A DNA stretch of 64,000 nucleotides from Liolophura sinensis (lineage: Eukaryota; Mollusca; Polyplacophora; Chitonida; Chitonidae). Under the pieces are notes generated by a model. The model was not told where the DNA came from. It made no database searches and was given only the letters and a program-made list of their open reading frames with translations. Numbering within the stretch: the stretch's first letter is position 1; every line of letters begins with the position of its first letter. This document shows, one piece after another, positions 1-64,000 of this stretch. The stretch spans positions 65,448,984-65,512,983 of the forward strand of contig NC_088300.1 in assembly GCF_032854445.1 (NCBI RefSeq). Direction: 5' to 3'. A program made the translations under genes and the position numbers.

Positions 1-545
1 TTCATTACCTTGACTTCTTTGAAATCCTGTCTTGTGAACCTGCTATTATGCAACTAGACAAATCTTTTTTCTAAACATGACCTTTGATTTGTTTGATTAT
101 AAACATCCAGTATTAAGTTATAAATGTCAGTAACGAATTGTTGTAAAAAAAAAAAACACACACACACACACAACCGCGTTATTCACAACAAAACAGACTT
201 ATACAGTTCTCTTCCCGCCGTTACACTGAAGGCCAGTGAGAAAAGATTGATAATATATGATATAAGCATAACCCGAGCTCCATATGTAATATTATCTATA
301 CAAAGCATTTGACAAAGGCAGATACAGGCGTCATATAATACTATATGCTTGATATAGTCTCCAGGAATAAGGATCGTTACAAAACGACTGTTTGCTGTAA
401 ATCTTTTGAAGTCCACCGACTACATCTAAATGTAAGTGTTTGCTATGACTGCAAATGATTAACATAGAAAAAATAGAGAGATAAGTAGCAATCCTTTGAA
501 CAATAGATATCTTCAAAATTATGAAGGTTCATGTAGTCTGACGAA
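1..545. other. AT-rich intergenic DNA with short (CA)n
   Basis: No gene seen. An A-run followed by a CA dinucleotide tract occupies about 147-172. Short open frames across the stretch look like chance. Confidence 0.6.
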
Positions 546-1137
546 GTATCAGTAAGTGGGAACCTCGTCAGAGGTAAGGCGCGAGACCCTGACAATGGAC
601 GAATCACACAAAACACGAGTTCAACCCCAGTATTGAACTGCTAAAATTTGTAGATTCTGATGTTTCGTGGCAATTAATTTGTGACATTAGGGGGGTCATT
701 GACGTCATGGGATCGGTTGTATCGTGGTGCGTTCGTTAGGAAATTCGTCAGTAACTTGCCAAAGGTGAGTGGTTNNNNNNNNNNNNNNNNNNNNNNNNNN
801 NNNNNNNNNNNNNNNNNNNNNNNNNNNNNNNNNNNNNNNNNNNNNNNNNNNNNNNNNNNNNNNNNNNNNNNNNNNNNNNNNNNNNNNNNNNNNNNNNNNN
901 NNNNNNNNNNNNNNNNNNNNNNNNNNNNNNNNNNNNNNNNNNNNNNNNNNNNNNNNNNNNNNNNNNNNNNNNNNCAAAGGTGAGTGGTTTATTCCAGGCA
1001 CTCTGATTTCCTCTACCAATAAAAGTGCCCACCATGTAGAAATGGTCTTAATTCAGTAAGGCGTTCAGCAAAAGTCAAACAAATGAATAAATGAATAAAT
1101 GAATAAATAAATAAATGAATAAATAAATAAATAAATA
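546..1137 (+). mobile_element. SINE type 2 (tRNA-related head, degenerate), interrupted by the assembly gap
   Basis: A Pol III B-box-like motif (gagttcaaccccag, near 618) is followed by a body resembling a SINE class I recall from mollusc genomes: 'catgggatcggttgtatcgt' (707), 'gcgttcgttaggaaa' and 'caaaggtgagtggtttattc', then 'aaggcgttcagcaaaa'. It ends in a degenerate ATAA/ATGA tail (about 1082-1137). The tail and tRNA-like head support retroposition; the head is poorly preserved. Confidence 0.55.
775..974. other. Assembly gap (200 N) with matching flanks
   Basis: A run of exactly 200 N. The 15 bases before it (caaaggtgagtggtt, 760-774) are identical to the 15 after it (975-989). The round gap size and repeated edge suggest two contigs that really overlap, so the true missing length may be zero. 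The gap lies inside a SINE-like repeat. Confidence 0.95.
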
Positions 1138-1204
1138 CCATATTCATCTCCATCTGAAGTGTTGTGGAACAAAAGGAATTGAAAGGAATATTTGTACATT
1201 GTTT

Positions 1205-1500
1205 CAGTGTTATTGTATGTTAAATGTGATGACAACACAGCATTTTAAGTAATTCTAGACCAGTGCCGTCTAATAAATCCCAATTAACATCACTGCATTT
1301 TTTTGTACCTTCAGCCATGGTGCTCGGGCGCGTGTGAAATGCTACTAGTTATGCGTTTACATGAACAGTTAGAATTAAACCCTGACTGAGGCAAACTGAC
1401 AAGAGGCCGTTACGTTCTGACCATTTGTCAGCTATCACACTGTAGTGCCTGCTTTGGTTTTACTCTCTCTGCTGTACGTCTTTAATTATACCATACACGT
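1205..1500 (+). repeat. Interspersed repeat A, long copy
   Basis: Contains every conserved segment of repeat A in order: tatgttaaatgtgatgacaa (1216), aacatcactgcattttttt, gccatggtgctcgggcg, acatgaacagttagaat, ctgactgaggcaaactgaca, agaggccgt, gaccatttgtcagctatcac and ggttttactctctctgctgt. Partial copies recur at least ten times in the window on both strands. No terminal repeats or coding capacity were recognised, so the class is unknown. Confidence 0.7.
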
Positions 1501-2030
1501 CAATTCAGTGTTCATAATTCCTGAGTATTAAAGCTTTCACGAATTAATCCAAACAAAGGGAAATAACTCGTTCGTAGTGTATTCGTGCACACTGGCAAAG
1601 AGGATGTTGTGTAAACGTGCTCAAAGAATACATAAACACAAAACCCGAATACACAACTATAGACAGTTTGTCTCATATATGTTTCTCTTTATTACATTTA
1701 CATAGTGCTAAAGTTTATTAAAAATACAATTTATTGATTGATGTATGCCACGAATTTTTATAATGTCACACCGATTGAAGAGCTAAATTTGCTTTTGCAG
1801 TGGACGTTTTTCTCACCGTTCTGTCTAATACAGACTATATACAGACATACCAAAAGTATGTATAACTTTTTTATGTATATCAAATTATTTAACAAAATAC
1901 AAGTCAAAATATAATATTTTGTACAATATAATATTTTGTACAATATAATATTTTGTAAAATATTTGGGGGGGGGGGGAATAAAGGGAATTAATTCTGTGT
2001 GTTAAAATCGGTGGAACAATCTGGTGTTGT
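1500..2030. other. AT-rich intergenic DNA with a short 17-bp repeat and a G12 run
   Basis: Around 1905-1960 a 17-bp unit (gtacaatataatatttt) is repeated two to three times. A run of 12 G lies at 1966-1977. No gene is visible. Confidence 0.6.
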
Positions 2031-3060
2031 AAAACTCGGTTTTCTCGCGTGACTTTGAATTCTCCGCGATTGCTGCACGTAACAGCGCCTGTCAGGTAAC
2101 TTGAACCACAGTAATTTTCCTATCGAGTTGAAGCGCATCGATAAACAAACCAGTAAGTGAAATGCCTTCTATAGCAGATTTGATAGACTTGATGGCAGAT
2201 AAGACTATTTACTTTTTACCTGCGAGGCTTATTGACGGCTGAAATTAGCTTAATCAAGCCACAGCGGGCCATACAGCTTGTAATTGAGGCCGAAGAAGGC
2301 AGGGTCTTACCTAAAGCGGATCTGTCAACAGATTCGAAATGAACTCACGGGAAAAGCTGCAGCGAACGTTTGTGGAAATCCATATGTATTTTGTTTTAGT
2401 TCGATAGCAAAAAGCCAGTTAGGGTAATTCTTCAATTGGGATTTGTTTGTTTTCCGTCTTCCCGTCGACTACATCGTTTAGTGGCGTAACGGATAAATGG
2501 AGTTTTGTGTGCACATTTGCCGGTAGCTTGATGTCGCACTGAGCTCTCCCTTCTGCCAGCTATTGGCGCTTTTAGCTGGTGATGGTAATAAACAATAGAA
2601 AAGTCGAGACGGCCGATTAGCAGAGCAAACTGCGGAAGAGCTAAGATTTTCGACACTTTTGATGAATTAGCCGGGAGGATCAAACTAAACAAACTTTAGT
2701 CCAACGCTCGGGTTATTTACATCAGGGATGAGGCGAGGCATAATTGCAGCTCATCAAACACAAACCCGCGCGCTGATCTGGTTTCAGTCACGTGACATGG
2801 GAATCTGCGTGGAAATATGGCGGCGTAAATTAAGCTAATGTCGATTTGGGTGAATTGCTTGGGTTGTGGCCGAAGCGGTGATCAATTTCCATACGCTGTG
2901 CTGGCAACTCAACTCTCGGCCGTGGCCACCATGTTCAGCAAACAATTACCGGTTCCTCTGTCTCTCTAATCGTGACAGCTCTGGATGGCTCGGCAATTTG
3001 ACCCCACAACGAGCGTCTGCCCGACCACTTTCGCATCTCTAAATCTGTTTTCTGCTGTTT
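2030..3060. promoter_or_regulatory. Candidate regulatory block (high-complexity intergenic island)
   Basis: One kilobase of GC-richer, non-repetitive sequence. It includes a perfect 10-bp palindrome GTCACGTGAC (2787-2796, USF/MITF-type E-box), a Fox-type ATAAACAAAC (2141-2150) and homeodomain cores (gtaattgag near 2281, aattagc near 2246). Open frames here are short and unrecognisable. It may be a distant enhancer of Nkx2-1, more than 40 kb away, or of an unseen neighbour. Confidence 0.28.
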
Positions 3061-3700
3061 TAAAGAAAGCAGTTACCGGGTAGTCAGACCGTTTGTTCTT
3101 ATTCCGCGATCACATAGTGAAATGCTAAGCCTTTCATTCGTGGTCATGGTCCGAGTTACATTAAACCGTGGCGAGCAAAACTTTAAACACCGATCAGTAA
3201 TTAGCAGATGGAAAATAATCAGTCCTAATTTGTGGTCAAACAGTTTTTCGTTTCCACACATTATCTGACTTTTACGTAAATGTCACGTCTCGCCAGGTTA
3301 GGAGGTATAACTTTCATCATATAGCCCATACTGGTGACACAGTTTTGTCGTTCTGTTTACATAGGGCATATATTTACACGACAATGATAATAGTAATATT
3401 AATATGAATAAAATAATATATAACTTAAAATCGTATACTCCAACAAAAATAACACATCAACTATTGTTGCTCTTGTTTTGTTACATTGTTCTATTTTGTT
3501 CATTATTATTATTGTTATAAATATTATTATTATTTAATAATAATACAATGACTGACCACGTTGTAAAAATATGTTGCTGTAAATTCAATTTTACACCATC
3601 ATCACTAGTTATACACAATGAGACCAAGTACGTGTTGTAAGGTACAAAATGTTTAATAAATGTATAACACTGAACCCAAAAATGGGTTCACTGAAATTGC
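3061..3700. other. AT-rich intergenic DNA, nothing recognised
   Basis: TA- and AAT-rich with short AT/ATT runs around 3490-3545. No gene or known repeat. Confidence 0.5.
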
Positions 3701-3806
3701 TTGTTTTAATTTAGCTGCCACGCATTCGGTTGCAGTATTAAATCGGGTACTGGACAAGCGATTCTAAATAAAACACTGTTCAAGTAAATAACTAAATAAA
3801 TAAATA

Positions 3807-3811
<5 letters not shown>

Positions 3812-3880
<69 letters not shown>
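3812..3880. repeat. (TA)n microsatellite, about 68 bp
   Basis: Uninterrupted TA dinucleotide run, next to a tRNA-like SINE head on the minus strand, so it may have grown from a SINE tail. Its translation as an Ile-Tyr repeat is not a protein. Confidence 0.97.
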
Positions 3881-3881
<1 letters not shown>

Positions 3882-4010
3882 CCTTATTACCGTTATTTGG
3901 GATTACACACTCCAGACATCTGCGGGATTTGAACCGGCGCCCATAATGCGGGAATCTAATCAGCAGCAATCTACATTCCATCTATCTCGACCTCCCGGTG
4001 ATTTAGAATT
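3880..4010 (-). mobile_element. tRNA-derived SINE fragment (second head type)
   Basis: Read on the minus strand, a tRNA-like stretch has an A-box-like region (gaggtcgagatagatgg) and, about 45 bases on, a good B box (ggttcaaatccc, complement near 3930), then leads into the (TA)n run. No full tRNA cloverleaf is evident, so a SINE head or tRNA pseudogene is more likely than a functional tRNA. Confidence 0.45.
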
Positions 4011-6674
4011 TCCCAGATAAGTGAGTTGTGAAAATACCTAACCTCGCTGATGGTCATCTTATATGAAATCAATACTCTAAATGTTGATCATCAACAATGC
4101 TGTTTAAATAAATAATGAATATGCCTGTGTATATAAGTAACACAGATAATATTCGCAAAATTCCAACAGTTGTACATTTTTAATTATCTTGGTAACAAAG
4201 TCCAAATGAAATATTTGAAATGGAAATTATCTTCAATCGAAATCAAATGAACATTGCTAGTACTGTTCAAGTATTGCACCTTTTCAACAAAGAAGTCACT
4301 ATGTTATCATGTATAATAATGTTTTATTAAATGAAAATCATTTTAATGTATGCAATAGTAATAGTGCCACATTATGGCAAAAACATACAGCTAAAAACAA
4401 AAACAAATATAGTTGTTTGTCAACAGAAAAAGGTCACAAAATTCCCGGTTGATATCGACCAAATTAAAATGAAAAATTGGCCGATGTCAAAGTGAATTAA
4501 GTCACAAGAGTGTCTGAGATACTAGAGCTTTATAAAGATTATGGAAAGCAAATACATAATAATGACGGCCTCTGTACATTAAACCATGCAGCAGGAATAT
4601 TGATGAGGGTATGTATTTTGTGCTGCTAGTTGACCGATGTCGTGGGTCACTATGTCCATTAGCCCAAAGTCAAATCTCTACCATTCAAATGTATTTTGGA
4701 TCAATAGAGTGCTGAACTATTCTGGTGTTACTTAACGACTTAGAAGCTTCCATTACGGTTCCCAGAGGTCGGTATTAGCTTATAGAAATAATATGAATAC
4801 AAGTAGCACTCAAGTGTCTCGTTAATATGTTTTCAAAGCTAGCTTATAATCTTGACCGCTCTCTATCCACACCCTGCGTATTGGCGTACTTAAGACAGCG
4901 TCTAAACAACCAGTTAAGACGGTATTGCTGCTGCCGATGGACAAAGGCTCGTCTAAAAGGAGCCTTCCTTCCACCTTTTAACCTACACAATGCCTGACGC
5001 GCTGACAGAAAACAAAGATCTTTTCCCTGCAATACCTTCGGCAAAGTCGCGACCAAGCGTCCTTTTCAGTCGATCCGCTGCTTTCTCGGAAGCCTGCAGC
5101 TTTGTTTGAACACATCGCCTTTGTCGAACAGGTAAGTCTTTGATGCGGACGATGGCTGACGTTTCCATCTTCATTCACCTGCGTACGCTAGGCCATATTG
5201 ATCTGAGTAGCCATTGTCTGACGGTTCCTTTTGTAAGCCCATCATGGACATCAATAAGCAGTCGGCAGGTAAAATACATGCGGTGACATGTTAACAACTA
5301 CTTCATTACAGGACTTTATTGATACCCGAATCAACCAAGTTCGTTTTGAATATCTCAATAAGAGGACAATGTCTCCGATATATACACCGCTGCAGTAATG
5401 CGATCTGTACAGGACGAATTATTTAGTCTTAAATAGCCATAAAGGAAATATATTACAAGGATTGGACCAGCTCCTTTCAATGAATATTTCATTTAAGGCT
5501 AGCACGTCATCATTAATGCACCTACCCTTGTTTTTATCTTCAAGACTGGTGTGGTTTTATTCTGTGTACATAAAACGTACATTAAAACATACAAGTACAT
5601 TGTCAAGGAAGACTCCAAATGCGATTTTAATACTGGCCTTCTGCCTGAGGTTTTAACAGTGAATAGAAATATTAACCTCTTTGGAGAGAAAATAAATAAA
5701 GGCTTGAATCTACCTGTCGCAACATTCCAAAACTAATGACACCGATGGCATAGACTTCAATCACGACATCAAGACACGTAAAGTAATTGAGCTCTTTAAC
5801 TTGTTCCAAAATAATGTCCAAAATAATATGACCAAAGTCATATCAACGTTTCATGCTCCAACATTCCTTAACCATCAGCAATATTAATCCTTGTCAGAAT
5901 TGTTTGGCTCATTATCCAATTGATTCTTTTGCGAAAATAGTATGAACCCTTCAAAAATTATAATTTGTGTCATTATTATATTTAGTTCATCATTATCCGT
6001 GCCTAGTTATTTAATATACCTTTCATCCTCCTTTGAAATATCTAGTTAGCCAGGGGCTGTCATATTTTTCGCTAACACCTCCACGGCTAGTTCCGGATAT
6101 GTCACCCCGTCAACCCGGAAATCAGCCATGTAACATAATCCAAATAGGTGTGTTCTTACTTCCGTCTGACCCCCTTTGCACTTCCTCGGGCGTGTCACGA
6201 GCTGTTTGTCAGCAGTGATTTGACCGAACACCATCTGTAAATATTATGACAAGAATGAATTGAGCAAACAGGAGAGCGCATCCTCTACATCATGCGATGA
6301 GCGACGGCGGAGAGACGGCAGTCAGTGCCCGGAAACCGGGGAAGCTGGTGCCCAGTGGTTTCATTTGTGGATGATGGCATAAAATCAAGTACAACTGATT
6401 ATACTTGTCTATATTTCATTACTCACTATGTTTTGGCGATTGACATTCATTACAACACATAGTCTTAGACATTTTTGGTTTTGATATGAATGTGAGGGTT
6501 CGTCAAGTTATATTTGCGTTAAAGGTGGTGACTTTCGATGCAAATGTCCATCAGATGTTTATACTCCAACGCAATTAGAGGCCAAATGACTCCGTCTGTC
6601 AAAGCAGCCGTTGTGTCGTCTTCGACACCTGGAGTGCCAAATGGTTGAAATCAGTAAACTCAAAATAAACTGGG
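4011..6674. other. Intergenic DNA without recognisable genes
   Basis: Mostly AT-rich. GC-richer patches at about 4850-5180 and 6050-6340 are non-repetitive and might be regulatory or decayed coding DNA, but nothing is identifiable. An NK2-type motif CACTCAAGTG lies at 4807-4816. Confidence 0.5.
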
Positions 6675-7110
6675 AACGATTTTGTCCATTTATCTCCTCC
6701 CGAACTACTACGCAGCTTTTGATGAAACTAACCATACATCTTGCCTATAATCTGAACGTGTGCAGGGTTAAGTTTGATGGTATCGGAATATTATTTTCAT
6801 ATAAATTACCCCCTTTGCGTAGAACTTTTCGTAATAGTGCTTTTCAGATGTATTCAGATTTTATACATGCAACTTTTCCTAAAATACTGAACCTATTTCC
6901 ATGAAACCCAGCACACATCTCCCCTATCATTAAAACTTGTGCATGTTTAAGTTCAATTAAAATCGAGTAATTACTCATAATTAGTTACGTTGAAGTACTT
7001 AGTGCAATAATGGATTTTCATGTACACAGATTTTGTCCATTCTCATACTGAAGTATTGCATACATTACCCTGAAGCTGTGCGTATATCTTTGATATCATC
7101 TAAACAGCCA
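6675..7110 (+). repeat. Degenerate tandem repeat, period about 180 bp
   Basis: The block from 6722 (atgaaactaaccatacatct) aligns with the block from 6901 (atgaaacccagcacacatct), an offset of 179. Both continue through a 'cctat', a 'gtgca' and a 'ttaagtt' landmark. A weaker third block follows at about 7032. Divergence is roughly a quarter to a third by eye, so this is an old duplication inside an unidentified repeat. Confidence 0.5.
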
Positions 7111-7813
7111 CATGTTTAATAAAGACGACAGTTTAATTATTATTCTTATTTGTGTTCCTTTATTGTGCTAATCGCATAGATTCATGCTTCGTCCAGATGA
7201 AAATGTAGCTAACACTGTTAAAGCAAACTACCAAAAGTAAAAGCCGCAACAATGGTAAAACTGAAAACCTAAACATAGTGACCAACACAGGATTATTCCA
7301 AGTGCCACTTGAATAATAATATGTTGTAATAAGAAAAAGTCGAGAAAAAAAAAGAAAATTAAAACAAAACCAACATAATAAAAAGCGTGGAATTATTCTA
7401 AGGTATACAGAATGATGAAAATGTATTTCTTATTTAAATGTTTTCGTTTTCACTTGCTATATATTGGATTCATTCTTCACATCTGCATTTGTTGCATAAA
7501 TAAAATCAATATTTCTGTAGTTCGCTTCAAGCTATAGAATCGCGGCGATCTGACTTGATGTCCGGCCCTGGGTGGAACAAACCGATCATTGTGTTCACTC
7601 ATGAAATGGACATGTTCATTTCTTACATTCCTTGCAGCTCACATACGATAGGTGAGTTTTTCCTTCACATGCTCGCCTAGTTGTTCTTTGAAATATGCTC
7701 ATTTATACATATGATTTCTTCGTATACAATTACGAATTAGCTTTGTAGGAGATGTCATATGTGTAGGATGAGAAAGTCTGTGTAACTATACTCTTAGGAA
7801 CGAAATGTCAAGG

Positions 7814-7990
7814 GGGGAGGCCTCCGTGGCTTAGTTGGTTAATGCGCTAGCGTAGCGTAATGACCCTGCGGATGGTCGTGGGTTTCCCGCGGGCTGTGCC
7901 CGGTTTCCTCCCACCATAATGCTGGCTGCCGTCGTGTAAGTGAAATATTCTTGAGTACGGCGTAAAATACCAATCAAATAAATAAGTAAA
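7814..7990 (+). mobile_element. SINE type 1, internally deleted copy
   Basis: Starts with the tRNA-like A-box segment (gcctccgtggcttagttggt) and ends with the family 3' end (attcttgagtacggcg) and an AAAT-like tail. Compared with the full copy at 30651, about 110 bases containing the B box are missing: 'aatgaccc' is joined straight to 'tgcggatggtcgtggg'. Confidence 0.85.
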
Positions 7991-8265
7991 TCCAACGTAA
8001 ATAAATATGAATTTAACCAGTGAAGACCCCTTCAATAAACGGAAATGTAAATTCGACGACAAATGTAACATTATGCATACTTTTACCGCAGGAATCCTGG
8101 TTTATGAAAGTTTACGAGATAACTAATAGAGTATAGCGAGTAAACCCAGAACAGGTACGACAGTGTGATGACTGACAATTACAGCCACATGTAATTGCAT
8201 GGTGAAATTAGGTCGTCCTCATATGAATACAACTATATATACAGAAACTATTAAGACGTAATCCC
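7991..8265. other. Intergenic DNA, nothing recognised
   Basis: AT-rich sequence between a SINE and the RT remnant. It may include further decayed upstream retroelement sequence that can no longer be read. Confidence 0.4.
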
Positions 8266-8570
8266 CGCCAGGTCCGATCTTCCTCAATCACTAAACGGTA
8301 TATTGATGGTCTGCTGGCTTTAAACAATCCTTATATAGATAAGGCTGTGAAAGATACCCACCTTAGCTGGATTTAAAGGAAACCACAGACTCTCCAGATC
8401 GTACATCTTATCTGGGCCTATATTTGTACAAAGACCAAAACGGTTTCCTCTCACACAGACTTTACAACAAGAGGAATAGTTTCAGTTTTGACATTGTAAA
8501 TTATTCTTACTTGGACAGCAATATACCGAAGTGTCCTACATGTGGTGAGTACATATTTCACCATGTAGCA
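8266..8570 (+). pseudogene. Decayed reverse-transcriptase fragment of a retroelement
   Basis: Two + frames carry adjacent pieces of a polymerase-type ORF that is common in invertebrate retroelements. Frame one (from about 8266) reads TKRYIDGLLALNNP and runs to a stop in SWI*; the first part is the RT catalytic box, normally Y-[IV]-D-D, here YIDG. After a frame change, the second frame (from about 8400) reads SYLGLYLYKDQNGFLSHRLY and then FDIVNYSYLDSNIP-P-GEY, matching the downstream 'YDKRDDF-F-IVN-P-L-SNIP' segment I know from such elements. The frameshift, stop codon and lost catalytic Asp show it is dead. Element class is not assigned. Confidence 0.75.
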
Positions 8571-8734
8571 TTTGTTAAATTCTACATGTGTGTGATGATC
8601 TCAATCAAAGTCACAAGTTATTACTGCAAAAACTAGTGTGTCAAGGCCTTCACTCCATGTTCCTTAAATTTTACAATGAGAATAAATCTTGCGTAAGTAA
8701 ATATGGACAGAGCGTACAGAATCTCTGTCTCTGT

Positions 8735-9135
8735 GCTTCATGATTGTGTTTAATTCCGCTTAACACGGAGCTATAGGGGAAGTATATTGATCGTGTTGAA
8801 GTCGAACGTTGGATATACGTAAAGTTGCAATCAAAGCGCAACTCACATTTATACTTTGTTATCGACGACTGATATTTTAGAATGGTACACCATTTGAATA
8901 CTGATTTCACTCAGTCGTCTAGAATATACCTTGCGTCTTTCCAGCATCACTGAAAACCGTTAACTGCTTCTCTTTGCGTGATTCCGTCCTATTTTCGTAC
9001 TTTATATACTTTCTTAGTTCATTGGTGCGTTGTTAGATGTCGTTTTGGGAATAGGCCATAATGATTATTGACCGAGAACGTCCCCATTAGATGACGGCTG
9101 GTATACGAATGTTTCTTTCGACGCATAGACCCTGA
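8735..9135 (+). repeat. Interspersed repeat B, long copy
   Basis: Shares ordered segments with the other B copies: ttaattccgcttaacac, gatatacgtaaagttgcaat, actttgttatcgacgactg, gaaaaccgttaactgcttct, ttatatactttcttag, gattattgaccgagaacgtc and gacggctggtatacgaatg. No coding potential or terminal repeats are evident, so the class is unknown. Confidence 0.65.
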
Positions 9136-9867
9136 CCAAATCACCTCGGTAGTTATATGCCGTTAATTGTTACAATACTTTTCGAATCTCGCAGTTTCAT
9201 TCTAGGTGGTGTAACTTACAGATAAAACCTAATGCACATTTGTAAGCTGTACATTGTTTCAGATTTCATATCTGGATAATTTCTCAATTTTAGCGTTGCT
9301 GTTTTACAAATCCAATAAACCGACAAGGTAAAGCCTTTCCAATCAAGGTCAGTAACTGATATAATTCCAGTTTGTTTGTTTGTAAGGAGACATGATTTCA
9401 GTTTCGCTTGACATAATGTAACTTGCAGAGAACAACAAATATATACGTTAACACATGGAGTTTCAGATTTCGTCTGTGTGAACGTCTTTCTCAATTTTAC
9501 ATATAGGTCTAAGGGTTATCGTTTTACAAATCATTCTAATCGAAATGGAAAACCTTTCCTATCTAGGGCAATAAATAGCATGCTTTTAGTTTTATTTGAC
9601 ATAATATGTAACTTTATTATAAGCAAGCACTATGCACATTAACTCGTCTGGCGTTAGACTTCAACATATTGAATACTGTTTTCTAATTTTACATATTAGG
9701 GTTAGCGTTTTACAAATCTTGTTAACCTTCTTGTTAAGATTCAAAAACTTTCTCATTTGTTTTAGTAATTGATATACGTAAGAGATTTTAATTGATATTT
9801 TACAGGATAGAACAAATTTAATTTACTGGTTACTCATACTGTAGGTGACATATACAAAAAGTAAAGA
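9136..9867. other. AT-rich intergenic DNA with a degenerate internal repeat
   Basis: Several loosely related blocks recur around 9285, 9510 and 9695, each with a 'gttttacaaatc' core and a nearby 'cataatgtaactt'-type motif, spaced roughly 200 bp. This looks like an old tandem duplication. No gene. Confidence 0.4.
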
Positions 9868-9876
9868 ACAAAAACA

Positions 9877-10045
9877 GTGCGATCGCTGTGAGTTCAAGTT
9901 CAACTCATGCTGGCTCCCTCTCCGGCCTTAAGTCGGAAGGTATTCCAGCAACCTAGGGATGGCCGCTGGTTTCCTACCACCATATTGCTGGCCGCCGTCG
10001 TATAAGTGAAAATATTGTTGAGTACGGCGTAAAACACAAATCAAA

Positions 10046-10093
<48 letters not shown>

Positions 10094-10095
10094 AG
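9877..10095 (+). mobile_element. SINE type 1, 5'-truncated, with 9-bp target-site duplication
   Basis: Lacks the A box and begins inside the tRNA-like head (gcgatcgctgtgagttcaag, B box intact). It continues to the family 3' end and a long AAAT tail (about 10038-10092). The flanks acaaaaaca at 9868-9876 and 10096-10104 are identical, consistent with truncation at integration by target-primed reverse transcription. Confidence 0.85.
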
Positions 10096-10104
10096 ACAAA
10101 AACA

Positions 10105-11005
10105 TGCTTTTCTTTTTCTTGGTTAAGAAGACAAATTTGAGGTACAACATAACAGACTTTACAGTAACAAAAATACTTCATAAATCTAATGTGCTTTACC
10201 GGCAAAACTCTGACCTAACGAATTTACAAGGATGTTGGAATCTAATAAAAAGGGTATCTTTTAATCCACTTCTCACAAGACGTCCACCATCGGCAATAAG
10301 GAGTTAATACAATAATCATAAAAAGTTAGCAGTTTCGAATTAAATTTCAAAAATGAATGTATTTTGAGATATACAAGCAACAAAGATGGCCAAATTTAAA
10401 AGAGTACCCAGTTTAATACACTGAGAGAAGACAGTCTAGTGGATGAAGGAACAGTAAATGTGCCATCGCCTTACTGTCCTCTTTGCACTCAACACAACTG
10501 TTATAAATTCTGCGTATTTATGTCTAATTAAATTATGAATTCCAAACAATTGTTACAAATCAATTTTTAAACTAAATAATATGAGGTCAATCAATTTTAC
10601 TGTTCACTGTGTGTTTGTTTTACAAAATTTTTAAAAATGAGCTTTTGTATGAAAAGAGGATTTGTCCTCCAGAATTGCCATCTTTCATTCCCTCAAGCTG
10701 GTAGCATTTCCGGTATGATAGATCAGATAATAAACCATTCACAACAGCTACAAGGGAAACTTTAGGCTATTCCCTGTATGCACTGTTACATATATCCCGT
10801 CCCAAGTCATGTAGTAGGTGTTGACTGGCTGTCCTTTCTTCAAAATAACAAGATGTAGTGGGTTTATACTTTATACTTGCCTCACAAACACAAAAGAATA
10901 TTAAATCCCATACACCTAAGGAAAACAACATTACAAAACAGCTGCATTAATCGAGTTGTTGACACATTTCACAATGAAATGTTTATATACTTGTAAAGCT
11001 TACAT
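10105..11005. other. AT-rich intergenic DNA, nothing recognised
   Basis: No gene, SINE or tandem repeat recognised. Confidence 0.5.
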
Positions 11006-11170
11006 TCGTTTCAGTCAGTCAACAGTTAGGATAAAACTCTGACTGAGCTAAATTGACAAGAGGCTTTATTTCACTGGTTACTTGTGACCCTTTGTCGGCT
11101 ATCACACTGTCTTCGCTTTATTCGCTTTTAGTTTTTCGCTTTATATTTTGTACGGCTGTAACTATATTCA
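11006..11170 (+). repeat. Interspersed repeat A, partial copy
   Basis: Matches the right half of repeat A: acagttaggataaaactctg, actgagctaaattgacaaga, ggctttatttcactggttac and ttgtcggctatcacactgtc. It lies 450 bp from the 48-bp array, which is built from the right end of the same repeat in the opposite orientation. Confidence 0.65.
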
Positions 11171-11620
11171 GGCTTTAGAATGAAAAAGCTATACTCTCAC
11201 AATGTCTTATTTACAACTGTCCATAAACTGACAGGTGTAAATATCTTTATATATACAATAATATTGTAGTTAAGAGCATAGATACAGCCACAATTCAGAT
11301 ACTTAGTTCTCTACCTCTGATCAGATTCAAAGAGTTCAAGTCTCTACACATCAACTCTATTTCTCCCTCACATCTTCCTTTAAGCTAGGATTTACCAGAT
11401 AAAATTCCTTTGCAACCTGAAAAAATGTAACACAATGTGACAGAATGTTGAGCAACTAATTAAAGTATTTCACTGTTGTTTACCATACTCATACTTAAGA
11501 ATGTTTCACTTACATGATGGCGGTCAGTTTTATTGGTGGAGGTAACTGGAGTGCATAGAGTAATCCACCGAGCTAAGATAAATAACGGTTCGATATTGAT
11601 AATATAATTAAAGACGCACA

Positions 11621-12846
11621 GCATAGAGAGTAAAACCAGAGCAGCGACGAAAGTGTGATAGACGTATAGCATAGAGAGTAAAACCAGAGCAGCGACGAAA
11701 GTGTGATGGACGTATAGCATAGAGAGTAAAACCAGAGCAGCGACGAAAGTGTGATAGACGTATAGCATAGAGAGTAAAACCAGAGCAGCGACGAAAGTGT
11801 GATAGACGTATAGCATAGAGAGTAAAACCAGAGCAGCGACGAAAGTGTGATGGACGTATAGCATAGAGAGTAAAACCAGAGCAGCGACGAAAGTGTGATG
11901 GACGTATAGCATAGAGAGTAAAACCAGAGCAGCGACGAAAGTGTGATGGACGTATAGCATAGAGAGTAAAACCAGAGCAGCGACGAAAGTGTGATGGACG
12001 TATAGCATAGAGAGTAAAACCAGAGCAGCGACGAAAGTGTGATAGACGTATAGCATAGAGAGTAAAACCAGAGCAGCGACGAAAGTGTGATGGACGTATA
12101 GCATAGAGAGTAAAACCATAGCAGCGACGAAAGTGTGATGGACGTATAGCATAGAGAGTAAAACCAGAGCAGCGACGAAAGTGTGATAGACGTATAGCAT
12201 AGAGAGTAAAACCAGAGCAGCGACGAAAGTGTGATAGACGTATAGCATAGAGAGTAAAACCAGAGCAGCGACGAAAGTGTGATGGACGTATAGCAAAGAG
12301 AGTAAAACCAGAGCAGCGACGAAAGTGTGATGGACGTATAGCATAGAGAGTAAAACCAGAGCAGCGACGAAAGTGTGATGGACGTATAGCATAGAGAGTA
12401 AAACCAGAGCAGCGACGAAAGTGTGATGGACGTATAGCATAGAGAGTAAAACCAGAGCAGCGACGAAAGTGTGATAGACGTATAGCATAGAGAGTAAAAC
12501 CAGAGCAGCGACGAAAGTGTGATAGACGTATAGCATAGAGAGTAAAACCAGAGCAGCGACGAAAGTGTGATGGACGTATAGCATAGAGAGTAAAACCAGA
12601 GCAGCGACGAAAGTGTGATGGACGTATAGCATAGAGAGTAAAACCAGAGCAGCGACGAAAGTGTGATAGACGTATAGCATAGAGAGTAAAACCAGAGCAG
12701 CGACGAAAGTGTGATAGACGTATAGCATAGAGAGTAAAACCAGAGCAGCGACGAAAGTGTGATAGACGTATAGCAAAGAGAGTAAAACCAGAGCAGCGAC
12801 GAAAGTGTGATAGACGTATAGCATAGAGAGTAAAACCAGAGCAGCG
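11621..12846 (-). repeat. 48-bp minisatellite, about 25.5 copies, derived from repeat A
   Basis: Near-perfect 48-bp periodicity (unit landmarks gcatagagagtaaaaccaga and gcagcgacgaaagtgtgat). The main variation is A/G at one site (gatagac/gatggac), plus rare agcaaagag and ccatagcag variants. The unit is the right end of repeat A: single copies of the same words occur at 24354 and 34299. Because 48 is a multiple of three and one minus-strand frame lacks stops, an open frame of 454 codons with a hydrophobic 16-residue period crosses it. I regard that frame as a by-product. Confidence 0.97.
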
Positions 12847-13654
12847 ATTCCTAAATTAGTTTTAAAGTCACTTTCATGTCCAAAGAAGAAAGCCGAGAAG
12901 CTTTTGAATACTTTTATATGTTATGACACACGCTAAACTCCATATTAAGAAACAGAAACCAAACGTTTCATTTATGCTTTAAGCGGTTTTTTTTTCTTTT
13001 CAGTAAGATGTTTGAGACAGGAGAAAACGGGGAAGATCTGAAGAGAAACTATTGCACGTCGACAGACACCGCAGATGAATTAGATGAAAATGCACTCGAA
13101 CATGCTATCTCATTGTTCAAGAGCTAGTCGTCTACAACAGAAAACCGTTAGACATGGGGACCAGAAAAGGAGCCTTGAAGTTATATCTATGATCTGGTCT
13201 CAAACTTCTACTAATTTTCCATAAGCGACACTATTAACTTTTTGTTCTGTAACTCAACATTGCTGAGTATTGTTGCCTACCTTCTCCAACCTGTCAGAAA
13301 GCAGCCAAAACATAGGTTGACCATCAAAGTTTGGGCCTCGTGTGCAACGTCAGGGGGACGTCACTCTTGAGTATCATCATTATATGGCAACATGTATTCT
13401 GTTTTCAATAATTTCAAATGTTCATCAATGTAGACAATTCCCATTATTTCCATACCAAGCATGCACTTTTACCTCAAAACACGGGTGACCAACTCATTTG
13501 CATTACTAGCATTATGGCGAAGTAACATAAGATCAAGAGCAATGGCACGGATACTACAACATTCTTAAACGAGTGTGAAGGAAATCACGAGTTGTTCATG
13601 TTTCAACTTTAAAAGCATTACCCAGCATCACGGGGTAAGGTATGAACGGTGACT
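12847..13654. other. Intergenic DNA between minisatellites, nothing recognised
   Basis: No gene or repeat identified. Open frames are short. Confidence 0.5.
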
Positions 13655-14165
13655 GAGTTATAGAAGACGAACAGTGCGATACAGAGTGAGTTATAGAAAA
13701 CGAACAGTGAGATAGAGAATGAGTTATAGAAGTCGAACAGTGCGATAGAGAATGAGTTATAGAATACGAACAGAGCGATATAGATTGGGTTATAGAATAC
13801 GAACAGCACCATACATGCAGCGGTATAGAATACGAATTGCGTGACACCGAGTTAGTTATAGAGCACGAACAGGGCGATACAGTGTGACTTATTGGGCACG
13901 AACAGGGCGATAAAGAGTGAGTTATTGGGCGCGAACAGAGCGATACAGAGTGAGTTATTGGGCACGAGCAGGGCGGTACAGAGTGAGTTATTGGACACGA
14001 ACAGGGCGATACAGAGTGAGTTATTGGGCATGAATAGGGCGATACAGAGTGAGTTATAGAGCACGAACAGGGCGATACGGAGTGAGTTATAGAGCACGAA
14101 CAGGGCGATACAGAGTGAGTTATAGAGCACGAACAGGGCGATACAGAGTGAGTTATACAAGTAGA
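13655..14165. repeat. 33-bp minisatellite, about 15 degenerate copies
   Basis: Unit landmarks gagttatagagcacgaacag and ggcgatacagagt. The left half is more diverged (agaagacgaacagtgcg), while the right half (from about 13850) is more uniform. Since 33 is a multiple of three, chance open frames with 11-residue periods run through on both strands. I could not connect the unit with certainty to repeats A or B; a similar single word (gttatcgaatacgagc) occurs near 15495. Confidence 0.93.
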
Positions 14166-14219
14166 ACACGAGCAGCACAGGGAAGCCAGTTATGGAATAA
14201 AACAGAGCTGGACAGTCAG

Positions 14220-14424
14220 TTTTATTTATTTATTTATTTATTTGATTGGTGATCGTTGTATTCAAGAACATTTCACCAATACGACGATGACCAGCACGGC
14301 CGTCCACAGGTTGTTAGGAGATCTTCCCACATACGGGGAAAAGGAAGCCAGCATGACCTGCACTCGAACTCAATGCGATCTCATTCGTAAGAAGTTCCTG
14401 GGTCATTGCGCTGTTCTAGCATAA
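14220..14424 (-). mobile_element. SINE type 1, nearly complete minus-strand copy
   Basis: On the + strand it starts with the complement of the tail (ttatttatttatttatttga) and 'gattggtgatcgttgtattc', continues through the body (accagcac, aggttgttaggagatcttcc) and the complement of the B box (ctcgaactcaatgcgatc), and ends near the complement of the A-box side (gggtcattgcgctg). The extreme 5' end is missing. Confidence 0.8.
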
Positions 14425-14464
14425 TAGACAATGCTCCCACTGGAACAGTCTATATACATTTCAG

Positions 14465-14549
14465 TTAACATCACTGTACTTTATTTTTACCTAATTGTGC
14501 TTAAGCTTTGGCTCTGCTGGGCGTATAACATGCTACGTTTTAAGCATTA
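14465..14549 (+). repeat. Repeat A, left/middle part leading into the 47-bp array
   Basis: aacatcactgtactttattt, then a cttaagctttggctctgctgg segment and a tgctacgttttaagcat segment match repeat A just before the point at which tandem copies begin. Confidence 0.6.
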
Positions 14550-14822
14550 CATGAACAACCAGAATAACACGCTAACTGAGGTAAATTGACAATGTGCATA
14601 ACCAGAATAACACGCTAACTGAGGTAAATTGACAATTTACATGAACAACCAGAATAACACGCTAACTGAGGTAAATTGACAATTTACATGAACAACTAGA
14701 ACAACACGCTAATTGAGGTAAATTGACAATTTACATGAACAACTAGAATAACACGCTAATTGAGGTAAACTAACAATTGACATGAACAACTAGAATAACA
14801 CGCTAACTGAGGTAAATTGACA
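14550..14822 (+). repeat. 47-bp minisatellite, 6 copies, derived from the middle of repeat A
   Basis: Unit: acatgaacaaccagaataac plus acgctaactgaggtaaattg plus acaattt. Copies are close to identical; the second lacks a few bases at its start. The unit corresponds to the 'acatgaacaattagaataaaac ... ctgactgaggtaaattgaca' segment of single-copy repeat A (for example 1361-1402), showing in situ expansion of an internal part. Confidence 0.92.
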
Positions 14823-15216
14823 AATGGCTAACTAGTTTAAATCTCAATGTTGTTGTATTTGTACTAACCTTTTGTTAATTGCAAATAAACTATTTTGCAA
14901 TCCTGGTGTTCCATTTCAAGGTTTTGCCTACTTCTACTGATCTCTGTACTAGGTTGACGTATTACTGATGCTTTTCCGCCTACAGTTGCAATAAAGTGAG
15001 AATAGTATAGCCCTAAGACTATTTATATTGAACCCAAATGGTGATATAGGTCATGGAATTTAAATTCACATTTGAATTTTCATGCCTGGAAATAGGTGCA
15101 AGCTCTTCCTCACACAGCTGAAAATAGACGCCTGTTGGCTTTCCTTTGCCTTCAACCAATCGTACTTTCATACTTTTTACTTAGTTAATGCATCGCGCTT
15201 TACACCATCTCTGATA

Positions 15217-15331
15217 CGATTACGGCCGGAGAGGAAACCAGCATGAGCTGGACTTGAACTTACAGCGATGGCTTTGGCTAGACGCTCCTGAGTCATTGTG
15301 CAGCGCTAACTTCTAGGCCGCGGAGGCCTGC
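15217..15331 (-). mobile_element. SINE type 1, head-only fragment
   Basis: Complement of the tRNA-like head: ggccggagaggaaaccagca, ggacttgaacttacagcg (B box) and aggccgcggaggcctg (A-box side). The 3' half and tail are missing, so this is a broken copy. Confidence 0.75.
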
Positions 15332-15604
15332 GAATCTTATATTGCACATGAACAGTGGGATGAAGTAAGAAAATACGATCAATGGGAATAAAGTCACTAA
15401 TACAGTAGGTCACTAACAGATTATAAATAGTTGGGTATGGCTTATGTGATAGAGTGCGCCTGAGCATTATGTAGTGTAATCATGCCGTTAGTTATCGAAT
15501 ACGAGCTATACATGTATGTGTCTGTACGCCGAAGCATTCGTAAATCCGTACTCCAGCCGCCAACAAATACGGGTAATATATGTTCCAGGTTAATAATGTG
15601 ACGG

Positions 15605-16280
15605 AGTTAGATCGAATGTAGCAGCACACGGATTAACACAAGGGTCACAATGTAGCAGCTGGCGGATTAACACAAAGATACAATGTAGCAGCATGATGAG
15701 ATTAACAATCTAAGTTGTTAATATACATATCCTTATCATCAAAGATTACAATGTGGTAGTCCACGGATAGCACAAAGGTCACAATGCAGCAGCACACGGA
15801 TTAACACAAAGGTCACAATGTAGCAGCAGACGGATTAACACGAAGGTCACGATGAATCTGCGAAAGAACCCAAAGATCACACTGAAGCAACATACGGATT
15901 ATCGCAAAGGTTATAGTGAAGCAATAGACAAATTCTTACAAAGCTAAAATGTAGCAATTTACAGATTAACATAACATTCAAATTACAACAACACCGGGAT
16001 TAACACAAAGGTCACACTGTGTCGGCATATGTATTAGCACGAAGGCCCCTGTAGCAGCATACGGACTGATGCAATGAAACAACATACGAATCGACACCAT
16101 ATACTTTAATACAAAGATCAATAAATTGCAGATTATAGATTCATATGAAGGTCAAAATGTAGCCGGGTTTGCTACATAGATCAGGATTGACACGTCGATT
16201 CACATGAACTTCACCAGCAGAATAATATACGTCTATAGGGATCAGGGCCAGCATGTGAATTCACTCGAAGGTCACACGAA
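15605..16280 (+). repeat. Degenerate minisatellite, period about 30-34 bp
   Basis: Recurrent words gtagcagcacacggattaac and acaaaggtcacaat are repeated with many substitutions and length changes from about 15615 to at least 16030, fading to 16270. The heavy divergence indicates that it is older than the neighbouring arrays. Confidence 0.75.
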
Positions 16281-16290
16281 TAGCAAATAA

Positions 16291-16475
16291 TTAAGAGAGA
16301 AAACCCAGAGCAGTGACGACAGTGTGATAGCTGGCAAATGGTCACACATAACCGGTGAAATACCACCTTTTGTCAACTTACCCCAGCTGGGGTTTTTATT
16401 CTAATTATTCATGTAAATACATAAATAGTTGCAAATTTCACGCCCCCAGCACCATGGTTTGAGCAATATGACAGA
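16291..16475 (-). repeat. Interspersed repeat A, right two-thirds
   Basis: Complement orientation: gagagaaaacccagagcagt, gacgacagtgtgatagctgg, caaatggtcacacataaccg, gtgaaata, ttattctaattattcatgta and cccagcaccatggttt. This is one of the best references for aligning the three A-derived arrays, because it keeps all three source segments in single copy. Confidence 0.75.
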
Positions 16476-17844
16476 CCGCTAGAGATCAGCATCAGTAGAA
16501 GGGTTCACATGAACTCGCGCTTTTATTGCAACTATTCATAAAAGTACCACGTTGATGTAATAAAGATGGATGCTTTTATACCTCCTAGCCCCGGAGTTCA
16601 GCGGAGTTTCATACCGCTATGATGTAGATCACCAGAGATCCTAAATACTCTGTCCATATTTACCAAGTAGAGTGTTGGACTCAGTGTAGAATTTAAGAAA
16701 TAAAATGTTTGATGAAGTATACTCGACATGCTAATTTTTGATTGTGACGTAGATGGAAATAATAAGATTTAACACATGTATGTAAAACTGCTGTGTGATC
16801 GATGGGAGATAATTGCGACCCTAATCCGGTCTTGTGTGCCGTACATTCTATCGCTGTAATATGTATAATAATATAAAGGAAATTCATAAATTCAAATCTG
16901 ATTCTACTTAAAATGTTCACGTCAAAACTACGTACAAATGAGATTTGCTTATCATATCGATGAATAGGAAGCAATTACAAAAAAGACTGATACGGCATTC
17001 CTTTATTTCTTTATCTGTGTTAATTGTATTTCTTTTTGTGACATGTGAAATAATATAGCTGTAAGGAAAAAAGGTTATATTTTAAAGTTATAAAAATTGA
17101 TATTTTAGAAATTTTGTAATGATTAGCCATTAAGTTATGTTGGTGTTAAAATTGTACTTTAAACGAATACAGAAGGAGAAAATAAGTCTGGTACAAGCAG
17201 GTCAGAGTAAATAAAGGCCTCTCTCGTATCACATACAAATGTCGAGTTCTGAATATCCACGTTTTCCATTTTCTTTAAGCGCTGAAAGGACAATTTTTGT
17301 ATTAGACTTTATTTTGTGTTTCAATACACTTAAGACCCTTCACAAACAGATTCCGAACATTGTGATTTTTATTCCCTTCCCCTACCCCACCCTCTTGCAT
17401 GGGATTCACCATCTTTTGATGACTTTCGTTTACAATGTTAGGATTACCATTATCAGTCATTTCATGGAAAATGTAAAATCAGATCATATGAGAATAAACT
17501 GACGTTTTCTTGCATTCTGAGTGAGTTGTTCAGGATTTCGCATCTTGGATCAAAATTTTACAACCAGACGGTTTATAAGATAGATTCATGCATCTAAATC
17601 GCAAATTTATTCCAGAAGTCGCATAGTAATCAGTTATAGTATAGTATTATGAAAAAAATTATAACAAATCGTGATATTTGAGTCACATTTATCTTCTATT
17701 ACGGACTTTGTCGTGTGCGTACAAAGTTCTCAAAAGTCCTGCCTGCTTTGGAGCTGAAGGTAAATTATGAGATGCAACGCCGTGGAAAATGCGCTCACTA
17801 AACAATAAAGAAACAATTCCTAGTGAAACCTTATATATAAAACA
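16476..17844. other. AT-rich intergenic DNA, nothing recognised
   Basis: No gene. A 'tagccccggagttcagcgga' segment near 16587 has a loose counterpart near 26190, hinting at another old dispersed repeat. Confidence 0.45.
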
Positions 17845-17975
17845 CTACAGCGCAGAGAGTAAAATCAGAGCATTGGCCAGATTGCAATGCGTGGCAAATG
17901 GCCATTCGCCAATAACCACATTTAGGGTTTTTTTTCTATCTGTTCAGGTAAATGTAGTAGCTGCAAATACGTACG
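17845..17975 (-). repeat. Interspersed repeat A, diverged partial copy
   Basis: Words acagcgcagagagtaaaatc, gcgtggcaaatggcca and tgttcaggtaaatgtagtag follow the order of repeat A in complement orientation. Confidence 0.55.
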
Positions 17976-18529
17976 TCCCCGACTTTAGCAGAATTAGATC
18001 AAATTATTAGACGCCAATGGCATATAATTACTCAAAATGTTGCCTTGTCATGACACTTAATATACAAACACATTAAAAGAATGCAAAGAGACGTATTTGT
18101 AACCTTTTAAAAATTGTCTCGAAGGATCTCGACCGGGAGGAAGGAAGTGGTGCTCTCATGAATCAGGTACAGGGAGATAAGAGCAAGCATTCCATTGCTG
18201 CGCCGGGTTATTTCCCCTGATCACTCCATAATTGTCACCCGTTTTTTCACGATATTTTCAGCATGATATTTTGAACACACACTTCAAAAATAGAAATAGA
18301 ATATTTATTCTGGGAAATTTCATAAAAATTTAAATCTAGGAATCAAAATAATAATTCCTATTTCAGTTATCAGCTATAATAGATTCTCCGGGTTAATAGT
18401 CACAACCCCTAGCCCCAAAACAGCGTTCAACGCAAACCACTTAAGAACCAAAAATATATAAATTTCAACAGTACCTAACTGTTTAGTCATAGAAAGAAAA
18501 TATAATTCTAAAATTGTGGACACGCCATA

Positions 18530-18700
18530 TTCCTGACGTATGTTAAACGTGATGACAATACAGTATTTTGAGTAATTATCGACCAGTGACGTCTGATAAA
18601 TTGCACTGCATTGTTTTTTTCCTAATTCTGCAAGGACTTAAATTAACAGGAGGCCGTATTTCACCGGTTACGAACGTATTTGCCGACAGTCCTTTAGGAG
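18530..18700 (+). repeat. Interspersed repeat A, left part
   Basis: tatgttaaacgtgatgacaa, tacagtattttgagtaatta, tcgaccagtgacgtctgata and aggaggccgtatttcaccgg match the copy at 1205-1500. It forms an inverted pair with the opposite-strand copy starting near 18838. Confidence 0.65.
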
Positions 18701-18837
18701 ACCTGATAGTTATAGGGTTTGTGTACCGACCCCCCAGGTAGTTGATTTGCAAAACGATCAATGCTCAAATTGCATTCACATTTTGTTTCTATACTCGACC
18801 TTGCCAGAACACAGGACAATTGATCAAAGTAGCAAAC

Positions 18838-18985
18838 GGCAGTGTGATAACTGGCTAATGGTCACATATAACCGCTGAAATATGGCCTCTTGTCAATTTA
18901 GCTCAGCGATTTATTCTGATTGTTCATGTAAATGTATAAATAGTAGCAAGTTACAGGTAAAAAATGCAGTGTTGTTGATTGCATT
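18838..18985 (-). repeat. Interspersed repeat A, right part in opposite orientation
   Basis: ggcagtgtgataactggcta, atggtcacatataaccgctg, aaatatggcctcttgtcaat and gattgttcatgtaaatgt are the complement of repeat A. Only about 140 bp separate it from a + copy, giving a potential fold-back. Confidence 0.65.
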
Positions 18986-19124
18986 TTATACCGATACAAG
19001 TCCAGAGACTTGTAAGATTAGGATCGACCTAAGTGACAATTCTCGGTCAGCGACGCTCACATGTTTGCCGAGCCTAACGTTCGTTGAAACCTTGCATTTG
19101 TCTTTCACCAATATGACATATCTA

Positions 19125-19215
19125 AGCCATGGTGCAAGGGCCTTGCCAGTTGCTGCTAATTAAGCATTTACATAAACATTTGGTATGAAACACGAACTGA
19201 AGTAATCTAAAAATA
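19125..19215 (+). repeat. Interspersed repeat A, short fragment
   Basis: gccatggtgcaagggcc, taagcatttacataaacatt and acgaactgaagtaatct follow repeat A order. Diverged. Confidence 0.45.
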
Positions 19216-19284
19216 GAAGGTGAGAATTTGCATATCAAGTAGCGCAATGTCGTTGCTACTTTGCTTTTACCCTTCATTAGGCGT

Positions 19285-19575
19285 AGGAGCTTTGTATGAT
19301 TTCCGTCCTATTTTCGTACTTTATATACTTTCTTGGCTTTTCGGTAGTTTGTGTTAAATGTCGTTTTTGGAATTGGTCTTGCGATTATTGACCCGGAACG
19401 TCCATACAAGTATGCCAGTCGTCAATCAAAATTGACGTTCCGGTTTAATAATTGCCAGACCATTTTCCAACCCAACATTTAAAGCATCAAAAAGCTAAGA
19501 AAGTATATACAGTGCGTCATTAGAACGACTTGGTACAAAGAAGCAATTCAGTAATGACGGAAAGACACAAATAAT
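19285..19575. repeat. Inverted pair of repeat B fragments (fold-back, arms about 130 bp)
   Basis: The left arm (19290-19420) contains gatttccgtcctattttcgt, tatatactttcttggctttt and gattattgacccggaacgtc. The right arm (19432-19570) is its diverged complement: gacgttccggtttaataatt, aagctaagaaagtatataca and taatgacggaaag. Single-strand copies of this DNA could form a long hairpin. Confidence 0.7.
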
Positions 19576-19689
19576 GTTCTGGGAATGGGATAAATCAATA
19601 TCCAAACGAAAAATGGCAAAATTTGTACCCCTTGAAATCGCCAAAGTCTACAGATATAAATTAATACTGAAAAGTTGTGGCTCGTGGAT

Positions 19690-20300
19690 TTATAATCCTC
19701 ATGGTGAATAAAATCACACTGCAATCCAAGTGCAACTGATAATCCTCATGGTGAATAAAATCACACTGCAATCCAAGTGCGACTGATAATCCTCATGGTG
19801 AATAAAATCACACTGCAGTCCAAGTGCAACTGATAATCCTCATGGTGAATAAAATCACACTGCAATCCAAGTGCAACTGATAATCCTCATGGTGAATAAA
19901 ATCACACGGCAATCCAAGTGCAACTGATAATCCTCATGGTGAATAAAATCACACTGCAATCCAAGTGCAACTGATAATCCTCATGGTGAATAAAATCACA
20001 CGGCAATCCAAGTGCAACTGATAATCCTCATGGTGAATAAAATCACACTGCAATCCAAGTGCAACTGATAATCCTCATGGTGAATAAAATCACACTGCAA
20101 TCCAAGTGCAACTGATAATCCTCATGGTGAATAAAATCACACTGCAATCCAAGTGCAACTGATAATCCTCATGGTGAATAAAATCACACTGCAATCCAAG
20201 TGCAACTGATAATCCTCATGGTGAATAAAATCACACTGCAATCCAAGTGCAACTGATAATCCTCATGGTGAATAAAATCACACGGCAATCCAAGTGCAAC
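19690..20300 (+). repeat. 47-bp minisatellite, exactly 13 copies, within repeat B
   Basis: Unit: tgataatcctcatggtgaat, aaaatcacactgcaatccaa and gtgcaac, 13 x 47 = 611 bp. It is almost uniform, with scattered cacacggcaa variants in three copies. The 'gcaatccaagtgcaactga' part matches single-copy repeat B (gcaatcaaagcgcaactca near 8829), and sequence after the last copy continues repeat B, so this is an internal expansion. Confidence 0.95.
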
Positions 20301-20546
20301 TGAGATACATACTTTGATTATCGACAACTTTTAACCTAGCATTGTACACGAATTCTAAACGGATTTGATTCATTCGGCAAGTCAATTCCGTGTGGCTTTT
20401 GGTCGTCATTGAAAACTGTTGATCGCGTCTCTTGCATGAAGGCGTCCTACTCTCTCACTTTATGGACTTTCTTAATTCTTTGGTTGTTTGTGGTCAACTT
20501 TGTTTTGAAAAGTGGTCTTGCCATTACTTCACGCGAAACTTCCATT
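20301..20546 (+). repeat. Repeat B, unexpanded middle segment between two arrays
   Basis: atacatactttgattatcga, gaaaactgttgatcgcgtct, actttatggactttcttaat and gtggtcttgccattactt align with the copy at 8860-9090. This shows that the arrays at 19690 and 20547 belong to one repeat B copy. Confidence 0.65.
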
Positions 20547-21016
20547 TTGGTTGACGACTGGTATATGAATTCTGTTTTAACGCCTAGCTATATATATGTT
20601 TTGGTTGACGACTGGTATATGAATCCTGGTTTGACGCCTAGCTATATATATATTTTGGTTGACGACTGGTATATGAATTCTGGTTTGACGCCTAGCTATA
20701 TATATGTTTTGGTTGACGACTGGTATATGAATTCTGGTTTGACGCCTAGCTATATATATGTTTTGGTTGACGACTAGTGCACGAATTCTGGTTTGACGCC
20801 TAGTTATATATATGTTTTGGTTGACGACTGGTATATGAATTCTGGTTTGACGCCTAGCTATATATATGTTTTGGTTGACGACTAGTGCACGAACTCTGGT
20901 TTGACGCCTAGTTATATATATGTTTTGGTTGACGACTTGTATATGAATTCTGGTTTGACGCCTAGTTATATATATATGTTTTGGTTGACGACTGGTACAC
21001 GAATTCTGGTTTGACA
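20547..21016 (+). repeat. 54-bp minisatellite, about 8.7 copies, within repeat B
   Basis: Unit landmarks ttggttgacgactggtatat, gaattctggtttgacgccta and gctatatatatgtt. Variants include actagtgcacgaa and one copy with an extra TA. The source segment is single-copy in other B repeats (tagatgacggctggtatacg at 9090; gttggtggctggtatacgaa at 22780). The 54-bp length keeps chance frames open on both strands (18-residue period). Confidence 0.94.
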
Positions 21017-21109
21017 CTTTGACATATTTGGTATATTTCTTGATGTCATTATTGCATTGTGTATGAAAAAAAAATGAAACTGAATTCGTGTTTGAACATC
21101 AAAATGCCC

Positions 21110-22280
21110 TCTAAACAGGACATGTATACAGAACCTTGGGTAGCTTCAAACGTTTGATCTGTTTCATTTTGCACACCTTTTATTGATGATAGTTTACTTT
21201 AAATTTATTTCATATACCCAGTAATCAAGACTTTTTACTCTTTTGTGGTAGAGTTAGTTGGATGCATCTATTTCGAACTTCACCTACACATGCAGTGGCG
21301 TTGAATTCATATTTTTTATTACAATTTTGAAAAACTATCCTGGAAAGTAATTTTACTTTTAGGTTAAAATTGTTTAAACTTAAAAATTGATTATCTCTTA
21401 CATTTGTAACCAAGTCGTAAAACTACCCAACACTATGAAAATGCATTATGAATATAAAACGTGTATTGAAAAAAACTTTAAAAAATCAAAGAGTTGTATC
21501 CTGAAGCAATTTCGTGGTCGTATCATACCGTGCATCGCGTATTACAGTAGAACATTCTGCTATTTTCAACGTATCAAAAATTTAAACTACATGTCGCGTG
21601 TTCATATTTTTTATCAAACTATTGGGCATGACAAAATAGGTGGTGGATAGCGAACCTGGCCAATGAGCTTTCAGTTCTTTCGTACACTAACAAAACTACA
21701 CTACACGTATTTTAACAACGTACACAGTAACAGTACCGAAATTTTAAAGCGTGTGACAATCTCTAATTGTGGGAATTTCATCTAATTAGTGCTCCAGTAC
21801 TCATTAGTGGGTAACTTTGAAGGACTAAATTAGGAGAACCAGATCGCTGCAAAAACACATTGTGCCTTCCCTAAGGTTACAGCGTTTTTGTAACAACTAA
21901 GGTTTTTATTCTCTAAGTCTTTTTATGTGTGAAAATACTCCGAAAAGTGTGTCGTATTACAGGAAGAAGAAAAAAGTACAAAAATTTGGAGTTTCATTCT
22001 GAGGCAAGTCTGAATTGGGCACAATAATACAAGTTCCATTCTTCATTAATACAATTTACTAAATACTAACCATATTACCTCCCCTTATCTAGCATCTTGT
22101 TTTGACAGATGCGCTCTTGTCAGAATAAGGGCACGTCGGCATTCGTTGCCATTTAAGTTGTAAGCTTTAATACTAAACGTTTTAACAGAGAAATTGTCAG
22201 TGTGTTGGACATTTCTATACATGTGCATGTGTGAATGATCTCTTAAAACTTACTGTGGACTGGCTAAGAATATAAACCAC
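21110..22280. other. AT-rich intergenic DNA, nothing recognised
   Basis: No gene or clear repeat. The sequence just after the 54-bp array (to about 21110) is probably the right end of repeat B. Confidence 0.5.
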
Positions 22281-22345
22281 GGGAATGTTTTATACATTAC
22301 AGTCCAACCATGCCCCCAGCACCACGTTTAAAGTGTAAAATTTAT
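22281..22345 (-). repeat. Interspersed repeat A, short fragment
   Basis: ccatgcccccagcaccacgt resembles the complement of the gccatggtgctcgggcg segment of repeat A. Low certainty because of its length. Confidence 0.35.
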
Positions 22346-22684
22346 AAGTTCAAGACTCTTCATTAAAAGACTTCGTTTTATAAGAATGACAGTTCAGGAT
22401 TTGTGCATTTTTATTCATAACTTTTTCTAATTCACCTTGACCTGAGTATCTCCCAGTGACTGTATAAGCATCACTCATGGTGGTGAAACGTTGCCACGAT
22501 TTGTAACAGTAGGAACTCGTTACTAAAAAGAGGATTGTATACGTTGTTTCCATGTCATTGTTTTTTAATTTATCCTCATTTAATGTATCCTTATTTAATG
22601 CATCCTCGTGCAACACAGCATTAATTATAATCTCTATAATTGTAGTCTATTTAACCTGCTCTGGTCTATATAACAATCCGTTCG

Positions 22685-22835
22685 AATTACGAAATTGTAT
22701 ACTTAGTTCTTTGGTGGTATGTGTTGAACGTTATTTTGTACACTGGTCTTGCGATTATTGACCAGGAACGTTTGTTTTGGTTGGTGGCTGGTATACGAAA
22801 GTGGGAAAACGCATAGATTTACGTCGAACCATTGA
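22685..22835 (+). repeat. Interspersed repeat B, right-part copy
   Basis: tagttctttggtggtatgtg, tggtcttgcgattattgacc, aggaacgtttgttttggttg and gtggctggtatacgaaag match repeat B. The segment that forms the 54-bp array elsewhere is single-copy here. Confidence 0.65.
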
Positions 22836-23077
22836 CAACGGGTACATACCTATCTAAACGGTCGACAGCATTATCTCCCCTTGTCCATGGCCGGAGATCT
22901 GTGGCAGGCAGTATAATAGTGATCATAAGTATGCTGTTCTCCGAAAAGCTTAAGCTATCTTTAATGGGTAAGAGTAATGATTAGAATAGCCAAAACATCC
23001 ACTGGATCGTCTACGTTGATCAGATTCAACACAAAACATGTATCTGATTGTATTAACAGATGTGCTTTAAAAAAATC

Positions 23078-23172
23078 GACCCTGTTTCCTCCCACCATTA
23101 TGCTGATCGCCGTCCTATAAGTAAATATTCTATAATACTGCGTGAAATACCATCAAATAAATAAATAAATGA
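23078..23172 (+). mobile_element. SINE type 1, 3'-end fragment
   Basis: cctgtttcctcccaccatta, tgctgatcgccgtcctataa and a diverged 'actgcgtgaaataccatcaa' with AAAT tail. 5' truncated; several substitutions mark it as old. Confidence 0.7.
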
Positions 23173-23309
23173 AAATGAATAGCAAGAGGTGGCGATAATT
23201 TGATTATCGATGTCTCGTTACTGGCAAATACTTAATCACATAGGTTGGGATAAGATAACCCTCGTCGTAAGTGAAAGATAAAATGGTTGTGGCGCCTAAA
23301 TAAAAAGGG

Positions 23310-23347
23310 TTGAGGAGAAAAACCATAGCAGCGAAAACAGTGTAATA
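23310..23347 (-). repeat. Repeat A right end, leading into the 32-bp array
   Basis: ggagaaaaaccatagcagcg and aaaacagtgtaatactgg correspond to the complement of the right end of repeat A. Confidence 0.55.
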
Positions 23348-23475
23348 CTGGGCCAATGGTAGCACGTAACTCCTGAAATCTGGGCCAATGGTAGCACGTA
23401 ACTCCTGAAATCTGGGCCAATGGTAGCACGTAACTCCTGAAATTTGGGCCAATGGTAGCACGTAACTCCTGAAAT
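23348..23475 (-). repeat. 32-bp minisatellite, 4 copies, derived from repeat A
   Basis: Unit ctgggccaatggtagcacgt plus aactcctgaaat, 4 x 32 bp with one substitution. Its complement (atttcaggagttacgtgcta, ccattggcccag) matches the 'atttcaccggttacgtgtga, ccatttgtcag' segment of repeat A, which lies between the segments expanded at 11621 and at 14550. Repeat A continues after the array (ggttttagtccaactgtag). Confidence 0.9.
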
Positions 23476-23564
23476 CTGGCCCCATATGCGTTAACCTCAG
23501 GGTTTTAGTCCAACTGTAGTATGTATGTATGCTTGGGGCTTAGCGTCGAGTAATTTGGTGTACA

Positions 23565-23826
23565 TATATTGTGTCTGAATAAATGCCGCCGCTGAAGTAT
23601 CATACCGAGGACACCAGACACGGCACCCCAAGGAGTCACATTATACTGACACCGGACCAACCAGTCCTGTTTCCTTGCTCTAACCCTTCAGTGCTGAGTG
23701 CCAAGGGAAGCAGCAACAAGTAACAAGACAACAACAGACCTATGTGTCACCCGATCCAGGTTTGATCTCGGGCGTCCCTACTTCAAGGCCGACGGTCTAA
23801 CCATTAGGCCATCGAAACGGAACATC
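23565..23826 (-). mobile_element. SINE type 3 (tRNA-derived head with distinct body)
   Basis: Minus-strand reading begins with a tRNA-like head (gtttcgatggcctaatggtt, A box; cgagatcaaacctggatc, B-box-like). It continues with a body (ggcactcagcactgaagggt, ggaaacaggactggttggtc, cggtgtcagtataatgtgac, ctcggtatgatacttcagcg) that I recall as a recurrent SINE body in mollusc genomes. Length about 260 bp. No target-site duplication was located. Confidence 0.7.
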
Positions 23827-24349
23827 CAAGTGTAGTGTTCACAAGTATTATTTTAGTTAGTAAGCGTCACAAACAAATACATCGTATTCCTTTCCTTGAC
23901 TTGAAGTCCAGATTTCTTCATCCATATGAAAGATTACGTACCTTGTGATTAGTCATGACTGATTCCACCCCAGTGTGCTTATAGTAAAGTCTTTGACATC
24001 AAATACCCATTCTTCTAAAGAATGTAAGCAAACTAAGCAAATCACGTGGGAGTAATCGAAATTATCGAAGATAACAAGACTTGAAAAGAGGCTTCTTTGT
24101 TAGGAGGAATGGTATTAGACGCCTAATCATAAGACATATGTGGACCCCTCCTCCGTTTACGTAAACAAACAAAACAGTTTGATGTTCACTGATATAAGGA
24201 TTTAAATTCTGAGGGTTGGTAGAAGCAGAAGACCTCGATGAAAGCCTATTCCCTGATAAAACCAACAACAGCAGGAATATCGTAGATCGTGTGGGAGCAT
24301 CGTTGTGATACATTTAAGCCTTTATCACATGATATAATTAAATATAAAA
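23827..24349. other. Intergenic DNA, nothing recognised
   Basis: No gene or clear repeat. Confidence 0.5.
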
Positions 24350-24390
24350 ATCTACAGCATAGAGAGTAAAACCAGAGCAGCGAAGACAAG
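24350..24390 (-). repeat. Repeat A, single-copy right end
   Basis: acagcatagagagtaaaacc followed by agagcagcgaagaca. This is a single copy of the sequence that makes up the 48-bp array. Confidence 0.6.
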
Positions 24391-24829
24391 GCTATTATCA
24401 CATTAACAATGTCCTTTCATAAACGATGAGCCGTCACTGCAAATCTATTAAGATCTTTACCTACATAATTAACGAGGTGCTCTGGGTTATCTCCCTTTCC
24501 CCAAGGCAATCATCCGTGCCCTGTGTTGTGTTCTTACTTAATTCAAGCTACGAGTACTCAAGAGCATGAATATTACTTTACCATTTGCATATGCAAATGC
24601 TCAGCTTTGAGATGTTTGCCTTCCCTACCAAAATGTTGAGCTCTTAAAGCTAATTATTTCATGTAGGATCCAAAGATTTTACATCAAAATGTTGTGACGA
24701 CAGTTATTCGTGAAATTACCTTTTAGAACTTGAATCGCTGAAACATCGTAATGCCTTGGTGCAAATCATTCTGTTGAATGGAGTCGCCATCCAAACATAT
24801 CTATGTGTGTCTGCATGTGAGGATAATCA

Positions 24830-24965
24830 AAATTGGTCTCTAATTACGCTTAACATGGGACCAAAGCCTGTATATGTATCATGTTGAGTGGGGCTTTGGA
24901 TATACGCAATTAAAGTGCAGTTAAACCTGAATTTAATCATAAATCTTTTGCGCGCTGAGTGGGTC
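24830..24965 (+). repeat. Repeat B, left-part copy
   Basis: ctctaattacgcttaacatg and tttggatatacgcaattaaa, then agtgcagttaaacctg, align with 8750-8845. Confidence 0.5.
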
Positions 24966-25329
24966 TGCTGTGAGGCTTTGAAACAAAGATATCTTACCTA
25001 TGTATATTTCAGCGGTAAACAAGTTTATGTACATTTCAGCGGTTTGGGTACACTTACTGATATATCCTTAAATAACTGACGTAAGTAGTATATACTCCTG
25101 TGTGTTTCGAGCCCTTATAGTCTGCTCTAACTCGCGTCTGGTGAAGGACTTCCAAAGACGTTTTCTGAAAGAGTAGGTTTGTTGGCGATACAATAGAGCA
25201 GTAGTTAATTGCATAATCCGTTTCGATATCTCAGCAGACTTGATAATACCCGCAGTTGTCGGCATCACTGGTTTTCTGGCAGCGATTTTTCTCTTCAGGT
25301 GTTAAGGTCAAATCTCTTATGTACAGAAG

Positions 25330-25760
25330 GAGTTAGATCAAGGCGGTTAGTAAGTGAGTGTGACTGGTAAGTTGGGGTGTACACGCTCGGGGGAGCTGAA
25401 CCCCTAAGAGTGTCCCCTCAGAGAAGGATTAACTACCTACTTGATACACCACACCTGCGTCTTTTGTGCCCACCTTTGTAAAGCGGGTCTGATAATAGAC
25501 ATCAGGGCCAGGACACTTACCCACCATTATGACCCAACAATGCAAACGTTCACCTTGTAGTTAATTTTCCACACTTTAGGTGTCATTACGCTGGATTACC
25601 TCGTCCTGGGTGGATGGTCTTATAAACTGGCCTAAGGGTAGTCGCTGCTCCCCCCGCCCGGTCATGTTTTGTGCATGGTAGCATTCACAGGTACCGTGTT
25701 TGCTCGGCTTTACACGGCTGGGTGTGGGGTGTTTGTACGGTTAAAGTACTCTGTCAATGA
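25330..25760. promoter_or_regulatory. Candidate regulatory island, function unknown
   Basis: GC-richer, non-repetitive stretch in AT-rich surroundings with a locally symmetric segment (cgctcgggggagctgaacccctaagagtg near 25386-25414, a GGGG/CCCC stem). No open frame of note. Confidence 0.22.
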
Positions 25761-25904
25761 TTTCTGTTAGGTAAAGTAAAGAATGAATGTTAAATAGATT
25801 TACATTTTGAAGACCGTGTGTGAAAATATGCGATACATTATACATTGTGATTGGTTAGGAGTCTGTTTAGCCGTCCCATCAAACAACCCTGGGGCAATCG
25901 AGAA

Positions 25905-26065
25905 CCATAAAGGACGTTCCAGGTAAATAATCTCAACGTACAACACAAACCACCAAAACCTAAGAAAGTATACAATGTAAGACTTAGGGACGGGGTCATT
26001 TCCAGAGAAGTAGTCGACAGTTTTCAGTTATGGCGGAAAGACACATACAAAGATGTTTTCGTCGC
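25905..26065 (-). repeat. Repeat B, right-part copy on the minus strand
   Basis: ggacgttccaggtaaataat, accaaaacctaagaaagtat, cgacagttttcagttatggc and ggaaagacac are the complement of repeat B. Confidence 0.6.
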
Positions 26066-27235
26066 ATTTATTTAATGAGAATCTCTTATCTTGTTGTTAA
26101 TCAAACGTCAGTTTCTCAGTTACGCTTTGTTTTCAACTGTTCTTATCTCAAAAACGGTGCTTTTTTTTTCAACATGATGCGTATACATCCCCTAGCACCG
26201 GGCGGAGTTAAGTAGAATTGAACACAACTATATATGAAACGTCGTCAGATATTCGGGACATTTATTTTCATTACAAAATTGAACATGGCATATTTTGTAT
26301 TCATGACTTGTTATATAATAGGCAATTGTTACCGAACCACTGCATATTGAGGAAGGAAGGATGGCTGCATCCATTAACAACATCAGGAAGAGGTTATTTC
26401 ACATGCAGGTCAAATTAGGGCAGATACAATTCCTACACCCACCAAAAATCGACCACCTCATGCATGATCAACAATTACCATACTCGTTTTCAACGCAGCC
26501 ATTAAACTACTAATTTCCATAAAAAAAATTAATGTGTAGTTTCAGTTTTAGTCGCCAATGAGAATACGGCATGTACTTTTGCTATTTTTTCAGAAGATAA
26601 TTAAATATTTATCATTATCAACCCAAAGTCATAATTACTATGTTTACATTCCTTCCTATGATACTCAGAATTGAACCACAGAAGGGCAGGATTTGGAACA
26701 AGCTGTTACATGAACTCAAATCTATGATTTCCAAATCATTTTCCCAGTGGAAATTATAGGCTGACACATCTTGTGTCTCTTTCTGTCTCCTTATTTCCAT
26801 GCACGTGACTCCTTAATGTTTAATTTTGTTCTATATATTAATGTGTTTTGAAATATCTTATAATTTCGTTACACATGGTCAACTTTATAATATAGTAAAA
26901 ACCAAATTTTCCCTTTTCTGGACTTTTAAATGTTCTCATTTTTTGCAATGATCAACAAGAGTTCAAAATCACAGAAAATTCTACACTGTTCATCGGTTTG
27001 GAAGCTTTTTACCTGTTTGTGCTTAGGAGACGTAAATCGGTAAAGTGGACGGGGATGATTTTTAATACCTTTTCTCCCGCCACAAGCACTTTTCTCTCAG
27101 AATAGACTGATGTGGTGCCTTTTAAAAATACAGTTATATGAAGTTCACTGACATCATTTCAATCTTCGGAATGTTGGTATGCATGTTGAATATTTTAATT
27201 TTTAAGATTTAACGATTTAGCTAAATTACCAAGTT
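26066..27235. other. AT-rich intergenic DNA, nothing recognised
   Basis: No gene or clear repeat. Confidence 0.5.
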
Positions 27236-27965
27236 AATGTTAGAACTGTAAATAACTAATCAGCTCAGCTGTGTCGTTAATTCGTGAAATATGACGTGCA
27301 AAATATCGCGTGGTTGACAGTCTAGCATTAATTCTGCTTAATCACTCCACACGAGCTCTGCTGCGAATTGCGTGTGTCTTGTTGGAATCCTGATTCGAGA
27401 CGCTCCATTCGTCTCTTACAGAAGCGTTGACGGACGGGTAATTAGTTAACTTTTGTAGTTGGTAAACCGCTCTATTTGGCCGTGTCTAGTTAAAACTGAC
27501 CCGAGGCAAAGGCGCTCGACTTCAGATTCGAAGACTACGGTATACGAGGCGCTCATTAAACAAACGGTACACCGGAGTAATTAGAAAATTGTCAAAGGCC
27601 GATCGGTTTGATGTTGTTTTGGTTCACGTCTCACCAATGACTTCTAATTGTTAGAGCAATAACACTTCCATCGGCCGTCCCTGCGCTGGGAACGTCGCTA
27701 GGCTTGTGGACCCAGCAAGAGACATCCGCCTGGCATCGTCATGCCGCGTGACGTCTTGAGGCAGAATTCCTCGTCTCTTTGTGGTAGTCACGTCTTAAAA
27801 ATCGTCGCCTCGCTTTCAGGTCATCTTGACAGTCTTAGCTACTGCCTTGAGGTGACGTAGGCGTTGTTGCAACAATAGATTCCAGGTAGTTTGCATTGAT
27901 AATATGTGGCGTCATGTAAACCAGCCTGCTTGTCAGCCAGCAGTCACCAGTCCAAGGAGGTCTCG
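27236..27965. promoter_or_regulatory. Candidate enhancer block (high-complexity island)
   Basis: About 700 bp of GC-richer, non-repetitive DNA with clustered homeodomain and Fox-type motifs: TAATTAGTTAAC (27439-27450), Fox-type TTAAACAAAC (27556-27565), gtaattag near 27577 and cttctaattgttag near 27642. It has no long open frame. It sits 16 kb upstream of Nkx2-1, in the range of distal enhancers of developmental genes. Confidence 0.32.
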
Positions 27966-28670
27966 TTAAGAAAGATGGTTTATAGATATAAGGATGCCCC
28001 TTTGGTTGTCATGCGCATGTTATGACGAACCGACACGTTCTTGACTAGTGGCATAGCTCATGTCAGCAATGTCACGATTTATGTCTCTTAATTTGCCTGC
28101 AATTTAACAGTAAATGAACTTTCGGACCCCATAATTATTTAATTAGTTTACAAATTAACACTGAAACCCTCTGTAAAAGAAATTGAAAATGGTTGTAAAT
28201 ATTCTTGAAAAAGGCATTAAATGCCGCCAATGATTCAATCAAATCGTCACTATTAGGTTTAGTAACTTAAACACTATGTTGCATATTAGCAACTGACCGT
28301 GATACTGATCAAGTATGACGTTACATCATGTGTATCCTTTACTTCAGTCGCGGTTTTTCTTGGTATTATCCATGACTATGCTCAAACTTGCAAGTTGATG
28401 ACAAAGTTATAATATTCAAATTTGTGGTAAGTACTGCCGGTTATGATATTCAAATTTATTTTAACCACAGCATTAGATCTGCATTTTAAAAACTGATTAC
28501 CTTTTATGTGATAGAAGTTTCTATCACATAAATTCAAGAGATCGGGGAATATATTTCACAAAATTTTGGGAAAACATCGGGTTTGAGCGACAAATCTGTT
28601 TGAAAAAGGGTGTGTATTTCTTCTGACGGGGCAGAGAAACTGTAGTTCACTGGAAAGCCTATTTATCAGA
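27966..28670. other. AT-rich intergenic DNA
   Basis: No gene. A short direct repeat with 'tgatattcaaattt' near 28410 and 28444, and a small inverted repeat 'gtgatagaagtttctatcac' at about 28507-28526 that could form a perfect hairpin. Confidence 0.5.
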
Positions 28671-28860
28671 CTTTATAGCTGCATTTTATTTACCTAATAC
28701 TGCTTCGCCGTTGGGGAGGGGGGGGGGAGTATATGTTGTTCATTTTTAAGCATTTACATGAAGAATTGGTGGGTAAACTGATAATAGCCAAAATTTCACC
28801 GGTGACATGTGATCGCGACTGCTCTGGTTTTTACTCTGTTTGGCAAGTTACTGGCCAGCT
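28671..28860 (+). repeat. Interspersed repeat A, near-complete copy with G-rich tract
   Basis: tttaagcatttacatgaaga, gggtaaactgataatagcca, aaatttcaccggtgacatgt and gcgactgctctggtttttac follow repeat A. A GGGGA(G)10 tract lies at about 28713-28727 where other copies have 'gctcgggcg' or 'gctgggcg'. Confidence 0.65.
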
Positions 28861-30637
28861 TTCTCGTGTATGAAGCACCGACATACACGCCACATTGTTA
28901 GAAGAGAATTAAGCGTTCTTCCAACCACATCGAGAAACACGTGAGACCCTCGAAGTTCACTTTTTGTCACCAATGCCCCACAAACAATGAGAGCTAGAGA
29001 ATGTATAAATTACCTGTCCAGGGATAATATTTACAGCTACTATCACGCTCTAATTCTTGTTAAAATTTGCTCTCTTCATGTTTATGTAAAGTTATTTTAA
29101 TTCTTTTTTATGATTTAATAAATCTGAGAAGGAATGGTCAGTCTAAAAATCCCCAGGCAGATCTTATTCACAGTTTACATATATGTCATCTCATCATCTC
29201 TTTGTGTAAGCGTTCCTTTTTATCTAAAAATTGCAATCTTGTGGATGTATGGTCATGACATAGTATACTTAATGTCGATGGATGACACTTCAATTTGTCT
29301 CTTCGATTGTATTAAGTCATACATACACCTGGGGTCATTCATTTATGGCATGACACTACTTGTGTATTCGTATACTGAAGTGTCATAAGTGTTTCGCGTA
29401 CAAGATTCGCGATAAGTGTTCAAAATAAGTGATAATTTCTTGCACGTGTCTCCTCACCTAAACTGTGAGGACAGATAGCAGGTTATTGTTTGTGCTCTCG
29501 GAAGTCGTAAATATCAACCCCGGAGACAAATGAGCAAGTTTATAAGCAACAGCGAGCAACATGTGTTTAATACCCCGATGGGCCTTATATGCTTATGTTC
29601 ACAGGTTTTTAATGACGTGTTTATCGTTTGTTGTCGTTAAGTGATAATTACAAGGCACCGCTATGGCGCTCGGTTCAGCGGAATCAAATCTTTTGTCACA
29701 CACCACCGTGATATATCGGGACAACACCAACCGTGTAATATATCCGACAAAAATGGAAACTATTTCTCATTGTTAAGCCGAGGTAAACATATTTCATGGA
29801 GATGTTACCGTATTCTTTTCGCCATATCAAAGCCCCTTATAACCCACTGGTGAAGCCACACGGTTCACCTGTTTTGGATGCCCCTATACATTGCACTTTA
29901 TACCACAGAATCGCGAATCAAGCAGTAATGCGATATTCCACGGCTTTCATCTTCCTGTATCACTTCAGAGTGTAAAATAACCCAAATGCTGTGGGCTGCG
30001 CTTTCTATAGCTCACAGGTGTTCGATTGACGATTAATACAAATTTACACGTGATTGCATCTGAATGCTGAGGCATCACTGTGGGCAAAGTCTCAGCGCCG
30101 GAAGTAAACGTTACCCCTCGTTTGAACCAAGACTCACCAGGACTTGTTGTGTAGTACAACAAAAGACTCACAGAGCGTAGAATCGTTCGTGTCAACCAGT
30201 ACGCTTAACAGGTGTACACAAAAACATGCGTTAATGGTATTAAGCAAACTGGAATTTACGCAATTGCTAAAGGTTTGCACATATAGAAAGGATACAAGGA
30301 GTCCGAAAGGGTGATGGCGAGATTGTACATGTATGAGAAACCCGTTACTTAAGGTTAATAATAATAATAATAATAATGATATTAATGAACAGATGTGTTA
30401 ATAAATCTTTATTTCAGACTGAACGTTCAAAACCGTATCTATAGTGATGGTACAAAGATTCGTAAGGCTACAATAGTAAACGCTACTTAGATTTGTAACA
30501 GCGAAGGTCATTTACGCAGATCATGTGGTATCGTTTGGAGATCAAAAGACTGGCGCAGTAGTGATCTGGTGAAACGGATGATTTAACCAGCATAACGTTT
30601 TAGCTTCTGAATGAGCCTGTTCTAACATACTAATCAT
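28861..30637. other. Intergenic DNA, nothing recognised
   Basis: No gene. A short (TAA)n tract lies at about 30357-30376. Confidence 0.5.
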
Positions 30638-30650
30638 CATTATGCATAAA

Positions 30651-30917
30651 GGGGCCTCCGTGGCTCAGTCGGTTAGCACGCTAGCGCAGCGTAATGACCC
30701 AGGAGCCTCTCAGCAATGCGGTCGCTGTGAGTTCAAGTCCAGCTCATGCTGTCTTCCTCTCCGGCCGTAAGTGGGAAGGTTTTCAGCAACCTGCGGATGG
30801 TCGTGGGTTTCCCCCGGGCTGTGCCCGGTTTCCACCCACCATAATGCTGGCCGCCGTCGTATAAGTGAAATATTCTTGAGTATGGCGTAAAACACCAATC
30901 AAATAAATAAATAAATA
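30651..30917 (+). mobile_element. SINE type 1, full-length young copy with 13-bp target-site duplication
   Basis: Complete structure: A box tggctcagtcggttagc, B box gagttcaagtccagc, body (ggccgtaagtgggaaggttt, tgcggatggtcgtgggttt, ccaccataatgctggccgcc), 3' end (attcttgagtatggcg) and AAAT tail. The 13-bp flank cattatgcataaa is identical at 30638-30650 and 30918-30930. About 267 bp long; the best reference copy of this family in the window. Confidence 0.95.
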
Positions 30918-30930
30918 CATTATGCATAAA

Positions 30931-31382
30931 ACTTTTATTGGCTGATAGATCTGGCAAAAAAAACTTGTGAATGTTGATCTTTCTTATATATAATTCATAA
31001 ATAAGTAGCTCATTTTATTAAAGTGTTGTTATGTCATCACAACCCATTGGCCCACAACATAAGTTAATACACGAAGTAAGAGTAAGTTAAAAATCCTTGA
31101 CCGTACATAAGGCGTTGAACGTCATTCAAATAAATAAGTACTAAAATTATATGAGATGAAATAAATGAGATGTAGGGTCTATATTGGATAAGGCAAGTTA
31201 TAAGAAAATTTTAATGCATTTTGTTAAAGTTACATTTTTAGAAATCCAAGTGTAGTTAAAACTGATTCCAAGTTTTCCAATGGAATAGATTATATTCCTC
31301 TTATAATTCAATTCTATAAATACCCTCCGAGATTTCAAAAGTGAAATTCTGTCTTCTTTTTATGTACTATTTTAATTAATTT
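30931..31382. other. AT-rich DNA between two convergent SINEs
   Basis: No gene or repeat recognised. Confidence 0.5.
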
Positions 31383-31650
31383 ATCTATTTGTTTGATTGG
31401 TGTTATACGGCGTACCTGAGAATATTTTACTAATACGACGGTGGCCAGTATTATGGTGGAGGAAAGCGGGACAGAGCCAGACCCATGACCATCCGCAGAC
31501 CCATGACCATCCGCAGACCCATAACCATCCGCACCTTCCCATGCACGTATGTCCGGAGAGGAAGTCAGCCTGAGCTTCGCTTGTACTCACGGCGACCGCA
31601 TTGGCGAGAGGCTGCTGGGTCATTACCTCGGCCACGGAGGCCCCTCGATT
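31383..31650 (-). mobile_element. SINE type 1, minus-strand copy with an internal 18-bp triplication
   Basis: Complement of the family from tail (tttatctatttgtttgattg) to 5' end (cacggaggcccc). The tRNA head is shortened near the A box (ggccgaggtaatgaccc read on the minus strand). An 18-bp unit agacccatgaccatccgc is present three times in tandem (31479-31532), once with a substitution. The full copy at 30651 has this segment once, inverted. Confidence 0.88.
31479..31532. repeat. 18-bp tandem triplication inside a SINE
   Basis: Three consecutive copies of agacccatgaccatccgc, the third with 'ataacc'. A small-scale example of tandem growth inside a dispersed element. Confidence 0.93.
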
Positions 31651-32540
31651 TTTAATATGAATAAGATGAAAAAGTAATTCTACGTTATAGGTGTTTGTTT
31701 TGGTGGGAGTCAGAATACTCATTAATAACATAAGACATTAATTGCTGGAGCTGGGAATTAAGACAGAGTTGTCCTTAATACTTTATATCTGGCTATCTTG
31801 TTATAAATGTTTACATTAAGCCGCCTGTGTTGGCCTTTGTGTTTATCGTCTTGTGTGGCTGGTTTCTCCAGTACCCCATATATCACTGGCAGAAGACGTT
31901 AAGCATCACCCCTTTTTGTTAAACCACGTTATGTTTCACAGCTCATTACACCTCGAGGACTGGATTATGGCAAAACTTGTTCTTATATTTCCTCGATTGG
32001 TTCTTGAAGTCGAGGATTATAATATAATCAAAGATCAGTTCCGCCCATCCATTACCTTTTCCGAGTAAACCACATGGTACAAGTGCCATTTTCAAGTGCG
32101 CATGTCTGATGGCGGGATTACATCTACATTGACTGCAGACGCAGACGACACACAAACATCGATCACGTGGTACGAACTCTGAGTGTCTGAACGGCAAGCC
32201 GGCTGGAACAGCGTTCTGTGTATTGCCACAGTCACAATGAAAATTACCGATAACGGGTTCTTAATTATACAAAGGTGACATTGTGATAACGTCTGTTAAT
32301 TGTCAAAGAACATTGATTAAAATGTACTTTATCTAACGTACGCATAGGGAGACTGGAAACCCCTTTTTCTCAAAAGATTTTCCTTGTGTATTTTTTTATT
32401 TATTTTGGCTCATGTATTTCCTTTACTGAAAGGAATTTTGCGATATTAAACTTTGACGACAATTTTCCTTGTAGTTTCACAACTTCTTAAAAAGATGACA
32501 TAAACACGCGTGTCATTTGGTGTCACATCTAAAAATCAGA
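31651..32540. other. Intergenic DNA with two NK2-like sites
   Basis: No gene. Two direct NK2-type half sites, CAAGTG at 32080-32085 and TCAAGTG at 32092-32098, lie 12 bp apart. Confidence 0.45.
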
Positions 32541-33045
32541 CTATTTATATAGTGATTGTCGAATCAGCCAGAAAACATAATGTCAACCAGAGCAATTAAC
32601 TCTGCTGACGTTTGTGTTTATTTGCAGATTGACAAGCTAATTACAGTTGGCGTGACTTTGGACCTGTGATATCGTCTGGCTGACAAAAAAAGACGTGCTA
32701 AATGCCATAGAAAGGATACTGCTTTGGTGTTGGTCATTACATCTTGCGATGCATCTGCCAATGAGAAATAAATTGACTATCAGACCGGCCACTGGGAGGG
32801 AATATGTTTTACATTATACCTGTGAGGCTGGCGCTGTTCAACCCTAGCCCTAACCTTTGTCCGTCGCAAATCGATCAGGCCAACAATTAGGTCCCCTCTT
32901 TTAGACTTCAATACAATAATGCACAGAGACAAATCCTTCCAAATGCTCCCCGTCCGGCCTTCCCGCTGGGGTCTTGCTGCTTTTCAATTCATTGGGCCGC
33001 TAGCGGACATTTTATAATTGACCGACTCTGTATCCGCGCGCAGCA
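32541..33045. promoter_or_regulatory. Candidate enhancer block
   Basis: Non-repetitive, GC-richer island with homeodomain-type motifs: gctaattacagttgg near 32636, tttataattgacc near 33010 and caattcattgg near 32985. No recognisable coding sequence. Confidence 0.28.
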
Positions 33046-34289
33046 GATGTCAAATGAACAAAACAGACGACACAATCACTAAAGCGGGAACAGTCAGAAG
33101 TGATGACGCGTCCTGCACTCCCAAACTGCCTAATCTGCAGAAAGAAAACCCTTCTTGGACACCAACAGAAATCACTTTAATTGCTGTAAATCAGTTAATG
33201 GACGCACTGTGTCTCAATCTACTCTTCCTGTGATCCACAAACCATAGCCTGGATTCTGCCCCTCACTCAGTATAGTTTAGGCATATAACTCATCAATTCG
33301 GTCATGATAACTTTCAGATTTGGGCAAAGCGAGCGACTTGTAAAACACAGGGAAACATTTTGGACGTTCATCTTCGGAGTCGCCCTATACTAGTGAAAAA
33401 TTAGTATAACGCATAGTTTTAAGTGGTTAAAAGTTAAGTCTAGGTAATTTCAATGCCCCGCCCCCTCCAGTCGGACCCCCACCTACACCAACCTGTAAAA
33501 TCTGACTGCCATCTTACATCCGGGTGTAAACATTCAAAGTATGATAGATACGTATGTTTTATTTCCGACACAGAAATGGCCTATATCACATTCAATGAAA
33601 AATATATAATAAAGTATAGTAGGTCTAATGTAATAAGTGAAATAGCAATCAATCGAATAAACAAGACTTATCGAATTGTCATAACAAGACTGGTTGATCA
33701 TAAACTTTTATCATGTTTCCTTTTTGTTGTGAATAAAAAAGTTATTTGTAAAAATAATAAAGATTACTGAAATATAGCATTTCAAACATTACTTAGTTGG
33801 TTTAGTTTGCTCACATGAACGAAAGCATGAATAAGCAAACCTTGTCTATCCTGCATGAACTCATGTATCACGTGATCACGACTTCATCGGTAAAAAAAAC
33901 CTATTTGGTACACCATGCATCGCTCTGTTTTGGAGGCATTTTGTTTAGTAATCCAGCTGTTCATCCCCAAAATGATGCAACATGTCACAGTGTTTTGTGG
34001 ATTTTGTGATCTAACTTCCCGACATTGTTTATTAATTGGATCGATTCTAGAGCAGAGTGCCATCGACCTCCATGAAGAGCACTGGAGCCAGGCGGGCCAC
34101 AGATTGAAGTTCACGCCGAAATATTAGAGACCTATAGTTATAAGTTACAAAATGAAACCTGTGACTTGTAACTTCAAAGTAGAATTAGTTTACCTATGCT
34201 AGTTTGAAGTCGCAATTTACAAGTTGAACTTCTAACTTCTAACTAAATGTCTATAATAACGACTAAGACATACGGGAGCTTATAACTTG
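33046..34289. other. Intergenic DNA, nothing recognised
   Basis: Open frames in this stretch, up to about 105 codons, have no recognisable domains. Short self-complementary words built on 'aagttacaa/ttgtaactt' occur near 34140-34260. Confidence 0.45.
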
Positions 34290-34430
34290 CAGCACAGAGA
34301 GTAAAACCAGAACAATGATGCCAGTATGATACTTGACAAATCCGTCCACTTGTCAGTTTGCTTCATTTAGTGCTCTTTTCTAACCGTCAATGTATATATG
34401 CATCATAGTATTGATGTGATGTCATAGCTG
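34290..34430 (-). repeat. Interspersed repeat A, right part
   Basis: gcagcacagagagtaaaacc, agaacaatgatgccagtatg and cttgtcagtttgcttcattt follow repeat A in complement orientation. Confidence 0.6.
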
Positions 34431-34639
34431 CTCTGAGCCAATCATCAGCACACTCTTTAGTCACGTGACTAGAAAATTGGAGATGGAAACAAACCGAATT
34501 TAACCCAGGCGAGATAGACCTTGATTTTAGCATGGATAATGAAAACTATAGCTTTTAGGAAAAACTTTTTTCTGAAAGAATGTGCTTAACATTCAGATAT
34601 GATAGTTTCATTGTCCTGTAGTTTGGAAGAGTTTAGAAG

Positions 34640-34870
34640 TTGTGAATAGTTGCACTGTGTTCCATGCCATTTACCTTTGATCAGGTGGTGTATACTTCCC
34701 GACCGCTGGCAAGTCAGTTGCAGGTTCAATCCCTGTGTTGGACAGGGGATTTCCAAGTATAGGCACTCTCATGGCAGAGTCTTGATAATAAGCGGTCAAA
34801 GTTCTAGCTATGGCCATCGTGCGTCTGTATATATGCGCAGTTTTACGCTCGTTTAAGATTTCCATCAACT
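34640..34870 (+). mobile_element. Probable tRNA-derived SINE (unclassified)
   Basis: A tRNA-like B box (gcaggttcaatccctg, near 34722) lies about 45 bp after an A-box-like gatcaggtgg. A non-coding body follows. No tail or target duplication could be fixed, so this is tentative. Confidence 0.35.
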
Positions 34871-35104
34871 ATACTTCCATCAATATGGCAAGTAAGTCTG
34901 CACGCCACACGTTAATTGCTGCGGAGGGTGTCAGAAAGAGTTACACATGTAAGGCACGCCTGTTTCCTCAACCTATGGTTGGTCAGGATTATACTACTGA
35001 CCATCTACAACTAGTGAGTATCTAGTTCATCTACAAAATATGAGTATGGCTCTACACAACAATCAAACAAATAAATATATAAATAAATTTACCCTGCGCA
35101 GTTA

Positions 35105-35235
35105 CATTAATTTATTTGACGTATTTGATTGGTGTTTCATGCCGTACTCAAGAATATTTCATTTATACGACGGCGGCCGACATTATATGATGGGAAGAAA
35201 TAGCAGAGCATGCGGGAAACCTATATACGCCCATT
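35105..35235 (-). mobile_element. SINE type 1, 3' half
   Basis: Complement of the family 3' end: gtatttgattggtgtttcat, gccgtactcaagaatatttc and atacgacggcggccgacatt. The head is missing. A separate tRNA-like B-box complement (ctcgattcgaacccaaatc, 35268-35286) follows and may be a second broken SINE. Confidence 0.75.
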
Positions 35236-35929
35236 AGTCGTCTGACCTTCAAAAGGCCTGACAAGGCTCGATTCGAACCCAAATCGATGATATATAAAAC
35301 AGTTTAAGTCCAAAATATAGTCTGTAGAGCGGGGCTTGTTTTCTAAGCCTACACCTCATTGCGTTCAATTAAACGTGGTTGTATTAGATTGTACATGTAT
35401 CATGTACATGCTATTTATTTACAGATGTTCCTAGAAGTGAGGGGAGGGGTTTGTAAGAGAACCTAATGCATTCTCTGATGGACTGTTGTGTCAGTTGCAT
35501 GTTCTTAGAGAGGGACTCCACTCTATTTTAGCAGGAGGGTTTATGTTAATGGAGAACGTGGTATCAAACAGCTTCAGCAGGAGAATTTTGTTGGACAATT
35601 TGTTAAAACACCGAAGACGACTCAAATGAGAACTTGAGACAAAATTAATTCGAAAACCAGCTTGTGAGGTTAGGCACCTGGTCATTGTTCGGCGTTGACG
35701 GGTCTATGGTAGAGTGCTGAGCTAACAGACCTTTGATATTCCACCAGAACTCTTGAATTTCCATCGAGAGCAGTCCCCGTTTCCTTCCTTGCCCATCGGT
35801 ATCACTCCACGTCAGACTCAGAAGCTACGACCCGTACCTTGTCCACTTGCTAAACTAAGAACTCCTTTCAAGATAGAGTCGGAAGAGAATTGAAGAGTCC
35901 AGCATCGATTGAACTGCCAAATAAAGCTG
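35236..35929. other. Intergenic DNA, nothing recognised
   Basis: No gene or clear repeat other than the B-box-like remnant noted at 35268. Confidence 0.45.
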
Positions 35930-36430
35930 CAACTGGTAATGTTATGGCTGGTTTGACTGGAAAATTGTCCATTCAGCGAATGATTATCAAACTATATTGT
36001 GTTATATGACACCGCCACCCTGCTGATGAAAATAGGGGTATCTTGCTGACAAACATGTCATTTATTACTCGGCTGACAATGGCGGATGGAAAAAGGCCAT
36101 CTCCGTGTGTTCAACCTGTTCCGAAGACAGGATTTCGATTTGCAGCATCCCTAACTGAAACCTGCAGAGAAAATTAACTCGGATAAAGAATCCAATGTGT
36201 TAAGGCTAAATAGCCCAAAAGGAAAATCCATCGCTGCAAATGTTTGTCTCCAGATATTATAAATAAAGTTTGATGCAGCTGTTATTGGCGAGGAAAACTC
36301 ATTTTTATTAACAAAGGCGGTGGAATTAGCCCCGTTGCTGTTTGCGGTTACAGTGGCACTGGCAGGATGAATATGGCTTGATTTAATGCCTTGACTATAA
36401 GCATACACCAATAAATCCTCACGCTTGTCC
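35930..36430. promoter_or_regulatory. Candidate enhancer block
   Basis: Non-repetitive stretch with SOX-like attaacaaagg near 36308, MADS/AT-rich ggctaaatagccc near 36203 and a homeodomain-type ataattaataat near 36441. An 86-codon minus-strand frame crosses it but resembles no protein I know. Confidence 0.28.
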
Positions 36431-37990
36431 TTTTATTTCATAATTAATAATTTGTTCAGGTGCTTTTCTCACAAATCGATGATGCCATAAAGAGTGGGCA
36501 ACATTCCACAAAGTTCACTGTTCGCTGAAATCCAATCTCGATTGTTGTAAATTCGCTCTATTGTACCCGTGCTTTTTCTCGACAATTATTTGTTTCTGTC
36601 CATGGAAATTTCAGCAAATTGTGTAAGCTACACTTTGATCAATGTTGGTCTAAAATCACAGCACATATGTGTAACACTTTTGTTTGCAATCACTTTGAAT
36701 CACAATTAAGTAGACGAATACAGCATACAGGAACCAGAACACAACTGAGGGAAGACACGATTAAAACATGTACAGCAGGATACATTTACATTACTTTGAT
36801 GTTCAACCAAACCAAAAATGCATCACACACGTCCGTCGCGACAGAGACAGCCCACAATTACAATGCAAGCAGAAACCTATTTGGTTTTGCATGGAATCGT
36901 TCAAAGATCAAACGATCTATTTGCAAACTTTCAAAACATTTTATTTACAAGACAGGAAGCACTTAATTGATTTGGAAAGTTTAATATTGAAATATATGTA
37001 TTTACTGGACTTAAACATATACATGAACTACAAACTTCGAAGTATACATTTATAATATACAAATTATTCGAAGAATCACATCCTTGTACATATACAAAGC
37101 TGATGGAATACATACGTGTATCTATACTCTGTTTAATGCATTTTGTTCAAATTACCGTGAGATAAATTTGCCCTGCATGTCTTAATTACCTATTTTAATT
37201 CCTATCCTTTTAGGCTTTCAAAACTGTATTTTTGGTGAAAAGTCTTGTTTGACGCTTTGAGTTTTTCGTCACTTGGAAATTATTACACTCGGGCAATGAT
37301 AACTTAATTTTCTCATTATTCTTATTACATTACCATCTGACTCAAGAACCGAGTCTCTCAAACCACAAGAAATGTTATACATTGTGAATCAAGTGATTTC
37401 CATAACTGTTAATCATATTTAATACACGTTACTTGTCATAAATAACTTACTGAATGTACTGAATACCACAGAACTTTTTCATTTAAATCTTTGTCGAATT
37501 TAAGCATAACTAAAATTAATGGTTACTTTGTCTTGAGATTTTTTTACAAATAATTCTCAACATGAGTTATCGATTCCATGAACTCTTCCTAAAAAGGGAT
37601 CAGTGAGAAATGATGAATGTCAATAATTGTCATGCTTGTTGATACGTGTGATCTTTGTCATTCAGCACCAAGCTATTAGCGATAAACTTATTACATACGC
37701 AATATGAAAACACCACGCACTGAAATAAGAAAACTCTCAGTGACATTTTCATTTAACACAAAAATCAATACGCTGTAGTGTTTGCTTAAACGAAGAAAAC
37801 TCTACTGATCAACCTCTAAATAGACTTCTTGGACGGACATGAAGCTTTTGCTGCATGACGAAAGTAACTTATTGCATGAAAATTTGTGTAGGTCTTTTAT
37901 ACAAGTAAAGATGAAGATTCGTAATTGATTATGACTTACCTGTAATAAGTTATGAAGAGCGTATGTAAGTCTCGCTAACTCGCATGCATC
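36431..37990. other. AT-rich intergenic DNA, nothing recognised
   Basis: No gene or clear repeat. A single TCAAGTG NK2-type half site near 37389. Confidence 0.5.
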
Positions 37991-37994
37991 ACCA

Positions 37995-38410
37995 CTAACT
38001 GACTGGTTCACTGCATAGCTGATTGCATGGATTAATATTTGACTTGTTAACTCATTGTCTGGATAAATGATTGATTGATTGCACTTTTAACTGTTTGATT
38101 TTTAACTGATTAACTAGCTGTTTAACTGATTGACTGTTTGACTTATTGACTGATTGGATGTAACTGTTTGACTGATTAACTGATTGTTTGGCTGAAGAAC
38201 TGATCTACTATATCGCTGTTTAACTGATTGACTGCATGTTTGACTTGACTATAGCAGTTTAACTGATTTGCTTGTTAACCGTTTGATTTGCCAACTGATT
38301 GACTTGTTAATTGATTGTCCAGCTATATATTTAACTATTTGTTTCCTGTTTAACTCTTTTCTGTTTTCTAGTATTGGTTTGGTTGTTTAACTGATCGACT
38401 GGTTGAAGGG
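37995..38410. repeat. Degenerate short-period repeat, (TTAACTGATTGACTG)-like
   Basis: About 400 bp dominated by permutations of 'ttaactgattgactg' and 'gtttgact' with no fixed period (roughly 8-16 bp). Likely slippage-derived simple sequence. Confidence 0.8.
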
Positions 38411-38689
38411 CTGCTTTATTTATGTCGGACATGCAAAACAAACGTCATTATCTATAGATCTACCTGCTAATTAAAAAGTCTGATTATATGTACAGCCTAT
38501 ATACAGCCGGTCGATTTTAAAAGCATGTGTAACCCGAGATATATGCTTATACCAACATACGTTAAATTTCGGAAGTAGTCATAACAAAACACATCTGTTG
38601 ACTGTTGCAAGATATATTAAAAATCAAACCAGATCATCATCAGGTCATACGGATGCATTTCCAGTACTGAGAATATTTGTCTGGGAAGT

Positions 38690-39240
38690 TGATATATCTG
38701 CCTTTCCTGTATCATTGAAAACTGTTGACTGCGTTTCTCTGACATGCTACCATTTTATTTATTTATTTATTGATTTATTTATTTATCTATCTATTTGATT
38801 GGTGTTTTACGCCGTACTCAAGAATATTTCACTTATACGACGGATGCCAGCATTATGGTGGGAGGAAAGTGGACCGAGCCCGGGGGAAACCCACGACCAT
38901 CCGCAGGTTGTTGGAAGACCTTTCCACTTACGACCGGAGAGGAAGCCAGCATGAGCTGGACGAACTCACATTGGTGAGAGACTTCTGGGTCATTACGCTG
39001 CGCTAGCGCGCTACTCATGGAGGACCCCAGCTTCATTTAATATTTCTTTATTATTTCTTACATATTCCCTTGAATATTTGGAACAGGCTGTTTTGAAATG
39101 GGCCTTTAGCGACTCAAACGCGTCTATACGATGGTTTACGAGTGGTACATGTATATCGGATTTGACGCTTATGTAGATGTATATACTATATATAGCTTAT
39201 TAACGTCATTTTTTTTCAGGAAAACATGGAATTGGGTTGA
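38690..39240 (+). repeat. Repeat B copy split by a SINE insertion
   Basis: The left part (38700-38752) has atcattgaaaactgttgact and gcgtttctctgacatgc. The right part (39030-39240) has tttcttacatattccc, gctgttttgaaatgggcc, gtttacgagtggtacatg and atcggatttgacgctta. Together they give the order of an uninterrupted B copy such as 8940-9130, with the SINE in between. Confidence 0.55.
38755..39030 (-). mobile_element. SINE type 1, nearly full-length, inserted in repeat B
   Basis: Complement reading covers tail (atttatttatttatctatct), 3' end (ttacgccgtactcaagaata), body (aggttgttggaagacctttc, ggccagcat-like) and head (gggtcattacgctgcgctag, 5' end near gaggacccc). Part of the B box is lost (gctggacgaactcacattgg). 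A flanking catttta/catttaa pair may be a decayed target-site duplication. Confidence 0.85.
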
Positions 39241-40369
39241 GTTGAGTGCAATTATACCGTATTAACCGATAAGTTAACGCTTATCGATAAGTTTTTTATA
39301 CGCTTTCGTTATACGAAGGTTCAATGCTAAATAATATAATATAGGAGCTGTATTTAAATTTTAAAATATGCGGGTGTGTAGTTTAAGAGAGAAAAAACGC
39401 TCTTGTCAAGTTCGGCTCAGTGGTCATCGCATAAAACCCTTGTTCAAAATATTGCTTTGAAGAAAACATTTCCTCATAAATGGTGGTTGAATCGATACGG
39501 GGTGAAAATTCTCATTTTCATAATGACGGGCTAAAGCAGATGGTTAGAGTTACCTCCCATATTATAAATTTCTTTCTACCCTTGATCGGTCATAAACTGC
39601 AGACAAACTGTATTCTTGCAAAATCGTTGAAATATATTTGGTGCAACGTTTATAATAAATTATTAAATGATAGCTTTTTGTCAGAGATAATACAGAGGCA
39701 GCTTTGTTTTAGCAAAGTATACAAACATATAAAAAAAAACACAAGCTTTTCTGTGTCCCGAGGTTGAAACTGTTAAACTGAGCAAATATACACACAAAAA
39801 TACACCATCATCTAAAAGTAATGCATGTAACATAGGATTTTTCCTTTCAATCGTATGTGTTATTTCTTAGGTTTACTGTCACAAAGATTACATGGTTTTT
39901 AAGTCATCATATACACACAATTAGTAGATTCATGTATATTTTTTACATCACGTGATTACTATTTTTTGGAATATGATGAGCAATATTGCCTGAGTCACAA
40001 GCCTTGAACTGGTTATGAGTATATCAGATTCTCCTTTATTATGTATTATGTATTATATACTGACTACTGGCAGTTACTAATACTACATTACTAGCTTGAA
40101 TTAGCTACCGTTCTAGTAAAAGAAGCTCCATTATCTGCGCATGTTTCATCCCTTATAGCCACACCGTATAAATGCGTATCATTCAGAGTTTCCCACTCTC
40201 AATAGCTCATCCGTTGTGAACATCATTAAACCCACAGAACTAATCCACTCGCTCTTACCTGATCACTGCCACCGTTTAATCCCCATGATTAAGTTTTCTT
40301 TAAGACCTTAAGTGTTTCTTGCTTTTGTAAAGTATTTAATTCTTTGGTCTTTGTTTCTGTCAACAAAAA
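39241..40369. other. AT-rich intergenic DNA, nothing recognised
   Basis: No gene or clear repeat. A small inverted repeat 'taaccgataag ... cttatcgataag' lies near 39264-39290. Confidence 0.5.
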
Positions 40370-40640
40370 AGCTGTAGCAATTAACGCCGTTTCCTTGGCC
40401 ATTGAGAGGAAAGCTCGCTGCGACTTGGCAGGGGACGGTTTGTTTTTCTATCATGACATATTAAGACTGCTCTAGCCTTCACCGTGGGGCTGGGTTACCA
40501 GCGATCAGGGGACTTGTGTCATGTTTTTACACGGTTACAAAGACCCAGCAGGGCCAGATCGGGCTGGGTGCAGAAATTAACACCTGCAAGAACGAGAATA
40601 TTAACAGAGGTGTGTTTTAACCCGGCCTCTCCAAACAAGG
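40370..40640. promoter_or_regulatory. Candidate enhancer block upstream of Nkx2-1
   Basis: GC-richer, non-repetitive island 3 kb upstream of the gene, with E-box-like aacacctg near 40579, ttggccattgag near 40395 and repeated 'gggctgggt' words at 40487 and 40562. No coding sequence recognised. Confidence 0.3.
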
Positions 40641-43039
40641 ATTTATAATGGGAAATCCGACCATTGTAAAATATACTTTAAGCTAACTGGCTTATTCATC
40701 CACGTGACACACTCACTACTCTCAGGTGTTGAGGAAAAACGGATTTACAATCAAGGAGCGGGTTTAGCCTAAGTCTCTTGAACAGGAACAAGCTTCGAGT
40801 GTACTTGTTTTTTTAACGGTCCTTGTCAGGCTGAATAGTTAAGGAACCTATAGTTTATAGTAAAACCATGCATATACTTATCTATTTCCAGTATTTTATG
40901 TGAATAATACAAATTAATCATATGATCCGTCTTACCAATGTGGATTATGTTCATCTCGGAACGAATTCGGATGATTTGTCAAATGTCAAGTGTAAAATTT
41001 TTATGTCGAATAACTGTACGAAACACCCATATGTACAGAGCACGATGCCTTGTTCTATGCCATATACTCCGCATAAAAAGATAAATCCGGTTTTTGGAAT
41101 ATACCCCACGTGCACAGGCGTGCGGCATAGTGGCACACGTCCCAAACCGACTGTACAACCTACTGTTCATATATTTACAAATTCACTTCTCGTTATTCCT
41201 TTCTTGTTATACTCACCTACTGTGTTTACTTTATTTTCTCGTAACACGAAGGTCTTTAGAAAGACACTTCTCAACACCACCCTTCGTTTAAAAGTATAAG
41301 AATAACTGGTATGAACAGATAAGAGTAAGCTTTTCCCATGATTTCCTGAATATTGTCGGTATGTAGACAGCTTGCCTATAAATGGTCTGAGACTTGACAG
41401 TGTCTAAAGTGTCCTCTTGGTATCATGAGGGTAATGACAGAACTGAGTCATGGTCATTAAAGTGAACAAAGCAATTGGCGCAATGTGAAAAAAGTGATAT
41501 TTTCTACTATTTACAATGGCTGACTAAGAATCTATAATTCTGCTAAAAAAACTGTTCATACTGTTCTTCCATATGCTATTGCTTCACCCACACTATTATT
41601 TACAGTTACACGACAAATTTCGTTGAGTGTGCATTCCTTGACAAGGGTTTCAAATTTTCAAAAATGTATATGTGAACCGCATGTGTGGGAGTGTACACAA
41701 AAATCATTAATCCTTCAAAAAATGGATTGATTTCTTATATGCAAATCCTGAAGGACATTCCTGGCACTGGTTCTACAAGTTGTCATTTCCATGCACAACA
41801 TGTCCGTTTTTTGGTGACCCGGGCTTAGTGCACTGAGATGATTGCTAATTGGCACAGGTCTGAGTCTAAAGCGGCTTGTGTGGTTAATTACCTACTAAAC
41901 TGAAAGGTTAACACACCTTAGGCTGAAGAGATCCTTTATGCGTCACACCTGCAAGATATTAGAACGAAAACAGACTATCAAATGAGAAAAGATGTTCATT
42001 ATACAACCTATAACATTGGCCGGATAACACGTGCAGGGAATTTCGTTTTTCAGCCCATGGGAGTATTTTCTCCAAGTCACCACTATAACTTTTGTCACAT
42101 TCTAAAAAGCCGTGATGGCCCAGCCTTGTTGGTGACCGTGCCAGGAAGACCGTTTTTGCATACTGGCAAATCCGACCGCCTGCGGATTGGCACAACCCTA
42201 ACAATTAACGAAAAATCGTCATGTTGTTTTCTTGCAGCACCTTCCACAAAGCCTCCACCAATTTGTTTCAAAGGCGATGATTGGGCCTGCTGAGCCATTG
42301 AAAGTCTCCACACTGTCACTATAGAGTGCCGAAATAATTTACCCCGGTGATCTGTAGGAATTAAGCCCTCTAGCACCTAGTAGATACACACGTGTGCAAT
42401 GCGCTCCAATGGCCACGGTTAGACAGCCATTGAACAGCGAACAAGAAAACCTTGACGGGCTGTGTTCAGGGCTTTACATACTTCCCCAACCTCATTCTCT
42501 CTCCTAAAACGGGTGTAAAGTGTCTAGAAGAGAGCTTTACAGATCAGCCCTCGTACAGCCCAACAAAGGGGCACAATAGACAGTTCAACCGGCGCTTAGT
42601 ATCATCCCAAGTGCTGACGTATGTTGGGGCCATTTGCAGATATGTTATCCCTTTATCCCTCTTCAGATGTGTGTCTCTTCCACTCTACCTGGACAAATGT
42701 ATACCTGTATATCGATATATCCACTTTGTTATTTGACAACCCAACAACCCACAAAAAATATGTGTGCTCACCATACGCTACTGTTACAGGAACCAAATTT
42801 TTTTATCTTCTACATGTTGTCATAATCATACCCAAAACGCACAGGCTTCGAATTCGAATATCCGCAACTTTCACCGCATTTTTTTTCTTCAAAGACAAAA
42901 CAGCAAATAAGTATACTGAATCATCTTATGAATGAACGCTCGCCGTTTTTTGTCGGTTCTTAAGACTTAAGTTTTAGATAACTAGATTTGCCGACAACAA
43001 TACTTTCAACGGCCTTATCACCTGAATTCTGATTCAATA
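40641..43039. other. Nkx2-1 upstream intergenic DNA
   Basis: Moderately complex. A non-repetitive patch at about 41810-42380 includes gattgctaattggcacagg near 41839 and tggttaattacctac near 41881 and may be regulatory. Open frames here resemble no protein. Confidence 0.4.
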
Positions 43040-43330
43040 TCATTTTTTCTCACAATTCTTGACGCGATTTTCTAGCGAGGAGAATTAACTGACTTATACT
43101 TCATTAAATAATCATGGCGAAGGAGTGATTGATAGGCGATAGAGAAGTTGGGCCGATAGATCTAAAGTGTTCCGTCGATTGCTACTAGGGAATCTCATTC
43201 ATCTACTTGTTTGCTACTTGATAATTTAGGCCACGCCTCTAATCTGGCTCGGGGGCAGAATTGACGGCCGAGTAGGTGTGGTTAACGTGGAAGGGTCCAA
43301 TTAGTGAAACAGGTAAGGTAACTTCGGAAC
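43040..43330. promoter_or_regulatory. Candidate promoter-proximal regulatory block upstream of Nkx2-1
   Basis: A GC-richer, non-repetitive stretch 0.4-0.7 kb upstream of the start codon with closely spaced homeodomain-type cores: taattta-like and AATTAACTGAC near 43082, AATAATCATGG near 43107, GTGATTGATAGG near 43126, and TCCAATTAGTG near 43297. Position and composition suggest a cis-regulatory element. No function is shown by the sequence. Confidence 0.3.
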
Positions 43331-43489
43331 ATCAGTCATAAGCTCAGGAAAAAATGACATAAATCCATAGTAAAAGTGAAAGAAATATTTGTTTTCATTA
43401 AAGATACCAAAGTATATGCAAGATCTGTTAGAACAACAGGAATCCGCTGAGATCCATGGTGCTTTCAGTGTGCACAAACGGAAGGCGGG

Positions 43490-43724
43490 CTCCCGTGAAG
43501 CCCCTAAACGCTGATTGGATCAGGCCGAGCGGCCAGGTATTGACATACCCTCTGCGCATGCGCAATCAATAATCATCTGTCAAGGATGGCTGGTATACAA
43601 ACGAGGCGAGGTTTCTGACCACCCAGATTTTCCCTTGACATAACAAAGTAGATTGGAGAGTGACAAAACTTGGCATTTGAGACTGAATTATTCTTCAGCT
43701 AAGTGGAGTGGGCTGAGTGCAGTT
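43490..43724 (+). promoter_or_regulatory. Putative Nkx2-1 proximal promoter and 5' UTR
   Basis: Three signals sit within 250 bp of the start codon: an inverted CCAAT box (ATTGG, 43514-43518), a perfect 12-bp palindrome TGCGCATGCGCA (43553-43564) matching the NRF1 consensus, and CAATCAATAATCATCTGTCA (from 43563) with PBX/MEIS-like TGTCA. No convincing TATA box is seen. If transcription starts upstream of 43586, the leader holds a 10-codon upstream ORF (ATG 43586, stop 43616-43618). The start site itself is not determined. Confidence 0.55.
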
Positions 43725-44058
43725 ATGTCTCTCAGTCCCAAGCACACTACACCGTTTTCCGTGACCGACATCCTCAGTCCCATCGAAGAAACTTACAAGA
43801 AGACTACGATAGAGGCAGCCATCCCACCCTTGGCCACGGCCTACCGTAACCCCCAGCATCACCCCCAGATGGGCAGTATGAGCAGCATGAGTGTCCCCGT
43901 TACCAACCCTTATCACAACTACGTCCCACAGTTATCTCATCATACTCCAAGTTTCCCGTCTCAGTATTGCAATGGATCAGAACTTTCTCATTACGGCGAC
44001 CCAGTGCGTCACTCTACCACTAGTTGGTATGGAGCGAACACCGATCCCCGATTTGCCA
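43725..44058 (+). CDS. Nkx2-1: Nkx2-1 coding exon 1 (TN domain exon)
   Basis: Encodes residues 1-111 and the first base of codon 112 (phase 1 junction). It ends at GCC-A followed by the donor GTAAGTAC at 44059. The start ATG has G at -3. Besides the TN motif it holds a Pro/His/Met/Ser-rich stretch (about 43-80), then YCNGSEL (81-87) and [10 protein letters not shown] (101-110), both conserved in Nkx2-1 orthologues. Reading past the donor gives only nine more codons before a stop, as expected for intron sequence. Confidence 0.95.
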
Positions 44059-47000
44059 GTAAGTACTTTATCGCCTTTTGTATATGAAATCCGCATTTGG
44101 TATAAGTTCACAGAGATGTTAGGTGTGTGCTTGTATGTGTAGATGCGCTAAAGTGTCCCCACCCGGTTATAGTATCTAAGCTTGACCCCATTTTACCTGC
44201 TTTCTATATCTATATGAAAGAGACCCGCCTCTAATATCTATGCTGTTAAGATGTGTGGGGCTCGGTTATATACACGACTTCTTTATAGTTGTACTTTTTG
44301 TCAAAACCGAGAGAATCTTGGCGAAAGTCTCAGAAATGACACGTGAAAGTGCTCTAGTAGAACGCCAAGTACTCTGCGGTGTAAGCTCTCTATGAATTGG
44401 GTCCGCCCCAAATGGGTTAACATGAGTATTTTTAAGAGATCATCAAAGTGTTCTTATGTTCCAACAATTGGACCGCGGAAGATTCTCACACCGAGTTGTA
44501 GAGACTCTTGGGTCGGTCAGTGAGTCAGGACCAGGCCCGAGTCTTCTGAGAGCTCCTCCATCCCCTTTTTCACCCACAAAAGCGACCAGGAACATGTAGA
44601 AGACATCAAGACACACTTTAATAGTTCAAACCGACACCTTGAAATCGCTACTATATTAGGCTGCTTTAACACAATGAATAGGTCTACCGTATGTCGTTCC
44701 TGACATTGTTTTAAATTACGGGTTTCCTTTCTTCTGGATGATAAATAATTTTTATAAACTGCAGACCTAAACTAAGTTTTAAAGTCTTAAATTGTATACT
44801 TGGTGCTATCTCTTAAAGATATCAAGTTACACATTGTGATAAAAGTAAAATAGGTCTAATTTTACGTATCAAATTTTTTCAGATAAACAAATTGTTGAGG
44901 CTGTATTTGTAAATTACCTTAGACTTCACACATACAAATCTACTTACAATTAATGTTATTTCACCAGATAATTTTTTTACTTCGCATAATCTCTAAGAAT
45001 ATGTTGATATGTTGAATCATTAAGTACATAATCACTTACAGGTAAAGTTAATATAATATCTTCTTATCTCGGACATTTTATGCTTTAACAAAAAGCGTGA
45101 ATCCGTATAAATTATTTTACTGGACTTTTTTCTCAGTCATATGAGTGACGATTAACCTGAATAAAACGGTTAGTGAAGTTTGGACAAAATCCTTTCATTT
45201 TATTTTGTAAATTTCAAATTTTGTTGTGAGAGGAAGTTACTACATGTTTTTCCATAAATTAATAATAAATTTATTGCTTTTCCGTTACAATTTTAAAACA
45301 TAATACACACTCAGTTGTCAGTGCTACTAGGCTTACACCATTGTGTAAAATGGTTTGTTCAAAATATCCATCGTTATCGCCGTTATCGCATCGTTGTTCA
45401 TACGGTAAACTTCAGGCCTTATGTTGATTGTCATATTGGAATACACAATATTTAACCGTTATACGACTTGCTATATGCGGTGACACTTTATGTGAACACT
45501 AAGGTACAAGTCAGTTATCGGCGAATACGCTGGGATAAGTATTTGCGATAAAACGGAATTGTTCCTAGTCTTTTTATAGATATCGGTGGACACATAAATA
45601 GGCTTATCGTCGTGGAGGATTGAATATGGAAACGTTTTCAATCAGCATACTCATGATATCGCATTCCAGCTAAAATGCGGGTATGTAGTGAATATTATGG
45701 AGCTCCGCCGTGACAGAGTTAATACTCCCTCTATCCCCTCCCGGGGCGCGGCAAACAAGCGGCAGTTAACTAGGTGTTGGGCATTAAACACCCTCCTGAT
45801 GGCAAGCGCGTGTCCTGGCACCGTTATACCTCACCTGTCACGGCAGATAGGTGGCAATCATGCAATACAATTATCACCTTGTTTTTTGTGTCATTAAGAC
45901 ATCCCGGGTTTGACAATTCACCGGGCAGGATTGTATGTGTTCGCCTGCGGAATAAACCCCTGATAGATACCAATATCTAATCCGCCCATGTGGGCTGCCG
46001 GTGACACCCCGGAGCTTCATCGGCAGGCACCCTGTACCTCCGACACGTCACAGAGCATGTCCGAACATACAGGCCGATTAAAACACATGTTAGTCGTAGT
46101 GTTATGAATAGATGTCAAAAGCTGTAATTTATTTCAAATTTGTTTGTTTCACCGTTGATCAAAACACTGGCAAAGTGAACACTAAATTTAAGTACAAAGG
46201 CACAAATACTGCCTCTTGTCTAATTTGTTTCTAGGCTCGAAGTCGTGATTTTGCTTGAAAATCAAAACGCTAATTCCAGTTAAATGTAATATTAATTGAA
46301 CAATTCTCGTTACATACTTTTGGTGTTAGCTGAAGTTCTTGTTCACCTCACAACAGGGGCAATTAAAAATCATGCAACCTGTTTCTCCCTTATTGTGTTT
46401 TCTGAACGTAATAAAGCTGATATAAATTACAAGATTTTGAGAGCATTTTTTTCTAATTTGTCATGCTTTATGATAGCGTTTTTTTTTATACTGACCGTAT
46501 AATTTGAAGTGATACACTATAAAATTTATACAGTTTATTTTATTCAACTCATTCAGATTCTCTTCATTTGCAATATTTTGGCTTATCTTATCTTTTTCGG
46601 CACAGTTATTCAAAACACTACTATTATATTTCATTTTGTTCTTTAATGCAACAGATTCATAAATGTTAAAATTCAGCAATAAATTTTTACGGTTAAATAT
46701 TTCTCACACGTTTCCTCACAGCCTTTCGAAACATTTCTTGACAAATTCTTAATTTTGTGAGAGAAAGAAAATATTTTTTGTATAAAACTCACGCATGATC
46801 AGTTTGTGTATTAAGGAATTTTATTAAGCCCGTATTTCTTCTTGTTGTTTCCAGGCTATGCTGCGGTTTCCCGTTTGATGGGTCCCAGCTCGTGCGCCAT
46901 GAACCCTATGGGGACCAGCATGAACCACGTGAGCATGTCTCTCAGTGGCATGGACCAAGCAAAGATGCACGGGATGCAGTTCCCCCTCACCCAAAGGAGG

Positions 47001-47696
47001 AAACGACGGGTGTTGTTTTCACAAGCTCAGGTGTACGAACTAGAACGGAGATTCAAGCAGCAAAAATACCTCTCGGCACCGGAGAGAGAACACCTGGCTA
47101 GCATGATTAACCTCACTCCGACACAGGTGAAAATCTGGTTTCAGAACCACAGGTATAAGTGTAAGCGCCAGCAGAAGGACAAGGAAAAGATGGACACAAG
47201 TCACTCTTCTAGCGGCTCCAGTACCCAAAGCAGCCAGCAGTCGCAGCAGCAAAGTCAACAACAACAACAAAGTCAGAGTCAGCAAAATGGATCGCTACAA
47301 CCCTCACCAAGACGGGTGGCCGTACCGGTGCTGGTGAAGGACGGGAAACCGTGTACGGGATCCGGGGGGTCTGAGGGTCAGAGTGGATCCGCACCACCGG
47401 CCCACCATCAATCTAACAGCCAGGTACAACAGCAGAACTCTGCCAGCCTTCATCAGCAAACGCATGTGTCTCAGGGATCTAGCCAGTCCCATCACGGGTC
47501 CTCTTCACGATCTCTTCATCAAGTGAACAGTTTAAATTCTAGCGGAGTTCTCGGAACTCACGTGACAAATTCGGCCACTCAAAATTCTCTGAATAACCAC
47601 GGACTGACCGCGGCCAGTCTGGGCTACACGGCCGTCAGTGTCAATGGCTCCGGCATGGCATCTTCACCATACTTACTCAACGGAAGAACATGGTAA
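43725..47696 (+). CDS. Nkx2-1: Nkx2-1 (TTF-1/scarecrow-type) NK2-class homeobox transcription factor, two coding exons
   Basis: Join of 43725-44058 and 46855-47696: 1176 bases, 391 residues plus stop, close to the 371-401 residues of vertebrate NKX2-1. Visible in order: TN/Eh1-like motif [11 protein letters not shown] (residues 9-19, Groucho co-repressor contact in this family), WYGAN-DPRF block (101-110), homeodomain (159-218, with N51 and the NK2-class Tyr54), Gln/Ser-rich stretch (about 236-255), NK2-specific domain [16 protein letters not shown] (263-278) and C-terminal LLNGRTW. The N-terminus [13 protein letters not shown] and the terminal GRTW match the Nkx2-1 orthology group rather than Nkx2-2 or tinman/Nkx2-5. 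The start is the first in-frame ATG; the frame is closed upstream by TAA at 43641. Nuclear DNA-binding regulator; the family patterns forebrain/neurosecretory and pharyngeal/foregut tissue. Orthology is clear from sequence; expression is inferred from the family. Confidence 0.97.
44059..46854 (+). other. Nkx2-1: Nkx2-1 intron, phase 1, about 2.8 kb
   Basis: GT at 44059-44060 (GTAAGTAC, near-consensus donor) and AG at 46853-46854 after a T-rich tract (ttcttcttgttgtttccag). Splicing makes codon 112 AGC (Ser) and joins DPRFA to [10 protein letters not shown], lining up with the DPRF-ISRFMG region of vertebrate NKX2-1. Vertebrate genes also have a coding intron upstream of the homeodomain. Most of the intron is AT-rich; a GC-richer island at 45690-46090 is described separately. 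Confidence 0.93.
45690..46090. promoter_or_regulatory. Candidate intronic enhancer: GC-rich island within the Nkx2-1 intron
   Basis: About 400 bp markedly richer in G+C than the AT-rich remainder of the intron and free of recognisable repeats. It holds E-box/ZEB-like CACCTGTC near 45833, GATA-like cores (GCAGATAGG near 45844, TGATAGATA near 45960), Fox-like GGCAAACAAG near 45749 and homeodomain-type ACAATTATCA near 45865. It is not an alternative exon that I can recognise. Confidence 0.35.
46855..47696 (+). CDS. Nkx2-1: Nkx2-1 coding exon 2 (homeodomain and NK2-SD exon)
   Basis: Encodes the rest of codon 112 to residue 391 and ends with TAA at 47694-47696. The homeodomain occupies 46995-47174: [20 protein letters not shown] opens it, and the recognition helix includes WFQNHRYK with His52 and Tyr54 as in vertebrate Nkx2-1. 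Position 56 is Cys (RYKCKR), where I recall Met in vertebrate Nkx2-1 and Cys in Nkx2-5-type proteins. A CAG/CAA-rich tract follows. The NK2-specific domain is 263-278, then a Ser/Gln/His-rich tail. GC content is visibly higher than in the flanking DNA. Confidence 0.96.
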
Positions 47697-48050
47697 CACA
47701 GTTTTAATCGTAAAAAAATGTTTATTTTTTTTCCTTGAAATTTCTTGAATACTTACGCAATTTGTTTTATTTTCCTTTTTTTTCCTTTTCGTCTCTTGCT
47801 CTCTCTTTCACTGTAGTTGTTGTCCGCCTTGCCAATTGTCGCGTGTAGTCATTTTGTTCAGCATAGGGATTGATTTACACCTCAAACCGCCTGTATATTC
47901 TCATCGTATAGCACCTGACCAAAAGCCACCATAAAATGTTGGGAATATATATGAATGCTATAAAACCATGCTATAAAATAGCAAACTCCTGGTCCAGCCT
48001 GCACGTACAAATTTGTTTAGCTGTAATAAAATGTGAGAAACCTCAGATAA
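47697..48050 (+). other. Putative Nkx2-1 3' UTR with poly(A) signal
   Basis: The first canonical AATAAA after the stop codon is at 48025-48030. A transcript ending shortly after would have a 3' UTR of about 350 bases. The start of the region is T-rich with short C/T tracts (about 47725-47815). Later AATAAA hexamers exist (for example near 49176), so a longer 3' UTR is possible. Confidence 0.45.
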
Positions 48051-50465
48051 AGTTTCGCATTTACGTCGAAAATTTACAACTGGTTGTCAGACAGCAGACG
48101 AAAGTGGGGGGATATGCTATGATTTATTCCGTTCGAAAAATTTAAACAAATGTTTTTATCTGTCAGCTTTTTGCCGTTTTGTCAAGGACTAAAAAGCTGA
48201 ACTGATGGCGGGTGTCTGTTCGATGAACTTAATGTGCTTTAGGTGGGTGGTATCATAGTCAAACAAATTTAAAAGTAAAAGTGTTTTTGACTATACAATA
48301 TTTCAAAATACATGTATCTCCGTATATTGCGTCTGTGACAGAGCAGACATCGATCAAATGGTACAGTTTTTGACCAGCCTCGGCTGATAACAGTGTATGT
48401 TATATGTGTGTGATATACACGTCACAGTTTGAGTCACACACACACGTTATCAAAATGACTGCGTGCAATCTTATCAATGACATATCAATGTTATCACAAC
48501 CTGATATATGCATATCAGACACCATTGCGTATATGTATTATATTTTGTTCTATTTATTTTCCACGGGTCGATGCAGCTCTGTATATGTGCATGGTGATCC
48601 TATCCAAAGAGAATAGGTTTTATACACTTCTTACCTCATGACCATTCTTTCTGGGAAAAAGCAGAAACTTACTGTCCAAGAAGAATCTTGGAACGGACAT
48701 CGAAAGGGCAACATTGTGCTGTTATTATCAAAAACACCGTGTTGAGCATTTCCCTGTGGTTTAAGGATGAGAGAATATAGGAGGTATATAGGGAAAGCGA
48801 CATTCCCCGTTGTGCGCTCCAAATGACTGCCCTTCATGCGACAGCGCTAGAGTAAAGCAGCATGTTGTTAATGACTTAATCAGTGTTCATGTATGTTGAA
48901 TGTGGTGTTCAAAGTATAGTGTTCGAAGGATCAGTGCAAGACTGCCTGCAGATACTGACTGTGTAGGGAGAAAATGGATATTTCACACTGTGGTTGACGA
49001 CGTTTTGAAACGGGCTCGTGAATTATAAACGATTTTTGTTTCATATACCTGGAGACTCAGTGGCGAATTGTAATAATGTCATTGTAAATCTGAATTTTTG
49101 TCATATTTTACATTAAATGTAAATCAGGTCACTTTTTTTTTCAATTTTGTCTTGTGAATATATCGACGCCCTACGAATAAAATGCAGTAGGTTTAAAATG
49201 AATTTTCTTTGTTCGAGTAGATTTCTTCTGTACTCGTGGCTATATATGCATTTCATTCATATACAATTGATCCATCTACATCCGCTGGTCAATAAGGTTA
49301 GAAACTCACACGCGTGCTTGACCAGGAAATAATATTTCTATTATATATTATTATATTCATATAATATAAAAATATTATATGTATTACTCATAAAGTCTGC
49401 GCCAAAACCGTGCAACAACTTAACAACAACTGTTCAGTCATTTACACCATTTACGGTGTAAAATTTCGGAATGTATTTGGCTTAATGTTTAAAGACAAAA
49501 ATGACATTATTCACTCCGAAATATGTGGCGACGTTAAGAGTGTCGAAAATTTTTATTGACACAAGTGTTCAACATCCTGGTCAGATGCACGTTGTTGAAT
49601 TTCTTGAAGGTCTCTGTTCAGATGTCTTATCGTGTCGGAGTTCAGCTTGCATCTCTATATATGTATGTTTATAGTCCGCCCGTGTAGGCCTACTGTCGGA
49701 TGGTGTCTCTACATACACCAAGGGCTCCGCATGGCAGGCTGCGGTCATATCAAATCGACACACAACCAGTGATGTATATATCTGTGATAAAACTCACGGT
49801 TACAGTGTTTGACCTGAAGGACCGAGGACCATCCTGTGTGTGTGATGTGTACTGTGCGCCACACCTGTGTCAGTGATAAACCCAACCGAAAGTGGACGGG
49901 TGGTTAAACCATTAACTTCAAGAAATTCACATTTATCCACCTTTACAACTTCATTGCTGATAACGTTGTTTGATCTAGTTTATTAGACGCTATGTATCGT
50001 CGAATTGTACCCAATGACCTTTATGAATGGTGTACAGAGACAAACGTTTCCACATATGAAACTGTTTCAAATTCATGGAAAAAAAGGATGACAGCAAGTG
50101 TGACGAAATTCCTTTTGACACTATGATAATTGTAGCCATAGAGAGTGATATTCTTCTGATATTCATTTCGATTTCTATCATTTGTGTCATATACCTCATG
50201 ACAGTTCATTTATACAGTTTCTATTTCTGTAGTCAAAGAACACATTAAAGAGGGAATACCCTCATTTTCAAGTTAATGTGGAAGTTGCGATATTTTTGGG
50301 AAAAGATATTTGGCAAAGACATAAAACTAATATGGCAAGATATGACAAATCAAAAGTCTCTGATGTTATCTTTTTCAGATGTGCTGTAATATCTTGACAA
50401 TGTACAACGGATTTTGGGGTTAGAAACTATTAGTTTTTTGTGTGTTTGAAACTATAGATTTTATC
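48051..50465. other. Downstream intergenic DNA, nothing recognised
   Basis: AT-rich. A short tract of TATAT/ATAATAT sequence lies near 49335-49382. No gene or SINE recognised. Confidence 0.5.
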
Positions 50466-50468
50466 ATT

Positions 50469-50580
50469 AGGGCTGCAGATTTTATGTTTAAGGGCTGCAG
50501 ATTTTATGTTTAAGGGCTGCAGATTTTATGTTTAAGGGCTACAGATTTTATGGTTAAAACTATATATTTTATAGTTAGAT
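50469..50580 (+). repeat. 22-bp minisatellite, about 4-5 copies
   Basis: Unit agggctgcagattttatgtt plus ta, three near-identical copies, a fourth with gggctacag and a decayed fifth (aaactatatattttatagtta). Flanking words (aactatagattttatcatt) resemble the unit, suggesting growth from a short local precursor. Confidence 0.93.
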
Positions 50581-50819
50581 AGAAGGTGATAAATTTCTTG
50601 GATTGTAGTTGTGCTTTTAATCTAAATGAGAAAGGAGAAACAGAAATTGTAAAACGCAAACATCTCGAGATTTATTAACATTCTTCTTCGTAGTCATTTG
50701 ATGTGCATGCATATACAGAGATGATTTATTATTTACGTTTTCCCATAAATGACCAAATTAAACGGCAGAAAGAACTGATGGTCGGATTATTGAAACTGAG
50801 ATAAACTAATTACTAAGAA

Positions 50820-51220
50820 CAATTAGCAATGGATGACCAGGTGTTTTGATTATCCGGCCAGATAATGGCTGAGTGAGACGGATGCTTGAGTAGAGAGCTA
50901 GGTTCCTAAACGAGCCATGCATCCACACCCGCTATTGGTGGCAGCACTGAATGCGTGAAGGCCGGGATGAAGCGGCCAACGAATCCTCCCGAGGATTCAT
51001 CTGTGAGAATCAACCTTTGGTTCATTGGGCATCAGTTGGCCGTGCCACATCGCCAGAAGCCGCGATCTGTATACGTGTGGATGCTTTAACGCCATCAAAG
51101 AATATCACCGTTAATGGAATATCCTCCAGAAGGTTTGTAACATTCTATTATCTGCACGGTTATTTTTTTTCATGGCATACAGGTATCTATCTATAAAGCC
51201 CCGGCTACAGATGGGACACT
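50820..51220. promoter_or_regulatory. Candidate downstream enhancer block
   Basis: GC-richer, non-repetitive stretch 3.1 kb past the Nkx2-1 stop codon. It contains aacaattagcaatgg near 50819, gattatccggccagataatg near 50850 (inverted GATT-type homeodomain cores) and ccgctattggtgg near 50929 (inverted CCAAT). An 81-codon frame crosses it but is unrecognised. Confidence 0.28.
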
Positions 51221-54200
51221 AATTCCCGGGTTATTTGATATACAGCTCTGTGTACACACAGAGATACACATTCACATAACACAGTGACCCTCGAAGTTTT
51301 GATATGCATGGCCGATGCTATTAAGACCGTCACGGCTTGAAAGACTATCTCGGCTTCATACGCCAGTCATATATTTTTCATCTCACGATTAAATGTCATA
51401 ATTGTTGCTATTACTTGTTTTCAGGTGACGGGTTGCTGCAGAATTTATCTCCTTACTAATGGCTATATCAGAATATACATCAACCCAGTTTCTCTGCTAT
51501 ATACACGCCAATTTCAGAATAAAAGACACAGTGTCAGGTTGTCCACGATAACTGCATAGATGTGAATACTTTAATAGATTATAAAAATTCTTTGCAAGAT
51601 TTACATCCTTAAGTAAGAAACGGTAACCTTCACAGGAATAACAGCTGGACAATAAGGTCGTTTTAGATATTTGTGTGATTTATTGGATATAAATATAGAT
51701 AACTGATATTGATTTAGGCAGTTTATTTTCGAATTATTACCTTTTATGTTTATAAAAAGAAATGACGTTTAGGTTAGATATCCTCATAAAACAAAAAAAA
51801 CTTCGCATCACTCAGAAATCAGGCTGAATCATCAGTAAAGATATTAGCTATTTTTTTAAATAGGTAATCAAAAAAGTGAAAAAATGAAAGTAATTTATTA
51901 CAATTAAGTATATATTAGTATAGATCTTGTTATCACACGAAGTTACTCATAGCTTACATAACAATATCTTAAGGTTTCTCATACGTCTACACCTACATTT
52001 TTAACAGCTCTTTATGCTAAGTATCCAGAAATCCATGTATATAGCGGTGAGATTTTTTTCAATTGTGAATCTCCACACGTAGATATATACACGTGTATAT
52101 ATACTTTAGACTGTCATTTTTGTCTGCAAATGCATGTCAAGACGGATCTTATAGCTCAGGAACACAAAAAGCTGTTGGCATTATCGGCACTTTAGTTGCC
52201 TAACCTTTGCCAGAATATACACCGCCACCTCTCTATCACTGTTTAAAGAATGGGAAAGTGTAGAGAGCCGCTCTTTCCATTAGGGCCTTTGTGGCCTCTC
52301 CTCGAACGCACAGTGAAAGAAAGTGGTTCCTTGTAGAATCTTGCCCTTACCCGACTTCGCATAGTAGAATTAACCTGCAGTATATGAGAGGTAAATTGTT
52401 CACGTGTCTTGGACAAAACATGGCGTCTATTGCTTAACGCGCTAACCAGTATGTTGTTAACGTGACAAATATATGGATGACAACTTCTATTTATTCTGTG
52501 AGCCACGTTTGAGTATTGGTACTAATACCGTTATCAAGCATAATGGGGAGAAGGTGGTATGTTAATACGCGTATACAGTCAAATGTCGCTCGTCAACATG
52601 CATGTTGCCTGAAGGAAGGTTTAAATATGGTATAAGAATCCATGTCATTGTCTTTGTAACGGTCGCATATCTCTAAGTTAAAAAAAGAAATTTCGTAGTT
52701 CTGAGTCTTGGACTTATCCTATTAATTTATGTAGTTTTCAGAGCAATAAAACTCAATTTTTAAAAATGGAAAGCAAAAAACCGGATAAGAGTAGCAATGA
52801 AAAAGTATTTGTTGCTGTATATAGCTTTTGATCTGTGAATGATGAACAATATTTAGTGGATGGAAATACAAGGGAATGCTACGGTATATAAACATGTAAA
52901 AACAAAAATTTCCAAAGACTTAAATGGATATTTCTGACTCTTTCAAATCTGAGAATAAGGCCATGTTTACTTTATTCAGTATTCAACCCGGTAGTTTCAG
53001 ATGTCCTACATATACACAGAAAATATAATTTAAGTGTTTTATTTTTAAATTCCATGTATATGTCTTTAAATGTGTGCTCATATGATCAACATTTTCACAA
53101 AGTGAAAAACAGATAAATAATGCAATGGTGTTTTCAAAGTTTTAAAAATCATTGGGTAGAAATTTACGCCAAGATTTGATATTAAATTAATATGTGTATG
53201 GTTCATACACAGTTTACCCAGCAAATGGGAAAAAAAACTCAAAACAAACGCTAAATTGCAGTGCATGTGTATTTCTTAACAAAATTCTGAAATTCGTATG
53301 GATGTCCTTCATTGGCTACCCACTCAACGACGAGCCAGCTGAGTTATTCACTAATAGGTCGAGATAGAATACACTGAGTACATTCCGTGATAATTTCTAA
53401 TCGTTTATGCTAAAGCCGTGTGTTTTTAGCCATAGGGGTGATAGCAGAATAGTTGTATTGTCAGGTAGAAGAGAAAAAGTGGGTAAGAAAATAGCAGGGG
53501 TCACAGGCCAAGTAAACTGGTCTATTTGACAGATCTCTTTTATACACCTGTGACGGTGACGCTTGTCCCCACCCCCTTAATTCTCCTCCACATACATTTA
53601 TACCCTGAAAAGAAAGACAGCACTGGTATTTCCTCCCACAGTAAGGATGTCCTGAGAGAAGACGATATACCCACTGAGCTCTGTCTTAATGCACACTTTA
53701 AGTACGATAATATAAACCTTTGTAGTATTTTTTTCTTCTCATCTACCCCACATGAATTCGTAAATATACTCAAATAGCAGACAAGTGAATTGGTAATGAG
53801 CATGGTCATGGGTTAATGAATTAAACGATTGACCAACGGTATATTCCTAGCACTGGAAAGACCCAACCCCCCAAAAGCAGTTACGGTAGCATTTATTTTA
53901 AGTAAATAAGCTTAATTAACGTACCCCAAAAGCATTATACATACACTTACAAGACGATATTAATAATTAATATAGAGTCGTATACATCCCTGTGTACTCA
54001 GTTTTGTCGAACACTTTTGCATGTTTTAAAGTTTTTTTACGTCATGTAACTCGACACTAATTTAAGGCTCAAGCTAGCCATTTTATCAAATCAAGAGCCA
54101 AACACATGACTGATTTTTTGTGGAAATGCCTAAAATATGTAACATTTGGCATCGTCACAACGATGCTACCCTAATTTGTTTCTCATAGTGTAATGATAAT

Positions 54201-57200
54201 TTCCATGACATTTTTTTTTATCTATTAATCAGGCAAATGAAACTTAATCGTAAACTACGGAAAGCCTAAAAAATTTAGTGGTGACTATATAGGCGAAGCC
54301 TTTAGTTATTCCGTGTTTTCATTTTTAAGCAAGTAGTTTTCTATATAAGTTCATATATTTTTTATTATTTAGCTGTCCATCACATCAAACTGACGTACAA
54401 ATACAACACTGTCACTTATTGCGCCTTGACACTTGGCCATTTCGTCCCTTTCATTTCTTTCTAAATTACTAGTTATTCATAGCAGTCGCCGTGAGCATTC
54501 GCCACATTATCCCCCATTACTGTCTCTATCACGTCTTTCAGCCCGGCTCAACAGTCTGCTTGTAAAACCTACGTGATCATTAACATCACTGATATAACTA
54601 AATAATTTTAGGTTTCGTTTTACGAATAGTTTAGCGACATTTTCCGCATGAGAGCCGTCGGAGAATGGCCCCAGCAGGCAGCCGAGTGAAGAGCTTCCTC
54701 GCTTTTCCCACCACAATAGGTGAAACTTGTATTCAGTTGCCAGGTGCTCGTCTTGTTACTCACCACGCAGCGACAGTCTCTGCAAAGCTAGGAGAGCCGC
54801 GCGAAAACGATGGCAAGATTCACAAAGACGTTCACATTGCCTTCTAGCGACCACAGTGATTAAACTATGTTAATAAAGTTTTTCATGCACGCACATAGAA
54901 TCTTTTAGGCCAGACTGAATCGAATCAGTCACGAAAATCCATGTTTTAGGGTATAGGCCTACTATTTCGCATGTGCCATTTTACCACTTTTCTTTCTGTT
55001 GTTTGAAGAATATCACCATTTTGGAGGGAAACAGACTTCGCGCGTTATGTTTTAGTAAACGGTCTTTTGTGCTTTTGTTTTGAAGACTTATATATAGAGG
55101 GAATCAAAATAATAATTTGGAAAATTGGAAACTTAGCATCAATTCGGAAATATATATAAGATTGGCTCTCGTGGGGGTGGGCCAGTTTAAGTAAAAATAA
55201 AACCTTCACTGGCAATGGAACCGAATTTTTATTTTAAATGCCTTCAAATTCTGGTCTTAAATTTAGCAATTGAAAATATTTCTCAAAGTGAATAAATGTT
55301 CACAAGATCATTGGCGACGCATGCGCAGACGTACCGTACAAATCTACTTCGCCAATGCTAATGAAACCACGGTTAAAGTATTGATTCAACCGAGATATTT
55401 ACGTTCTGTATAGTATATAAAGTAACGCAGAGTTGATGCAGCACCACCAGTGAGAATTTCAGAGAAATAAACCCCAGACAACTGGCGTTCCAAAAGTGCG
55501 TGTATTCAACATTTCTCACCCATTCACTTGTTTTCTGTTTTGGTAAAGGTAGGTTGAAAGACTGACATATAATGAGAATTGACAACGTGTTGTATGCCGC
55601 TTACTTCAACTTGGTATTGTTCAACAATTCAAACAGTGCAATTCACATGCAGCAGATATAAATTAATCATTCTCCTCAGAAACAAAAAATGTCTGCAATT
55701 TTACACACACGGCTGTAAATATATCTGTCAATAAACGGGCAGGAAAAGTAAATTCTCCGGAAGGAGGAGATTGTGACTTCAATTGGAGGTGTGAAATTTG
55801 TTTTTGCGCACGCAAAGCGTGGAACAAGCGGAACATGGCATTGTTTTTGTTTTTTGGAGTGTTTTTTGGAGTGTTTACCTCACGGGCCCCTCCGTCTCGA
55901 AGGGGTCTAAGCGTTAGACGGATGCTGTTGAAGGACTACAGGAAAAAGTGAATACTCCTCGAGTCAGTTCAGTGTATGTATTAATCTCATTCAGTTACGG
56001 AACACATTATTAATCCATAAACGCCGCTTCTCGATTGGGTCTTGAAGAGCGCTAACGAAGGACGAAACATTTACTCTGAAATTGTCATCAAGGGGCACCG
56101 TTTAAAGGAACTTAAAGTCTGGAAAACATGAGTGCCAGACGACTGCTACTTCATCCCGGCATTCAGCTTGAACAAACACCATCCAATATTGTAGGTATAT
56201 TGATTATGAGCAGAAATGGCAACCCCATCCCTGCGCCGAAGCCGTGTATATAGAGGTATTCACATCACGTGATGCATACTGTTCAATTATTATTCCTACC
56301 TACTCAATCAATAATTCAAAAGACTGATGAGGCCTTATCGGCGCTGTTGTGACAATGTAAATTTGTCCCAATTCAGGGATAATACACTGTTGACTCTGCT
56401 ATCATGTAACTTACAGACGACGGTTGTCCCGTCTCTAACCCACGCGGAATGATCTAACCGGTGCATCATGCAACTTTCCGCGTCTGCATGTATAATAGTG
56501 CTCCGGGCAAATATACAGAACAAAATTTACAATTTGCATATTAAATTCGCCAGTGTCAAAATTCACAAAGAAATAATTTTTTAGGATTATGATTTTTTTC
56601 AAGCCCATTATTGATAATTTCCAAAGTTCGGAATAATAAATATTTCAAGAGTTGCTAAAAAACCTTGTTTCTTTATTATAAAACAGATGTAGGGATTAAT
56701 AATTCTAATTCACAATTTCAAATGTGCCGGGAAAAGTTGTTATTGAATGAATGATGGTTAAGAAAAAGCCTCTTACTTTATGCATTGCGATGAAAGTTAT
56801 GTGTATATATTGTCTACAAGTGTTACATATACATGATTGTGAAACAATATATAGTAAGGTTCAAAATGCGGGGTACTGTGTAATACTCTAAAACACGTGA
56901 TTTCAAACGCAGAATACGAGTTCCCCAACATGAATGTTTATTCTATCAACATGGATGGCGTGCGGCATGCGTTAATGTTAAAAAATATTAATTAAAGCCA
57001 CTGTACTTCTCATGCCATGTGCTCGTCCTCTGATAAAGGTACGAGAGAAAATTACCCAACAAAAGTGAAACAGTCATCAACGTAAGTACTTATTAACGGT
57101 AATACAAGTGCATAGGTGAGAGCTTTACGCGGTCAACTGTCGGTAGTTTTATCGCTGTTGATAGCCTTTAGGTCCTCTAGATAGGGAAATGATCACTTCA

Positions 57201-58229
57201 GATGGCAAGAGAACAAATGAAGGGAATCAAAGTACTCTGAAAGATAACCTCTTCAGTCCGGTATATTTAGCGTATGCAGACGACTTGGGCTGTGTAGAGT
57301 AACATGCATGTATATCTACGACATGTTATCATAAAGTCGTGAGGTATAGATTTAAGCTTGCTTATAGAGCCTGTTATATACGAAGCAACTCAAAGCAGCC
57401 GAAGCCAGACATAAAATGCTTATATAGTCCTAAGCAAAGAAAGACTGGAAATATTCGAACAGTCGTGCATAGCGTCGTGCACATTACACCGTCTGTTTAG
57501 AGAACTGAAATGTGTTGCAGTATTCTGATCAGTTTTTCAGTTCATATTTCATTCTACACTACCTGCCTAATCTTGCATTTTTAAGTTTTTTTCGTCCTTG
57601 TAGAAATGCTTTTCTTAAAAATATTTTTGCGAATATAATTTTCACAGATTACATTTCTAAAGGTTAAAGTGAAAAAAGTATTTATTGTAAAATATCGTAC
57701 AATAATTGTTTTAGTTTATATAATTAAATGCACATACATTAAAACTTCATATTGTATTTCTTAAAGCCGGTTTATAAATCTACAAACCATCTATTTAAAA
57801 TAAGAAAGTCATGTGTGTGACTAAGAAAAATTATTTATCATAGTTTCTTGCACGCATTTTTCAAATTCGATCTTGATAACGGTTAAACAAGTAATTATGT
57901 AACTAAAATTATCAGTGTTTCAAGCAATTTTCGAAATGAACTATAAAATTTTAACTATAAAATAACTATTTAAATAAATTTATCATTATTTCGTTCAAGA
58001 TTCGCATTCGATGTTGATATTGCTAAGCAAATAACTATACGTATAGGAATACAGAATGTACAGAAAGGGATTGGAGGGCCTCCATAACTCTGCTAACAAA
58101 ACGCATTTTGTTAGCCGTGCAAATTCAAACTGGTGAACACTAGTGCCCATTGTTAAGCGGATCACTTGTAACTGAAACGAAATCGCTGGCCTGCCTTCCA
58201 GACCCAATACAATTACCACATTCCAGCTT
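51221..58229. other. Intergenic DNA, no gene recognised
   Basis: Long AT-rich stretch with short unrecognised open frames and no clear SINE or satellite. A GC-richer patch at about 54480-54850 is non-repetitive but featureless to me. Confidence 0.5.
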
Positions 58230-58700
58230 GTGATGTCCGCATTTTGTCACCCGGTTAAAGCAGTGTTTCACGGCCTCGTAATACCCGTGTGAGGCAGAAA
58301 CCCCTCCGAGCTAGATTAAGATTGGTTTTCGCTCGTCAATGGAAGCCATTGCCCGGGAATCAACTAGCCATATATGTTCTTAGATCACGCTTAACACGAG
58401 CAAGGTCCATCAATTGGGTGGGAATTGGGGTGGGCGAGGTAACCCAGTAACGTCAGCTTGGAAATGAAAAGTCGGCGAGGTTATGATCATGGCTTGGGGC
58501 GCCGCCATGGTTTGAGCCGAAAGTAACAATATAGATGGTCATGAAAAGAGTGCTGAGGACAAAGGAGCGGAAAAGAAACCCCCACCTAACATTATTACCA
58601 ATCAAATCTACGCAATGGCAATCATGTCAGCCCAGCACTTGGCTATAAAAGGGTCGAGGGGAAAATACGCGTGAGAAATTGGAATCGTTTTTCTGCGTTT
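58230..58700 (+). promoter_or_regulatory. Promoter-like block with CCAAT and TATA boxes, no gene assigned
   Basis: GC-richer island ending in a classic arrangement: CCAAT at 58598-58602 and TATAAAAG at 58644-58651 (context ggctataaaagggtcgaggg). Transcription would be expected to start near 58675 on the + strand. The first ATG downstream (58748) gives only ATGGCGTTGGTTTAG. A possible donor (ctgtaagc, about 58705) would allow a short leader exon. The target gene, if any, is outside the window or non-coding. Confidence 0.35.
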
Positions 58701-58785
58701 TTTTCTGTAAGCGCTCTGCGTACAAGACATTCTCGGTCAGGGGAAACATGGCGTTGGTTTAGTCAAGCAGAAAGAATTGGCAAAG

Positions 58786-59064
58786 TTAGTTTTGGTCCAA
58801 TTTGTCTACGGCCTCTCCACACTCCTTCAACAATTTAAGAATATACCGGTGAAGAGTCTCGGACAGACGATGATCGGTACTCGTCGGTAATGCAGTGCTC
58901 TTACAATACACCGTTGTCAAAACCATGAAGTGATTTTTCGCATCAGCACCTAGCTTCCGGCGATTGGAGGTAGACTCTGGCTTCTGAACTGTATAGCCAT
59001 GCACCAAACTCTCTTGACTTCTCCAGGGAATGGTCTGGCTCTCCACTGAGCTAGCGTTGACCAT
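58786..59064 (-). CDS. Unrecognised small open frame, 92 codons (doubtful gene)
   Basis: ATG-initiated minus-strand frame encoding a hydrophilic, Ser/Thr/Lys-rich product without signal peptide, membrane segment or known domain; the C-terminal third (RYILKLLKECGEAVDKLDQN) could be helical. It lies in a GC-richer, non-repetitive patch just downstream of the promoter-like block on the opposite strand, which is the only reason to list it. It may be chance, part of a conserved non-coding element or an antisense exon. Confidence 0.12.
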   Translation of the reverse strand: MVNASSVESQTIPWRSQESLVHGYTVQKPESTSNRRKLGADAKNHFMVLTTVYCKSTALPTSTDHRLSETLHRYILKLLKECGEAVDKLDQN

Positions 59065-59539
59065 TACCGACTTTCTGCTTCACTGTGTCTGGGGCTGCCT
59101 GCTTTAGCCACGGGACACCACACAGTTAAATTAACAAAACCCCCCTTCACTAAAAGCATCGAACCCTTCGCAGTGTCATTCCCTTATATTGTCGCTTGGT
59201 AAAAATCAAATTAGAAGTGTCCGTCACTTCTTGTTACAATCAAATTCTAGCGTTCTTTCGGAAGTGAAACTATTGTCGCTGCTTTTGAATGCGCCATTAA
59301 GAAAAACATAACTCCCCACTTGATTAAAAATGTGCCATTGTCTTCTGGACATAGGGTTGCTTCACCAACGCCGGTTTTTGTGCCCAATGACTCGTTCCCT
59401 GGAAAACAAACCGGGGGAAAAGGGCAATGTTTACGATGGAAACAGCGGCTAGCTTTGAGGCGGGGTGGGCACAAAGAGAGGTGACAAAGCGTGTGATATT
59501 ACTCTTGACCTCTGTCCAGCCAGGCGAAAATCAAACACG

Positions 59540-59990
59540 GTACGAACACAGGTTATTGGCCTGCTCTTTCGGTGGATGACAACGCTCGGATGTAAGCTCG
59601 ATTAACATGGCGTTTTTCCCAGTGTCGGTGTAACAGGGAAAATTGAGCGGATGGCGGACGTAAATTTATGGAAAGCGACAGGGAACTAATAGGTGATTGC
59701 CTATATGGCGCTTCTCATTTAGCGGGCTTGTACGCACAAGTCAGAGACTGGGTGTCAAAGTTTGCCATACTGGCCTAATCACTCGACACGCGGTCCTGGA
59801 ATCGATCGGAGAGGAAATTAATTCACATGCGAATTGATACACGACTCGGCAGCTCATAGTTTGGAGGAAGTGCGCGGTGGGTCGGGCTATTATACTCCAG
59901 CGGTGCAGCTATCATCCAGGCCCAGGGAGGGAGTCGACGGGGACAATGTCTCCCCTCTAAATAATATATGGTTATGAAATGAATTTGGGC
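59540..59990. promoter_or_regulatory. Candidate regulatory island
   Basis: Non-repetitive GC-richer stretch with homeodomain-type motifs (agctcgattaacatgg near 59596, gaggaaattaattcac near 59811, cctaatcactcgac near 59774) and several 'atggcg' words. No coding sequence recognised. Confidence 0.28.
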
Positions 59991-60772
59991 TTTATTTCGA
60001 GAGAGAACATTTCCGTCATCTTCACCATTCCCTGTCGATTTCTAGCACCTTTCTCCTCCCCTCGAACAAAGTGCTCTCAGCGCTTGTCTCAGTCATCACC
60101 TCTAACTTCCAGCGAATACCATAGTCATGTTTGCTGTTCCCCCTTTTCCTCCGCTTATGTGTAGACTGCTGGTTTAGAGTGCAGTGTTCCTCGGTTTGTT
60201 AATGAAGCAAAAATCTGTATGTACTCCTGCCACAGGACAGAAAACGTTTCCTTTTACGGTTATACTGTCGGGGAGAAGGGGGGGAGGCGTTAGACCTACG
60301 TTTCTATGCGGTTCACAGTATGTGGTGTTGTATGGCTAACTAATGATATGTGACTTCCTCAGTCCGGTATATACATCGATTTTCAGCCAGGTTTTGGCTT
60401 TCCTATAATATCAAGCTTATTACTTCCCCACCAAAAGTCTTAAACAATCCCCATCGCTTTTCTATTTGCTCTTTCCTCATCTCATGTCTGTCAAACATAT
60501 GGGAATCAACAACTTTCTCCCATTTTCCGGTCTTGAACGTGCATTTTTCCTGTAGCCTTGTTCACCTGGTTATATGTGCATTTATCACAACACATACGCC
60601 AATCAGTTGGAGCTCTTCACTTGTGGAGTCGAAAAGTGCCCTCCAACCTCCTCAAGAGATAAACGCATCATTGACCAGGACAAGTCATAGATTGTTTAGT
60701 TCAGCCTCGTTTTCAAACCTTCGGACTTTGTCGAACGTATACATTGTTTTCAGCCATGTGTGAGGTTGCTAT

Positions 60773-60776
<4 letters not shown>
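59991..60776. other. Intergenic DNA with a 137-codon unrecognised open frame
   Basis: A + frame at 60350-60763 stays open for 137 codons but starts at GTG, is rich in Ser/Phe/Leu from C/T-rich DNA and shows no domain. Treated as chance or retroelement debris. No SINE recognised. Confidence 0.35.

Positions 60777-60852
<76 letters not shown>
60777..60852. repeat. (TA)n microsatellite, about 76 bp
   Basis: Uninterrupted TA dinucleotide run, longer than the one at 3812. Confidence 0.97.
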
Positions 60853-60853
<1 letters not shown>

Positions 60854-62499
60854 GCAATTAATTCCTGCATAGTTTGTCTGTGCGCTCAAAGAACAGAAAA
60901 TTAAAACCTGTATAAGTTTAATCACTTCGAATGCTCAATGATAGACAAAGTTCTTTAAGACATGCCATCCAAAGAGGCTATTCCAAAGCTGATGTTAAAA
61001 AAGGGATTAACGACCCCTTTGTGGCGTAAACTGACCTACGATTCTAGCGCCATATTGAAGAATTTTTCACCTTATAATGATGGCCAGTATACAAGCGCAT
61101 TGTTGGTGCATTGCAGCTGGTGTGTCCCAAAATGCAAGGACGTTTGGTAAAGTGGCAGACTTTTCCACACGTGACACGTCATTGCTGATAGAAAGCAAGG
61201 TATCTCCGACTAAGTTCATGTAAGACTACACGAGAGGGAATCGCACAACTCGAGAGGGAACCGCACAACACTAGAGAACTCTGCATAACCGCTTCTTGTC
61301 AGTCCGAGGACCCGTGAACACTGTAAGCTGTGAAATCTCGGTGAATTCCCGGAGCGAGAATAGTATTGGACACACGTTTGGCGTGACCGGGAGATTGAAA
61401 TGCAATCAACTTAATAACTGATTGTAACGTTTATAATATACTATAGATAATTCTTAAGAAAGAAAAACCGTTTACAAAATTCCTCTGTATTTCAAAAATA
61501 TCTTAACCCAGTGAGAAATATTGCTAATAGAAGAATATTTTCGTCTGTATGGGATTATTACCATTTTACAATCATACTAATAGTGATATCGCGAAGAATA
61601 ATGATGTCATTTAGCTCAATATTTTGGTTTATTTCAAAGCCATCATCAAATCACGTTCAAAGTCGAAATAAGCCTTAATTAATCATTCGAGTCGGGTGTT
61701 GATACTGGTTTTGAATTAAACCGAAATATCCTCTACAATGGAATTATTATTCGTTGTTACGTCACTATAAATTGCTCTTTATAAAACTCCACCGTTGCTC
61801 CCATGCATGGATTTTAGACATACTATTAAACGTATAGGCCTCAACACAAAGACTGGCGTGTGCAGCCCTAAGCATACGTGGGCTAATATGAATAGATTTC
61901 TAGGTTCTTACAGCTAGCAAATCTCAACGTTCCGTTCCCTTTTTGTGCACATGCGATATTATTTTCAAAATCCTATTTGTGTTTAATTATATTTTGTATA
62001 TACAGTGGCATGAGCCGAGAGAAGTAAGTAACCGTATCTATAACCTATTGACCACCCAACAAATCACTTCAAGTATACTCAGGAAAGCATATAGCGCACT
62101 GCACACAACGTGCATATCTGGATTTGTTTGTTTGTTATTGCATAACACAACCTCCAATGTCGTCTGTGGTTGATGTTGTAGAACAATACAGATAGTTTAA
62201 ATAGGGTCCCTGGGTCTTGTTTGATTGTTCCCATAGCCTGACCTAGATGGGAAAGAGTTTATGATGGACATAAATTCCTCCCCTGTTTGTTCACCCACTG
62301 GAAGAGCCGAGCACGAGTTGACGTGAAGGTTAAAAGGTGTCGGCACTTCGTTAAAACAAATGGGTTCTGGAACAGGTAGAATTTACAACTGTAAGAGGCC
62401 ATACCTCTCCTGGTGACTTACAGAAACACGAGCCTCGAAGTTCCGGTATATGCAGTCATCATACTTGGCAAAAGGCTGTAACAGGTGGAATCTTCCAGC
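60853..62499. other. Intergenic DNA, nothing recognised
   Basis: No gene. A small local duplication 'cgagagggaa' occurs at 61231 and 61251 (period 20). Confidence 0.5.
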
Positions 62500-62735
62500 C
62501 CTCGATCTCTTTGTTTGATTACAGTAACTATTCTCTTATATCACGACGATCAGGTGTGTATAATTGGTGGAGAAACCAGCGTGCCAGGAGTAAACCTGCG
62601 CTCTGGAAGACTCCCTGACTTCAAGCTACAGCTGAGCCAGCGAGAGCTGGATTCGAACCTACCATCTCATAGGTCAAGGGGCCAATGGACAATTAACGTG
62701 TTAGCGACTGACAGAGCGACTTCTCTTTTCCCTGT
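62500..62735 (-). mobile_element. SINE type 4 (tRNA-derived head)
   Basis: The minus strand carries a B box taggttcgaatccagctc (complement at about 62646-62663) about 40 bp after an A-box-like region. A body follows (aagtcagggagtcttccaga, caggtttactcctggcacgc, tggtttctccaccaattata, then gatcgtcgtgatataag). This layout resembles other mollusc tRNA-SINEs but differs from types 1-3 here. Tail and target duplication not found. Confidence 0.55.
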
Positions 62736-64000
62736 CTTATGACAGAAAGCCACTAACACCATTCAAATCTCTCATGGGGGGTTTACATTAAATATTTTCA
62801 AACTTTCCACTGTGACATGATATGCAAGGCTGCCATTCTGGTGTCAACAGACCGAATTGTCCCTGAAGTAGATCAAATGCACGGATTAATCAAATAATCA
62901 TTGGGTAATACTGGCTGGCCAATAAGTGCGTATACTTTTGCATATATACATTTGGCTGCAAATGTGTATTATAGAGAAAACCCACTTGTTAAATTTTCAT
63001 TAACATGGTTGTTACGTGCATTAAGCTGTAGACGATTACAGGGAATTCTTAAAATCTGTACATCGGTTACGACTTCTAACACCCACAAACCTGGCCTCAA
63101 AGTGAAAAAATCGCTTAACATCTATGAAATAAATTAATTTTTAAGTTGTAAGTTTTAATTCATTATAAGGAACAAGCGCCTTCGTACATTAGTCTGCAAA
63201 AGTTAACAATTCATTTTTGAGATCGGTGGTTTTTGAATTTTTAAGAACTCTATGACATTGTATGAAAAGGATTGTTTTAAGGTAAACTACTGCAATTTGT
63301 AAACCATCTTTCATTGTTATTCATTATTTTTTTCTGTTCTGGAAAAGCCGTTCTCCTGCTCGGTTTTTCTTTTCCCACGAGTGTCCATAATTTATTACCC
63401 TGCTGTCGAACTCCTGTTGGTAGTTGACCATTTCCTTTTTCAAATGTCAAATTCAGGTAGCAGTTATAAATCCGTCTTGCTTCTGACATCTTCAAGTTAA
63501 ACCATGAAATTCTTTGAGCAAATTTATGGCGAGCTGACGTGACAGTCTCTTATACTTGTATAACAACACTGTTTAGCACAGATTTCCATACCACATTTTT
63601 TATCGTGCTTGATTTTCGTACCTGTGGAGAGACTCTCAAACCGAAAAACTTGAGCATTGCACGTCTTCCGTGCAACCTTTTCTTATGTCTGAACAAGTCT
63701 CGGATTTGTCTTGAACTGTTTACAAAACGCATACATGATGTATGTGCTTTCTCTAGGCATCTCGCTTGTTCGAGAAGGCGTAGAGTGCGTACTACAGTGT
63801 GGTAAGTTTTTACGTTTCACCGATGAAAGTACTTACATACTTACTCCTGGAATTGATTTGTGAGTTTGTTTGTATAATCTACCCGTATAAGACAGGTGCT
63901 TCCCATAGATTTAAGACCCTCAAGGTGGTTTGATGCTTGTGTGAGTAGGACCGCTACTCGTATCTACTCCATGGGCTATAGTAAAGCACGTCGTTCTTGT
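62736..64000. other. Terminal intergenic DNA, nothing recognised
   Basis: AT-rich with several short open frames on both strands, none recognisable. The window ends within this region. Confidence 0.5.

Follow-up and report, generated by a model that had tools for sequence, protein, structure and literature searches.

Tandem arrays seeded by three neighbouring segments of one dispersed repeat in a 64-kb stretch of the Liolophura sinensis genome

Results

Dispersed copies of repeat A

The window, by which we mean the whole 64-kb stretch of DNA that was analysed, contains 14 loci of a dispersed repeat, here called repeat A. A tandem array is present at three of these loci and absent from the other 11. 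We searched the window with nhmmer, using a profile of 293 positions that was built from window DNA with the arrays masked. This yielded 13 matches in the array-masked window, the weakest with an E-value of 6e-8, while 20 shuffled windows gave no match at E < 1e-5 (best E 0.062). The best array-free copy lies on the forward strand at 1219–1492 and covers model positions 1–292. Further forward-strand copies were found at 11019–11166 (model 152–290), 19093–19274 (76–267) and 28675–28842 (71–271), as well as at 18542–18685, where two matches (1–99 and 182–230) were taken as one rearranged copy. Reverse-strand copies lie at 8116–8214 (195–292), 16284–16471 (83–278), 17832–18060 (2–290), 18824–19006 (36–257) and 34277–34398 (144–287), and at 24343–24388 the 3' part is found by itself (241–286). 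The single-copy versions that the initial annotation placed at 1205–1500 and 16291–16475 are thus recovered, as 1219–1492 on the forward and 16471–16284 on the reverse strand.

With a length of at least 293 bp, repeat A is an old dispersed element that has degenerated, and the copies in the window do not fix where its 5' end lies. We considered a MITE and rejected it for want of terminal inverted repeats. Three repeat A regions held 0, 1 and 1 inverted pairs of at least 14 nt, neither of which links the two ends of the element, a search that leaves room for shorter or poorer inverted repeats. As for a catalogued RNA-derived repeat, the window yielded no Rfam match at the gathering score and no tRNA gene. 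A literature search with four stretches of A-like or 48-mer sequence matched no paper.

Three arrays at three loci of repeat A

The three arrays occupy different loci of repeat A, and their units map to three distinct, nearly abutting segments in the order A 145–192, 201–229 and 233–279, both as had been proposed from the sequence. The first segment is the unit of a 47-bp array at 14547–14823 (6.0 units), found at 14550 with six units in the initial annotation, within a forward-strand locus at 14437–14823 that was delimited by array finding, nhmmer, unit mapping and flanks. Its consensus is identical to A 145–192 at 43 of 48 positions, and none of 300 shuffles scored as well. The left flank taken by itself corresponds to A 50–145 (78/99 identical; 0/1000 shuffles as good), and the right flank has no match to repeat A (318 and 438 of 1000 shuffles as good). 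Repeat A thus borders this array on one side.

The 32-bp array, confirmed at 23348–23479 with 4.1 units where four had been noted, lies in a reverse-strand locus at 23315–23525, identified by the same four approaches, with repeat A on both sides. Its unit corresponds to A 201–232, and the consensus matches A 201–229 at 22 of 29 positions (2/300 shuffles as good). The masked search is blind to ends of A and B copies beside masked arrays (B is described below), and the whole-window profile matches at this array (E 1.7e-9 and 1.1e-5) include array units; we therefore tested the flanks alone. With the array removed, they match A 233–265 on one side (27/33) and A 155–173 on the other (17/19), with none of 1000 shuffles as good in either case. 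The unit taken alone would be a weak case, and it is the flanks that secure its link to repeat A.

The largest array in the window is the 48-bp array, which spans 1.24 kb within a reverse-strand locus at 11603–12847 (array finding, unit mapping and flank alignment), its unit corresponding to A 233–280. The array and unit size given in the initial annotation stood, and the start was corrected from 11621 to about 11612; the array has about 25.8 units and ends at 12847, in the middle of a unit, and several units share variants. The consensus is identical to A 233–279 at 43 of 47 positions (0/300 shuffles as good). On the left, 10 bases past the unit stay in register (A 282–291), a match equalled somewhere in repeat A by 88 of 1000 shuffles. 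On the right, 130 of 1000 shuffles were as good under strict scoring, and lax scoring gave a match to A 138–181 (6/1000). As these flanks barely match repeat A, the assignment of the array rests on its unit and not on its flanks, and the evidence beyond the unit that it may sit inside an A copy is thin.

Arrangement and relative age of the arrays

Along repeat A, about 8 positions separate the 47-mer from the 32-mer segment and 0–3 positions separate the 32-mer from the 48-mer segment. In simulations, such near-adjacency arose with a probability of 0.0027 under uniform placement and 0.0031 when weighted by copy coverage, for a question that was posed post hoc. Non-overlap of the three units is expected by chance in 0.29 (uniform) or 0.24 (coverage-weighted) of cases, so that their origin in differing parts of repeat A is unsurprising.

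The array units originate from repeat A, and each array is homogeneous. Mean within-array identity is 0.98 for the 48-mer, 0.98 for the 32-mer and 0.91 for the 47-mer, and the mean best external match of the units is 0.85, 0.74 and 0.85, respectively. Between copies, the corresponding segments have a mean identity of 0.71, 0.79 and 0.72; the 32-mer is thus less similar to the A copies than these are to each other. The identity of one 47-mer unit to a dispersed A copy reaches 0.91, equal to the mean of its own array. At E ≤ 0.05, every BLAST match listed for the 48- and 47-mer outside the array of each falls at a repeat A locus, and for the 32-mer no match is listed in the window at this threshold outside its own array. 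When 35 units were compared with the array-free copies, every one had its nearest relative in its own array (25/25, 4/4 and 6/6 for the 48-, 32- and 47-mer). This means that the arrays are most likely younger than the dispersal of repeat A, and an order of copies first and arrays later is strongly supported by these sequence comparisons. Doubled segments were absent from the 13 array-free matches, where the sole same-strand pair within 300 bp covers different model segments. Together, unit mapping, identities and the lack of doubled segments support the earlier proposal of repeated tandem expansion of parts of one dispersed element. Of the two outcomes named beforehand as contradicting that proposal, both of which concern genome-wide data, neither was seen in the window.

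It is improbable that the 3' half of repeat A is pre-divided into modules (~145–192, 201–232 and 233–280), with borders that act as recurrent duplication starts and so provide ready-made minisatellite seeds. Of 14 internal ends of truncated copies, three are no more than 5 positions away from a unit border, a zone that takes in 18% of positions (P for three or more, 0.49); adding the copy end at 278, near the end of the element, gives 4/15 (P = 0.29). Module borders are thus left unsupported. In the A consensus, the direct repeats that bracket the units do not stand out, since 44 of 225, 35 of 240 and 172 of 224 positions at the same lag score as high, and microhomology-led slippage is therefore unsupported as well.

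Other parents and other arrays

A second element, B, is foldback-like and near-palindromic at 19304–19527, where an inverted-repeat search found arms of 52 nt (79%) and 47 nt (77%). This is the one B copy with the long inverted repeats and little sequence between them that define a foldback element: the B regions 8900–9200, 22650–22900 and 25900–26150 contain no inverted pairs of at least 14 nt, and region 20300–21100 holds short inverted pairs alone, none of them framing B. At 20443–21015 (forward strand), array finding and mapping revealed a B arm running up to a 54-bp array (8.7 units, 20545–21015) with a unit from the B centre, to which the 54-mer is identical at 23 of 25 positions (0/300 shuffles as good). 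The centre of a further forward-strand copy (22679–22806) can be aligned over 48 of the unit's 54 bases, with 34 identities, in an alignment made without a shuffle control. Likewise, an 18-bp array of 3.1 units (31478–31533) lies within a copy of a SINE-like repeat (31359–31626) that is identical to the 18-mer at 17 of 18 positions (0/300 shuffles as good). Array seeding thus appears not to be special to repeat A. Six of the 11 arrays tested match none of A, B and the SINE-like repeat.

Discussion

Origin of the repeat A arrays

The best explanation of our results, all of which are comparisons within one 64-kb window, is that three A copies separately grew arrays locally after dispersal, and we put its probability at about 0.85. 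Copies of repeat A would have spread before an internal piece of 32–48 bp was tandemly duplicated in three of them separately, and slippage, unequal exchange or gene conversion would then have expanded the duplicates and made them uniform at each site. The molecular step of duplication and expansion is inferred. The locus appears to represent ordinary local minisatellite birth from dispersed-repeat remains in an array-rich stretch, with no sign of function.

Alternatively, the arrays may have formed once in source elements and arrived by transposition as internal repeats, in the manner of Helentron-type elements. Elements with central repeats have been reported from the oyster Crassostrea gigas (PMC7492417), but such elements carry a fixed central array, whereas the arrays here take three differing positions in repeat A, 11 of 14 loci are array-free and each of the three arrays occurs just once in the window. 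We regard this origin as unlikely. Still less probable is the reverse order, with arrays first and the dispersed copies as escaped monomers. Satellite sequence has been taken up and dispersed by mobile elements in other cases (PMC3648361), yet the longer A copies contain the three segments once each, in a single order and with common outer sequence, and the units are closer to one another than to the array-free copies, which are more diverged. The length of long arrays with near-identical units is prone to error, and the window has a 200-base run of N at 775–974. Array copy numbers may be wrong in the assembly. That some arrays were created or lengthened by assembly or sequencing error is nevertheless very unlikely, as the shared variants of the 48-bp array and the 0.91 identity of the 47-bp array are unlike a simple artefact.

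A further reading is compatible with the origin of the arrays from repeat A but rivals the notion that A is special. The locus, and not the element, would be array-prone, a 12-kb stretch turning whatever sequence lies there into minisatellites, with A and B merely common in it. Seven arrays with a period of 32–54 and at least four copies lie within 11612–23479, for which the chance is 0.00025 (starts of seven uniform points, simulated, post hoc). Three of the seven, with units of 33, 34 and 47 bp at 13654, 15615 and 19692, have no parent among A, B and the SINE-like repeat. Repeat A accounts for 13.2% of the region's non-array DNA, so that three or more of seven arrays would fall in it with P = 0.054, and for A and B combined (19.0%) the probability of four or more is 0.028. 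Against this reading, A and B still contain somewhat more of the arrays than expected. Moreover, the region and the arrays were chosen post hoc, with a 31-bp row of 1.9 copies at 37036 falling under the cut, and the 18-bp array in the SINE-like repeat sits outside the cluster. We consider the odds of an array-prone locus to be even. An array-prone element and an array-prone locus make differing genome-wide predictions, and if the locus is the cause, the marks of such a region become worth testing.

Comparison with known systems

The conversion of dispersed to tandem repeats is not new in itself, and TE-derived minisatellites are already established in print. What the separate local growth of arrays in three A copies would add is a compact natural example, with parent copies and daughter arrays of one element side by side within 13 kb, which would allow the initial stage of the passage from dispersed to tandem repeat to be examined directly. 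In humans, TEs are the source of 23% of minisatellites/satellites (Ahmed and Liang 2012, PMC3389668). As here, those arrays begin at or after the insertion of single TE copies and expand locally, their start positions differ within one element, as mapped for Alu and LTR12, and most have no framing direct repeats. Hot regions were seen within AluS and LTR12, and that survey reports no obvious genomic hotspots, unlike the present locus, where the parent is another repeat, A, and three arrays stem from nearly abutting segments within 12 kb.

The maize repeats CRM1TR and CRM4TR (PMC3648361) were likewise created independently from parts of dispersed elements and then homogenised locally. However, their parents are LTR retrotransposons in or near centromeres, and similar regions of two parent subfamilies were hit, whereas here different regions of one element were. 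The Cg_HINE Helentron of C. gigas (PMC7492417) resembles our locus in that fragments of a dispersed element flank short satellite-like arrays, but there the arrays form the elements' central repeats, compared with 3 of 14 loci and differing positions in repeat A. Finally, the foldback element Tetris of Drosophila virilis feeds a tandem array, TIR-220 (PMC4079207), as B appears to do. TIR-220 lies in the inverted repeats, with units of ~220 bp and arrays of kb size, whereas the 54-mer comes from the B centre.

Arrays and their units on repeat A

Repeat A, a dispersed repeat with single-copy versions scattered through the window, was represented by a profile built from three seed copies and iterated on the array-masked window so as to avoid circularity. 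Seven arrays were masked, namely the three tied to A (see below) and those at 13654, 15615, 19692 and 20545. The final profile of 293 positions gave 13 matches in the masked window, the weakest at E 6e-8, and no match at E<1e-5 (best E 0.062) in 20 shuffles of the masked window minus its masked letters, made in 200-base blocks with dinucleotides kept and with plain shuffling as fallback. One match (14437–14546) flanks the 47-bp array on its left, and two others (18542–18631 and 18639–18685) are read as a single rearranged copy. With the 48-bp and 32-bp array loci counted in, there are 14 A loci, ten of them between 11006 and 24390; three bear arrays, and beyond 34398 the masked window contains no A match at E<=0.01. 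Judged by their median pairwise identity of 0.67 (45 pairs with at least 50 aligned positions each), the copies are old. As few copies within the window reach the 5' end of A, and many the 3' end, the 5' end is not fixed. Near the best copy lies a run of exactly 200 N (775–974), probably an assembly gap.

The three arrays named in the initial annotation all appear in the Tandem Repeats Finder listing: 25.8 copies of a 48-bp unit at 11612–12847, 6.0 copies of 47 bp at 14547–14823 and 4.1 copies of 32 bp at 23348–23479. Doubled, and hence phase-free, unit consensus sequences were aligned in both orientations with three targets: A, the foldback-like repeat B and a single copy of a SINE-like repeat. 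Each unit had 300 dinucleotide-shuffled versions as control. The alignment covered 11 of the 29 Tandem Repeats Finder rows, the remainder being those of period <17 and six of period >=17 (5957, 11619, 37036, 38165, 50412 and 50450, of which 11619 and 50450 overlap mapped arrays). The 47-mer corresponds to A 145–192 (43/48 identical) and the 48-mer to A 233–279 (43/47), with none of 300 shuffles as good for either; the 32-mer corresponds to A 201–229 (22/29, 2/300 shuffles as good). On this window-based profile, the units thus occupy three distinct, ordered segments of A, as had been proposed. Six mapped units matched neither A, B nor the SINE-like repeat beyond shuffle level: those of 33 bp at 13654, 34 at 15615, 47 at 19692, 22 at 50456, 17 at 1908 and 20 at 61228. 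The closest to an exception was the 34-mer against A (16/300 shuffles as good). The array of this 34-mer is decayed, with a core at 15615–15854, diverged matches to ~16045 and, by eye, more traces as far as the A copy at 16284–16471.

In profile alignments, A 39–192 leads into the 47-bp array on its left side. The 32-bp array has A 148–229 at one end and A 195–265 at the other, and the 48-bp array goes on to A 290 on its left side and ends mid-unit, at about position 244, on its right. As these alignments include array units, the flanks were also aligned to A alone, with 1000 shuffles each. Those of the 32-bp array matched A 233–265 (27/33) and A 155–173 (17/19) in the expected places (0/1000 shuffles each). 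To the left of the 47-bp array, the flank matched A 50–145 (78/99, 0/1000), and to the right there was no A match (318/1000 shuffles as good); from its sequence, this A copy breaks at the array. The 48-bp array has 10/10 bases at A 282–291, the expected place, in its left flank, a score equalled somewhere in A by 88/1000 shuffles, and its right flank was equalled by 130/1000 under strict scoring and by 6/1000, at A 138–181, under lax scoring. Therefore, the 32- and 47-bp arrays lie inside A copies, and the 48-bp array is tied to A through its unit. The proposal that the arrays sit in different A copies accordingly holds for the former two, and for the latter there is the unit match.

Probable dispersal before expansion

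Units were compared in the right phase, excluding partial end units (25, 4 and 6 units for the 48-, 32- and 47-mer, respectively). Mean identity inside the arrays was 0.98, 0.98 and 0.91, against 0.85, 0.74 and 0.85 between units and the best array-free A copy (maxima 0.88, 0.75 and 0.91). The nearest relative of all 35 units was in their own array. Among A copies, the same segments were 0.71 (seven copies), 0.79 (five) and 0.72 (seven) identical. Such a pattern is expected if each array expanded late, separately and in place, in line with the independent expansions suggested by the initial annotation. Alternatively, the A copies would be escaped array monomers. However, the longer A copies carry the three segments once each, in one order and with common outer sequence, which is harder to obtain from such an origin. 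That expansion followed the dispersal of A is strongly supported by these comparisons.

Arrays matching other repeats

The B stretch at 19304–19527 is nearly palindromic; its arms measure 52 nt at 79% complementarity and 47 nt at 77%. A profile of B reached E<1e-4 at six loci (near 8985, 18355, 19304, 20443, 22679 and 25835), most about half the element length; a seventh, weak match (15529–15598, E 0.0017) was excluded from this count. The 54-mer of the array at 20545–21015 matches the centre of B (104–128, 23/25, 0/300 shuffles as good). In the masked search, where the mask hides its true end, the 20443 copy extends to the masked border of this array; on the minus strand of the B model it reaches 127 and the 54-mer covers 128–104, so that the unit continues the copy. 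Against the centre of the 22679 copy, 48 of 54 bases aligned, 34 of them identical, a comparison free of shuffle control. A second repeat of this stretch, unrelated to A, appears from these matches to have made an array as well, which speaks against A being special in this respect.

The 18-mer of a further array (31478–31533, 3.1 copies) matches the SINE-like repeat (17/18, 0/300 shuffles as good), inside a copy of which it lies. This third dispersed repeat, which we take to resemble a SINE, occurs at about nine places in the window self-comparison; some copies end in AAAT runs, and searches for tRNA genes and Rfam families were negative.

Array-prone elements or an array-prone locus

Three random segments of the unit lengths fall in A without overlap with a chance of 0.29 (uniform) or 0.24 (weighted by copy coverage), and the use of three different segments is therefore unsurprising. 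The near-abutting of the units has a simulated chance of ~0.003 with either weighting, for a question posed post hoc. Neither of two tests for borders in common was positive: direct repeats framing the units in A were not enriched, and the ends of truncated copies were not gathered at unit borders (3/14, P 0.49; 4/15, P 0.29 including one further end). The clustering of arrays in the region is the stronger oddity: seven arrays (period 32–54, at least four copies) lie at 11612–23479, 12 kb of the 64 kb (simulated chance 0.00025, also post hoc). For three of the seven, no parent repeat was identified within the window. A and B account for 19.0% of the region's non-array DNA and yielded four of the seven arrays (P 0.028); A alone accounts for 13.2% and yielded three (P 0.054). 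An array-prone locus and mildly array-prone elements fit these data alike, and the data do not separate them.

Mechanism and precedents

At the level of sequence, matching array units were shown for A, B and the SINE-like repeat, and the three A arrays each proved internally homogeneous. The arrays presumably arose from an initial duplication of 32–54 bp and then grew via slippage, unequal exchange or gene conversion. Microhomology-led slippage found no support in the sequence, which agrees with a human survey, where established mechanisms may account for only 6% of tandem repeats derived from transposable elements (TEs) (PMC3389668). That survey is the closest precedent: at least 23% of human minisatellites and satellites are TE-derived, and its map of tandem duplication positions over Alu and LTR12 shows hot regions in AluS and in LTR12 but not in AluJ or AluY (PMC3389668). 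Other reports describe independent events in two related subfamilies for maize CRM repeats (PMC3648361), a foldback element, Tetris, connected with a satellite (PMC4079207), central repeats in oyster Helentrons (PMC7492417), connected satellites and TEs in molluscs (PMC5139131) and legume satellites that originate from arrays within retrotransposons (PMC7004042). The A-derived arrays are a further instance of this already known conversion of dispersed into tandem repeats.

Elsewhere in the window, an open frame at 46815–47696 contains a homeodomain (Pfam PF00046, E 5.8e-21), so that the window resembles animal DNA; the genome may be that of a mollusc. The homeodomain may be of the NK2 type.
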